From Vitis vinifera (taxonomy: Eukaryota; Streptophyta; Magnoliopsida; Vitales; Vitaceae), in contig NC_081820.1 of the NCBI RefSeq assembly GCF_030704535.1, positions 21,641,001 to 21,705,000 of the forward strand: a DNA stretch of 64,000 nt, in the 5' to 3' direction. Shown piece by piece: positions 1 to 64,000 of the stretch. The position numbers and the translations under genes were made by a program. The notes under the pieces were generated by a model. It did not search any database. It was not told the origin of the DNA and worked only from the letters and a program-made list of their open reading frames with translations. The stretch's first letter is position 1. The number at the start of each line of letters is the position of its first letter.

Positions 1-1009
1 TAAAAACATGAACCAAACAGACCCATAGATTGTAAAGTCTGGTTCACTAAATTAACTCGAATCCCTGACTTTAAACTCATGAAAACAATACGACCTTTGT
101 TGTTATTGGATTAAATGATGGTGAGAGATAGCAGTAGGACTAATTAAACTTCATTGCAAAATATTCCAATACCGACCCTCTTCTTCAATCTTCCTTGCTT
201 ACTTGTGGACTGCATCACTGCAAATGACAATATGTCTTTCTTTTATTGATGGATGTTGTGGTGTTCGAACAATCCCTTTACATATTCTCTAGTTTTCGTT
301 CAGTACTTAAGAATCGGGAAAGTAGATATATATAGATAACCATTTTATTCCAATTTCAAAATCTCTACTCTATAGTTTATATTAACCAATTTTAGTGTTC
401 CATACTATCAATTATGACCATGGGCACTCTTTCGGCATTGTTTATGTCCAATCTTGAACTAAATTTATTTGTACTAGAAATTTGTTTTAATGATTTTGTA
501 GCACATATATGCTTTCTCTTTTCTATTTGGTGTATGTGACCTGTTGTGATTAGTCCCGCTTATTGATAGGTACCAATTCAGTGCTAGAGCAGGACCCCAT
601 AACTAAATGCAGAGTCTCAAGAAAACCAATACTGAAACAAAGGTATATGAAGGAGCTCAAGAAAAACCATTGCTGAAACTGGAAGGTACATGTGAGAGTA
701 CAAAAAGGAACTGTCAGGAGGGATCCGAGTACAAAATCTTCACACAAATTATCTACAAACTGAAAACATTCACCATCTGTATGTGTGTTTGTATCTGCAA
801 GTATCAATGTCCTCTCCGTCCTACATATATGCCATTCTGCTTTCTGGATCTTCTCTTTTATCTATGGAAAGAACAAACTCATTGATGGAATCAGAACATT
901 CAATGCATGCTGTGAAGTGATATAAACAAACGTACTATGAAGTAAATCCTGGGAAGATAGATGTCAACATATCATCAGGTGATTTAAGGATGGCTAAATG
1001 GTTTCGTCT
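1..1009. other. 3-prime flank of MSH3, no gene seen
   Basis: This stretch lies downstream of the MSH3 stop codon. The only open frames are under 100 codons, lack family resemblance and overlap each other on both strands. The part nearest 1010 probably contains the MSH3 3-prime UTR, but I could not place a convincing polyadenylation signal close to the stop. Confidence 0.6.
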
Positions 1010-4000
1010 TTACCTGCCTATCAACTCTTTTGCAATGCTTCTAGCATGCTTCAAAAACTGGAGGCTTCTTTCGGGATCAGCATTGCCCAATGCTGATTTC
1101 AAGTCCAAAAAGAACTCCCTGCAAGCATCTTCTTCCAGGCCTATTTGTTCTGCCCTGGAGCAACCAGATTGTATTGAGATGCTCTGTTGTGATCCTTGTA
1201 ACGTCTTTTGTGCTGAACTGTTTTTCACTCTGCTGACAATCATTGCTTCCAATTCTGCAGCCATGACGTTGGCTCGGCGAATACATGAAGAAGGTAGCTG
1301 CAATGCAAGGTAAATCACCTACTTAACTCAAAAAGTGTCAAAATAAAAGTAAGTGAACAAGAAAACTCTCAAAGTCAGAAGGTTCAAACTGAGAACAAAC
1401 CCAACCGTCAAAGCAATATAAACTTCAACTCAGCCTCATCCTCATCCTCATCCTCATACTCTGTACTAAAATATTCCCACCTCATTTGATAAGTTGACTC
1501 TCAAAAGAAAATTTTGCTTTCCCTTTCTTTTTTAATTAAATTCTTGGGTTGGCCACTGTTTGCTTTTGGGTTTTGTCACAGAGAGAGAGAGAGAGAGAGA
1601 GAGAGGCAACTAACCTGTGCAAGCTGTGCAACCTTAAACCCAAAACTTCTCTCTGAAACGCCAGGCACAAGCTTATAAAGGTAGGTGACATCCTCATGAT
1701 CCATAGTTTGAGCATTTTTATCAGATTTTGAGTCTGTTTTATCCGTATCCGTATCCATATCCATAGCTCTCTGTGACATCATATATGAAACATGGTATGC
1801 CCCCACAGAGCCTGGGAATTCATTCTTGACATCAACAATTTTAGGGTAGTGGGTGACAAAGAGGACCATGCATCTCTTATGCTCCAGAAGATAATGCAAT
1901 GTAGCGTAGGCAATTGCTACACCATCATGTGTACTTGTGCCTCTCCCCAGTTCATCGATGATAACCAATGAGCGTGATGTGCAATTGTGGATTATGTGAG
2001 ATGCCTCGCTCAGTTCTTCTAGAAAGGTGCTCCTTCCTTGCTGGATACTGTCAGAGGAGCCCATTCGGGTGTGGATGCCATCTAACACACACAGTTTTGC
2101 TGATGATGCTGGTACAAAGGAACCAACCTAGAGGGTTCAGAGGGCACATTTTTATGAATGGTAGTGAGAGATTCTTTGTCAAAGAATAGCAACAAAAGGA
2201 TAAATTGGTATTTTAAGAGATGATTCAACATTGGAAACTTTGGCCAAACTAAAATTTTCACAAGGAAATTGGTTGGAGAGGGGAATTTGCAAACCAGACA
2301 GAATCATCTAGTTCAAACATCAGTTGGAGATGTGGAAAAAAGAAAGCAAGCAAAAACCAAAGAAATACCTTTCTTGATATGAAAACGTCTATGTAAGTAC
2401 TGAAAATAAATACCTTTAAGACGAGACCCTAATATTTCCAAATACCATAATTGAGTTTCTAGATAAAAAGACGTATGTCAGGGGTTTAACAGCACAAGGA
2501 AAACAAGCAGCAGGGTCATAAGCAAATAAAATGTGGATCATGAGCAAATAATGTCAAGTGCTGGTTCTACCTGGGCCATGATAGCAATGAGAGCCACTTG
2601 GCGAATATAGCAACTCTTTCCACCCATGTTTGGTCCAGTAACAATCTCACAGTACTCTCCGTCTGCATGCAAATTTGTGTCATTTGGGACAAAATTGTCT
2701 TGTAATACTGTCTCCAAAACCTGGTTATAAATAATTGTGTAAGCAGTGAAGAAATAGTCCCCCAAAACAAATAAAAATGTAGTTTCACAATAGATCAATA
2801 ATTGAGAACTTGGAACAGCACTGTATCTTAGAGCTCTAATTTGGCAATATCTAACTAGGTATACATTTTGATTAAGCTGAACACTGATTTCACATAGTCC
2901 ACCAAGCAAAATTTTGGTTTTTTGAGAGAAGCTAATCTGAACCAGCACCACAATACTTGAGCTCTGTCTCGCCTAAAAAATGAGCCCAGGCTTCAGATTC
3001 AAGCTTGAGTTGCTCAGTTTACCAAATAGCTTGAGCAAGCTTCAAATGAACCAAACTCAATTGTCTATTGAGCTACTCATTTCACTTAACAGCCTTATAC
3101 TTACACCATAGTTTTGCCTTAAGTGAAGTATAATAACCAACTTCTAAATCCTCAACTCTATTAAAACATCCAAAGGAACCTAATTAACTCAAGAAGGCAA
3201 ATCATTGAACACGATGGTAATTCAAAAAGCCAAACCTAATTGAGAGGCTTATATGGTGCAATTGGAACAATAACAAAAAATCTGACTATAAAGATACTAA
3301 TATCATCAGAAATTGAAAAAAGAAAATTTATCAATTCAACTGGTCAATACATTCAATAGACTTTATACGAATTTGATATACAAACCGGATGACGACCAGA
3401 ACAAATATGCATCTGAACAGGTTCACTATCACCAACAAAAACTGGACGTACATAATTCTGCAGTGAGAGAAAGGATTATGTAACATCTTAGGAGTTGCAG
3501 GAGACAGTATGATTTAGACTTTAAGTCATATAAAGCATACCTTATTTCTTGACAGAATGGCAAGTGAATGCAGACAATCCAAAGTAGCCAGAGCTTGGAC
3601 AGCAGCTTGGAACTCAGAGAAATATTTATCAAATGCCCTTAGAAAACTGTCCCAAGCACCTCTACATGCAATCATGAGCTCCTCATTTGCCAGAGATAGT
3701 TGATCTAGGGCACTCAATACCTCAGGGGGGTGATACCGAACAGTCTTTTTTGTACTATTTACCTTCACCCAATTTGAAGGTACCTTTACATCTACAGGTA
3801 ACTGCAGTTTAAAGCAATATTTTTACATCCATAAACGAAACCAGTGCCAAAGAAATAGCATATGAATACCTGATTAAGACATCAGCTTCTCAGGGAAATA
3901 AATAAACAAACTAGTAAGCACTGAGGCAGAGTGTAATTGCCAACATGAAGATCAAGGAAGACCTAAGCCCAGTAATAATGAAATATTCATTGTACCAATA

Positions 4001-7000
4001 TGCACATGTGTGCACACACAGTATGAAACCATTCCAAGTGGTCAATGCTGAATCTCAATTAGAAAGCCGCCAACAATTTCATGAAAATTGGGGCATTAAC
4101 ATAATCCAAAACCTACTTTGACAAAAATATGTGTGCAGTCAGGATGAACTGTATGGAGGGTACATTCTAAATGCTAATAGGTTATTAAATACACCAAAAA
4201 AAAGTCGCAATTATTAACCAGGAGTAAAAAGGAAGGGTAAATAAAAAAAGGAAAGAGAAGGACTGAAAATCAGTCCTTCAGTTTTCCCACATTAAGCTTC
4301 TACAGGACAGAACTAAAACGCTTCCTACTCAATACTCAAACAATTGTTAACTTCAAATAAATCTGATAAAGCAAGGGCTGAAAGACAAGAGGCTTAAAAT
4401 TGTAAATCAAAGGAAAAAAGTGACTAATATCTAGCAGATCAAATAGCATTAAAATTATTAGAATACTTTGTTATCTGGCGAGGTACATATATAAGTTCTC
4501 GCAAAATTTGTTTCGCTGAACTACCTCTATCAAATGTGTGGTCCCAGAAACACTCATGAATTCCAAATTGTTCATTCGAAGCTGCTTCCGATACAATCCA
4601 ATTAATAAATCCAATTTCTCCTTTGCTGATTGAACCAGTGACCTTGCTTTAGCAACCTGTGCATAAATGAGGTGTTGAAGTACAAAACAGAGACTAGAAA
4701 ATATATGAAGACAGTAAAGCATCACATTCACAATATGGAACACAAATTGAGAAGATGAACATTTCATACAAACCTCTGGGAATTGGCCACTTGAAATAAT
4801 GAATAAGTTAGGTAAATCCCCTTTATCAGCTGCTTCTTTGTTTAGGGTGGACAATAGTTTTGCAGCATTCCCAATTATACCAGATGATGAAGCTGTCAAA
4901 ATCAACTTTCTTAACAAAACAGAGCGCACACTCCTTGATTGTCCCTTCTCATCAACATCTTTCTCTTCAATGTGAAGTCGCTGAAGTTGTTTCCCAGCAA
5001 ATAAAATAGCTTGCGTGACTGAAATGAACTGTACCATCCAATCATTGTCAGCATGCAGTAATAAATGTGCTGTCAAGAAATGTAATTTTGTACAAATGGC
5101 TCCAGAATGCTGCAGCTAAGAGGCATTTTAGGAGCAGCTTATTTAAAAATAATAAGAATTCAACTAATTAAGAATTATAACTCTAAGGTGGAGGTGGATC
5201 CAAGAATTCTAGGTTACTCTAAAAGTTGTTTTGATGATCAATAGCTTCCTCATACAGCAAACAGACCATGACTAATTCAGTCAGTCATAATGACCTTATC
5301 ATTTCAGTATGGATTTCAAGTCTGTTAAGATAGCACCAAGAAAACCTACATAGTAAGGATCACTATAAATAAGACCTTCTAAGAACCAAGTGTTAATTAT
5401 ATACAGATAAGAAAGTCAAACACCAGAATAAGGCATTTATTTACCTCAGATGCAGTGGCTGTCCGGTGGAAAATTCTTGTTAGTCCACGTTGAATATCTG
5501 GTGACCTTCCTAAAGTTGTTAAAACTGAAGAAAGCAAATAATTAACCTCAGGTTGTACATATGTGACATCAGAGTCTCCCTCATCAATCCCACCAAAATT
5601 TTGCGATGCTTTGCAAGAACCCATGGACATCACAATCTCAGAAACAGCATCAAGACGAGCAGATATCATGTTGCTATCACATAAAGGGTGAGATACCTGT
5701 GCCATGCAGTATAACTCAAAAATCAAATTCACGAAAATGAAGACCAAAATTGCAAGAGCAATATCTCATACCCAGTGCCTAAGAAGTCTCGAACCAAATA
5801 TGGTAAGAGTGTGGTTCATGGTATGCAACAAGGAGCCAGACTCAGATCCATCAGAGTGATTATTTAGAACCTAAAAGCATTTAACCATTTGGTTAGTGTC
5901 AAAACAAGAACAAAATTTTGAAATGTGTTAAAGAACAAAATATCAATTCAAATCACCTTTTTAATTACATGGAATAAGTGTGAAAATGTCCTAAGCTTCA
6001 AAACACAAAATTTGATAATCTATGCTGAATTTTTTTTCACTAGTCATCATCCATTGGTTCAAGTTGATGCCCAGAAATAGATATGGTTATATTCACAAAC
6101 CCAAACACATTACTTATGTCATTCACAGTACATGTAGAATAGTACAGAACTTAAAATGTAACTAGTGAGCTTAAAAAATGTCCAACTAATAACATTTCAG
6201 AAATACATATTAACAGTGTCAATTACCTCTAATTGTTGAAGTGCATTCGCCGAAAGGGTCATCTCCATGTTGCTTGAAAAGGGCCGAAACGAAGCTCCCA
6301 TACACAGAATTCTTTCCAAACCAAATTGTTTCAAATGGCGAATGGTTAAGGCCAGTGCTTGAACAGCCAAATCTGGCATGCTCATAATTCCCTTAAAAAC
6401 CAAAAAAGAGACAGTAAAATAAAAAGGTAAATCATTCATAAAAACCATTCATTATCCTCCACCCACCCCATCCAAATAAATAGATAAATAAATAAGTAAA
6501 AGAAAAAAAATCATATTATTAAAGAGTGGAGAGTAGATAACAAGCAACAGGTTTTATAAACTAGAAAATTATAACTCTATAACATTTTAATCTAGCCTTT
6601 TTTTGTATAGGAATTCGGTAACATTTTAACAGGAAAGAAGGCACAAAGGCATTTTTGAGATAATTGACCACCCGATGATTAAGCAATTCATGAAACCAAG
6701 GCTATACCAGAACCATAATGAACACTTACAAATTTCACATAAGAGGTGGTTGGTGGCTAAAATGAAAATATATGTCCAAAGAAGCAGCAATTCATACTGT
6801 TTCGTTCCTGACACGAGAAAGTCAACAAACACTATACCTCAATTGCCAGGCAATGATTTTCCTGTTCCATCACTTCTGTGTTGTCCACTTGATGATCAGC
6901 TCTACTATTTTCACTTAAGTTCTCATATAAAGACATAACTTCAGCAAGTGCTCCACCATCACTGAAGCAATCTCTTGAGGTACGCTCCACACGAACATTT

Positions 7001-9956
7001 GATGCAGGTCCAGCATAGGCTAATAGCAACTAGGAATAAACCATCATATAGTCATATCAATACAAATTCAAGTAGCCAAATATCAAAATTGGATGCAATC
7101 ATTTTATAGGACGTGAGCATGAAGAAATGATTTTAAATAATATTTTTGTTTCTAAATGGCATAAAGGACATCACCACCATTCTTATTGAAGAGGGTTTCC
7201 AAACGGATAATAAAGCAAAGATGGAATGCACCAAATACAATAAATAATAAGAAAAAGCAAAGGGTAGATCAAAGGTATTTCTAAAGCACACCTCTGAAAT
7301 CCAAGTAATGACATTTTGGTTGTCTCATACCAGAAGATGTACTGGCTAAGGAAGTTGTATGGTCACTCAAGTAGAGCAAGGTTTATGGGTGGTTGCTGCT
7401 GAAATCTTATAAGGAGACACTGACAGGGACCAAAATCAGGTATGGCTTAATTTTGTATTTAGTATATGTCTAAAACTTGATTATAAAACCTATAGAACTT
7501 TTCCTTCACTTGCTGTTGGACAATGTCTGCTATAAGTAAAAGTTGCCTTCTCAATGGATTGAAAAAGAGGCATTCTAGGAAGTAACATAACAGGACAAAA
7601 GCTTAAAACCCCAAAAGAAAGTCCTATTGTTTGCACTCTCATTAAGTCAAAATTTCCATACCACAATTTCTTAGCAAACCCATCACTCAAACAAAAACTG
7701 TTCAGAAAAGCAAATTTCCTATTCCCCACCCTCCAACAATAAGATAAACCCAATAATTACCACAACCTGCTGATTCTAATGCCTAACCATTGACCTAAAA
7801 AAAAAACCCTCTATGGATATGTACTCATAACTAGATATGGAGAAGGGGGATTCTGTAGGCTTTTGCTCAAATAAGATAAGGGGCATTATAACTATTTATT
7901 ATGCATGTTCAGACCCAACACAGATATGAATCACAAAAAATTCTATTAGAACAAGTGTCCAAGTTAGAGCGCAAAAATTATGTGGAAATAGATTCTCTAG
8001 GGTAAAGGAAAGCCTAGATCAATAAAACTGACAAGACTGAACAAGGATTTTTGCTTGATCCCGGTTTTCCTTGTGAGAGATTTAGACAAAAGAGAACCCA
8101 TCAGTGTAACTGAGAATTAGACTGGCAAGAAGTGTCTTGATATTGTACCGTACTGAACGTAGAAATTAGAAAATGACACATATAAATCCATTCTAACTTT
8201 CTCTTTTGTGTAATATGATTCAAATATAAGTTTCAAATTTTCCTTATATTTATCTGTATCTTATTGAAATCATCTATTTTGACATTATGAACAAGATGCC
8301 TACAGAAAGCTGTTGAATAAGCCATCTGTAAATAACCAGCATCTTTCAAGTTAATAACCAGACTAAATTTAAAAGCCAGTATTCCATATCACACGCTAAA
8401 TATCAGTTGATAAGTTCTATTCCAAGGATGAAACAGTTAAAGAGAACATTGTATATGAAAGAATTACATTTTCGAAATTATTTCAATAAAAGCAAATGGA
8501 TTCCCCATTACCACTTATGTTTAATAACAATTAAATTGAATCCGCACTGCAGTTCTAGCATAATTAATTTGAATAAGTCTGGTTTGGATTTCAAAATTAT
8601 GAACTCTTCCCTTTTTTTTTCATTATAAGGAATAAGTTGAATAACTAAGAATGCTTGCCAATAGTTTTATTTATTTGCCTTTAAGAAAAAGATCAAACCT
8701 TTAAGAACATCCAGATGAAACAATGATGGTCCTGCACCCTTTTGAAGTAGAACCAAAGTAGATTTCCATTTATACAAATAATTAATCATGGAGTTCAATG
8801 TGCTATATAGAAGGGAGCCTTGAAGGAATAATAATTTGATTTCTATAAATAGAAATGACCAATAATGGAGTTCAATGGAATTACATAGAAGTCTTATATA
8901 GATAAAAACACAAAAGGAACGACACGATAAACGCATATGAAAAAGTAAATATCTCCCACTTCTGCTAAGACACCAAATGACACTGTAACTAAAATCTACC
9001 TTCTCTGTTTGTTTAGAGAGCGGGTATCCAAGAAGCAATTCAGCAGGAGACATGCTCAAAATCACAGCCTCAAGCCCAGCCCTCATAAAATTATCATTGA
9101 ACTTCCCATGAACAACATCCCCCGTTGATACTTCAACTGCAACAATCCCAATTCTCACATCAAACCCACCCCCAACACCACAATCTTTACTATTTTCTAC
9201 ACTAATCCCTTTCTCAACTACACAAACCAAGTAATTATTATAAGACCCACATTCCTCTTCCCCACCTCCCACGTCCTCTGCTGCCTCCAACGTCGCCTTC
9301 GTGTACAATGCCGATAAACCCCGGCAAAAGGGTCCCAGTTTATTCGAACCATGCGCCTTAATGGCTGCAGTTTCGGTCTGCTTAACAACACCTACCTTAA
9401 ACCCTGCACTGACAAGCCTCCTCACATGGACATTTAATCGAAAAGTTGGTATGCTAGCAGTCAAGAAATTGTGATCAACATGAGCATAAATGCCCAACAC
9501 CCTAGCTGCAATCTCAGCATCCTCACCAAAGAATCTATACCTATACCCAACTTCTACCATCAATAGAACATCTGGGTATTTTTGCTTTAGGTCCACGACT
9601 TGTTGCTCCAGTGGAGTGTACTTGGTGGTTGGAAGTGGGAGCTTTGTGGGTGTTGAGGAAGAAGGCTGAAGAAGCTTCTGTACGAACTTTTGGTGGAGAG
9701 AGGGGTCAATGGGGTGAGAGATTTTGGGGGCTTTGGGGGGTTTGGTGGAGGGGGACACGTGGGAGGAAGGAAGGCGTTTGGAAGGAGAGAAAGTGACAGT
9801 GGTGGAGATTTTCGGTGGAGGGGTTGGTGGGTTTGGGAGCGAAGATGGAGATGGAGATGGTGATGGTGATGATGGTATTGAAGATGAAGATGATGAAGGG
9901 GCTTTAGGTTTGGGAGCGAAGAAACGGGAGATCACCTGCTGTTTCTGCTTTCCCAT
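1010..9956 (-). CDS. MSH3: DNA mismatch repair protein MSH3 (MutS homolog 3), 12 exons, 1111 aa
   Basis: MSH3 pairs with MSH2 to form MutS-beta, which binds insertion/deletion loops in nuclear DNA and recruits the MutL machinery. Exons read by eye: 9956-9000, 7029-6838, 6391-6227, 5870-5772, 5696-5445, 5028-4774, 4656-4525, 3801-3541, 3457-3386, 2720-2571, 2127-1615, 1297-1010. All have GT..AG borders and all are multiples of three, giving 1111 aa (family about 1080). Residues 6-13 (QQVISRFF) form a PCNA-binding PIP box. A Ser/Pro-rich linker follows, then MutS domain I (about 113-230). The ATPase has Walker A GPNMGGKS at 824-831 and Walker B with the MutS signature ([11 protein letters not shown]) at about 901-911. 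The ATG at 9956 is supported by the conserved start MGKQKQQ. No frameshift or premature stop was found. The first intron is about 2 kb. An acidic loop (about residues 960-985) looks longer than I recall for the family. Confidence 0.96.
1581..1605. repeat. (GA)12 microsatellite in MSH3 intron 11
   Basis: An uninterrupted GA dinucleotide run begins about 9 bases past the 5-prime splice site of MSH3 exon 11. In transcript sense it is a CT run close to the donor. Confidence 0.95.
1741..1764. repeat. In-frame hexanucleotide repeat inside MSH3 exon 11
   Basis: Four degenerate copies of a six-base unit (atccgt/atccat on the plus strand) encode an alternating Met/Thr-Asp tract (MDMDTDTD). They lie in the acidic loop just before the conserved DVTYLYKL segment. 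The unit length keeps the frame, so copy-number change would only lengthen or shorten the loop. Confidence 0.85.
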
Positions 9957-10124
9957 AGCGTGGTGGTGTCTTCTTCGATTGTTTCAGTTCTCATGCGGTT
10001 TGACGATTGTAGTATTTCAAAGTATCGCAAGTGGAGAGCGCCAATACCTCAGTATGATGAAAACTTTTTAGGTTGACATAAAAATTATACTTAAAAGTAT
10101 GAAAGTGGAAATCAAATATTAAAA
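9957..10124 (-). promoter_or_regulatory. MSH3 5-prime flank / proximal promoter, cut short by a MITE
   Basis: Only 168 bp separate the MSH3 ATG from the left target-site duplication and end of the 10125-10772 MITE. The 5-prime UTR and core promoter must either fit here or extend into the element. I see no clear TATA box. Confidence 0.5.
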
Positions 10125-10772
10125 GGGAGAATTATTTTTGGGGTAGATGGACCCAAATTAATAAAAGATTTATATAACTCTTTAAATTGAGTTAAAGAAT
10201 ATAAAATAGTAAAGGATAAATATACCTTTAAGAACACATATAAAATATTTTATAAAATTAAGTTAAATAATTTTTTTTCAAAAATACTAAATTAAATAAA
10301 AGTAGTTTTCAAAAATATTAAATTAAATAATTTTTTTTCAAAAATATTAAATTAATTTTTTTTCAAAAATATTAAATTAAATTAAAGTATTTAAAAAAAT
10401 ATTAAATTAAATATTTTTTAAATATTAAATTAAATAAATTTATTTTTAAAAAATATTAAATTAAATAAATTTTTTTTAAAAAAATATTAAATTAAATAAA
10501 TTTATTTAAAAAAATATTAAATTAAATAAAAGTATTTTAAAAAATATTAAATTACATAAAAGTATTTTTTAAAAATATTAAATTAAATAAAAGTATTTTT
10601 GAAAAATATTATTTTTTTTCTCAAAATCAACAAAGGGCATTTTTGGAAATACTGAAGGATGATATCCTTAACTCAATTTTCATACTTTCATTGGGTCTTG
10701 GGCTCAATTTGAAGAGTTATATGAACATTTTGTTAGTTTGGGAGTCCATCTACCCCAAAACATAATTCTCCC
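10125..10772. mobile_element. Mutator-type MITE (648 bp) with 9-bp target-site duplication
   Basis: The two ends are inverted copies beginning GGGAGAATTAT and carrying GGGGTAGATGGAC. Similarity between the ends continues inward for roughly 80 bp. The element is flanked by a perfect 9-bp direct repeat, atattaaaa, at 10116-10124 and 10773-10781. A 9-bp duplication is the hallmark of Mutator-like transposition. No coding capacity is seen. Most of the interior is an AT-rich tandem array. Confidence 0.85.
10240..10615. repeat. AT-rich minisatellite inside the MITE
   Basis: About ten to twelve imperfect copies of a roughly 30-bp unit built around aaatattaaattaaata separated by T- or A-rich spacers. 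Unit length varies, so this is a degenerate array expanded within the element. Confidence 0.8.
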
Positions 10773-12665
10773 ATATTAAAATTGGGATTAAAAGATATAA
10801 ATAATACAATATTAAAAAATATATATATATATTAAATATTCAAGTTAAAGGTAAGATAACATTTTTCACGTTACATTTTTTAATTATTTTTAGTTATTTT
10901 TCGAAGACCATTTTAAAAAATAATTATATAAACATGTAAAATAATTAAAAATAAAACATCAAATATATAAATTATTTTTAAAACATATTAAAAAACATTA
11001 AAAATATGTTTAAAATATTTTAAGTTTTAAAATAGACTTTTATTGTATAAAACATTATAAAACGGTTTTTTTTTTTAAAATATACTCAATAACTATTTTT
11101 AAAAATAGTTATAAATAGAACCTAAACTTTTCGTAAACAATACTTATTACTTGAAAATAATTAAATCTAACATACCGATTATGCATACTATGGATCACAT
11201 TGGGAAAGTTTTTTTATTTTTAAATATGTAACTTTTTTATAATTTAAAATTAATGAGTTTTCAAAGTTTCAAAGTAGTTTTTGACTTGGGATAAATCAAA
11301 TAATAAGATTTGAAATTATTTTTATTTATTTATTTATTTTTACTTTCTTTAACAGTTTTTAGGCTATAAACAGCCTTATAGGGCTTTCTTGTAACATATT
11401 ATTGGATGGCTTAAATAGCTTGTTAATTTTATTACCTTATCATCGATAACATGATTTGAAAAAATAAAAAAGGATGAGGAGTCTCTTATTTCAAACCGGG
11501 GTTTTTGTTTTTGCTTTCCAATTTTTGTTTTGTTTTATTTTAATTTTTATGAAGCGCCTATATATGGGTTTGAAGGGTGTCATTTCATGCTCCATGTAGG
11601 CATGAGCCCTGATAGGAGGCTTTGTGGACAAATTTCACATGATTTTTTCATAAAACTATTTATTAAAGCATGACATTTTAAAAACAATTTTTGAATTTAT
11701 CACACTTTTTATAACATTAATTGAAAATTATTATAAATCCTAAAATTTATCTAAAATTTATTTTTATGCTTAGTTTTGAGTTTAATTTTGTCCTTAAATT
11801 TAAATATCGTTTATATCTTAATTTTCTTATCCACTCACACCTTTTTAAGTTGTTTCTATTTTTATTTTTTTCTTTTCTCCTCTCTCTTCCCGTTACAACT
11901 TTCTCTCCACCCCATTCTCCCCCCACCCCCACCCCTACCCCTCTATCCTTCCTTTTCATTTTCTTTTTCTCCACCTCATTTTTTTTTGTCTTCCTTTCCA
12001 TTTTCCTCCCCTACCCTCTCTCCCCATCCCCAGCTCAGACTGCCACAGGACCACACCCCTTTCCCCTCTTCATTTTCCTCTCTTTTTTTTTTTTTTTCTC
12101 TTTTGTTTCTTCTTTTCCTCTTCCCCACACCCATTTCTTCCCTCACCCAAAAAGCCATCCAATCTCACCGCCGCCCGTAGCACCGTCGACGCCACTGCCG
12201 CCCGGCGACGTAACTGCCGGCTGGCAACCCCCCTTCCACCCATCTCACATTTCCCCATTTTCTTCAAATTTATGTGAGTTTATTTTTTTATTTTATTTTA
12301 TTATTATTATTATTATTATTTAATTTTTACAGTAATTTATTATTGATTATTAAGATTGTTTGTTTGAGCTAATTTATATTATTTTTGGGTTTGCGTTTAC
12401 TTGGGGGTATTATTTCTAAGCTTTGGGTTAAGTTTAGATAGTTTGGAACCTTGTATTTTGATTCGGGTCTTGTTTGTTAATGTATGTTTTATTTAGATTT
12501 AGTAATAATTGGATTTTGGATTTGATTTGCATGTTAAATTAGGTTTGGATCATGGGTATTAAATTTAGGTTTAATTAAATTTATTTTGTTTTATGATATT
12601 TCGGGCTTGACTAAATTGCGTGATTATTGGATAAGGATATTCAAATGAGAGATATTTTTGTTGGG
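10773..12665. other. Intergenic DNA: AT-rich repeat remnant and pyrimidine-rich tract
   Basis: 10,860-11,130 resembles the MITE interiors near 24.2 and 59.6 kb and looks like a decayed relative. About 11,860-12,130 is strongly C/T-rich on the plus strand. A short GC-rich core (about 12,165-12,240, rich in ccgcc) and a TTA-repeat tail near 12,300 follow. The 200-codon open frame over the C/T tract is low-complexity Phe/Ser/Pro read-through. It might be an LTR or promoter remnant, but nothing diagnostic is visible. Confidence 0.4.
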
Positions 12666-13410
12666 TATATTAATTAATTTGGATTTTTTTCATTTGTAAA
12701 ATTTATTGGACCAATTTAAAATTTGAACTTGAGCTTGAATAATTATTTTGGGCTCCGCATATTTCTGGATATTTACATCTGAGCTCATTTTTGTTTTACA
12801 TGGATTGCACGGATTGCACGGATATGTCACAAGAACCAAATTTCATGGAAGAAAATAAGGTTTACGAAAGTTGTAAATGGGGCATTGAGCTTGTTGTAGG
12901 CTTGTCAAGGTACATATTTTATTTCCTTATTTCTATTTAATTTAATTTTTATTAGTTCATGTAAATATTTTGATGTATATAGGTGCATGCTGAATTGAAT
13001 AGTTGATAACTTAAAATTTTTGTTTTAATAAAAGGAATAGTTAGCAATTACATTTTAATAAAAACAATAGTTTAGAAAATATTATTTTTAATAAAAGAAA
13101 GTTTTTTTTTCTATAAAATTTCAAAAAAATGTTTTTAGGAAAATCCAGAAAATTATTTTTAATAAAATTCAAAAAATTGTTTTTACCAACTATTGTTTGG
13201 AAATTTATTTGTTTAATAAAATTTGTCTAAAAAATTGTTTTGTAAATAAAAATTGTCCCAAAAAGTGATTTTTAAATAAATTATGTTTCCTTAGTTAGAA
13301 TTAGAATGAGATTAAAAGTATTTTTTATAAATAGAGATTTTAAATATTTTTTTTTATGAGATTAGGATGAGAGTCTTTTGCAAATTGAAGTTGTAGAAAT
13401 CATTTTTATT

Positions 13411-13786
13411 GATAAAGTTGGGTTGAAAATATTTTTGTAAATAAAATTTGTAAAGAAATTAATTCCTTTGTAAATAAAATCAAATTAAAATACTTTTGCA
13501 AATAAAGTTTTAAAATTTCATTCTTTTTATGGTAAAAGTAAAATCTTTTTATTGCAAAATTGAAAATTTTGTAATAAATTTTTTTTATAATTTTTATTGA
13601 TAAAGTTGGGTTGAAAATATTTTTGTAAATAAAATTTGTAAAGAAATTAATTCCTTTGTAAATAAAATCAAATTAAAATACTTTTGCAAATAAAGTTTTA
13701 AAATTTCATTCTTTTTATGGTAAAAGTAAAATCTTTTTATTGCAAAATTGAAAATTTTGTAATAAATTTTTTTTATACTTTTTTTA
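13411..13786. repeat. 188-bp tandem direct repeat, two copies (unit 1)
   Basis: Copies start at about 13,411 and 13,599 and are nearly identical. The same two-copy structure with the same period is present in unit 2 at about 35,775 and 35,963, so the small duplication predates the large one. Confidence 0.85.
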
Positions 13787-16786
13787 AAAATTGAACACAA
13801 ATAAAATTGAATTAAACCATTTATTGGAAATGAATTGAAACATTTTTATAAATAAATTAATTAAAACCATTCATTTGAAATTGTTTTTAATTTAAAATAT
13901 TCTTTTTTTAATTAGATTAATAAATCAATTTGATTAATTATCTTGTCATTTACCTTGTATACTATTATAATTTACTTTTATGATTATTTTTTTGTACATT
14001 GATTTGTGTTCTTAATTTTGATATTCATGATTAATTAATTAATTACCATAATTCTCTTAATTCACTTACTAAAAATCGTAGGTATACGAGCCATAATTAA
14101 TTAATTAATTATCATAATTCCTTCAATTCGCTTACTATAAACCAAATAGGTAAATAACCCTCAAATTTTAGATTTAGTTTTTGTAAATATGTCTTTTTCC
14201 AAAAAATGAGTCAGAGTTTTTTTTCTCATTTTGTTTTTCCTTTTAAAAATAAATTAAAATAAGCAGCAACTTTAATTTTTTTTAAAAAAATCAATTTTTC
14301 ACAAATAAAAAAAGAGAGTCTCGCCGTTTAGAGTGGGGACGCACTTGAAAAATGTGGATCTGCAATTATCTTTTGAAAAAAAAAAATATGATTTTGTTTT
14401 TAAATAATTTTAAAATTTAATTGAAATTATCTATTCAAAAGATAATTTTCAATTCAATTCCTTAATAATGCAATGGTTTTGCGAATAGTTTCAAAAGTAT
14501 TATATTTTAATAAATATTTTTAAAATGCTTTTATTTTTTTTTTCAAAGCCCCTTGAAAAAAAGTTCCTTTTCAAAAGTGGCTGTTTGCCTTGATTTTTGA
14601 TAAATTAAAAGAATCATTTGTAAAAAATTGATAGTTTAATTATTGATAAAATTATGACATTTTGTATCACATAAGTTTAAAAAAAAAGAAAAAAAAGGTC
14701 ATATAGTTCTTTGTCTTAAAATCATGTTTTCAAGACACAATTTTAATATATCATTATGAAGTAATGTATTGAAACTGGATGATAATGAAACAAATTATTT
14801 AAGGTATCCGCTCTACCTTGCCCTTAATGAAATGAATTTAAAATTAAAATAAATAGATTAAGAGTAGGTTTGTGATTCGAGGCATTACCTTATCCCTCTA
14901 TTCCCCGATTATATATAGCTAATTTTAAAAAATAATTTAATTTAATTTTTTATGTTCCAATTTTTAACACAAATTATTTTTCAATAACACAAGTTATAAA
15001 AAAAATTATAATATTTTATTTATTTATAATATATATTTTTAATAAATAAAAAAAAAGAAGTTAAAATTAATTGTTTAAAAAAATTGAAAATTAAAAGAAA
15101 TTACACGGGGTGGAACCCGCCTCACCTTGTTTAAATGTTTTTATTAGAGTGGGAATGATAATTACTTGGGACCCAACCCGTCCCAAAGCCTCGAAGATAT
15201 GATTTCATTACATTATTAATAAAGTATTATGAAGTTGTGATGAAGACATAATTTTAGTATTTTATCAAGAAGTTGTGTATTAAAGACACCTTTTTAGTTT
15301 TTTTTGTTCCCCCTCTTCTATCTTTTTCTAATAGTTTTTTTTTTTTTTTAATGTAAATTAATTTATTTTTTATTTCTTTTTCATGTTGTTCTATTTTTAT
15401 TGTTTTTTCTGGGTTTTTTTTTTAAATTTATATTTTTTTACCATTATTCTATATACATGAAATATAAAAAGTAGTATGAATGTTGCAATTAATTTATTTG
15501 TAGAGGTTTATTTTGGGAGGATGTGAACAAAAAAAATAAAAAAAAAACAACTGAAAATGAGTAAACATTAAAATTTTAAAAATAAATAAAAATTTTTGGA
15601 GATAAATAAACTTAGTTATTCACATATAATCATTGACCCATTTATAATTTTATAGAAATTTGGATGATTAAACAAAGAGTTGACAAAAAAAAAAAAAAAA
15701 AGCAAAATATTTGAAAATAAATAAATTTCATTAGTTTTCTTCTTGTTTAGGAAATAGCGCTTCTTATGTAATGAAGGAAAAAAAATAATGTAACCAAGGG
15801 TTTGTACCATAATTGATTGACATTATAAGAAATGGTAATGCAGTGGATTTTTTTTAGTACCCATTTTATTTAGCCCCTAATAGGATGAATTTTCGATAAA
15901 TGTAAATGAGTGTAGGACATGTTTGAGAAATTTTTTAAACCCGGTTATGTACAAGATGGGTTTGGATATGACTTTATTTCATCTGTTTCAATTATATATA
16001 ATATTAAATAAAAATTATTTTTATTATTTTTCAACTTTTTTAATATATACAAAATAAAAAATTTTAATTTTCGCAAAAATGTAATTCGTAAATTCAACAA
16101 CCATATTACCAAAATTCTTTTAATGAATAAGGTAGCTCCTTGGGTTGAATCGTACTTTTGTGTTTGCGTAGTTAGGCTAATATTTTTGGATTAGACCTAC
16201 GTTTTTGGGTAGTCTATTTTTGTGTTTGTACAGCTGGGCTGGGCCTATATTTAGTTACGCTTGGGCCTACACTTTTAGATTAGACCAGCACTTTTGGATA
16301 GTTCAATTTTTTTTGTGTTTGATTAAGCCCACCTAAGCTAAGCCCCATGAGGGACTGATAGACCCTTCACCTAACCCTTCACTTAAGCCCACCTAAGTTT
16401 TGCCAAGGACACTCTGTCTTCTTTTCCTTTTCTCTCCATTTTGTTGCCACCAGAGTGCTAACTTACCATTAAATAGGGATATGCCAAACCAACCCCCATA
16501 TGGAACTTTCCTTTGTTTGTAGGAAGCATGCTACCTAGTGGTAGTCGAAGCTGCTACACTTGGTAGTACAGTTTGCGAAGCTGCTACCTACGAATTTTTA
16601 GCTCTAATACAGCACTTGCTGAAAAAAATGTTAAATTCTATATATTGAAATAAAATTTCAGCTCCATGAATCAAGATGGTTGTAATATGGTTTGTCACTA
16701 GTCTTTAATCACTACTCTGCAACCATAAATATTTTTACTTCAGAATATTAAAAAATGAACGAAACTTGCTTGAAAGGAAACAAAAC

Positions 16787-16792
16787 TTTATT
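16787..16792 (-). terminator. Candidate polyadenylation signal of the LRK10L2 gene
   Basis: AATAAA on the minus strand, about 170 bases past the stop codon at 16962, a usual plant 3-prime UTR distance. Confidence 0.5.
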
Positions 16793-16961
16793 TAAGAATT
16801 TCAAAGGCCTTGGAGAAGACTACTCATGTATGGAGACCTTCTAGGAACCAAGCCAGTGCTTTAGGACAAATACATTTGATACACGAAAAGCAACGATCCT
16901 TACATCTAAGCCAAGAAAACATTATCAAGGGACAAAGTATGCAAGTAGATACAATGCGGCA

Positions 16962-19900
16962 CTACCTTCCGGTTAAGGTGCTTGCATCCATGGCATTAAG
17001 TGATGAAACTGGTACTCCTACTTGATTGCTCACCTGATCCTCTACCTTCAATTCATCATAATATAGAGCAGGCTTAGGAGGCATTTGCAAGAGTTCAATC
17101 TCACCTTCTAGCATCTTCAATGCTTTGCTCATGGAAGGACGGTCTGTGGGCTTCATCTGTATACACCATAATGCAACTATCACCATTTTTTTTACAGATA
17201 TTTTTTCACTATCTGTGGCATCTTCCATTTCAATGTCCTCCCCTTGGTAAAATTTATCATAGATCCATGATGGGAAGTATATTTGACTTGAGTGATCTGC
17301 TAATGCATTCAAATTCTTCCTTTTACCCACCATTTCCATCAACAACATTCCAAAACTATAAACATCGGCCTTGTTTGATATGCATCCAATGTTTTTGTAG
17401 AACAATTCTGGAGCAATGTATCCCATTGTTCCTCTTGCTTTTGTGAGAGAAACAATACTTTCATCTGTTGAATACAACTTTGCAAGGCCAAAATCTGAAA
17501 CTTTTGGAGTGAAGTCTTCATCGAGAAGAATATTGTGTGGTTTGATATCAAAATGCAGAATTTTCATATCACAACCTTGATGTAAGTATTCAATCCCACG
17601 CCCTACTCCAAGTGCAATCTTATACAACCTCTCCCAACTTAAGGGGGTATTGTTTTCATGTTTCGGAAAAATAAACTTATCAAGAGATCCATTAGGCATG
17701 AAGTCATATATAAGAGCCCATTTTGAACCTTCTATGCAAAATCCAACAAGTTTCACCACATTAATATGATGGATCCTTCCAATTGTAGCCACCTCATTGA
17801 TAAAATCTTGCCCATCAGCTTTAGACATAAGCAGTACTTTTACTGCAACAACTCGACCACTCTTGAGCTTTCCTTTATAAACAGAGCCAAAGCCTCCTTG
17901 TCCTAATTTATCCTTGAAACTATTGGTCATCTTCTTTATATCATAATAAGAGTACTTTATGAGTTGAAGACTTTTGTGATTTTGCAGGAATTCTTCAATA
18001 TTATCATCTAATGATAAGTGTCTCCGCCGAAACTTGTAGATTAAGTAGGCAAACATGAACATCCCAAGTACAATTCGTACTCCAACGTATATTATGACTG
18101 AACATACATAAAGCAACACAAAAAATATGAAATATATTAGAAAATATTTATGATCATATGAATTCAATTAATATTAAATCCACCAAGTAAACCATTAGGC
18201 GGTTGCCTTGTTGATTAATCTAAAAATAAAGGTATTGTGAAACTTTTTGAGACTGGATTGAGTCTTGAACTGTGCTGCTTAGGGGCTCTCTATGGAAGTA
18301 ATATGCTGATCAGTAGTAAAGAAAAAATTGGGGCTTTGGATTTGGAGGCCTCAGTTCCAATCCCACTGTTTTGACTTTTTGTATACAAGTGGACTTGAAA
18401 CTGAATTTAGATAAGAGTATATGCATTCCAAATCCCCTAAGCTGCTACTAATAATAATAATAATAATAATAAGTATTATTATTATTATTATTATTATTTT
18501 TAATTCCTCTGGCTTTTGATTTTATAAATGAGGTCTTGCTTGGATAAAAAATTCTAAGGTGTTCATATAAAAAAACTACATTATACATATTAATTATTGC
18601 ACAAAGAATTAATAGTTGGGAACGGGAAGTCTCACCAATCTTTTGTAATATCCAGAATCCTGATAAGAAAATTAAGAATAACAGAAATTAAATTCAGAGA
18701 AGAACATGAATTAAATTAAGTTATAATTATAATCGTCAAATCATCCTTATTATATCAGATGATGACTATGCAAAATAAAGTTGGTAAAATGTAACGGAAC
18801 TCCCTCAAACTTACCAATGGCCTCAATGTCATTGTCAAAGTAGTAGTCGTCCCGAAGATCTTTTTTAAGTTCTACATGATTGAATCAAGCAAGTAATCTG
18901 AGCTTTTGCAAGCATAATCGAATGCAAAACAAATCTTTATAATTGGAAGAAGAAACAAAAGTAGGAATTTCAAGTAATTGAGTTAATATGAAGAGAGAGC
19001 TCTAAGTCAAATTATCTAATCGAAACTACTAAGCCTCACCTCCAATTGTAAAATTTGAGAGATTCACTATGTAGTCTGTGAATAAGAGAGGATATTGAAT
19101 TCAAAATAAGAAAGATGTAAGTGAAAATATCACCATTATTATCACTGAAACCAAAAAGAAAATTATCGAGAAATAAGGACAAAAAGATAATAAACTCGGA
19201 GGCCTTACCAATTAAGTCAAACAGATTTAAAATCAATGTCCAGATCCCTGCATGATTATATATTCATATATACACATTATTTATTCATGGGGCAGTTCAA
19301 AATTGACTTCAAAGTTTTCATCATGCATGAATCACATTTAATTCATAACTCCAAGCCTCCTTTACGAGGCTTCAATACTAATCTTACTCACATGTTGGCT
19401 TGAAGCAGACGTAATACCAACACACAGTTGTAGCATTTGAAAGTATTGGTGAGTTGTACGATTTGAAAGTATTGCTGTAGTTGTAGCATTTGAAAGTATT
19501 GCTGATGAAATTCGTATCACAGGATAGCCCTTTCACTTCGCATTCTCTGTCGCAGATGAAATACATAAATGAAAGTTCAAACCCCATGAGTAGCTCTTCT
19601 TGCAAATCTGACATTGATAAATGTCTTCCCTCCGCAACGGCCTTTGACTGAGTGACGATATTCCCATCCAAGATGCATGAATCGGGAATATCTCCGAACT
19701 CCAAATCTCCAACTATTGCATACGCGTATGGTTTCGAGAAAGGGGAGCTGCGATTCGTGTTGCATGGAATGATAGGAATAGACTTATTATGAATCTTGTC
19801 ACCAGTGATCGGCCATGGGCATGTAATGAAAACTACAGGATGAGAATGTCTAGGAAAGTAATATCCAACTGGATAATCACTCAAGTAATAGAGAGGATAG

Positions 19901-20229
19901 GAGAAACAGTTTCCCATGCCCTTTTTCTTTAGGCCCGGATCCACTACCCGAATGGTATGGCTACTGTAGTTGATGTCTGCAACATGGTATTTTCCGCTGA
20001 AATTCAGGTTTACCATAGTACGATTATTTTCACAGATCAATTTCAAGAGGTGATGATGACCGAGGTTAGGCGCATAATCATCTTCCAAATAGAAAGGGTC
20101 ACTGATGTTCATATCTCCGCAAGAAGATTTGAAGGTCTGATTTTTATCTGCAACGCAAACAGAAAGGAAGCACACATGGAGGATTGTTAGAAGCCCTACT
20201 CCCACAAGATTTTCTTCCCTCAACATCAT
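16962..20229 (-). CDS. LRK10L2-type receptor-like protein kinase (rust-resistance kinase Lr10-like), intact, 709 aa
   Basis: A plasma-membrane receptor kinase of the LRK10L/WAK-associated family. Exons: 20229-19392, 19247-19209, 19075-19040, 18871-18815, 18659-18636, 18097-16962. All introns are GT..AG and phase 1. The Met at 20229 starts a signal peptide ([14 protein letters not shown]...). The ectodomain of exon 1 has the GUB_WAK galacturonan-binding-like region ([10 protein letters not shown]), several N-glycosylation sites and a WAK-associated region. Four tiny exons lead to the membrane segment at about 332-352 and a basic stop-transfer YKFRRRH. The kinase has LGQGGFGSV at 396-404, Lys 418, HFD instead of HRD at about 513-515 (non-RD, usual for this family), DFG at 533-535 and APE at 560-562. 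It ends in ASTLTGR, near the C-terminus I recall for grape homologs. Non-RD receptor kinases are often immune receptors; the ligand is unknown. No breaks were found. Confidence 0.9.
18447..18498. repeat. (AAT)n-(ATT)n inverted microsatellite in an intron
   Basis: A run of AAT followed directly by a run of ATT can fold into a near-perfect hairpin. It lies in the intron before the kinase exon. The unit 2 counterpart near 40,800 differs in length and has a CTA-repeat prefix, so the tract is unstable. Confidence 0.9.
19428..19510. repeat. Triplicated ~30-bp in-frame repeat at the end of the ectodomain exon
   Basis: Three imperfect copies built on gatttgaaagtattg or gcatttgaaagtattg encode repeated Ser-Asn-Thr-Phe-Lys / Tyr-Asn motifs just outside the membrane in the unit 1 LRK10L2 protein. 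The unit 2 copy lacks the array and has a different, shorter end to this exon. Confidence 0.8.
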
Positions 20230-20234
20230 AAACT

Positions 20235-20235
<1 letters not shown>

Positions 20236-20267
<32 letters not shown>
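20236..20267. repeat. (AG)16 microsatellite in the LRK10L2 5-prime UTR
   Basis: A CT run in transcript sense ends six bases before the start codon at 20229. In unit 2 it is shorter and interrupted. Confidence 0.9.
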
Positions 20268-20269
<2 letters not shown>

Positions 20270-22300
20270 ATTACTTTGTTTTTGAAGTTGCATATTGTAG
20301 TGATAATTAAATACACAATTACCCTGACCCAACTCAACTATCTTGACTCATGTCTTCCAAGCTAGTTTTTTTGGTCATTGTGTTTCTCCATCATGTAAGA
20401 CAAATGCTAAACCAATTTAGACGTCCAAACTTTTTTCTCATTTTTACATTGACTATCACCATCAATGTATATGATTTTATGTCATCCCAATTAATTCTTT
20501 TGAAAATAATAACATTCATGACAAAAATAAACCATCAAAGGAATTGGTCAAACATTCTACCATTCAATCCTTACTAGATACATCAACGACCCCATAATGT
20601 TTGAAATTTCAATGTGGATACCTTTCTAGACTATCCTTCCCAATAATGCTTTAAAATATAGTTGCACCCAACTTCTCATGAAAAACAAAGATTATTATTC
20701 ATAGATCCCTAGTGTTTAGTTTTTTTAATTGGTATATTTGGACATTATCCCCTGCCCATAAATTGTGTAAAATTTTTTGGTACCTGTTTTTCAATGAAAA
20801 TAAGAAACTATAGAAGGAATATGTATATCCTTGTTATAGACATCAACTACTGAATGTTTCTACATTGACACCTTTTTTACTTTACAATTAATTGAGCTAA
20901 TTTTTAAAATCCAAATAATTCCTAATAATTAAAGATTCATTAAAGAATTTAAAATAACAAGTTTCACTTGTTTAGAATCTATTTACTTAATAAGAAAATT
21001 TAGAAAGCATAGTTGTGCACATAAGAACAAGAGTAAAGTCCAACATATTATATATTAGTTTTGGTTTATTAATTTTTAGTAGTTCAAAAATTATTAAACT
21101 CATTAACAAATTCAATAAATTAAATCTTTCTTTATTTGAAGTCTATTTTTATAGTAAGAAAATTCATAAAAATATAGTTATATGTAGAGGAGAAATAAAA
21201 GTGTTATTATAGACTAATTTTTGTTTATAATTTCTTATATTAGTTGCGTCATTATTTGACTTTCAAATTATTTTTAAAAATTACTAAACTTTTTAATGAA
21301 TCCAATGTCCTAAATTTTGTTAGATTTAAAAATTGTTTGTCTAGTGAAATCACAAAATTAGTGATGCGTAAAGAAAAAATTAGCAAACATATTCATAATG
21401 AACTTTAGTACTAATTGGATCCATTTTCAATTTCAAATTATTTTAGAAATTAATAAATCATGTATATCAAGTGTTTATTTATTTTGGAATTTATTTATCT
21501 AATATTTTTTTAAAGAAATTAAAAGAAAATTCTAAAAAATATTTGTAATTAAGAAAGATTATATCTAAATATTTTTTCTAGTGGTTGGTAGAGAGAATGA
21601 GAAAGAAAATTATGTTATACTTAATTTATTAAAAGAAAATGAGAAAGAAAATTTAAATAAGACATTACTCATCAACTACCAACATTTAAAACCCTTATTT
21701 CACTCCTTGTTGACAACATCAACTACCCCACTACATTGAACGTTGAAAGCTGACACCTCCAAAGAGTCCATCCCGTTAATTCTTTTTATAACTGTGGGAA
21801 ACTAGTTACTTGAAAATTTGGAAAGAAATGTAAAGAAAAAGTAGAAAGAAAGAAAAAAATTAAAAATTAGATTTAATATTAATAAATGATTTTTATATAT
21901 TATTTCAAATTTATTTTATTTATTTTCTCTTATTTTTGTAAAATTAAATAATTTAAAAACACATTGTAGGTATATTGTCAAATTTTACGTTTTATACCCA
22001 GATTAATTTAGCACAAGCGTCTCATGTGATGTTTCCATTTTAACAATACTTAAAAACAATCCTTACATATTTGATGCTTTTATGCCATTTTGATTAATTC
22101 TTTAGGAAACAATATCACCCATTTTTCAGTGGCCGTTTCTCTATGGCAAAAAGAAACTACTAAAGGAATTGACCAAGCACTTCTACTCTTTAATTCTTAT
22201 TAGATACATCAACCACCCCGCGATATTTGAACTCCTTCCTAATAATTGTTTTGAAAATAGTAACACCCTCTTCTCATTAAAAACAAAAAATCATTGGGCA
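20270..22300. other. Spacer upstream of LRK10L2, with one 245-bp repeat monomer; no gene
   Basis: About 20,345-20,590 is a diverged monomer of the family that forms the 31.4-35.0 kb satellite, in the same orientation. It carries the core aaaggaattggtcaaacatt. A second partial monomer lies near 22,090-22,245. The rest is AT-rich with no coding evidence. Confidence 0.65.
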
Positions 22301-22309
22301 TGGATTTCC

Positions 22310-23110
22310 ATAGTGTTTAGTCAAGCTTGTTTAGTTTTTCTAATTGATATTTTGCTGAACATTATCTCTAGCCTACAAATTTTGTGGAAAATGTTTTGGT
22401 GCCAATTTTTCCATAAAAAATAACAAATAGTTGAAGAAATTAGTCAAGCTTTTCTATCATTATTTAGTTTTTCCAATTGGCATTTTTCTTGACGTTATCC
22501 ATAGTCCATAAATTTTGTGGAAAAACTTTTTATGCTTATCTTTTTCATGAAAAATAGGAAATCGTCAAGAGAATTAGTCAAACCTTCCGATCACTATTTG
22601 GTTTTTCTAATTGATATTTTTTTTGTTTTACTTTATCCCTGGCCCACAAACTTTGTGGAAAATCTTTTAGTGTTTGTTTTTTCATGAAAAAGGGAAATCA
22701 CCAAAAGAATTAGTTAAATTTCTCTACCACTATTTTCTAACTAGAATTTTCTTGACGTTATCCCTAGCCCACAAATTTTGTGGACAAAATTTTGGTGTCT
22801 ATTTTTCCATGAAAAATAGGAAACCGTCTAAGGAATTAGTCAAACTTTTCTATAATAGTTTAGTTTTTCTAATTGGCATTTTTCTTGACGGTATCCCTAG
22901 TCCACAAATTTTGTGAAAATTTTTTTGGTGCCTATGAAAAAATAGAAAACCACCTAATGAATTAGTCAAACTTTTATACGATTGTTTAGTTTTTCTAATT
23001 ATCATTTTTCTTGATATTATCCCTAGCCCATGAATTTTGTGGAAAAATTTTTGGTGCCTGTTTTTCCACGAAAAATAAAATCCGCCAAATGAATTAGTCA
23101 AGCTTTTCTA
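22310..23110. repeat. ~130-bp tandem repeat array (unit 1)
   Basis: About six imperfect copies of a unit containing tagtttttctaattggcatt and cccacaaattttgtggaaaa. Copies of the first motif start near 22,334, 22,464, 22,600, 22,862 and 22,988. Positions 22947-22954 (aaaccacc) correspond to the unfilled target of the hAT element in unit 2. Confidence 0.8.
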
Positions 23111-23142
23111 CATGGTGTCTATGTTGATACCTTCATACTCTT

Positions 23143-23800
23143 AAGAACCGACCGGTTAAACCGCTGACTGGAGCTTGGTCCAGTTCGGTTGAGAGCCCTT
23201 TGAATCAGGGTAGAGCCAGATTGAATCCTTTGGCGGGTTCCGGTTCATTCGGCCCATTCTCTTTTGGGCTTCAACGCATACCTTTTCTAATTTGGGCAAA
23301 ATGTTGAATGGGCTTTAACAAAGTCTCCCAGGCCCATTGACCTACTTGAACTCTAACTTAGCACAAGTTTCCGATGTGGTATGGCATTTTATGCCAAAAA
23401 GTCACAAATGTCACAGTGTGGAAGCTTAAACCATTGACCAATTGACCAAAGGTTTAGAAAAGTGACGGTGCAACCACTAGACCATATGCTAGTTTTGTTG
23501 GTAATTATAAAGTAAAATAACCTAATATTGTTTAAAATTATAAAATAATCTGACATTTAATATCTAAATGAAATTAAATAATATAATTTTATAACTTTTT
23601 ATTCATTTTCAATATATATCTTTATATTTATATTTATAATTTGAGAATATCAAACATGAAAAATAAATATTATTGATTTTAAATTTTATTAGACATATAT
23701 TAGATTTTTTAATTGTTTTTAATTTTAATAAAATATAAAATTATATATTTATGAGGATACGAGCATGAACTGAAAACTTTTTTTATTCAATGAAAGATGA
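23143..23800. mobile_element. Insertion of unknown type, unit 1 only
   Basis: A GC-richer block starting gaaccgaccggttaaacc interrupts repeat sequence that is continuous in related copies near 26,690 and 62,110. It is absent from the matching place in unit 2. On the minus strand, near 23,475-23,495, TGGTCTAGTGG resembles a tRNA-type box A, so a SINE is possible. I found no clear termini or target duplication. Confidence 0.4.
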
Positions 23801-24055
23801 TGTTTTGAAAACATTGATAAAAACCATTTTTGCCTTTATTTTAAATCATCAATTAAAGAATCATTCAAGCTATTTTTTTTAATATATCTTAAAGGCTTGT
23901 TAGTGGAAATTGCCCCAAAATGCCTAAAGTTTTTAATTTGACAACTTCCTAAACATTATTGCTTCCTATAAATTTTCTAGAAAATTTAGCCTATTTCAAA
24001 TTTGGTTTGTAAAAATAGTTTTTTATTCTTTGAAAAAAAGAAAAAAAGAAAATTA

Positions 24056-24460
24056 GGGCTTTTTTAGTAACTATTTTCACAAGGGATTTTTTTTTCTCTA
24101 TAAAAAAATATAAAAAAATACTTTTGAAATAAAAAAACATAAAACAATTTTTTATCTTTAAAAACAAAAAACAATTTTTTACCCTTAAAAATAGAAAACA
24201 AGGAATTTTCAAAGAATATTTTTTAATTGTTTTCACTTGTTTTTTTAGGGATATTTTAAAAAGTAATTATACAAATATGAAGAATGATTAAAAATAAAGC
24301 ACTATATATAAAAGTTATTTTTAAAACATATTTATAAATAAGTTTCAAATTGACATTTGTTCTACAAAACATTAAAGAATAATTTACAAGGATTGTTTTC
24401 TAATTGTTCTCAAAATTTATTTTTTAGAATTGCTTCCAAAAATGGTTACTCAACAAGGCC
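24056..24460. mobile_element. MITE with GGGCTT...AGTAAC termini (unit 1, first)
   Basis: The left end reads gggcttttttagtaac. The right end is its imperfect inverse, gttactcaacaaggcc. About 405 bp and non-coding, typical of hAT-like MITEs that begin GGGCCTGTTTGGTAAC. The same element is at 59,407-59,806 in unit 2. The target duplication is unclear. Confidence 0.55.
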
Positions 24461-24537
24461 TTATTTTCAACAATCCAAACCATTTTTGGTAACTTTTGGA
24501 AATGAAACAATTCTTTGAAAACTTGTTACCAAAACAA

Positions 24538-24898
24538 GGGACCTATTTGATAATTGTTTTCAAGAACAATTTTTTGTTCTTTAGAACAAAAAAAACATGT
24601 TTGACAATTAAAAACTATTTTATGTTTTTTATTCTTAAAAACAGAAAATAGGGTATTTTTGGATAATAACTTTTAGTTATTTTCTGTTGTTTTCATTTGT
24701 TTTCTAAGAATTGTTTTAGAAAATAATTATATAAACACATAGAATGATTAAAAATAAAGGATTAGATATAAAAAATATTAAAAACAAGTTAAAAACATTT
24801 CAGATTCCCAAACAGACTTTTATTCTACAAAACATTAGAAAATAGTTTTCAAAAACTTTTCTCTAAAACCATTTTCGAAAATAGTTACCAAATAAGGC
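24538..24898. mobile_element. Second, related MITE (unit 1)
   Basis: Runs from gggacctatttgataatt to gttaccaaataaggc, imperfect inverted ends of the same kind as the preceding element. The interior is similar to it. The unit 2 counterpart is at 59,884-60,255. Confidence 0.5.
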
Positions 24899-27354
24899 AA
24901 ATATGTTTCATGAAAACATATATTAATTGTTTTTAATCATTTTCATTTATTTTTGGAGGACTATTTAAAAATAATAATTGTTCACATGTGGAGGGTGATT
25001 AAAAATAAAGTATCATAAAAAAATTAAGTTATTTTTAAAAAATATTCAAAAACATAGAAAATAGGTTGAGAATATTTCAAGTTCCTAAATAAACTTTTAT
25101 TCAAGAACACATTAGAGAATTGTGTGTTAAAACATTTCTCAATACCTGTTTTTCATGGAAAATAAGTTAAACTTAAATGGCTACCATTATTTCTATCATT
25201 TTTGGATCCATCAACCTACCAAAGTTCAATGCTTCTATGTTGACACCTTGGCTCTGCCCTTACAATAAATTCCTCTAAAAATAATCACCCACTTTTTCAT
25301 GGAAAACAAGAATTTTTTTTTTATATTTTAAATTATGAACACTAATATTAAAAAAAATCATAAATTAATTTTTTAATAAAAATAATACTATTTTACTATA
25401 TGTTATAAAACTATAGATAGCGGTTTAGAGATATGGATACTCTTTGGAGCTAATCAAGTAGTCTCCTTTCTTACGAGTGAATCTCTATGCTTTCTTTCTT
25501 TCAGCATAAGCATAGATGCTAACCTATTTCAATATCTTCGTAAAATTATAATTGAATTTTATTGTTAAAAATAAATGATAATAATTAGAAATAATAATAA
25601 TTAATAATATTGTATTTAATGTGTAACTAAGTAATGTTTTTCATTATATGTAATATTTAGTATAGAGTATTTTAGACTAGTTTTAATTCACTTTACAATT
25701 AATTGTGTCTCAATTTTAAAATCCAAATTAATCTTAAGAACTAGAATATATATTAAATAATTTAAAACATTAAGCTCACTTGATTTAGAATATATTTACT
25801 TAAAGCATAGTTGTATACATAAGAGCAGTAGTAAAGTCATATCTCATTATGTACCAACTTTGATATATTATTTCTAGTAGTAGTGGAATTTATTTTTGAA
25901 TTCCAATTTTTTTTTTAATTATTAAATTCATTAACAAATCTAAAACATTAAGCTTTGTTAGATTTGGAGTTTATTTACTTCGTAAAGTTATGTGTAAAGA
26001 AGAAACTAGCTAACTCATTCAAAATAAATGTGAATTTTTAATATTAATTAGATCAATTTCTAGTTTCATGACTTAGTAATAATTGAATCAATTTTGTTGA
26101 GTTTTAAGTATTTAAAAAATTAGTTGATTGCATATACAAAGTGTTTGATTGATTTGAAATTTATTTTTTCAATAAAAAATACACAATTGCCAAAACTCAA
26201 GCCAAATATCTTGAGTTATGTCTTGTAAGTTGTTTTTTCAGTCATCAAAGACAACAACGTTATCCCATCATTTAAGACAAATGTTTTAAACCAATATGGA
26301 CATCCAAACCTTTTTTTTTAGTAACATCCATTTTCTAGTGCCTATTTTTCTATGGCAAAAAAAAAACCATGAAAGGAATTGGTCAAACATACACCTTCTT
26401 GGAAGATCCTTAATTCCTAATAATTCTTTTGCAAAAACTCACTTTTCATTGTTTGGTCCTTCTCATTGATACACCATAGACGTTATTCCTCTTTGGCATA
26501 TTTTGTGGAAAAAATTTTGGTGCATCTTTTTCCATGGAAAATTAGTAATGACAACCACCTAAGAATTAGGTAAGCCTTTCTACCCTTATCTCTATCCTTG
26601 TTGGATGCATCAACTACCCCACAATGTTTTGTTTTGACATTTCTATGTTCACACCTTCCTACTCTTAAGTCTTATGAAAACAATAGCAACCATTTTTCAA
26701 TGAAAAAAAAATCCTGAATTAAAGAATCACTCAAGCTATTTTTTTAATATTTCTTAAAGTCTTGCCGGTGGACATTGCCCCAAAAACCCCACCTAATATT
26801 TTTAATTGACACCTTCCTAGACATTATTGTAATATTTTTACTAAAAACAAGATAATATTTTTAATTCTTTTGGTATAAAGTTACTTATCTTTTTAATGAG
26901 TCTAACATTATAAGTTTCACTAGATTTAGAGTTTGTTTGCTGAAAAAAAAAAAATGTAACAAAAAAGAAAATTAAGAGGAAAAATAGAAAAAATAAAAAA
27001 TAGATTTAAAATCAATAAATTATTTCAATAAACTACTTCAAACTCATTTAACTTATTTATTTATTTTATGTAAAATTAAATAATTTTAAAATATATAAAT
27101 TTTTAACAAATTTTAATTATGTTGGATTTTCTTAAAAAAAATATTCTTATTATTTTTCTTCTTTCCTTATTACTTTCCGTAGTCATACAATCTTTCCAAT
27201 CCGCAAGATCACAAACTTTGACTCCTATTACCTAAGTATTGAATAATTTTATGTCAGAGATTAAAATAAATAAATAAAACGCTCCATTTATTAAGAAGAT
27301 GCAAAAGAAAGAGTAGAGCTTGTTCCTCACTCCTTTGCAAAAATTCCAAATCTA
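24899..27354. other. Spacer upstream of LRK10L1, AT-rich and repeat-derived; no gene
   Basis: Contains a third partial copy of the preceding MITE interior (about 24,900-25,130) and diverged 245-bp monomers at about 26,215-26,420 and 26,530-26,650. The promoter of the kinase gene at 27,355 must lie at the right end. No clear TATA box was chosen. Closely matched in unit 2 at 60,256-62,788. Confidence 0.6.
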
Positions 27355-30300
27355 ATGTCCATTGAGGGGCTCATCAGTAGCTTGCAGTACTGCAGAGGAG
27401 ACTATCAGATGAGCATTTCCTTGAAAATGGTATTCCTCTATCTGTGTTGCTGCTTGACTGTAATAATTAGTAGTTTTGCAGAGACTGGAGTGAGCCAAGA
27501 TGAGTGCATGGTGTCACAGAGTTGCAGCCTCCAGGGCCCCCCCATCCATTTCCCATTCCGGCTTAAAGGCCACCAGTACCCAGACCACTGTGGCTGCTCT
27601 TTGTTTGATCTCTCCTGCAGAGAGAGGAATCAGACAATTCTAGAGCTGCCAGACTCAGTAAACCTCTTGGTGAAGGACATAAATTACACATCTCAGGAAA
27701 TCCTTGTTCAGGACCCTGATAATTGCTTCCCAAGGCAGCTTCGTAATCTCAATTTAACTTCCTCTCCCTTCCAGTTCTTGGATGATGACGTAGAGGACCT
27801 CACCTTCTTCAAATGCCCTTCAAGAAACAGTACTACATATTATGATGGATCCTCTGTGTCATTCATCCCTTGCCTTGGAGGGCCTGGCTTCCAAGTTTAT
27901 GCTATTTATTCATTGGGAAACCCCATTATCGCGTACCTACCATCTTGCAGCAAGATGTACAACGTCGCAGCAGCTCCTTATGACGTTATTAGCTCACAGA
28001 AAAATGCTACTCGGCTGACATGGACCAAGTTGCCACACTGCGAAGCAGAAGGTAAGACTTGCAGCCCCACTGGAAATTAACCGTTGATATACTATCTCAA
28101 ATCAAAAGTGGTTTTATTAAATGTGGTGTTTGTTTTTTTAACATATAACTTGCTTTGAGACTTTACATCATTTATTTTTATTTTTTCGTTGATTTATTAT
28201 TTATTTTTAAAATTTTTTGACCGAAAAAAAATAACTAAAATATTTTACATCTTCTTCTAAATACTAAAATTAAATCATAATAACTAAAGTAAACGTGACT
28301 TTTTTTACTATTTAAAACTTAATAGAAATAAGATATTAAAAAAAACAAACAACTTAATACTTAACACGATTAAATACTATTTAATCTTAACTTCTATTTA
28401 GAATTAAGTTTAAAAAAATCAAATATTTCCTAAAAGTGCGATATTGGTAATGTTTTACTTCAAAATGCTTTTAGTAGTGTTTTTTCTACCAGTATTTTTA
28501 AGATAATAACTTAACAGAAAACATTAAACATGATTTTTTTTAGTTTTTAAAATTTTAGCAAATCCGTGATTTTTTTTTCAAAAATACTTTGTAGACTAGA
28601 AGTGACTTTTAAAAATATTACCAAACGTACTCTAAGTTTGATCGTTCAAATATAATATGACACAGTATAAGACATTGAATAATATATCATATTCCATATT
28701 TGGTTGTATAGGATAAGTAATAGGATATATCATTTCACCACTTTTTATATTCCTTAATTCCCTATCCATGGTATAATAATCTCAAATTGAGGAATGTCAT
28801 GTACATGTCTATTAAATTAGTATTTTATGCTTCTTATCAATTTTCTTCATTTTTTTTTTCAATTTTCTATATTATTCATTTTATAACACAAGTAATTGTG
28901 ATTAAAAAAATTAATTTATAATTAAAGAAAGGACTAATATATATATATATATATATATATCATAAAATAATACAAATATATGTATTACTTAATATAATAT
29001 ATAAAAATCTATCTTCTAAATTTAATAATATAATATGATATAATATTTTTATTTATAAATTTTGCATATTTCAATCATAAATATGTTTTTCATTTTATCT
29101 TTTATTCTTTTTACAAATTAAATATAAGTATAATAGAATATATCATATTTGATATAATACCCCAAGATATCATGCTTTTGTATATGAAGACACTTCAATA
29201 TAATTGTAAAGAAAGTGAAAACAAATTTGTTAGGAAATTGATGCAGAGTCATGGAATGATGTATGTGTGTTCAACTTTTTATCTTTAATGCAGATAATCA
29301 CTATTAAACTGCATTGTCACATTATTCTTTTCTAAATATGTACTTAAAATTTTATTGTTCCTCATTAAAAATGGCTGCAATCTGTGAATTTGGATTCATT
29401 TTTCCTTTTAACCAAGAAGAACAACTTCCTCCTATATGAGTAATTGCTGCAAATTGTTGGTTTGGATGTATATTAATATAGGGTTTAGCTTTTATAGTTT
29501 TCTGCCACAAAATAGATTAAACCAATGTGATCAGTTGATGAAGACTGTCCACCCAAGACAACTATACATGTGACAAAATGGGGATTAATGATTTGGTGGC
29601 AATTTTAGTACTTCAAGCCTAGGGAAAGTTCTTTGTCAAAGACCCTGGCACAACTAAAATTAATTGACCTCAAAAATGAAACTAGAAAGGCATAAGGGTC
29701 ACAAATTAGAGCCAAGGCTGAAAATCAAGAAGCAGTATACATATACAATGTCAGTGATTTTTGTTTATCTAATAAGCCTAACAAACTAATAATTTCATTT
29801 CCTTTTACAGGTGCAACAAAAAAAAAATTAATTGTTACAGGTAATTTTCAGTAACTTGGTTGCTTTTCCTTCAATCACTAAAAAGAAAATCGATCTTGAC
29901 CTTTTTTTTTTTTTTTTTTCCATATACAGGTGAAAGCCTTGGTTCCCTTTTTCTTGTGACACTTGTCTTTGCACTCTACCGAGTTTATAGCTCAAATGAA
30001 TCGAAAAGACAGCACAAAATAAAGGTTATAAAGTTCTTGGAAGATTACAGAGCCCTCAAGCCCTCAAGATACTCTTATAATGATATTAAGAGGATTACAG
30101 ATGGGTTCAAGGAAAAATTAGGTGAAGGAGGTTATGGAACTGTCTATAAAGGAAAGCTTTCTAATGAAATTCTTGTTGCCGTGAAGATCTTGAATAATTC
30201 TAATGGAAATGGTGAAGAATTCATTAATGAAGTGGGGACAATAGGTAGAATCCACCATATCAATGTTGTTCGCTTGATTGGCTTCTGTTCTGATGGGTGT

Positions 30301-31020
30301 CGAAGAGCTCTTATCTATGAGTTCTTACCAAATGAGTCGCTAGAGAAATTCATATTTTCAAACCATTCACTTGGTTGGGATAAGCTTCAAGATATTGCTA
30401 TAGGCATAGCCAAAGGAATTGAGTATCTTCACCAAGGATGTGATCAAAGAATCCTCCATTTCGACATCAAACCTCACAATATTTTGCTAGATCATAATTT
30501 TAATCCAAAGATATCAGATTTTGGTCTAGCCAAATTGTGTTCTAAGGAGCAAAGTGCAGTTTCTATGAGTGTAATTAGGGGGACCATGGGTTATATTGCA
30601 CCGGAAATGATATCTAGGAATTTTGGCAATGTTTCCTACAAGTCAGATGTTTATAGTTTTGGAATGTTATTGATTGAAATGGTAGGAGGAAGGAAGAATA
30701 TAGACACTACAGTAAAGAACACTAGCCAAGTATATTTTCCAGAATGGGTTTATAATCGTCTGGATAAAAGGGAAGAGTTGCACATTCCGATTGAGGAAGA
30801 AAATGATGGTGAAATAGCAAAGAAACTATTAATTGTGGGACTTTGGTGCATTCAATGGTGCCCAACGAACCGTCCTTCCATGAAATTTATTATTCAGATG
30901 TTAGAAGGAGAAGGAAACAATTTAAGTATGCCTCCAAACCCATTTACTTCCATGGGCCCAACAAGAACAAGTCCAAACATGCATCAACAAGAGTTGACAG
31001 TCATCTCTGAAATAGAGTAA
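27355..31020 (+). CDS. LRK10L1-type receptor-like protein kinase, about 605 aa
   Basis: A second WAK-associated, LRK10-like membrane receptor kinase, divergently oriented to the LRK10L2 gene across a 7.1-kb spacer. Model: 27355-28051, 29811-29840, 29930-31020, all introns phase 1. The start could instead be Met at 27409 or 27427, which would place the signal peptide (MVFLYLCCCLTVII) at the N-terminus. Exon 1 holds the Cys-rich GUB_WAK-like ectodomain (about 50-232). The membrane span is about 245-262. The kinase has LGEGGYGTV at 306-314, Lys 328, a non-[10 protein letters not shown] loop, DFG and APE. Oddity: the first donor (GAAG|GTAAGA) lies where relatives appear to read on into a Cys-containing WAK-associated stretch. 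Reading through here hits a stop ten codons later. So the model either lacks that subdomain or the gene is mis-spliced or truncated. The 1.76-kb intron is AT-rich. Confidence 0.8.
28936..28960. repeat. (AT)n microsatellite in LRK10L1 intron 1
   Basis: An uninterrupted AT run of about 12 units. Confidence 0.9.
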
Positions 31021-31443
31021 AAAGATAATTGGTTGTGTTTCTATTTTAGTGTATTATGAGCATGTAAATTACTTAGTATCATGTTGTAATAGTTCATCAA
31101 TGTAATCTTTGTGTTTAATGGCAATAAACTCAGTGATATTTGGCAACAAGTTAGGTCTAAGAAGCTTTCCTAAATATTATTCAAAATATAAGCAGTTTTG
31201 AGGATTTTGTTCTTCAAAAGTGGGTTGTGAAGCTAATAAACTACTCCTAAGGGGGTTATTATCATGTAAAAGAAAGTGTGCTTTTGGTAACTAGGAATAG
31301 GAATGTAATTAAGATAGGAAAACAAGTGAATCATATTATGATATAGAATTTAGGAATCAGAATTCTCACAAGAGTAAGATTTAACTTCCATAACAATGAT
31401 TTTTTTTTAATTTTATTCTCATTCTAAAATAACAATCCAATTA
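31021..31443 (+). terminator. LRK10L1 3-prime flank with AATAAA signal at 31123
   Basis: AATAAA at 31123-31128 is about 105 bases past the stop codon and is a good polyadenylation candidate. No other feature was seen before the satellite array begins. Confidence 0.5.
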
Positions 31444-34400
31444 AATATATCTTTTGGTACTTATTTTTCCATGGAAAAAAGAAACCATTAAAGGAATTGG
31501 TCAAGCATTCTACCTTTCAATCCTTGTTAGATACATCAACTTCCAAGTCCAGCTTTTTGGTCATCGAAAATGTGTTTCTCCATCATTTTATTATACAAAT
31601 GGTATTAACTTTTTTCTCATTTCTACATTGACCGTCATTATTGATATATATTTTTATGTCATTAAAATCAATTCTTTTGAAAATAATAACATCTATATTT
31701 CAATGCTTGTTTTTCTAGGGCAAAAAGAAACCACTAAAGGAGTTGGTCAAGCATTCTACCCTTTAATCCTTGTTAAATACATCAACTTCCAAGACAACTT
31801 TTCAGTCGTCGAAGACGCGCTTTTCCATCATTTAAAACAAATACTCTATACCTTTTTCTCATTTCTTCATAAATGGTCATCGATGGTATATATTTTTATA
31901 TTATTCCAATTAATTCTTTTGAAACCAATAATATCCAATTTTCGGTGTCTATTTTTCCATGGCAAAAAAGAAAAAAAGAAACCATTAAAGGAATTGATCA
32001 AGCATTCTATCCTTCAATCCTTGTTAGATATATCAACTTCCAAGTCTAGCTTTTTGGTCGTCTAATATGCATTTCTCCATCATTTAAGACAAATGCTCTC
32101 AACTTTTTTCTCATTTCTACATTGACCGTCACCTTTGGTATATATTTTTATGTTACAAGCCCAATTAATTCTTTTGAAAACAATAACATCCATTTTTTAG
32201 TGCTTGTTTTTCTATGGCTAAAAGAGACCATTAAAGGAATTGGTCAAGCATTCTACCCTTCAATATTTGTTAGATACATCAATTTCCAAGTCTAGCTTTT
32301 TGGTTATCGAAGACGCGTTTCTCCATCATTTAATTAGACAAATTCTCTTAACTTTTTTCTCATTTCTACATTAACAGTCACCATTTATATATATTTTTGT
32401 CCTTAAAATCAATTCTTTTGAAAACAATAACATCCATATTTTAGTGTTTGTTTTCTGGGACAAAAAAAAACCATTAAAGGAGTTGGTCAAGCATTCTACC
32501 CTTCAATCCTTGTTAGATACATCAACTTCTAAGATAGTTTTTCAGTCGTCGAACACGTGTTTTTCCATCATTCAAAATAAATGCTCTAAACTTTTTTCTC
32601 AGTTCTTCATTAATGGTCATCGTCGGTATATATTTTTATATTATTCTAATTAATTATTTTGAAACCAATAATATCCAATTTTCAGTGTCTATTTTTCCAT
32701 GGCAAAAAGAAACCATTAAAGGAATTGGTCAAGCATTCTATCCTTCAATCCTTGTTAGATACATCAACTTCCAAGTCTAGCTTTTTGGTCGTCGAATATG
32801 CATTTCTCCATCATTTAAGACAAATGCTCTCAACTTTTTTCTCATTTCTACATTGATCGTCACGTTTGGTATATATTTTTATGTCACAAGCCCAATTAAT
32901 TCTTTTGAAAACAATAACATCCATTTTTTAGTGTTTGTTTTTCTCTGGCTAAAAGAAACCATTAAAGGAATTGGTCAAGCATTTACCCTTCAATATTTGT
33001 TAGATACATCAATTTCCAAGTCTAGCTTTTTGGTTATCGAAGACGCATTTCTCCATCATTTAATTAGACAAATTCTCTTAACTTTTTTCTCATTTCTACA
33101 TTAACAGTCACCATTTATATATATTTTTGTCCTTAAAATCAATTCTTTTGAAAACAATAACATCCATATTTTAGTGTTTGTTTTCTGAGACAAAAAAAAA
33201 CTATTAAAGGAGTTGGTCAAACATTCTACCCTTCAATCCTTGTTAGATACATCAACTTCTAAGATAGTTTTTCAGTCATCGAAGACGTGTTTTTCCATCA
33301 TTCAAAATAAATGCTCTAAACTTTTTTCTCATTTCTTCATTAATGGTCATCGTCGGTATATATTTTTATATTATTCCAATTAATTATTTTGAAACCAATA
33401 ATATCCAATTTTCAGTGTCTATTTTTCCATGGCAAAAAGAAACCATTAAAGGAATTGGTCAAGCATTCTATCATTCAATCCTTGTTAGATACATCAACTT
33501 CCAAGTCTAGCTTTTTGGTCGTCGAATATGCATTTCTCCATCATTTAAGACAAATGCTCTCAACTTTTTTCTCATTTCTACATTGACCGTCACCTTTGGT
33601 ATATATTTTTATGTCACAAGCCCAATTAATTCTTTTGAAAACAATAACATCCATTTTTTAGTGTTTTTTTTTTCTATTGCTAAAAGAAACCATTAAAGGA
33701 ATTGGTCAAGCATTCTACCCTTCAATATTTGTTAGATACATCAATTTCCAAGTCTAGCTTTTTGGTTATCGAAGACGCGTTTCTCCATTATTTAATTAGA
33801 CAAATTCTCTTAACTTTTTTCTCATTTCTACATTGATAGTCACCATTTATATATATTTTTGTCCTTAAAATCAATTCTTTTGAAAACAATAACATCCATA
33901 TTTTAGTGCTTGTTTTATGGGACAAAAAGAAACCATTAAAGGAGTTGGTCAAGCATTGTACCCTTCAATCCTTGTTAGATACATCAACTTCTAAGATAGT
34001 TTTTCAGTCGTCGAAGACGTGTTTTTCCATCATTCAAAATAAATGCTCTAAACTTTTTTCTCATTTCTTCATTAATGGTCATCGTCGGTATATATTTTTA
34101 TATTATTCCAATTAATTATTTTGAAACCAATAATATCCAATTTTCAGTGTCTATTTTTCCATGGCAAAAAGAAACCATTAAAGGAATTGGTCAAGCATTC
34201 TATCCTTCAATCCTTGTTAGATATATCAACTTCCAAGTCTAGCTTTTTGGTCGTCGAAGATGCATTTCTCCATCATTTAAGACAAATGCTCTCAACTTTT
34301 TTCTCATTTCTACATTGACCGTCACCTTTGGTATATATTTTTATGTCACAAGCCCAATTAATTCTTTTGAAAACAATAACATCCATTTTTTAGTGTTTGT

Positions 34401-34983
34401 TTTTCTATGGCTAAAAGAAACCATTAAAGGAATTGGTCAAGCATTCTACCCTTCAATATTTGTTAGATACATCAATTTCCAAGTCTAGCTTTTTGGTTAT
34501 CGAAGACGCGTTTCTCCATCATTTAATTAGACAAATTCTCTTAACTTTTTTCTCATTTCTACATTGACAGTCACCATTTATATATATTTTTGTCCTTAAA
34601 ATCAATTCTTTTGAAAACAATAACATCCATATTTTAGTGCTTGTTTTTCTGGGACAAAAAGAAACCATTAAAGGAGTTGGTCAAACATTCTACCCTTCAA
34701 TCCTTGTTAGATACATCAACTTCTAAGATAGTTTTTCAGTCGTCGAAGACGTGTTTTTCCATCATTCAAAATAAATGCTCTAAACTTTTTTCTCATTTCT
34801 TCATTAATGGTCATCGTCGGTATATATTTTTATATTATTCCAATTAATTATTTTGAAACCAATAATATCCAATTTTCAGTGTCTATTTTTCCATGGCAAA
34901 AAGAAACCATTAAAGGAATTGGTCAAGCATTCCACCCTTCAATCCTTGTTAGATACATCAACTTTCAAGTCTAGCTTTTTATT
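31444..34983. repeat. Satellite array with 3-monomer higher-order repeat (~732 bp)
   Basis: About 15 head-to-tail monomers of roughly 245 bp share the core aaaggaattggtcaagcatt. They fall into three types in the order a-b-c, told apart by ccatggcaaaaag, ctatggctaaaag and gggacaaaaa near the start. Type a monomers begin near 31,950, 32,695, 33,425, 34,155 and 34,890, giving a period of about 732 bp. The later copies are nearly identical to each other; the first two monomers are more divergent. Short open frames recurring here (Pro-Leu-Lys-Glu-Leu-Val-Lys-His) are repeat read-through. The array stops mid-monomer at about 34,983. Confidence 0.92.
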
Positions 34984-35060
34984 GGTAAAATTAATTAATT
35001 TGGATTTATTTTTATTGGTAAAATTTATTGGTATATTAATTAATTTGGATTTATTTTTAT
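34984..35060. other. Junction between duplication units 1 and 2
   Basis: Satellite sequence breaks off inside a type a monomer and joins two direct ~45-bp copies containing taattaatttggattta. The sequence then runs on with homology to 12,666. This is the breakpoint of the tandem segmental duplication. Confidence 0.75.
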
Positions 35061-38000
35061 TGGTAAAATTTATTGGACCAATTTAAAATTTAAACTTGAG
35101 CTTGAATAATTATTTTGGGCTTCGCATATTTCTGGATATTTACATTTGAGCTCATTTTTGTTTTGCATGGATTGCACGGATTTGTGACATATGGAGAACC
35201 AAATTTCATGGAAGAAAATGAGGTTTACGAAAGTTGTAAATGGGGCATTGAGCTTGTTGTAGGCTTGTCAAGGTACATATTTTATTTCCTTATTTCTATG
35301 TAATTTAATTTTTATTAGTTCATGTAAATATTTTGATGTATATAGGTGCATGCAGAATTGAATAGTTGATAACTTAAATTTTTTGTTTTAATAAAAGGAA
35401 TAGTTAGCAATTACATTTTAATAAAAACAATAGTTTAGAAAATATTATTTTTAATAAAAGAAAGTTTTTTTTTCTATAAAATTTCAAAAAAATGTTTTTA
35501 GGAAAATCCAAAAAATTATTTTTAATAAAATTCAAAAAATTGTTTTTACCAACTATTGTTTGGAAATTTATTTGTTTAATAAAATTTGTCTAAAAAATTG
35601 TTTTGTAAATAAAAATTGTCCCAAAAAGTGATTTTTAAATAAATTATGTTTCCTTAGTTAGAATTAGAATGAGATTAAAAGTATTTTTTATAAATAGAGA
35701 TTTTAAATATTTTTTTTTTATGAGATTAGGATGAGAGTCTTTTGCAAATTGAAGTTGTAGAAATCATTTTTATTGATAAAGTTGGGTTGAAAATATTTTT
35801 GTAAATAAAATTTGTAAAGAAATTAATTCCTTTGTAAATAAAATCAAATTAAAATACTTTTGCAAATAAAGTTTTAAAATTTCATTCTTTTTATGGTAAA
35901 AGTAAAATCTTTTTATTGCAAAATTGAAAATTTTGTAATAAATTTTTTTTATAATTTTTATTGATAAAGTTGGGTTGAAAATATTTTTGTAAATAAAATT
36001 TGTAAAGAAATTAATTCCTTTGTAAATAAAATCAAATTAAAATACTTTGGCAAATAAAGTTTTAAAATTTCATTCTTTTTATGGTAAAAGTAAAATCTTT
36101 TTATTGCAAAATTGAAAATTTTGTAATAAATTTTTTTTATACTTTTTTTAAAAATTGAACACAAATAAAATTGAATTAAACCATTTATTGGAAATGAATT
36201 GAAACATTTTTATAAATAAATAAATTAAAACCATTCATTTGAAATTGTTTTTAATTTAAAATATTCTTTTTTTAATTAGATTAATAAATCAATTTGATTA
36301 ATTATCTTGTCATTTACCTTGTATACTATTATAATTTACTTTTATGATTATTTTTTTGTACATTGATTTGTGTTCTTAATTTTGGTATTCATGATTAATT
36401 AATTAATTACCATAATTCTCTTAATTCACTTACTAAAAATCGTAGGTATACGAGCCATAATTAATTAATTAATTATCATAATTCCTTCAATTCGCTTACT
36501 ATAAACCAAATAGGTAAATAACCCTCAAATTTTAGATTTAGTTTTTGTAAATATGTCTTTTTCCAAAAAATGAGTCAGAGTTTTTTTTCTCATTTTGTTT
36601 TTCCTTTTAAAAATAAATTAAAATAAGCAGCAACTTTAATTTTTTTTTTAAAAAATCAATTTTTCACAAATAAAAAAAGAGAGTCTCGCCGTTTAGAGTG
36701 GGGACGCACTTGAAAAATGTGGATCTGCAATTATCTTTTGAAAAAAAAATATATGATTTTGTTTTTAAATAATTTTAAATTTTAATTGAAATTATCTATT
36801 CAAAAGATAATTTTCAATTCAATTCCTTAATAATGCAATGGTTTTGCGAATAGTTTCAAAAGTATTATATTTTAATAAATATTTTTAAAATGCTTTTATT
36901 TTTTTTTTCAAAGCCCCTTGAAAAAAAGTTCCTTTTCAAAAGTGGCTGTTTGCCTTGATTTTTGATAAATTAAAAGAATCATTTGTAAAAAATTGATAGT
37001 TTAATTATTGATAAAATTATGACATTTTGTATCACATAAGTTTAAAAAAAAAAGAAAAAAAAGGTCATATAGTTCTTTGTCTTAAAATCATGTTTTCAAG
37101 ACACAATTTTAATATATCATTATGAAGTAATGTATTGAAAATGGATGATAATGAAACAAATTATTTAAGGTATCCGCTCTACCTTGCCCTTAATGAAATG
37201 AATTTAAAATTAAAATAAATAGGTTAAGAGTAGGTTTGTGATTCGAGGCATTACCTTATCCCTCTATTCCCCGATTATATATAGCTAATTTTAAAAAATA
37301 ATTTAATTTAATTTTTTATGTTCCAATTTTTAACACAAATTATTTTTCAATAACACAAGTTATAAAAAAAAATATAATATTTTATTTATTTATAATATAT
37401 ATTTTTAATAAATAAAAAAAAAAGAAGTTAAAATTAATTGTTTAAAAAAATTGAAAATTAAAAGAAATTACACGGGGTGGAACCCGCCTCACCTTGTTTA
37501 AATGTTTTTATTAGAGTGGGAATGATAATTACTTGGGACCCAACCCGTCCCAAAGCCTCGAAGATATGATTTCATTACATTATTAATAAAGTATTATGAA
37601 GTTGTGATGAAGACATAATTTTAGTATTTTATCAAGAAGTTGTGTATTAAAGGCACCTTTTTAGTTTTTTTTGTTCCCCCTCTTCTATCTTTTTCTAATA
37701 GTTTTTTTTTTAATGTAAATTAATTTATTTTTTATTTCTTTTTCATGTTGTTCTATTTTTATTGTTTTTTCTGGGTTTTTTTTTTAATTTATATTTTTTT
37801 ACCATTATTCTATATACATGAAATATAAAAAGTAGTATGAATGTTGCAATTAATTTATTTGTAGAGGTTTATTTTGGGAGGATGTGAACCAAAAAAATAA
37901 AAAAAAAACAACTGAAAATGAGTAAACATTAAAATTTTAAAAATAAATAAAAAATTTTGGAGATAAATAAACTTAGTTATTCACATATAATCATTGATCC

Positions 38001-39321
38001 ATTTATAATTTTATAGAAATTTGGATGATTAAACAAAGAGTTGACAATAAAAAAGCAAAATATTTGAAAATAAATAAATTTCATTAGTTTTTTTGTTGTT
38101 TAGGAAATAGCGCTTCTTATGTAATGAAGGAAAAAAAATAATGTAACCAAGGGTTTGTACCATAATTGATTGACATTATAAGAAATGGTAATGCAGTTGA
38201 TTTTTTTGAGTACCCATTTTATTTAGCCCCTAATAGGATGAATTTTCGATAAATATAAATGAGTGTAGGACATGTTTGAGAAATTTTTTAAACCCAGGTT
38301 AAGTACAAGATGGGTTCGGATATGATTTTATTTCATCTCACCCCGTTTCAATTATATATAATATTAAATAAAAATTATTTTTGTTATTTTTCAACTTTTT
38401 TAATATATACAAAATAAAAAATTTTAATTTTCGCAAAAATGTAATTCGTAAATTCAACAACCATATTACCAAAATTCTTTTAATGAATAAGGTAGCTCCT
38501 TGGGTTGAATCGTACTTTTGTGTTTGCGTAGTTAGGCTAATATTTTTGGATTAGACCTACGTTTTTGGGTAGTCTATTTTTGTGTTTGTACAGCTGGGCT
38601 GGGCCTATATTTAGTTACGCTTGGGCCTACACTTTTAGATTAGACCAGCACTTTTGGATAGTTCAATTTTTTTTGTGTTTGATTAAGCCCACCTAAGCTA
38701 AGCCCCATGAGGGACTGATAGACCCTTCACCTAACCCTTCACTTAAGCCCACCTAAGTTTTGCCAAGGACACTCTGTCTTCTTTTCCTTTTCTCTCCATT
38801 TTGTTGCCACCAGAGTGCTAACTTACCATTAAATAGGGATATGCCAAACCAACCCCCATATGGAACTTTCCTTTGTTTGTAGGAAGCATGCTACCTAGTG
38901 GTAGTCGAAGCTGCTACACTTGGTAGTACAGTTTGTGAAGCTGCTACCTACGAATTTTTAGCTCTAATACAGCACTTGCTGAAAAAAATGTTAAATTCTA
39001 TATATTGAAATAAAATTTCAGCTCCATGAATCAAGATGATTGTAATATGGTTTGTCACTAGTCTTTAATCACTACTCTGCAACCATAAATATTTTTACTT
39101 CAGAATATTAAAAAATGAACGAAACTTGCTTGAAAGGAAACAAAATTTTATTTAAGAATTTCAAAGGCCTTGGAGAAGACTGCTCATGTATGGAGACCTT
39201 CTAGGAACCAAGCCAGTGCTTTAGGACAAATACATTTGATACACGAAAAGCAACGATCCTTACATCTAAGCCAAGAAAACATTATCAAGGGACAAAGCAT
39301 GCAAGTAGATACAATGTGGCA
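35061..39321. other. AT-rich left flank of unit 2, no gene seen
   Basis: Near-identical copy of 12,690-16,961, including the 188-bp tandem pair (about 35,775-36,150). Differences are mostly homopolymer length and single bases. AATAAA-like 3-prime signals of the kinase are preserved. Confidence 0.65.
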
Positions 39322-41849
39322 CTACCTTCCGGTTAAGGTGATTGTATCCATGGCATTAAGTGATGAAACCGGTACTCCTACTTGATTGCTCACCTGATCC
39401 TCTACCTTCAATACATCATAATATAGAGAAGGCTTAGGAGGCATTTGCAAGAGTTCAATCTCACCTTCTAGCATCTCCAATGCTTTGCTCATCGAAGGAC
39501 GATCTGTGGGCTTCATCTGTATACACCATAATGCAACTATCACCATTTTTTTTACAGATATTTTTTCATTATCTGTGGCATCTCCCATTTCAATGTCCTC
39601 CCCTTGGTCAAATTTATCATAGATCCATGATGGGAAGTATATTTGACTTGAGTGATCTGCTAATGCATTCAAATTCTTCCTTTTACCCACCATTTCCATC
39701 AACAACATTCCAAAACTATAAACATCGGCCTTATTTGATATGCATCCAATGTTTTTGTAGAACAATTCTGGAGCAATGTATCCCATTGTTCCTCTTGCTT
39801 TTGTGAGAGAAACAATACTTTCATCTGTTGAATACAACTTTGCAAGGCCAAAATCTGAAACTTTTGGAGTGAAGTCTTCATCGAGAAGAATATTGTGTGG
39901 TTTGATATCAAAATGTAGAATTTTCATATCACAACCTTGATGTAAGTATTCAATCCCACGCCCTACTCCAAGTGCAATCTTATACAACCTCTCCCAACTT
40001 AAGGGGGTATTATTTTCATGTTTTGGAAAAATAAACTTATCAAGAGATCCATTAGGCATGAAGTCATATATAAGAGCCCATTTTGAACCTTCTATGCAAA
40101 ATCCAACAAGTTTCACCACATTAATATGATGGATCTTTCCAATTGTAGCCACTTCATTGATAAAATCTTGTCCATCAGCTTTAGACATAACCAGTACTTT
40201 TACTGCAACAACTCGACCACTCTTGAGCTTTCCTTTATAAACAGAGCCAAAGCCTCCTTATCCTAATTTATCCTTGAAACTGTTGGTCATCTTCTTTATA
40301 TCATAATAAGAGTACTTTATGAGTTGAAGACTTTTGTGATTTTGCAGGAATTCTTCAATATTATCATCTAATGATAAGTGTCTCCGCCGAAACTTGTAGA
40401 TTAAGTAGGCAAACATAAACATCCCAAGTACAATTCGTACTCCAATGTATATTATGACTGAACATACATAAAGCAACACAAAAAATATGAAATTTATTAG
40501 AAATATTTATGATCATATGAATTCAATTAATATTAAATCCACCAAGTAAACCATTAGGCGGTTGCCTTGTTGATTAATCTAAAAATAAAGGTATTGTGAA
40601 ACTTTTTGAGACTGGATTGAGTCTTGAACTGTGCTGCTTAGGGGCTCTCTATGGAAGTAATATGCTGATCAGTAGTAAAGAAAAAATTGGGGCTTTGGAT
40701 TTGGAGGCCTCAGTTCCAATCCCACTGTTTTGACTTTTTGTATACAAGTGGACTTGAAACTGAATTTAGATAAGAGTATATGCATTCCAAATCTAAGCTG
40801 CTACTACTACTACTACTGCTACTACTACTAATAATAATAATAAGTATTATTATTATTATTATTTTTAATTCCTCTGGCTTTTGATTTTATAAATGAGGTC
40901 TTGCTTGGATAAAAAATTCTAAGGTGTTCATATAAAAAAACTACATTATACATATTATTGCACAAAGAATTAATAGTTGGGAATGGGAAGTCTCACCCAT
41001 CTTTTGTAATATCCAGCCTCCTGATAAGAAAATTAAGAATAACAGAAATTAAATTCAGAGAAGAACATGAATTAAATTAAGTTATAATTATAATCGTCAA
41101 ATCATCCTTATTATATCAGATGATGACTATGCAAAATAAAGTTGGTAAAATGTAACGGAACTCCCTCAAACTTACCAAAGGCCTCAATGCCATTGACAAA
41201 GTTGTAGTCCCAAGAATGTTGTTTAAGTCCTACATGATTGAATCAAGCAAGTAATCTGAGCTTGCAAGCATAATCGAATGCAAAACAATTCTTTATAATT
41301 GGAAGAAGAAACGAAAGTAGGAATTTCAAGTAATTGAGTTAATATGAAGAGAGAGCTCTAAGTCAAATTATCTAATCGAAACTACTAAGCCTCACCTCCA
41401 ATTGTAAAATTTGAGCGATTAAATATGTATCCTGTGAATAAGAGAGGATATTGAATTCAAAATAAGAAAGATATAAGTGAAAATATCACCATTATTATCA
41501 CTGAAACCAAAAAGAAAATTATCGAGAAATAAGGACAAAAGGATAAGAAACTCGGAGGCCTTACCAATTAAGTGACGCAGAAGGTTAATCAATATCCAGA
41601 TCCCTGCATGATTATATATTCATATAGACACATTATTCACTCATGGGGCACTTCAAAGTTTTCATCATGCATGAATAACATCTAATTCATAACTCCAAGC
41701 CTCCTTTACGAGGCTTCAATACTAATCTTACTCACATTTTACAATGATGGAGTTGCCGCATTTCACTCTTCTAGTATCGCACATGAAAGACAGAAATGAA
41801 AGTTCAAACCCCATGAGTAACTCTTCCTGCAAATCTGACATTGATAAAT

Positions 41850-42348
41850 TGTAGTGCCAACGAAAGCTTTGATGCCAACAATGTTAGTTCAAGAACACAA
41901 AGATAAAACAATCACACATACGGTACACGAGGTTTTAACGTGGTTCGGCCAACCATGCCTACGTCCACGGATGAGAGAGAATAATTCCACTATACAATAG
42001 AGAATATTACAGAGGATAGAACCAGATACAACTATTGGGTTCCCGAAACATCCCATGTTTCCCCACTCCTTGTATCCATACCTTACTACGAGCCCTCTCG
42101 CTCCACCAGGTACCTCCCGTTCTTCCTCACATCTCCATCCACTTCGTATAGTCTCTATAGGCCCATCTCCATCTCATAACTTTTTTCCCCTCATGACCTA
42201 GAATATTTATAGAGATATTTCCAACAACTTTCCTTATTTTATAAGGAAGTCTAATATTACAATAATATATCAACCTAGAAATATTCTATACAATATTCTT
42301 TACAAAAAGGAATATTTACTAATTAGGAATTTGGGACAATTCCTAACA
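41850..42348 (-). repeat. TRIM 3-prime LTR
   Basis: 499 bp. The polypurine tract AAGGTGGAGAT lies immediately inside it on the minus strand (about 42349-42360). Confidence 0.9.
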
Positions 42349-42522
42349 ATCTCCACCTTGGACCAAATTACATGAAGTTAATCTTCAATCTCTCCATGAC
42401 ACAAACCTTTTTGTATCATATCACCACGAAAGAGCAATTGACTCCACCTTCAGTGAAAATTCCTTTTGTTTTCATCTTGTGTGCTTTGTGATCTTTTACT
42501 CTTCTAGAAATCTTCAACTCAA

Positions 42523-42534
42523 GCTCTGATACCA
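42523..42534 (-). other. TRIM primer-binding site
   Basis: TGGTATCAGAGC on the minus strand, two bases inside the 5-prime LTR, matches the 3-prime end of initiator methionine tRNA, the usual primer of plant Copia and TRIM elements. Confidence 0.88.
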
Positions 42535-42536
42535 AT

Positions 42537-43035
42537 TGTAGTGCCAACGAAAGCTTTGATGCCAACAATGTTAGTTCAAGAACACAAAGATAAAACAATC
42601 ACACATACGGTACACGAGGTTTTAATGTGGTTCGGCCAACCATGCCTACGTCCACGGATGAGAGAGAATAATTCCACTATACAATAGAGAATATTACAGA
42701 GGATAGAACCAGATACAACTATTGGGTTCCCGAAACATCCCATGTTTCCCCACTCCTTGTATCCATACCTTACTACGAGCCCTCTCGCTCCACCAGGTAC
42801 CTCCCGTTCTTCCTCACATCTCTATCCACCTCGTATAGTCTCTATAGGCCCATCTCCATCTCATAACTTTTTTCCCCTCATGACCTAGAATATTTATAGA
42901 GATATTTCCAACAACCTTCCTTATTTTATAAGGAAGTCTAATATTACAATAATATATCAACCTAGAAATATTCTATACAATATTCTTTACAAAAAGGAAT
43001 ATTTACTAATTAGGAATTTGGGACAATTCCTAACA
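42537..43035 (-). repeat. TRIM 5-prime LTR
   Basis: 499 bp. Starts TGTTAGGAATTG and ends GGCACTACA in minus-strand sense. Confidence 0.9.
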
Positions 43036-43644
43036 TAAATGTCTTCCCTCCGTAACTGCCTTTGACTGAGTGACGATATTCCCATCCAAGATGCATGAAT
43101 CGGGAATATCTCTGAACTCCAAATCTCCAACTATTGCATACGCGTATGGTTGCGAGAAAGGGGATCTGCGATTCGTGTTGCATGGAATGATAGGAATAGA
43201 CTTATTATGAATCTTGTCACCAGTGATCAGCCATGGGCATTTAATGAAAACTACAGAACTAGAATTTGTAGGAACCTCATATGGATACTGATATTTGCTG
43301 TAGTAATAGAGAGGATAGGAGAAACAGTTTCCCATGCCCTTTTTCTTTAGGCCCGGATCCACTACCCGAATGGTATGGCTACTGTAGTTGATGTCTGCAA
43401 CATGGTATTTTCCGCCGTAATCGAGGTTTACCATAGTACGATTATTTTCACAGATCAAGTTCAAGTAAGGATAACCGAGGTCAGACGCATAATCATCTAC
43501 CAATTGGAAAGGGTCACTGATGTTCATATCTCCGCAAGAAGATTTGAAGGTCTGATTTTTATCAGCAACGCAAACAGAAAGGAAGCACACATGGAGGATT
43601 GTTAGGAGCCCTACTCCCACAAGATTTTCTTCCCTCAACATCAT

Positions 43645-45757
43645 AAACTTAGAGAGAGAAAGAGAGAGAGAGATGAGAGATTTGAAGTTGCATATTGTAG
43701 TGATAATTAAATACACAATTGCCGAAACCCAACTCAACTATCTTGACTCATGTCTTCCAAGCTAGTTTTTTGGTCATCGTATTTCTCCATCATTTAAGAC
43801 AAATGCTAAACCAATTTAGACGTCCAAACTTTTCTCATTTTTACATTGCTTGTCACCATCAATTTATATGATTTTATGTCATTCCAATTAATTCTTTTGA
43901 AAATAATAACATTCATAACAAAAAAAAACCATTAAAGGAATTGGTCAAACATTCTACCATTCAATCCTTACTAGATACATCAATGACCCCACGATATTTG
44001 AAATTTCAACATGATACCTTTCTAGACTATCCTTCCTAATAATGCTTTTAAATACGGTTGCACCCATCTTCTCATGAAAAACAAAGATTATTAGTCATAG
44101 CTCCCTAGTGTTTAGTTTTTCTAATTGGCATTTTTGGACATTATCCCTAGCCCATAAATTGTGTAACAAATTTTGGTACCTGTTGTTATAAACATCAACT
44201 ACCCTACAATATTGAATGTTTCTACATTGACACCTTTTTTACTTTACAATTAATTAAGCCAATTTTTAAAATCCAAATTATTCCTAATAATTAAAAGATT
44301 CATTAAAGAATTTAAAATAACAAGTCTTACTTGTTTAGAATCTATTTAGATAGAAAATTTAGAAGGCATAGTTGTGCGCATAAGAATAAGAGTAAAGTCT
44401 TAACATATTATATATTAATTTTGGTTTATTATTTTTTAGTAGTTAAAAAATGATTAAACTCATCAATAAATCATGTATATCAAGTGTTTATTTATTTTGG
44501 AATTTATTTATCTAATAAATTTTTTTAAAGAAATTAAAAGAAAATTCTAAAAAATATTTGTAATTAAGAAAGATTATATCTAAATATTTTTTTCTAGTGG
44601 TTGGTAGAGAGAATGAGAAAGAAAATGATGTTATACTTAATTTATCAAAAAAGAAAATTATGTCATACTTAATTTATTAAAAGAGAATGAGAAAGAAAAT
44701 TTAAATAAGACATTACTCATCAACTACCAAGATTTAAAACCCTTATTTCACTCCGTGTTGACAACATCAACTACCCACTACATTGGATATTGAAAGTTGA
44801 CACCTCCAAAGAGTCCATCCTGTTAATTCTTTTTATAACGGTGGGAAACTAATTACTTGAAAATTTAGGAAGAAATGTAAAGAAAAAAAGAAAAAAAAAT
44901 AGATTTAAGATTAATAACAAATTTAATATTAATAAATTATTTTTATATATTATTTCAAATTTATTTTATTTATTTTCTCTCATTTTTGTAAAATTAAATA
45001 ATTTAAAAACACATTCTAGGTATATTGTCAAATTTTTCATTATATACCTAGATTAATTTAGCACATGTGTCTCATGTGATATTTCCATTTTAACAATACT
45101 TAAAAACAATCCTCACATATTTGATGTTTTTATGCCATTTTGATTAATTCTTTAGGAAACAATAGTACCCAATTTTTCAGTGCCCATTTCTCTATGGCAA
45201 AAAGAAACCATTAAAGGAATTGGCCAAACACTTTTACTCTTCAATTCTTGTTAGATACATCAACCACCTTGCAATGTTTGAAGTGTCAAAGCTAATGTAG
45301 ACTTTCCCAAATCTTCCCAAACGATCCTTCCTAATAATTCTTTTTATGCTTATTTTTTTTTCATGAAAAATAGGGAATCGCCAAAAGAAATAGTTAAACT
45401 TTCCTATCACTATTTAGTTTTTCTAATTGGTATTTTTTGTTTTATTTTATTCCTAGCCCACAAACTTTGTGGAAAATCCTTTAGTGTTTGTTTTTTCATG
45501 AAAAAAAGGAAATCATCAAAGAAATTAGTCAAACATTTCTAATTAGAATTTTCTTGACATTATCCCTAGCCCACAAATTTTGTGGAAAAATTTTTGGTGT
45601 CTATTTTTCCATGAAAAATAGGAAGCCGTCCAAGGAATTAGTCAAACTTTTCTACAATAGTTTAGTTTTTCTAATTGGCATTTTTCTTAACGGTATCCCT
45701 AGTCAACAAATTTTGTGGAAAATTTTTTGGTACCTTTTTTTTCCTGTGAAAAATAGG
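43645..45757. other. Spacer of unit 2: repeat monomers, no gene
   Basis: Matches 20,230-22,940 with deletions. Contains a 245-bp-family monomer at about 43,745-43,985, another near 45,130-45,290, and part of the ~130-bp tandem array from about 45,350. The hAT element landed in this array. Confidence 0.65.
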
Positions 45758-45765
45758 AAACTACC
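45758..45765 (+). repeat. hAT target-site duplication, left
   Basis: aaactacc, identical to 59101-59108. An 8-bp duplication is diagnostic of the hAT superfamily. Confidence 0.95.
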
Positions 45766-45777
45766 TAGGAATGGCAA
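45766..45777 (+). repeat. hAT left terminal inverted repeat
   Basis: 12 bp, TAGGAATGGCAA, exact inverse of 59089-59100. Confidence 0.95.
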
Positions 45778-46015
45778 CGGGCGGGTTTGGGACGGGTCAC
45801 CCCTATCACATTCCCATCCCAAAATATTTAGTTATTTCCCAACCCGTCCCAAACCCGGGGCGGGGCGGGGTGGGGCATTCCCATCCCCGTTATAGAGTTA
45901 AAATTAAAATCTCATCCCCGGCCCGTCTCGACCCGGGTATGTGTTGGCGGGGCGGGGCGGGGCTAGGCTGGGCTGTGCTGGGCTATGCTGGGTTGGGTTG
46001 GGCTGGGCTGGGGTT
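45778..46015. other. GC-rich left subterminal region of the hAT
   Basis: Repeated ggggcggg and acccg-type motifs, then a minisatellite of gggctg/tgctg units (about 45,957-46,012). Such motif clusters are the usual transposase-binding zone of hAT elements. That role is inferred here. Confidence 0.6.
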
Positions 46016-46263
46016 ATTAATGAAACCAAATAGTTGTCAAATATCTTTCTTTAACAAGAACAATTGTAGAGCATTTGAAGATACCCGTTAACACCAATGT
46101 CCTCCATGTTATGAATGCACCCACTACAAAGACAATGAACAACCCAATAACAATAAAGAGCTCCAAAGCAAGTAAATTGCCAATAAAAGGCTTGATGATG
46201 ATGAACAAAAAACCAAATGCCCATTACAAGCTATTCAAATCCAGATTATTTCTGGAAGCAAGT

Positions 46264-46740
46264 TCAATGAATAATACAAAAATTTAGAAGTATGACATCC
46301 ACCTTAGCCTGTTTCTCAAACATTGATGTGGTCCTAAAACATTCATGTATAGACACCTCAGAAGCAGAAGCATCCACAACTCCAGAAACATTGCTTTGGA
46401 CAGATTGCGACATTGCACTTTGAATTATGCACCGATCAGTGTTCCCATTGAACTCCAAAGGCAACACAGATGATTCCATTCTTTCACAACAATGATTGAC
46501 CTTAGAAGAAAATATGAAGTATCTCTACTTTAGTATGTGAGAAATAGGTGGATGAAAAACTTTGAATATCTAAGAGAGCTTTCAATGCAAGTTATACGTA
46601 CCAGAAGAGCCTTGTTCAGAGGTTCTGCATATAAACAAGAGGAATTCATTGTTACAACCTTGAACAATCATAATAAACATGAAGAGAAACAGGAGACTTA
46701 CATCAGCAAAATGCATAGATAATTTGGTAATAAACTAATC
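46264..46740 (-). other. Exon-like sequence of unknown origin inside the hAT
   Basis: On the minus strand a short possible exon (AG|aacctctg...cttctg|GTACGT, about 46,623-46,600) is followed by a longer one (about 46,503-46,305). Together they keep one frame, containing MESSVLPLEFNG and ASASEVSIHECF. Codon content looks gene-like, but I do not recognise a family. It could be a third captured gene piece or chance. Confidence 0.35.
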
Positions 46741-48983
46741 AGTTTTACAGACCCAAAACTTACAACCTATGGTAGGATTACAAATTCCCCAGTTCAGAAG
46801 AACAGTAGTTGGCACACATCTACACAGAATTCTTTATAGTCTCTAAGATTGCAATCTAAGTGAAGTTACTTGTAATAGGGTGGTAATCAGGCAGATAGGT
46901 AGATCCAACTGAGGATAAAAATACAAGCCAACACTGAAAAGTAGGCTTAATTTATATAGCATATTGAGAAGGTTCTATCCAGGTTTTTAGTTTGATGAAC
47001 CAATCAAGTAAAAAAGCAATCTCAGCGCAACAAATTCTATAACCCAACAAGATACACAAGAAACATGCAATTATAAGATATATAATAAAGAATTGGCCTG
47101 TCCTTTTTATCCATAAACAGTGGGGCTATTTGCTGAAATTCTTGACTGAAATAAAGAGCTACATGGGATAAATCGAAGGTGTGATGCAAAAGACAACATT
47201 CTATTCAAACAAAAAGGGATTCGATATACTTTTTGGTCTTAATAATCATGATGAAAAGAGTGATAGGAGAAGTAACTGGTGACCTAGACATTTCACCAGT
47301 TCAAGCAGGTTATAGGATTATTACTCAGATAATTTATTTTTTGGTTTTGAGAAAATGAATAGCCGGATAAACTAAAAAAAATGAGCCAATTCGTGTGTGT
47401 TTATATATCACTAATATACATATTTACACACACATATCTTCAGTAAGATTTTAGCATTTTGTCTCTAACACAGAAACCCAATAGCCCACTTTGCAAGATC
47501 AAGGAAAAACATGGACTCATGATTCTTTCCTTGAGAACTGTCTATTAGTTTATCCCGATATTTTGGCATATTTTTAATATTATAATCAATAAATTTTTTG
47601 AAAAAAAAAATTATTTATCATGTCATGGCCTGATAATGTGAGCTTGCATTTTTCAGGAGCATATAGATGGTTTTTCTTTTAACTTTTATAGTATTGTTGA
47701 TTCTATGAGACAAGTATCATAAATTTAAGATCCTTTCTCCCAAGACAGAAACTAGAGATGACAAAGCAAGGTCTTTGATAAAAAAATATATACATAAGTC
47801 AGAACAGCTTCATCTCAAACTTGACCATGGACAGAAGCTAAGAGCAAGAGAGAGCAAGCTGTGTCCTTACGTGCAGGTGTAGTATATTATTATCAACATG
47901 GTAACATGTGAACTTTTCTATCCTATCACATGTATTTGTGAAAGAAGGCAAAGCCCCAAGCTTACAGTTGAGCAGAAGCAACCCCAATAGAATCATTGGA
48001 TAGCTTTAACCTTATGGCACAAATTATGCTTATAAACAGTACTGATTCCCTACTGTGCAGAATACGTATCTTCAATCTGTACTGGAGAATCAGATCCTAA
48101 GAGAAAACCCTTAGCTAATAAGCCATTTAGTACTATTAAGTTAAGCATAAAAGAGATGCTCTTTTTGGAAAAAAAAAATGAAGAGGGGAAAAACCATTAC
48201 AAGCTCAACATCCTATAATATAGCAAATAAGATTATTGGGTCTAAAACAGGGAAGATTACAATTATACCCCTTCTATGGTATAGCAAATAAGAAACTCTG
48301 GCATAGTCATAATAAACACAAACAAAACTTCCATTAAAAGATATCAAGGCAGTGTCCATTAGTGTAATGGTAGTAAAAGTACTACTATACTAATAACAAC
48401 TGAAAAAATAAAAATAGTATTAAAAACAGCACACCAGGCTCCTTTTTTATCAGTTCTGTAAATCTTGGAAGGATTTCTCATCCTTCATTGTCCTCACCAA
48501 GTTCAATGCAACGAATTATTTTCCTTCTAATAAAACAATTACAACAACAATAACAGAGTTGTGGGTAGGGGCAGGCAGAAACTTGAGCACGATAAGAGCA
48601 CATAGTTAAACTTGATCTTACACAGTTACACTCTACATAATTCATTATTTAATAACAGGCTCCCATGCATCTTTGAGAAAATTATGAACTAAAAGTGCTT
48701 GATACATTTAAAAAAAAACCAAAAAATGAAAAAAGAAAAAAAGAAAAGCACTTTCAAACCAACCACATTCAAAGTGAGTGTTCAATGAGCCTACCCTTGT
48801 CATACCACAAAGTAAGCACACACCATGTTCTCATTCAATATATCAAAGTAATCCATGTTCCAACTCACATTAGATAAAATATTTCATTCCATCATCAACT
48901 ATAAATCAAAAGACTATATTATAAATGGAAAAAAAAATAAACAAAAAAATAAAAGACAGGAAGAAGCTAAAATAGGGAGGAAC
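46741..48983. other. Non-coding interior of the hAT
   Basis: Moderately AT-rich with no convincing exon. The TPR exon expected next in TSS/REC genes was not found here, so the captured fragment ends at 48,984. The stretch may be captured intron sequence. Confidence 0.5.
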
Positions 48984-51687
48984 CTGAATATGATCTGGAC
49001 CAAGTAACTTTTGGTTGCACTTTAGAGGTTTATGAAGATATCTAAGGGCCACATGCACATGTCCAAGGCCTTCCTCCATCATAGCCACATTGATATATGT
49101 CGCAGCAGTGTTTGGATGAGATGGGCCACAAGTGAGATGCAGAAGATACAGAGCGCGTTTTACATATCTGATCAATGAAAAATGTGGCCAGGGGTAAAAA
49201 TCAAATGGAAGCAAAAAGGCCATGGATAAACAGGATAGTATAGAATTCTGTGTTTTACATCGCTTAAAACATTTTGGCAAAAGCATGATAACTTACAGAA
49301 AAAGTTATGATTAGACGGGGTGTTATTTTCAAGTTAATTAAAAAAAAACTATGATTTAGCATTCAAACAAAATAAAAAGTGAAGCATGTTGCTGAAACCT
49401 AATAGAACAAAATGGAATCACTACAGAAGCAATAGTTCCTCCTATAATCCTAATGGTAAGTACATATGTTCCTAGCATAAGAAAGAAACTAGAGCACAAA
49501 CTAGTATGACATTATTGATAAACCCATCAACTACATGCATCCAATAATCAGTATACTTCATGTAAAGCAGTCCTAAAAGACAAAAAGGCCCGATATTAAA
49601 AGAATCAAACAATTAAATAAAAAGAAATGAACAAGCAAAAGAGATATAAGCAGTCCTGGAAGGAGGACATACTACATATATATGACCATACTACCAGGTT
49701 GACTTTTAGGTCAGCAGATCAATAACAATCATATTTTAGTAGCGTCATGTGAAACTTTGTGTCAGCATCTTTGTAACCAATGCACTTTCTAATCTATCCA
49801 ATAGGTACACCAGATTCTCTATTGACAGAACCATATGGCTTTATCAACTATTAGAGAATTGATTAGAAGTTGTTTAGAAGATCAACAAGTAATATGGAAG
49901 ACAAGCTAATATATTATTTCTAAAGTACAGTCCAAATGGTGCACAGAAAACTAAACAAGTGAAATATATTAGATGCCATTGGCAAGTCAAACAAAGGTGG
50001 ATATATTCTTATATTAGTGCTCCAATAGCATTTACATATTAGTGCAAACCTTTGATTCAACATCCTTCATAATCTTTAGTCAAATAAAATTCCTCAATTT
50101 TTTTCCACTGCATATAATTGGGACTTGACTTAACAAAATTATCATTCAAACAGTGTCAGAATAAAGGTTTTAAAAAACTAATTGGCATAGCCATTTCCCT
50201 TTTATTCATGTCAGACTCTCAATAATAAATGACAATATCATCTTATTTAGTGAAAAAAAAACTAAATGACAACAACAATAAAGAAGGGAGGTTTCAAGTT
50301 TGAGTTCCAGTAGCAACAAAAAAAATGGTAAGTATCAAAAAAGGGAAAAACAATATAACTTGACTGCTGAAATTTCAAGCAAGAAAGCACAAATGTTTAT
50401 GAATAATACATGAAAAGTCAATAGTGCATTACACAAGACCAACATACTTGAGAGCCAGTTCAGTGTGTTGAAGTCCGTAATAGAACACAGCAAGATCTCC
50501 ATAACTCTTCATCGTGTCTGGATGATCAAGTCCTAGTTCTCTCTCATTGATGTCCAATGCCTTTTGTTGATAAATTGTGGCCTTGAATTGGGACAACTCT
50601 TGAATTAAGAATAGGCAACAAGTAAAAAAAAAAAAAAACAGCATAGATTTACGTGGAAAACCCTAGATGGGAAAAACCATAGGCAAAGGAGAAAAAAATC
50701 CACTATGTCAAAAATTGGTGCAAAAGGGGAGAGATTCGAACGACTACTACATAGGCATAAACATCACAACCCTAAATCCTATACACCAACGCATAAACAT
50801 CATAACCTGATCCCTGCACTACCACCACAAACCTCCGAAAAAATCTCATAATTTTTCTTTAATACATATGTCGCACTGCAAGCTTTTTGGGTCGGACCAA
50901 GTAGAATTTGGGTCACCAAACTCTAACACATATCATGTAAACTTTCTCAAAGAAAGGAAAACACCAAATATCTTTGAAGGTTAGATGCCTATATAGTGAC
51001 TGGAGCCTAAAAGGCAAATCTATTAGGTGCATTTCTAGAAATAGTTTAACAGAACATTGAGAAAGACAACAAATTTATTATTCTATAACAGAGAAGATTC
51101 CATGAACACCAAGACAAAATGGACTCGTAATGGACCTGATTGAAGTTCCCTGTATGATACAAAACTACAGCAAGGAGGCTGTAAGCTCCTGCTGCCATTC
51201 GATGGTAGGGACCACAAACTGCGACCAGCTTTGCCAGAGCCTGCAAAAACCACAAAAATACAAAAGATAGCATATTAATTTACCAATGAACATGCAAAGA
51301 AAGATTTTTCTACTGCACCCGATTGGTAGTTTACATATAGAAATGACAAACCGATGGACTTTTAAATCAAATACCTTTGTCCCATAGCTGACTGCATCTT
51401 CAAGTTTTCCCTTATCTATAGTTGTTTTTGATGATTCTAGAAGTTGTCGTCCATCTGCAGATGAGCATGCTGCTTGCTGAAAAGAAAAAGAAATGCAATT
51501 AAATCCAGATTATTGAATGGTTTAATTATTTGTAAGACAAGATAAGAAACAATGTGTTCTATTCTTCTATCAAATAGCATAGTTTGTTCATCACCTTATG
51601 CACTAGTACCAAGCTAATAACGTCAAGTTTTTGGAAAGGGTATGGAGAATCCATATCAAAATCCCTTGGAACTAGCTCAATTCCCAC
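48984..51687 (-). pseudogene. Captured fragment of a TSS/REC (clustered-mitochondria family) TPR gene, five exons
   Basis: Exons 51687-51595, 51476-51375, 51240-51136, 50581-50448 and 49167-48984 have GT..AG borders. They join into 206 codons with no stop. The product matches the TPR region of plant TSS/REC proteins, cytosolic relatives of CLU that influence chloroplast compartment size or growth signalling. Recognisable segments are [33 protein letters not shown] and [19 protein letters not shown]. The full protein is about 1400-1800 aa or more, so only a small internal part is present. It lacks the N-terminal CLU domain, the start, and everything after DHIQ. Some conserved residues are changed (for example HKPLKCNQK where relatives have HEALKCNQ). 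It lies wholly inside the hAT element. It may be transcribed as part of a chimera but is not a complete gene. Confidence 0.85.
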
Positions 51688-52081
51688 CTGAAAAAGAAAA
51701 AGGCAGAATCGTCAGCCCTCATTTCCACTGTGAGCAAGAAGACCTGTTATCCATGAGTTTTTCCTAAGCATTACAAATATTTGTTTTAATATATTTCATT
51801 TCCTGGTAGGATTTTCCCTAAACTAGGAAAGAAATTAATTTTGCTTTTAAGAATATATATATATAATTGTTGCCCATCCATGATATAAATATCCTAAGTA
51901 AGTTCTTAATTCTTTTTCCATTCTCTCAACACAACTGAAGCATTCTTCAAATTTATATAAATAACCCGTGATATAATGTTTAAAATCATAAAACTACAAA
52001 ACCCACATATCCAATATAAAAGAATGTGGGGCATGCTGAAAGTTTTGGAACACATAGGCCAATTCCAGCTTGACTGTTTCC

Positions 52082-52525
52082 TTATTGCAGGTGAACTAGC
52101 TAAGTGTAAGCTCCATCAGGGTCCTTGATCAGCTCCCCATGAGTTCCTAAGATTCAATTTTTGAAAATTTTAGTTTGGTGCATAAGTCCGAAGTTCTAAG
52201 ATGAAATTCCAGGTTTAATGTTACCTTGCTCAACGATTTTCCCCTGATAAACCACTGCTATGATATCTGCATTCCTGATAGTTGTCAAACGATGTGCAAC
52301 AACTACAGTAGTTTGATTTACCATTACATTTACTAGTGCATCTTGGACGATGCGTTCAGACTCAGCATCTTGGACGATGCGTTCAGACTCAGCATCCAGT
52401 GCACTTGTTGCTTCATCAAGAAGAAGGATTCGTGGGTTCTTCAAAATGGCTCTTGCAATTGCAATTCTTTGCTTCTGTCCCCCAGATAGCTGAGTTCCAT
52501 GTTCACCCACCATTGTGTCAAGCCC
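52082..52525 (-). pseudogene. Captured ABCB (MDR/P-glycoprotein type) transporter fragment, degraded
   Basis: Two exons (52525-52225 and 52146 downward), joined by a 78-bp GT..AG intron, encode the end of a nucleotide-binding domain of a plant ABCB transporter. Visible are the signature motif [16 protein letters not shown], Walker [14 protein letters not shown] and the H-loop [16 protein letters not shown]. Upstream Walker A and all membrane segments are missing. A 27-bp tandem duplication repeats DAESERIVQ immediately after Walker B, which would distort the D-loop. The second exon has TAG at 52102-52100 and TAA at 52084-52082 where glutamine and glutamate are expected. It is non-functional and was carried by the hAT next to the TSS/REC fragment, in the same orientation. 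Confidence 0.88.
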
Positions 52526-54043
52526 CTGTATACACACCACAACCATTCCAAATATTGCAGGCCTTTATAAGGAAAGAAGAATTGTTTCTCTATTTAACAA
52601 ACAGAAGATTTGTAACTTTTTCTAGCATGCTGAATATGAAGGAATTTCACCATAATAAAAGGAGAAAGAAAGAAAATAGGCTTACCTTGGGCAGTTTGAC
52701 AACCTACTATATATCTTTGTGAGAGGGAGAGGGTGCTTACTTAGCATGAAGTAGGAGACTATCCTACTATATATCCATCCACAAAGAGAGAGATCTCTAC
52801 CCCAATGCCCCAAAAGATCAACCATAGCTCAGCTGCACCCCCAACCAAGATGGGTGATTATCAGGTTTGAGCTGCAATCATCCAAAGGAACCGACTGGCT
52901 GCAACCTAGCGTCTCATCTATAACAATTCTGCATACACCAAATCTTGACCTTCTAATGGAACTGTTTTTTGATTGAATTGGAATTGAAACAAGAGTATAC
53001 AAATGTTGATTTTTCCAACACAACAAGTTCATAATTTGAAGAGGTATGATGGCTGCATAAGTATAGATGTAAAAAAAAATAGCCTTATTCTGAAAACAGA
53101 GAGGATTACCTGCCCAACCATAACCACAACTGAAACCGACCGGCACATTATCAGATGGAAGTTGAGAAAATTCTGGAAATTTTTATAGTTCTCATCAATG
53201 TACTTGGAAATTTGTTGTCACAATAAAAAACCAAAAACAAGAGGTATATTATGAGAGAGTAGAAGCTCAAACCTGTAAAATTTGAATGCAATTCTAAAGA
53301 ATGACTTGCAATGACCACCAAGAAACCATGTCAAGACCCATCAAATGGGTTCCATTTAGTAACAAATCCACCATCTAAAGAACTTTCCTCAAGATTTAGT
53401 AAGACTTGTTATACCAATTTGTATCCACCATATGGTGGGTTTTGGATTTTGATCCCAGTTTTTCTGCTGCTGACAAGGGGAAAACTTATTGAAAACTACT
53501 GCAACTGGGATCCATATTCTGATCAACTAAGCCAAAATTTTCTTCAATTTTGACAGTTAGTATGCAATAGAAATCTAGCATGAAGTTTTTCTTCATCGAT
53601 GTTACTACTAATACAACTCAAATTCCTAAATCCCCTTTAACCAAGCTGGACTTAGAAGGCCTGTTAATGGCCTTTGGACTAGGCTGACCAGACCCACTTC
53701 CTATAACACAGGATGTCAATCTAAAAGAAAAGACCAGGTTCATTTGAGAATTTGTACCTTCCTTTTCAACGCATTGTTGGCTTCAATTAGCATATGTTCC
53801 TACACCCACATTTCCTTACAAGGACTCTACCTTGCAAGTCTTGAACTTGATTGTAAAGAATGTGGTTCTTAGTTACAACCATGGTAATTAACATCATAGA
53901 AGACATGCCAAAATATAATAACCAAAATTAAAATATATCCATAAGCTTAACAACATTGAAAAAAAAAAAAAAAAAGACATTACAAAGAAATTGTTAGCAA
54001 AAAAGAAAGAAAAATGTCTCTAACATCATCTTAAGTAAAAAAT
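52526..54043. other. hAT interior between ABCB fragment and transposase, no gene seen
   Basis: No recognisable exon. Short open frames at 52,829-53,146 and 53,311-53,553 lack family resemblance. It contains the transposase 3-prime UTR at the right edge. Confidence 0.5.
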
Positions 54044-56252
54044 CTAAAGCACAAGTAAATCATCATTTTCATCCATCATTGTGAGTTGGGGCTGTGAGTC
54101 ATGAATTGATGAATCACCTAGTAAAAAAAAACACCAAAAAAAATATTAGAAAACTTTACTAAATATTTTAATAAAAAACAATTCATAAAATTGATAATTA
54201 TGTAAATCGGTTACCTTCTTTTTCCTTCCATAACCAACTTTGAGCACACATTAAGGCCTCCAAAGTATCTGGATGAAGCCTACTGTGATGTTTTGATACC
54301 ACCCTACCACCCGTGCTAAAGACTGACTCAAATGCAACTATAGATACCGGAATAGCATAGATATCACGAACAATCATCTGCAAAGTCGGATACTTTATAC
54401 CATTTGTCTTCCACCAACTTAAAACATCAAAATTTGAATTCCTTGGCAGAATAGACTCCTCTAAGTAATAATCTAACTCCGACTTCGTATGACTTTCTCC
54501 AATGGTACTATGAACAAATAAGTCAAACTTTGAAAGAGGATCTTGTTCATCATAGTTTAACTCCAAAAGAGTTGAACCTGATGAAGTACCATAGGATGAA
54601 GTTTTTTGCCCCAAATTAGACTTTGATTGATACTCAGAAAGCAACTCATAACACATTCCACAGATTTTTTCTATCTCATTTGAAGCTTCAGACCCATACA
54701 TTAGTGGAAAGTAAAACTCTAAAATCTTTATCTTGTATCTTGGGTCAAATATAGCTGCTATTGCCATCACAATATGACACCCACTCCAATACTTGTCAAA
54801 CTTTTGCAACATACTTGATGTCATTGTTTTCACAACATCATTTGAGCATATCAACCAATCATACAATGCCTCTTTGATTTCGCACACTTTGATGAAGAAA
54901 GTATTTGCAGTGGGATAATTTGGTCCTGAGAACAACTCTGTTATGTTGTAAAACAATTTCAATCTTCCACATATTTCCTTTGCCATATTCCATTCTTCCT
55001 CTGATGGCACAACCATGTAGTATTTTTCACGTTGCTTCAAATGTGGGAACACATCTTTATATGTTATAGCAATTGATAACATCAAGTATGTGGAATTCCA
55101 TCGTGTCTTACAATCAAGACTTAACTTCTTATTGCATGGAATACGCAATTGGCGAGCTGCATCTTCAAACTTTTCCATTCTTAATGGGGTTGCTGACCAA
55201 TATGCAACACTCTCACGAATTTTTTTAATTTCTACTTCAATGACATCCAAACCTTCCTTAACAATTAAGTTCAACACATGTGCCGCACATCGCATGTGGA
55301 AAATTTTTCCATTCAATAAGAGTGAATCTCTCAAACATAATTTCTCCACCAAGATATTGATCATTCCGTCATTACTTGAGCAATTATCCACAGTGACTAT
55401 AGAAACTTTTCTATCTATATTCCAATCCAACAAGAAATCCATTAATACATCTGAAAGAACTTCTTTTGTGTGTGGAGGAGGCACATAAACAAACCTAAAT
55501 TAAGAATAAAAAATATCATTAACACAAACAATATCATTAAAGGATCAAATAAAAAAACACTTTGAAAGTTAAAAAAAAAACATAACTAACCTTACAATAT
55601 GATGGTGTAGTAACCAAGACTCATCAATGTAATGTACAGTGACAGCCATGTAGCCTTTCTTTTGATTTGATGTCCACATATCAGTTGTGATAGCAACTTT
55701 ACTTTGAAGTTTCTCTAAGTAGCTAATCATCTTATCTTTCTCAACCTCATAAATCTTCATTATATCACCCTTAATCGTATTGCGGGAAACCATCTTAAAC
55801 AAGGGTTGGAGACTAGTAGCAAATTCTCTAAACCCCACATGGTCAACGATTGAAAGTGGGTACTCATGCAATATAATTGCACGTGCAAGCTTCTCTCTTG
55901 ACATTTCTTGATCAAAGGTAAAACCACCAATTTGAACTTTTCCATGACCTTTTCTCTCTACTGCCAATAATTGTTGCCTAATATCAACATTTCTTCGTTT
56001 CATGCACCTATCTATGTGTACATGTAAGTGTTTTGTCCCATTCTTGCTATCGGCCTTAAGCTTTCCCTTACAATGCTTACAAATAGCATAATCTTGTCCA
56101 TCTTCTATGATTTTATCGAAATCATTCCAAACAACCGAAGTCAACTTTCTTCTTTTAGATACCAAGGTTCCATCAGTAGTTGAAGTACTGCCTGTAATTG
56201 GAGTTGAACCCGCACTTGGCATGGAAAAGTTTTCCCCTTCTTCTGATGTCAT
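54044..56252 (-). CDS. hAT transposase, BED zinc finger and hATC dimerisation domain, 671 aa, intact
   Basis: Cuts and pastes the surrounding element by recognising its termini. Exons 56252-55591, 55494-54215 and 54117-54044 have GT..AG borders and join in frame to 671 aa, normal for RICESLEEPER/DAYSLEEPER-like plant hATs. A BED zinc finger occupies about 40-83 (C58, C61, H77 or H79, C83). The RNase H-like catalytic core has first Asp 191 (ITTDMWTS) and second Asp 257 (IVTVDNCSSN). The motif RCAAHVLNL and the Trp of KTRWNS follow. The hATC domain is about 559-643 (SELDYYLEE ... SWWKTNGIKYPTL ... SVFSTGGRVVS) and supplies the likely catalytic Glu. The third exon gives a short acidic tail. No stops or frameshifts. 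Domesticated relatives exist, but here the gene lies inside matching termini, so an active transposase is the simpler reading. Confidence 0.92.
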
Positions 56253-57079
56253 TTTTCTTAATATAAAATAAAGTCTATAAGTAAAACATTCAAACCTAAA
56301 TTAATAGCCTAAAGCTTGGATAGGGCTTGAAGCAAAGGTTTAAAAGGCAAGATTGTATTTAGGTTAACCTCCAAGAATTGCAAGATGTCAACATAGTTTC
56401 CATTAATAGGAAAATAAATGTAATAGAAAAGCATCGAGGACAGTGCAACCGAAAGACACATGCAGTTTATATGGACAACCCATAGCAAGTGAGAAGAAAA
56501 TAAGAAGAAAATAAAAAAAACAGAAAACAAAGCAAACAAAAGCAAACAAAGAATATTCTAAAAAGTAATAACCAGAAAACAAAACAAAACCTTGAAATTA
56601 GGAATATTTAACCAATATCAAAACTATTAACGGAAAAAATTTGCAAATCAAATTCTCTAAAGACAAAAGAATTTTAGGGAAGAATAATTCTATATTGAAT
56701 GGCACAATATGGAGACCACTAGCACAAAACACATACAACTGAAAAATATTGAATAGGATTTAACATGGAAGCAAAAGTGGCAGTTTCATAAAAATTAAAC
56801 AAGGGCAAATGACTCATTTGTAATAGTTACTAGTAAAAAGCACATGAATATTAGTGTCATTAGATTGTATCTTAGTGTGATACGCACTAGAAATTGGTTC
56901 ATTGATGGAATGCATAGTAGATGTTCAAAGGGAAAAGAAGCACTAGTTAGAGAAATTTAACTTAATCAAACCCAAACAAGGTAGAGTTGAGACTAAAAGG
57001 GTCTTACAACCAACCCTCTTTGACCTACAAACCATATCCCAATTAAGTTAAATATTCAATGGAGTACCCCCAAAAATTG

Positions 57080-58300
57080 AAGAGAGAGAAGAGTGAATAG
57101 AAATCTATCAAATACCAAATGTATTCTAAGGTCCTCCATTTATCCAAAAAAAGATTCTCACATTCCCCTCCCTCCAAACCATCCAAAACAATGCAAGATA
57201 AACTATACACCGAAGTTCCCTTTATCTAGAAGTTTCCAGCATCTTTATTATTTATTTATTTTTTCCTTCCTAATTTGACCTTCAACCCAGCAGCAGCCTA
57301 AAAAGGGAAGACAAAACGTTTGAGCTATCCCAGCTACTCAATCTCTACACCGAAAAAAAAAAGGTTGTGATGTCATCAGCATATAATACACGTGAGGTAA
57401 TCCTCACCCCTTGGTCGCATAAAAGCCAACCCAGCAGAGATGTGTGCCCCCATCCAACCAAGAACACACACACAAAAACAAAAACAAAAAAACAAAAAAA
57501 AGAAAAAAAAAAAAAAAGAAAAGAAGGGCGCAAAAAGACTGCTATACACATCATTTTGCTACACCTCGACAAATAGGAATTGAAATAATGAGTCATATTC
57601 CTGACTGTTTCAATGCAATTTTAGTCCATCCAAATGCCATCCAGAACACAACATAAGAGAGAAAATTCCAAATTTCCTGTTAATGTTATCATAAGCATTC
57701 TCAATAAGAAGTTCTACACCATCTACTAACCCCTAATATCTTTCTAAAATCAAAGCAATCAATGCCACACTGAAATTTTTTTTATCTTCCCCAAGCATTC
57801 CACAACTCCCATAGTCCCACCAGCTTATGAACACTCATTCTTAAAGCAAAGATCTTAGTAAGGGTTGGTAAATATCCCCAACACACCATTGGTTTCTAAT
57901 GCCTTTTATGGCCTCTGTTCCCCCATTAGGAAGAAGAATACAAAAATTACATTCAAATTTCCCTCAAACTCCACGATTTCATGAAAAGATTGAAGAGCGC
58001 CCAACAACACCACTTTAACCATTTTCCAATTCTGTAGCCAATATGCCATTCGAGTCCAGGGCCTCATCACTACTTAGGCCTTTAAGGGCTTGCAGTAAAG
58101 TCCCTCTTAAGTTGAAGTTGCTCAAGGGAATCAATATGGCCAAACTCTGAACCACCCAACCTCCAACATATGGTGTCAGAGTGGAGATTCTGGAAGTAAA
58201 GACCGATGAATGAGTTTATTGATGATCTTCTGATAAAAGAAATGACCTTATCGGTGATCTCATCATCCTCAGTCCACCATTTTGATTTTGATGCTAATGA
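57080..58300 (-). pseudogene. Degenerate LINE (non-LTR) reverse transcriptase remnant
   Basis: Minus-strand scraps in shifting frames resemble plant L1-type reverse transcriptase: GVRITSRVLYADDITTF (the YADD catalytic motif) near 57,420-57,360, AAGLKVKLGR near 57,290, and a Trp-rich C-terminal piece WMVWREGNVRIF near 57,180. Upstream pieces near 57,850-58,080 are more doubtful. Many frameshifts and stops. It lies in the apparent 5-prime UTR intron of the transposase gene. Confidence 0.5.
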
Positions 58301-58698
58301 GCATTAGCCAAATGATGAAAGTGCTACATATTTAGGTCATCGCCCTTGAGCCACAGTGCCCTAGATTTCTAATGTTCACTGATATATTCCTTTCAAACTA
58401 GCCTACTAAAGGTCTCCTTTGCCTCACTACTCTAACCCTAGAAAAATTTGACGATAAGACCCGTTTCTCAATATGAAGGGAGTGGAAGCATTTGACGATA
58501 AGATCTGCTTAGCCCCTATTAAGATTCGCAAGAAACGGATTCAAAACCCTAAATAGCAACCCGAAAACTAATAGAAAAAAAAAATCCTTCAATAATCTGA
58601 AACTGGAAATGGAAAAATCCTAAATCTCGTATCTCTTTCTCGAATTAGAAACGGAATACAACACCAAATCAAGGCATCATTCAACCAAAAAATCTTAC

Positions 58699-58904
58699 CG
58701 GTTTGTAGATACGTGAAGATAATAGTTGTGATTCTTGATTTCTTGTGAATATGGGATAAACAAGGATGAATCGAGAGGAAATGGATTTTCGAATGGATTA
58801 TCTGATGGATTTCTCCATTGAGTGGGAGGAAAAACCCTAGCGTTGACAGAAACGAGAACTGAGAGAAGAAAACCTAAAATGAGGAGAGGAAACTAATATT
58901 TATA
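58699..58904 (-). promoter_or_regulatory. Transposase promoter and non-coding first exon
   Basis: TATAAATA on the minus strand at 58904-58897 lies about 200 bp inside the right end. A non-coding exon would begin about 30 bases on (near 58,870) and end at 58,699 with the donor CCG|GTAAGA. The matching acceptor is plausibly TTAAG at about 56,258, just before the ATG at 56252. The intron would be about 2.4 kb. The arrangement is inferred from motifs alone. Confidence 0.5.
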
Positions 58905-58919
58905 AGTGGGGGGTAAAGT

Positions 58920-59088
58920 AGTAATTTCATATTCGGGGCGGGTCAAATTATAACTACACCCGACCCCGCCCCGAACCCGATTCGGGTTTTTAAAAAAATC
59001 CTGAACCCGGCCCATCCCCGACTGCCATGTTCCTATACCCGTCCCAATAGGGGCGGGGCGGGGCAGGTGACCCGGGAAACCCGCGAAA
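58920..59088. other. GC-rich right subterminal region of the hAT
   Basis: Clusters of acccg/cgggt and ggggcgggg motifs mirror those of the left end in inverted orientation, in sharp contrast to the AT-rich flanks. Confidence 0.6.
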
Positions 59089-59100
59089 TTGCCATTCCTA
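59089..59100 (-). repeat. hAT right terminal inverted repeat
   Basis: ttgccattccta, exact inverse of 45766-45777. Confidence 0.95.
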
Positions 59101-59108
59101 AAACTACC
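59101..59108 (+). repeat. hAT target-site duplication, right
   Basis: aaactacc, identical to 45758-45765. Confidence 0.95.
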
Positions 59109-59406
59109 AAAGGAATTAGTCCATTTTCTACTATTGTTTAGTTTTTCTAGTTGGCATTTTTCTTGATGTCATCTGTAGGCCAAACGTTTTTGTGGAAAAA
59201 ATTTTGGTGCCTATTTTTCCATGAAAAAAAAGAGACCGCCAAAGGAATTAGTCAAGCTTTTCTACCATTATTTAGTTTTTCTAATTGGCATTTTTCTTGA
59301 TGTTATTCCAAGCTTTTCTTCTATTGTTTAGTTTTTTTTTTATATTATCCCTAGCCCATGAATTTTTGATATTATTCCAAGCTTTTCTTGATGTTAAAAA
59401 AAATGA
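59109..59406. repeat. ~130-bp tandem array, right part (unit 2)
   Basis: Continues the array interrupted by the hAT element, with motifs tagtttttctagttggcatt and gtggaaaaaattttggtgcc. It is shorter than in unit 1 and lacks the 23,143-23,800 insertion. Confidence 0.75.
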
Positions 59407-59806
59407 GGGCTTATTTAGTAACTATTTTCACAAGAGATTTTTTTTTTCTCCATAAAAAAAATAAAAAAATACTTTTGAAATCAGAAAACATAAAACAATT
59501 TTTTATCCTTAAAAAAACAATTTTTTACCCTTAAAAATAAAAAATAAGGAATTTTCACAGAACATCTTTTAACTGTTTTCACTTGTTTTTTTAGGGACAT
59601 TTAAAAAAATAATTATACAAATATGAAGAATGATTAAAAATAAAGCACTACATATAAAAGTTATTTTTAAAATATATTTATAAATAAGTTCCAAATTGAC
59701 ATTTGTTCTACAAAACATTAAAGAATAATTTTCAAAGATTGTTTTCTAATTGTTCTCAAAAATTATTTTTCAAAATTGTTTTCAAAAATGGTTACTCAAC
59801 AAAGCC
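59407..59806. mobile_element. MITE with GGGCTT...AGTAAC termini (unit 2 copy)
   Basis: Counterpart of 24,056-24,460, with ends gggcttatttagtaac and gttactcaacaaagcc. Confidence 0.55.
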
Positions 59807-59883
59807 TTATTTTCAACATTCAAAACCATTTTTGGTAACTTTTGGAAAGGAAACAATTCTTTGAAAACTTGTTACCAAAACAA

Positions 59884-60255
59884 GGGACTTATTTGACAAC
59901 CGTTTTCAAGAACAATTTTCTGTTTTTAGAACAAAAAAAAACACATTTGGCAATTAAAAACCATTTTATGTTTTTTATTCTTAAGAATAAAAAATAGGAT
60001 ATTTTTGGATAACGACTTTTAGTTATTTTATGTTATTTTCATTTATTTTTTAAGGGTTGTTTTAGAAAATAATTATATAAACATGTAGAATGATTAAAAA
60101 TAAAGGATTAGATATAAAAATTATTTTATAATATATTTAAAAATATTAAAAACATTTCAGATTCCCAAACAAACTTTTATTCTACAAAACATTTGAAAAC
60201 GGTTTCCAAAAACTTTTCCCTAAAACTGTTTTAAAAAATAGTTACCAAATAAGGC
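59884..60255. mobile_element. Second related MITE (unit 2 copy)
   Basis: Counterpart of 24,538-24,898, with ends gggacttatttgacaacc and gttaccaaataaggc. Confidence 0.5.
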
Positions 60256-62788
60256 AAATGTGTTTTATGAAAACATACATTAATTATTTTTAATCATTTT
60301 CATTTATTTTTGGAGGACTATTTAAAAAAATAATTGTTCACATGTGGAGAATGACTGAAAATAAGGTATCATAATAAAATTAAGTTATTTTTAAAAAATA
60401 TTCAAAAACATAGAAAATAGGTGGAGAATATTTCAAGTTCTAAATAAACTTTTATTCAAGAAGACATTAGAGAATTGTGTGTTAAAACATTTCCAACGTT
60501 CAATACCTATTTTTCCATGGAAAATAAGTTAAGCTTAAATGGTTACCATTATTTCTATCATTTTTGGAGCCATCAACCTACCAAAGTTCAATGCTTCTAT
60601 GTTGACACCTTGGCTCTGCCCTTGCAATAAATTCCTCTAAAAATAACCACCCACTTTTTCACGGAAAACAAGAATTTTTTTATTTTAAATTACGAACACT
60701 AATATTAAAAAATTCATAAATTAATTTTTTTAATAAAAATAATACTATTTTACTATATGTTATAAAACTATAAAGGTTTAGAGCTATGGATACTCTTTGG
60801 AGCTAATCAAGTAGTCCTCCTCCTTACATGTGAATCTCTATGCTTTCTTTCTTTTGGGATAAGTATAGATGCTAACCTATTTCAATATCTTCGTAAAAGT
60901 ATAATTGAATTTTATTGTTAAAAATAAATGATAATAATTAGAAATAATAATAATTAATAATATTTTGTTTAATATGTAACTAAGTAATGTTTTTCATTAT
61001 ATGTAATATTTAGTATAGAGTATTTTAGACTAGTTTTAATTCACTTTACAATTAATTGTGTCTCAATTTTAAAATCCAAATTAATCTTAAGAACTAGAAT
61101 GTATATTAAATAATTTAAAACATTAAGCTCACTTGATTTAGAATATATTTACTTAAAGTATAGTTGTATGCATAAGAGCAGTAGTAAAGTCATATCTCAT
61201 TATGTACCAACTTTGATATATTATTTCTAGTAGTAGTGGAATTTATTTTTGAGTTCCAAATTATTATTTTTAAATTATTAAAGTCATTAACAAGTCTAAA
61301 ACATTAAGCTTTGTTAGATTTAGAGTTTATTTACTTAGTAAAGTTGTGTAAAGAAGAAACTAGCTAACTCATTCATAATAAATTTGGTATGTGAATTTTT
61401 AATATTAATTAGATCAATTTCTAGTTTCATGACTTAGTAATAATTGAATCAATTTTGCTGAGTTTTAAGTATTTAAAAAATTAGTTGATTGCATATATCA
61501 AGTGTTTGATTGATTTGGAATTTATTTATTTAATGAAAAATACACAATTGCCAAAACTCAAGCCAAAGATCTTGAGTTATGTCTTGTAAGTTGTTTTTTC
61601 GGTCATCAAAGACAACAACGTTATCCTATCATTTAAGACAAATGCTTTAAACCAACATGGACATCCAAACATTTTTTTCAATAACATCCATTTTTCGGTG
61701 CCTATTTTTCTATGGCAAAAAAAATAAAAAATAAAAACCATGAAAGGAATTGGTCTAACATTCTACATTTCAATCCTTGTTAGACACATCAACAACCCCA
61801 CAATGTTTGAAGTTTCAATGCTGACACCTTCTTGGAAGATCCTTAATTCCCAATAATTCTTTTGCAAAAACTCATTTTTCATTGTTTGGTCCTTCTAATT
61901 GATACACCATAGACATTATTCCTCTTTGGCATATTTTGTGGAAAAATTTTTGGTGCATCTTTTTCCATGGAAAATTAGTAATGACAACCACCTAAGAATT
62001 AGGCAAGCCTTTCTACCCTTATCTCTATCCTTGTTGGATGCATCAACTACCCCACAATGTTTTGTTTTGACATTTCTATGTTCACACCTTCCTACTCTTT
62101 AAGTCTTATGAAAACAATAACAACCATTTTTCATTGAAAAAAAAATTCCTGAATTAAAGAATCACTCAAGCTATTTTTTGAATATTTCTTAAAGTCTTGC
62201 CGGTAGACATTGCCCCAAAAACCCCACCTAATATTTTTAATTGACACTTCCTAGACATTATTGTAATATTTTTACTAAAAACGCCATAATATTTTTAATT
62301 CTTTTGGTATAAAGTTACTTATCTTTTTAATGAGTCTAACATTATGAGTTTCACTAGATTTAGAGTTTGTTTGCTGGAAAAAAAAGTGTAACAAGAAAGA
62401 AAATTAAGAGAAAAAATAGAAAAAATAAAAAATAAATTTAAAATCAATAAATTATTTCTGTAAACTGCTTCAAACTCATTTAACTTATTTATTTATTTTA
62501 TATAAAATTAAACAATTTTAAAATATATAAATTTTTAACAAATTTTAATTATACTTGATTTTCTTAAAAAAAAATTCTTATTATTTTTTCTTCTTTCCTT
62601 CCTTATTACTTTCCGTAGTCATACAATCTTTCCGATCCGCAAGATCACAAACTTTGACACCTAGTACCTAAGTATTGAATAATTTTGTCAGAGATTAAAA
62701 TAAATAAATAAAACGCTCCATTTATTAAGAAGATGCAAAAGAAAGAGTAGAGCTCGTTCCTCACTCCTTTGCAAAAATTCCAAATCTA
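60256..62788. other. Spacer upstream of the second LRK10L1 gene; no gene
   Basis: Close match to 24,899-27,354, including diverged 245-bp monomers at about 61,560-61,800 and 61,960-62,070. The LRK10L1 promoter should lie at its right end. Confidence 0.65.
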
Positions 62789-63485
62789 ATGTCCATTGAG
62801 GGGCTCATCAGCAGCCTGCAGTACTGCAGAGGAGACTATCAGATGAGCATTTCCTTGAAAATGGTATTCCTCTATCTGTGTTGCTGCTTGACTGTAATAA
62901 TTAGTAGTTTTGCAGAGACTGGAGTGAGCCAAGATGAGTGCATGGTGTCACAGAGTTGCAGCCTCCAGGGCCCCCCCATCCTTTTCCCATTCCGGCTTAA
63001 AGGCCACCAGTACCCAGACCACTGTGGCTGCTCTTTGTTTGAGCTCTCCTGCACACAGAGGAATCAGACGATTCTAGAGCTGCCAGACTCAGTAAACCTC
63101 TTGGTGAAGGAAATAAATTACAGATCTAAGGAAATCCTTGTTCAGGACCCTGATAATTGCTTCCCAAGGCAGTTTCGTAATCTCCATTTAGCTTCCTCTC
63201 CCTTCCAGTTCTTGGATGATTACTCAGAGCCCCTCACCTTCTTCAAATGCCCTTCAAGAAACAGTACTACATATTATGATGGATCCTCTGTGTTACCCAT
63301 CCCTTGCCTTGGAGGGCCTGGCTTCCAAGTTTATGCTGCTTCTTCATTGGGAAACCCCAGTGACGCGTACCTACCATCTTGCAGCAAGATGTACAACGTC
63401 GCAGCAGCTCCTTATTTCGTTATTAGGTCACAGGTAAATGCTACTCAGCTGAAATGGACCAAGTTGCCACACTGCGAAGCAGAAG
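62789..63485 (+). CDS. LRK10L1-type receptor kinase, ectodomain exon; kinase exons beyond the window
   Basis: Unit 2 copy of the 27355-31020 gene. It has the same start options (62789, 62843 or 62861), the same signal peptide and the same donor (GAAG|GTAAGA) after 63485. The open frame without splicing would end at 63514. It encodes the Cys-rich GUB_WAK-like ectodomain, with all cysteines of the other copy kept. About 24 of 241 residues differ from that copy, concentrated after residue 60, and only three silent changes were seen. By analogy the membrane and kinase exons would lie about 1.8-2 kb downstream, outside the window, so the gene's integrity cannot be judged. Confidence 0.8.
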
Positions 63486-64000
63486 GTAAGACATGCAGCC
63501 CCACTGGAAATTAACTGTTGATATACTATCTCAAATCAAAAGTAGTTTTGTTAAAGGTGGTGTTTGTTTTTTTAACCTGAATATAACTTGAGACTTACAT
63601 CATTTGTTTTTATCTTTTTGTTCACTTATTACTTATTTTAAAAAAAATTTGATTGAATAAAAAGAACTAAAATCTTCTTCTAAATACTAAAATTAAATCA
63701 TAATAACTAATTTTTTTTTACTATTTAAAACTTAATAGAAATAAAATATTAAAAAAAACAAACAACTTAATAATTTAACACGATTAAATACTATTTAATC
63801 TTATGTTTTATTTAGAATTAAGTTTAAAAAATCAAATATTTCCTAAAAGTGCAATTGGTGATGTTTTTCTTCAAAATGCTTTCAATATAGTGTTTTTTCT
63901 AACAGTATTTTAAAGATAATCACTTAACAAAAAACATTAAATATGATTTTTTTTTATGTTTTTCAAATTTTACCAAATGTGTGAATTTTTTTCAAAAATA
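63486..64000 (+). other. Start of LRK10L1 intron 1 (unit 2)
   Basis: AT-rich, matching 28,052-28,590 with small indels. No other feature was seen. Confidence 0.6.

Follow-up and report, generated by a model that had tools for sequence, protein, structure and literature searches.

Hosts other than the present one aside, gene-capturing hAT transposons are already known from grapevine itself: the accessible text of Benjak et al. (2008) describes Hatvine-6 (hAT-6_VV) of Vitis vinifera as elements of variable length that hold exons, introns and non-genic host DNA between shared ends, with the transposase and ends in common and the remainder often unique or common to few elements (PMC2528002). In maize, where gene capture by hATs is described as rare, Ds2 and Ds-l4 have hAT ends around intron-bearing gene pieces from another chromosome (PMC3260210), and Pack-hAT elements, a Pack-TYPE group of maize and rice, are described as coding DNA captured between hAT ends (PMC8903248). 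A large fungal hAT (∼9.5 kb) has amplified a host histone H3 gene beside a hAT domain; the same source, in its accessible part, cites hATs as long as 7,144 bp besides the ∼9.5 kb that it reports, and the sizes given below therefore stand at the large end for hATs (PMC6710886). A search of the open-licence literature at the level of titles and abstract openings found no hAT family of 9–25 kb. The accessible text of a 2026 review of plant gene capture does not contain 'hAT' as a whole word (PMC13317346), nor was the term found in that of a review on giant transposons.

Here we describe a gene-carrying hAT element in a 64,000-nucleotide stretch of Vitis vinifera DNA (the window, C16:21641001-21705000; Table 1). 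A preliminary description had recognized its limits, its 12-bp inverted termini and a perfect 8-bp target duplication, all of which were confirmed, TAGGAATGGCAA being exact at both ends and AAACTACC at both flanks. Within the window TAGGAATGGCAA has 13 matches at up to two mismatches, against 8.1 expected, and 6 of 100 shuffled sequences reach that number; the only exact matches are the two element ends. Exact pairs of an 8-bp duplication with a 12-bp inverted end number three in the window, as compared to two across 60 shuffles together. One of the other two such pairs begins within a (TAT)n tract. All nine GGGCGGG motifs of the element lie in its outer 450 bp and none inside. The unfilled site claimed for the paralogous unit 1 is likely: when the flanks are joined without the element, their best alignment (84.9%) is to 22526-23111 in that unit and crosses the junction, but weaker alignments in other registers cross it too, because the insertion site, like the paralogous site, sits within ∼113-126-bp tandem repeat arrays. 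Judged from these alignments, the register of the empty site is likely to be correct, though it is not unique.

Table 1. Coordinates of the element and its parts, numbered from the first base of the window.
Feature	Position	Strand	Remarks
Whole hAT element	45766..59100	-	13,335 bp; minus strand holds transposase, REC1 and ABCB pieces
Left target site duplication, 8 bp, AAACTACC	45758..45765		Exact match to right copy
Right target site duplication, 8 bp, AAACTACC	59101..59108		Exact match to left copy
Left 12-bp terminal inverted repeat, TAGGAATGGCAA	45766..45777	+	Exact
Right 12-bp terminal inverted repeat, TAGGAATGGCAA	59089..59100	-	Exact
Left subterminal G+C-rich stretch	45778..46015		Five GGGCGGG in first 250 bp, none in interior
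Right subterminal G+C-rich stretch	58901..59088		Four GGGCGGG (both strands together) in last 200 bp
Transposase exon 1	55591..56252	-	Weak BED zinc finger, just below Pfam cut-off
Transposase exon 2	54215..55494	-	hAT RNase-H-like and dimerisation domains
Transposase exon 3, coding, stop codon excluded	54047..54117	-	Exon joining
Captured piece	46334..46489		Donor C18:5931311-5931466
Captured piece	46487..47933		Donor C18:10655283-10656735, 97.8%
Captured REC1 (REDUCED CHLOROPLAST COVERAGE 1-type) piece with introns	47931..52067	-	Donor C15:20910352-20914470, 96.35%
REC1 exon	51595..51687	-	Protein match and donor alignment
REC1 exon	51375..51476	-	Protein match and donor alignment
REC1 exon	51136..51240	-	Protein match and donor alignment
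REC1 exon	50448..50581	-	Protein match and donor alignment
REC1 exon (TPR)	48984..49167	-	Pfam, protein match and donor alignment
Captured piece of an ABCB transporter gene (first nucleotide-binding domain)	52067..52702	-	Donor C10:9574615-9575223
27-bp exact tandem duplication within ABCB exon	52338..52391	-	One copy in donor
Captured piece upstream of transposase	56953..58438		Donor C17:4388384-4391086, two blocks, 94 and 97%

The transposase had been called intact, and as a reading frame it is: its three minus-strand exons encode 671 residues with no internal stop. The product has Pfam matches to PF14372 (1.7e-30) and PF05699 (1.2e-29) and is similar to the Hermes transposase over ∼455 residues (3.2e-15), and its best protein matches are from Vitis vinifera (96-97% identical). 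The window copy shows three of the characters by which the hAT superfamily is recognized, namely the 8-bp duplication, short terminal inverted repeats (12 bp, exact) and the transposase domains. As to a further one, the catalytic D, D and E, alignment to Hermes places D191 opposite D180 and E610 opposite E572, and the second D (TVDN) is shifted by one residue; these Hermes residues are catalytic.

The genome was searched with the termini for other copies, as the preliminary description had proposed, and with the transposase. With the window's own matches included, there were at least 43 to the left end, at least 40 to the right end and at least 40 to the transposase; a search of viral contigs with the left end gave no match. 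Ends were paired by eye, and 20 long pairs were chosen and read at both ends, leaving aside seven short pairs (∼1.3-5.8 kb) and two long ones (C14:4.70 Mb and C4:25.83 Mb). Every one of the 20 sisters has inverted ends with at most one mismatch at each, and the 8-bp duplications are exact in 16, carry one mismatch in three and are lacking in one (C5:1.88 Mb). Transposase matches lie inside 19 of the 20, among the matches listed. The sisters span 9,052-24,739 bp, with a median of 11,973 bp when the window copy is counted. Large size is therefore a family trait, and the window copy, whose size had been thought unusual, is only the 14th smallest of 21.

Pieces of a TSS/REC gene and an ABCB gene with introns had been reported from the element; both are present but represent two of at least five donors. 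Positions 46,334-52,702 of the window are tiled by four donor loci, two on chromosome 18 and one each on chromosomes 15 (REC1) and 10 (ABCB), with neighbouring donors overlapping by 3, 3 and 1 bp at the junctions, and in all five donor loci, spread over four chromosomes, account for ∼7.9 of the 13.3 kb. The REC1 piece, 4.1 kb with its introns kept, forms a single contiguous alignment to its donor, with an identity of 97.1-98.7% in every 400-bp bin when gapped columns are excluded, and its five exons joined give 206 stop-free residues whose nearest proteins are REC1-type. The ABCB piece likewise keeps an intron, and its donor is located where four ABCB-like matches cluster (C10:9.57-9.62 Mb). 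The two genes are not adjacent at their native loci, which are on separate contigs (C15 and C10), and among the matches listed no end match falls within 1 Mb of a donor. A protein search for a full-length Vitis REC1 returned no Vitis protein among the best 120, and the donor was found by genome search; in none of the best 120 of 7,973 protein matches is REC1 combined with an ABC domain. Another ten ORFs in the element lack any Pfam match above its cut-off, and the same result was obtained for the ORFs at 57.3-57.6 and 58.0-58.3 kb. At window position 46336, a 764-bp stretch of the sister at C4:16.78 Mb is missing at a TAG/TAG microhomology. We rejected a precisely lost intron as the source of this difference, which is flanked by two TAG motifs and past which the chromosome 18 donor continues; it looks like a deletion.

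The recurrence of the cargo was followed in 11 of the 21 elements, 10 sisters and the window copy, that were read whole. REC1 pieces (at least 45% identity) occur in all of these except C7_3.61, jointly covering residues 291-757 of a REC1 protein in differing subsets, and ABCB pieces occur in five; the recurring REC1 and ABCB pieces shown are all on the transposase strand. REC1 DNA was also matched in two sisters outside the 11 (C4:16.78 and C14:18.86 Mb). The same cargo thus recurs with different flanks, in sisters with target duplications of their own, and, with donor and captured copies coexisting in the genome, the transduplication suggested beforehand is supported. Moreover, C5_26.22 shares 99.0% identity with C15_1.88 over 10.65 kb, and C16_20.86 shares 99.5% with C1_12.98 over 12.27 kb, the target duplications differing within each pair; because these cargo-laden sisters on different chromosomes are so alike, the elements must have multiplied with cargo aboard. 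Ten ORF pieces from sisters on C7, C10, C1 and C14 were compared to Pfam, and seven were above the cut-off, one was below it only and two were unmatched; the domains matched were kinesin, L7Ae/S12-type ribosomal, kinase, P-type ATPase, FAT, Met-tRNA synthetase and malectin. An extra 8.1 kb in C1_12.98 was considered as a nested LTR element and rejected, as it has no internal repeat and its ORFs match P-type ATPase and FAT domains.

Variable length, shared transposase and ends, and host gene cargo are features that this family has in common with Hatvine-6, whose description comes closest of all, but Table 2 of that description gives a TIR of 13 bp and a TSD of 9 bp, as compared to 12 and 8 here, and lists no element lengths (PMC2528002). 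The one-bp offsets are possibly a matter of delimitation, and the present elements may be the same family; because these lengths differ and the comparison was made by published description, we do not assign the window copy to Hatvine-6. The maize counterparts are non-autonomous Ds elements, with a modal length of ∼1 kb and one example of 7,344 bp for Ds-l4 (PMC3260210). Coding DNA lies between hAT ends here as in Pack-hATs, which are, however, non-autonomous by definition, the Pack-TYPE pipeline classing as autonomous whatever matches a transposase (PMC8903248), whereas the window copy has a stop-free transposase ORF of 671 residues. The fungal element shares large size and a host gene next to its hAT domain, but it has a single intronless gene and is RIP-damaged (PMC6710886). 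Gene capture, which the preliminary description held to be exceptional in a hAT, was published for grapevine hATs in 2008 (PMC2528002), and the tiling of several donors is a useful addition to it.

We are confident that the element belongs to a hAT family of Vitis vinifera with many large-bodied copies, into which parts of host genes, introns as well as exons, were copied as DNA from several chromosomes, and whose cargo is most likely passenger sequence. In the mechanism that we propose, transposase-driven excision would leave a break in an empty or partly degraded element, and the break would be repaired by copying a sister element, with template switching to unrelated genomic sequence. Foreign filler would then remain between conserved ends, later rounds could add, trim and shuffle it, and the enlarged element would move as a unit given a working transposase. 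The retained introns, the contiguity of the pieces, the direct joins between donors, the 764-bp deletion between TAG motifs and a patchy collinear loss fit capture during such repair, which we infer from sequence comparison. The 1-3 bp junction overlaps are probably little above chance for blunt joins and make a weak argument for template switching. Excision-break repair has also been proposed for Ds elements, in the accessible text of that report (PMC3260210).

It is unlikely, in our view, that the element is currently active as an autonomous transposon and that its cargo gives functional chimeric transcripts. The ORF is intact, and with the exon limits of the window copy applied it is stop-free in 7 of 11 elements, the window copy included. 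Nevertheless, nine substitutions are private to this transposase by the criterion used when it is compared to 19 Vitis copies, and two of them fall at otherwise conserved positions: S609F, which adjoins the Glu opposite Hermes E572 and where S is found in 16 of 17 Vitis sequences and 13 of 13 from other plants, and R624H, where R is found in 13 of 16 Vitis sequences and 12 of 12 from other plants. Neither was found in the nine sister elements readable there, the tenth being frameshifted. The earlier suggestion that the element may still move itself thus keeps its open reading frame, but because of these two private changes present self-mobility of this copy appears doubtful; its mobilisation in trans is possible. 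The cargo also argues against function. The ABCB piece is interrupted by a stop and has its 27-bp duplication neither in common with the donor nor with four sister pieces, and the REC1 exons differ from the donor at 12 codons (7 nonsynonymous and 5 synonymous), which together fit passenger DNA; most likely the cargo is decaying and without protein function. Chimeric products might be seen in Vitis gene models, of which P0007, P0009, P0018 and P0024 join the family transposase to REC1 exons and others join it to other host domains. By our own count, with domains that we classed ourselves, a non-transposase Pfam domain is present in 14 of 41 Vitis entries among the transposase matches listed, as compared to 4 of 79 others. 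Such fusions may be annotation read-through, however, and they serve as a warning that grapevine gene models joining transposase and host domains may stem from elements of this type.

Far less probable is that two separate short hATs flank ordinary chromosomal DNA, through macrotransposition or an assembly join, and that the enclosed genes are plain genes. The same ends do exist ∼1.3-1.5 kb apart as short pairs in the genome (paired by eye), and in Ac/Ds alternative ends can mobilise the DNA between them. Yet no internal end clearly above chance was found, the donors are parts of genes on different chromosomes whose copies abut with no filler, twenty other elements are built alike (19 with a duplication that is exact or has a single mismatch), and a sister with the same cargo but other flanks was found, all of which upholds a single element. 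Least probable of all is capture through RNA as a retrocopy, for which one may cite the intronless histone H3 of the fungal hAT (PMC6710886, accessible text) and the two cargo patches that adjoin in the window where the C4:16.78 Mb copy has 764 bp more, but the gap between the TAG motifs is deletion-like, the ABCB intron is retained and the REC1 alignment runs unbroken across exons and introns.

Beyond the DNA-copied family as such, we tentatively propose, being a little short of persuaded, a giant hAT lineage (median 12 kb, maximum 24.7 kb) in which the ends, and often an open transposase, are retained as unrelated host pieces are serially stacked on both sides of the transposase. If true, this lineage would be a self-mobile cargo accumulator exceeding the hAT sizes quoted in the literature consulted, and the set of donor-copy junctions would let the capture mechanism be read step by step. 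As a single assembly contains donors, junctions and many sisters, one can follow directly in which order captures took place, which types of junction arose and what became of the cargo, and tracing them in the grapevine assembly would test the gap-repair model. As for time, substitutions accumulate at ∼6.5e-9 per site and year; by this rate, a donor divergence of 2% corresponds very roughly to 1.5 million years, and the 0.5-1% between sisters to ∼0.4-0.8 million years.

The ends of the hAT element also recur as closely spaced pairs elsewhere in the same assembly, among the matches listed (see table), and these short pairs are likely candidates for non-autonomous derivatives. A 20.6-kb sister element on chromosome 1 (C1:12978972-12999590) contains nearly the entire structure of C16_20.86, the related long copy on chromosome 16, with 8.1 kb of extra sequence close to its left end that holds P-type ATPase and FAT-domain pieces.

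Within the captured chr17-derived piece, the 285-bp section 56953-57237 includes a dispersed repeat, since a genome search returned many further copies of it at 70–78% identity. At position 57237, the chr17 donor is longer than the window piece by about 1.2 kb.

The window contains two tandem units ∼22.4 kb apart (12664-23111 versus 35030-45760 plus 59396-64000), 97% identical over the first 6.7 kb and 88–93% thereafter, whose kinase genes we take to be receptor-kinase-like. The element lies within ∼113–126-bp tandem repeats (22329-23059 and 45447-45654). A separate array with a 242-bp period (31464-34980; 14.4 copies) has a higher-order spacing of ∼731 bp.

Positions of kinase ORFs (window) and short end pairs (G000, the assembly containing the window)
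Feature	Location	Spacing of ends
Kinase ORF	16962-18167	
Kinase ORF	39322-40257	
Further kinase ORF	29845-31020	
Short end pairs	C6:14.957, C8:2.036, C6:18.377 Mb	∼1.3–1.5 kb
Short end pairs	C14:28.096, C4:20.011, C16:17.710 Mb	∼1.3–1.5 kb

Two more exact 8+12-bp duplication/inverted-end pairs occur within the window (15578-28208 and 18480-40842), one of which begins inside a (TAT)n tract. A minus-strand ORF (8667-9983), presumably MSH3-like, resembles the beginning of a MutS-homologue gene.
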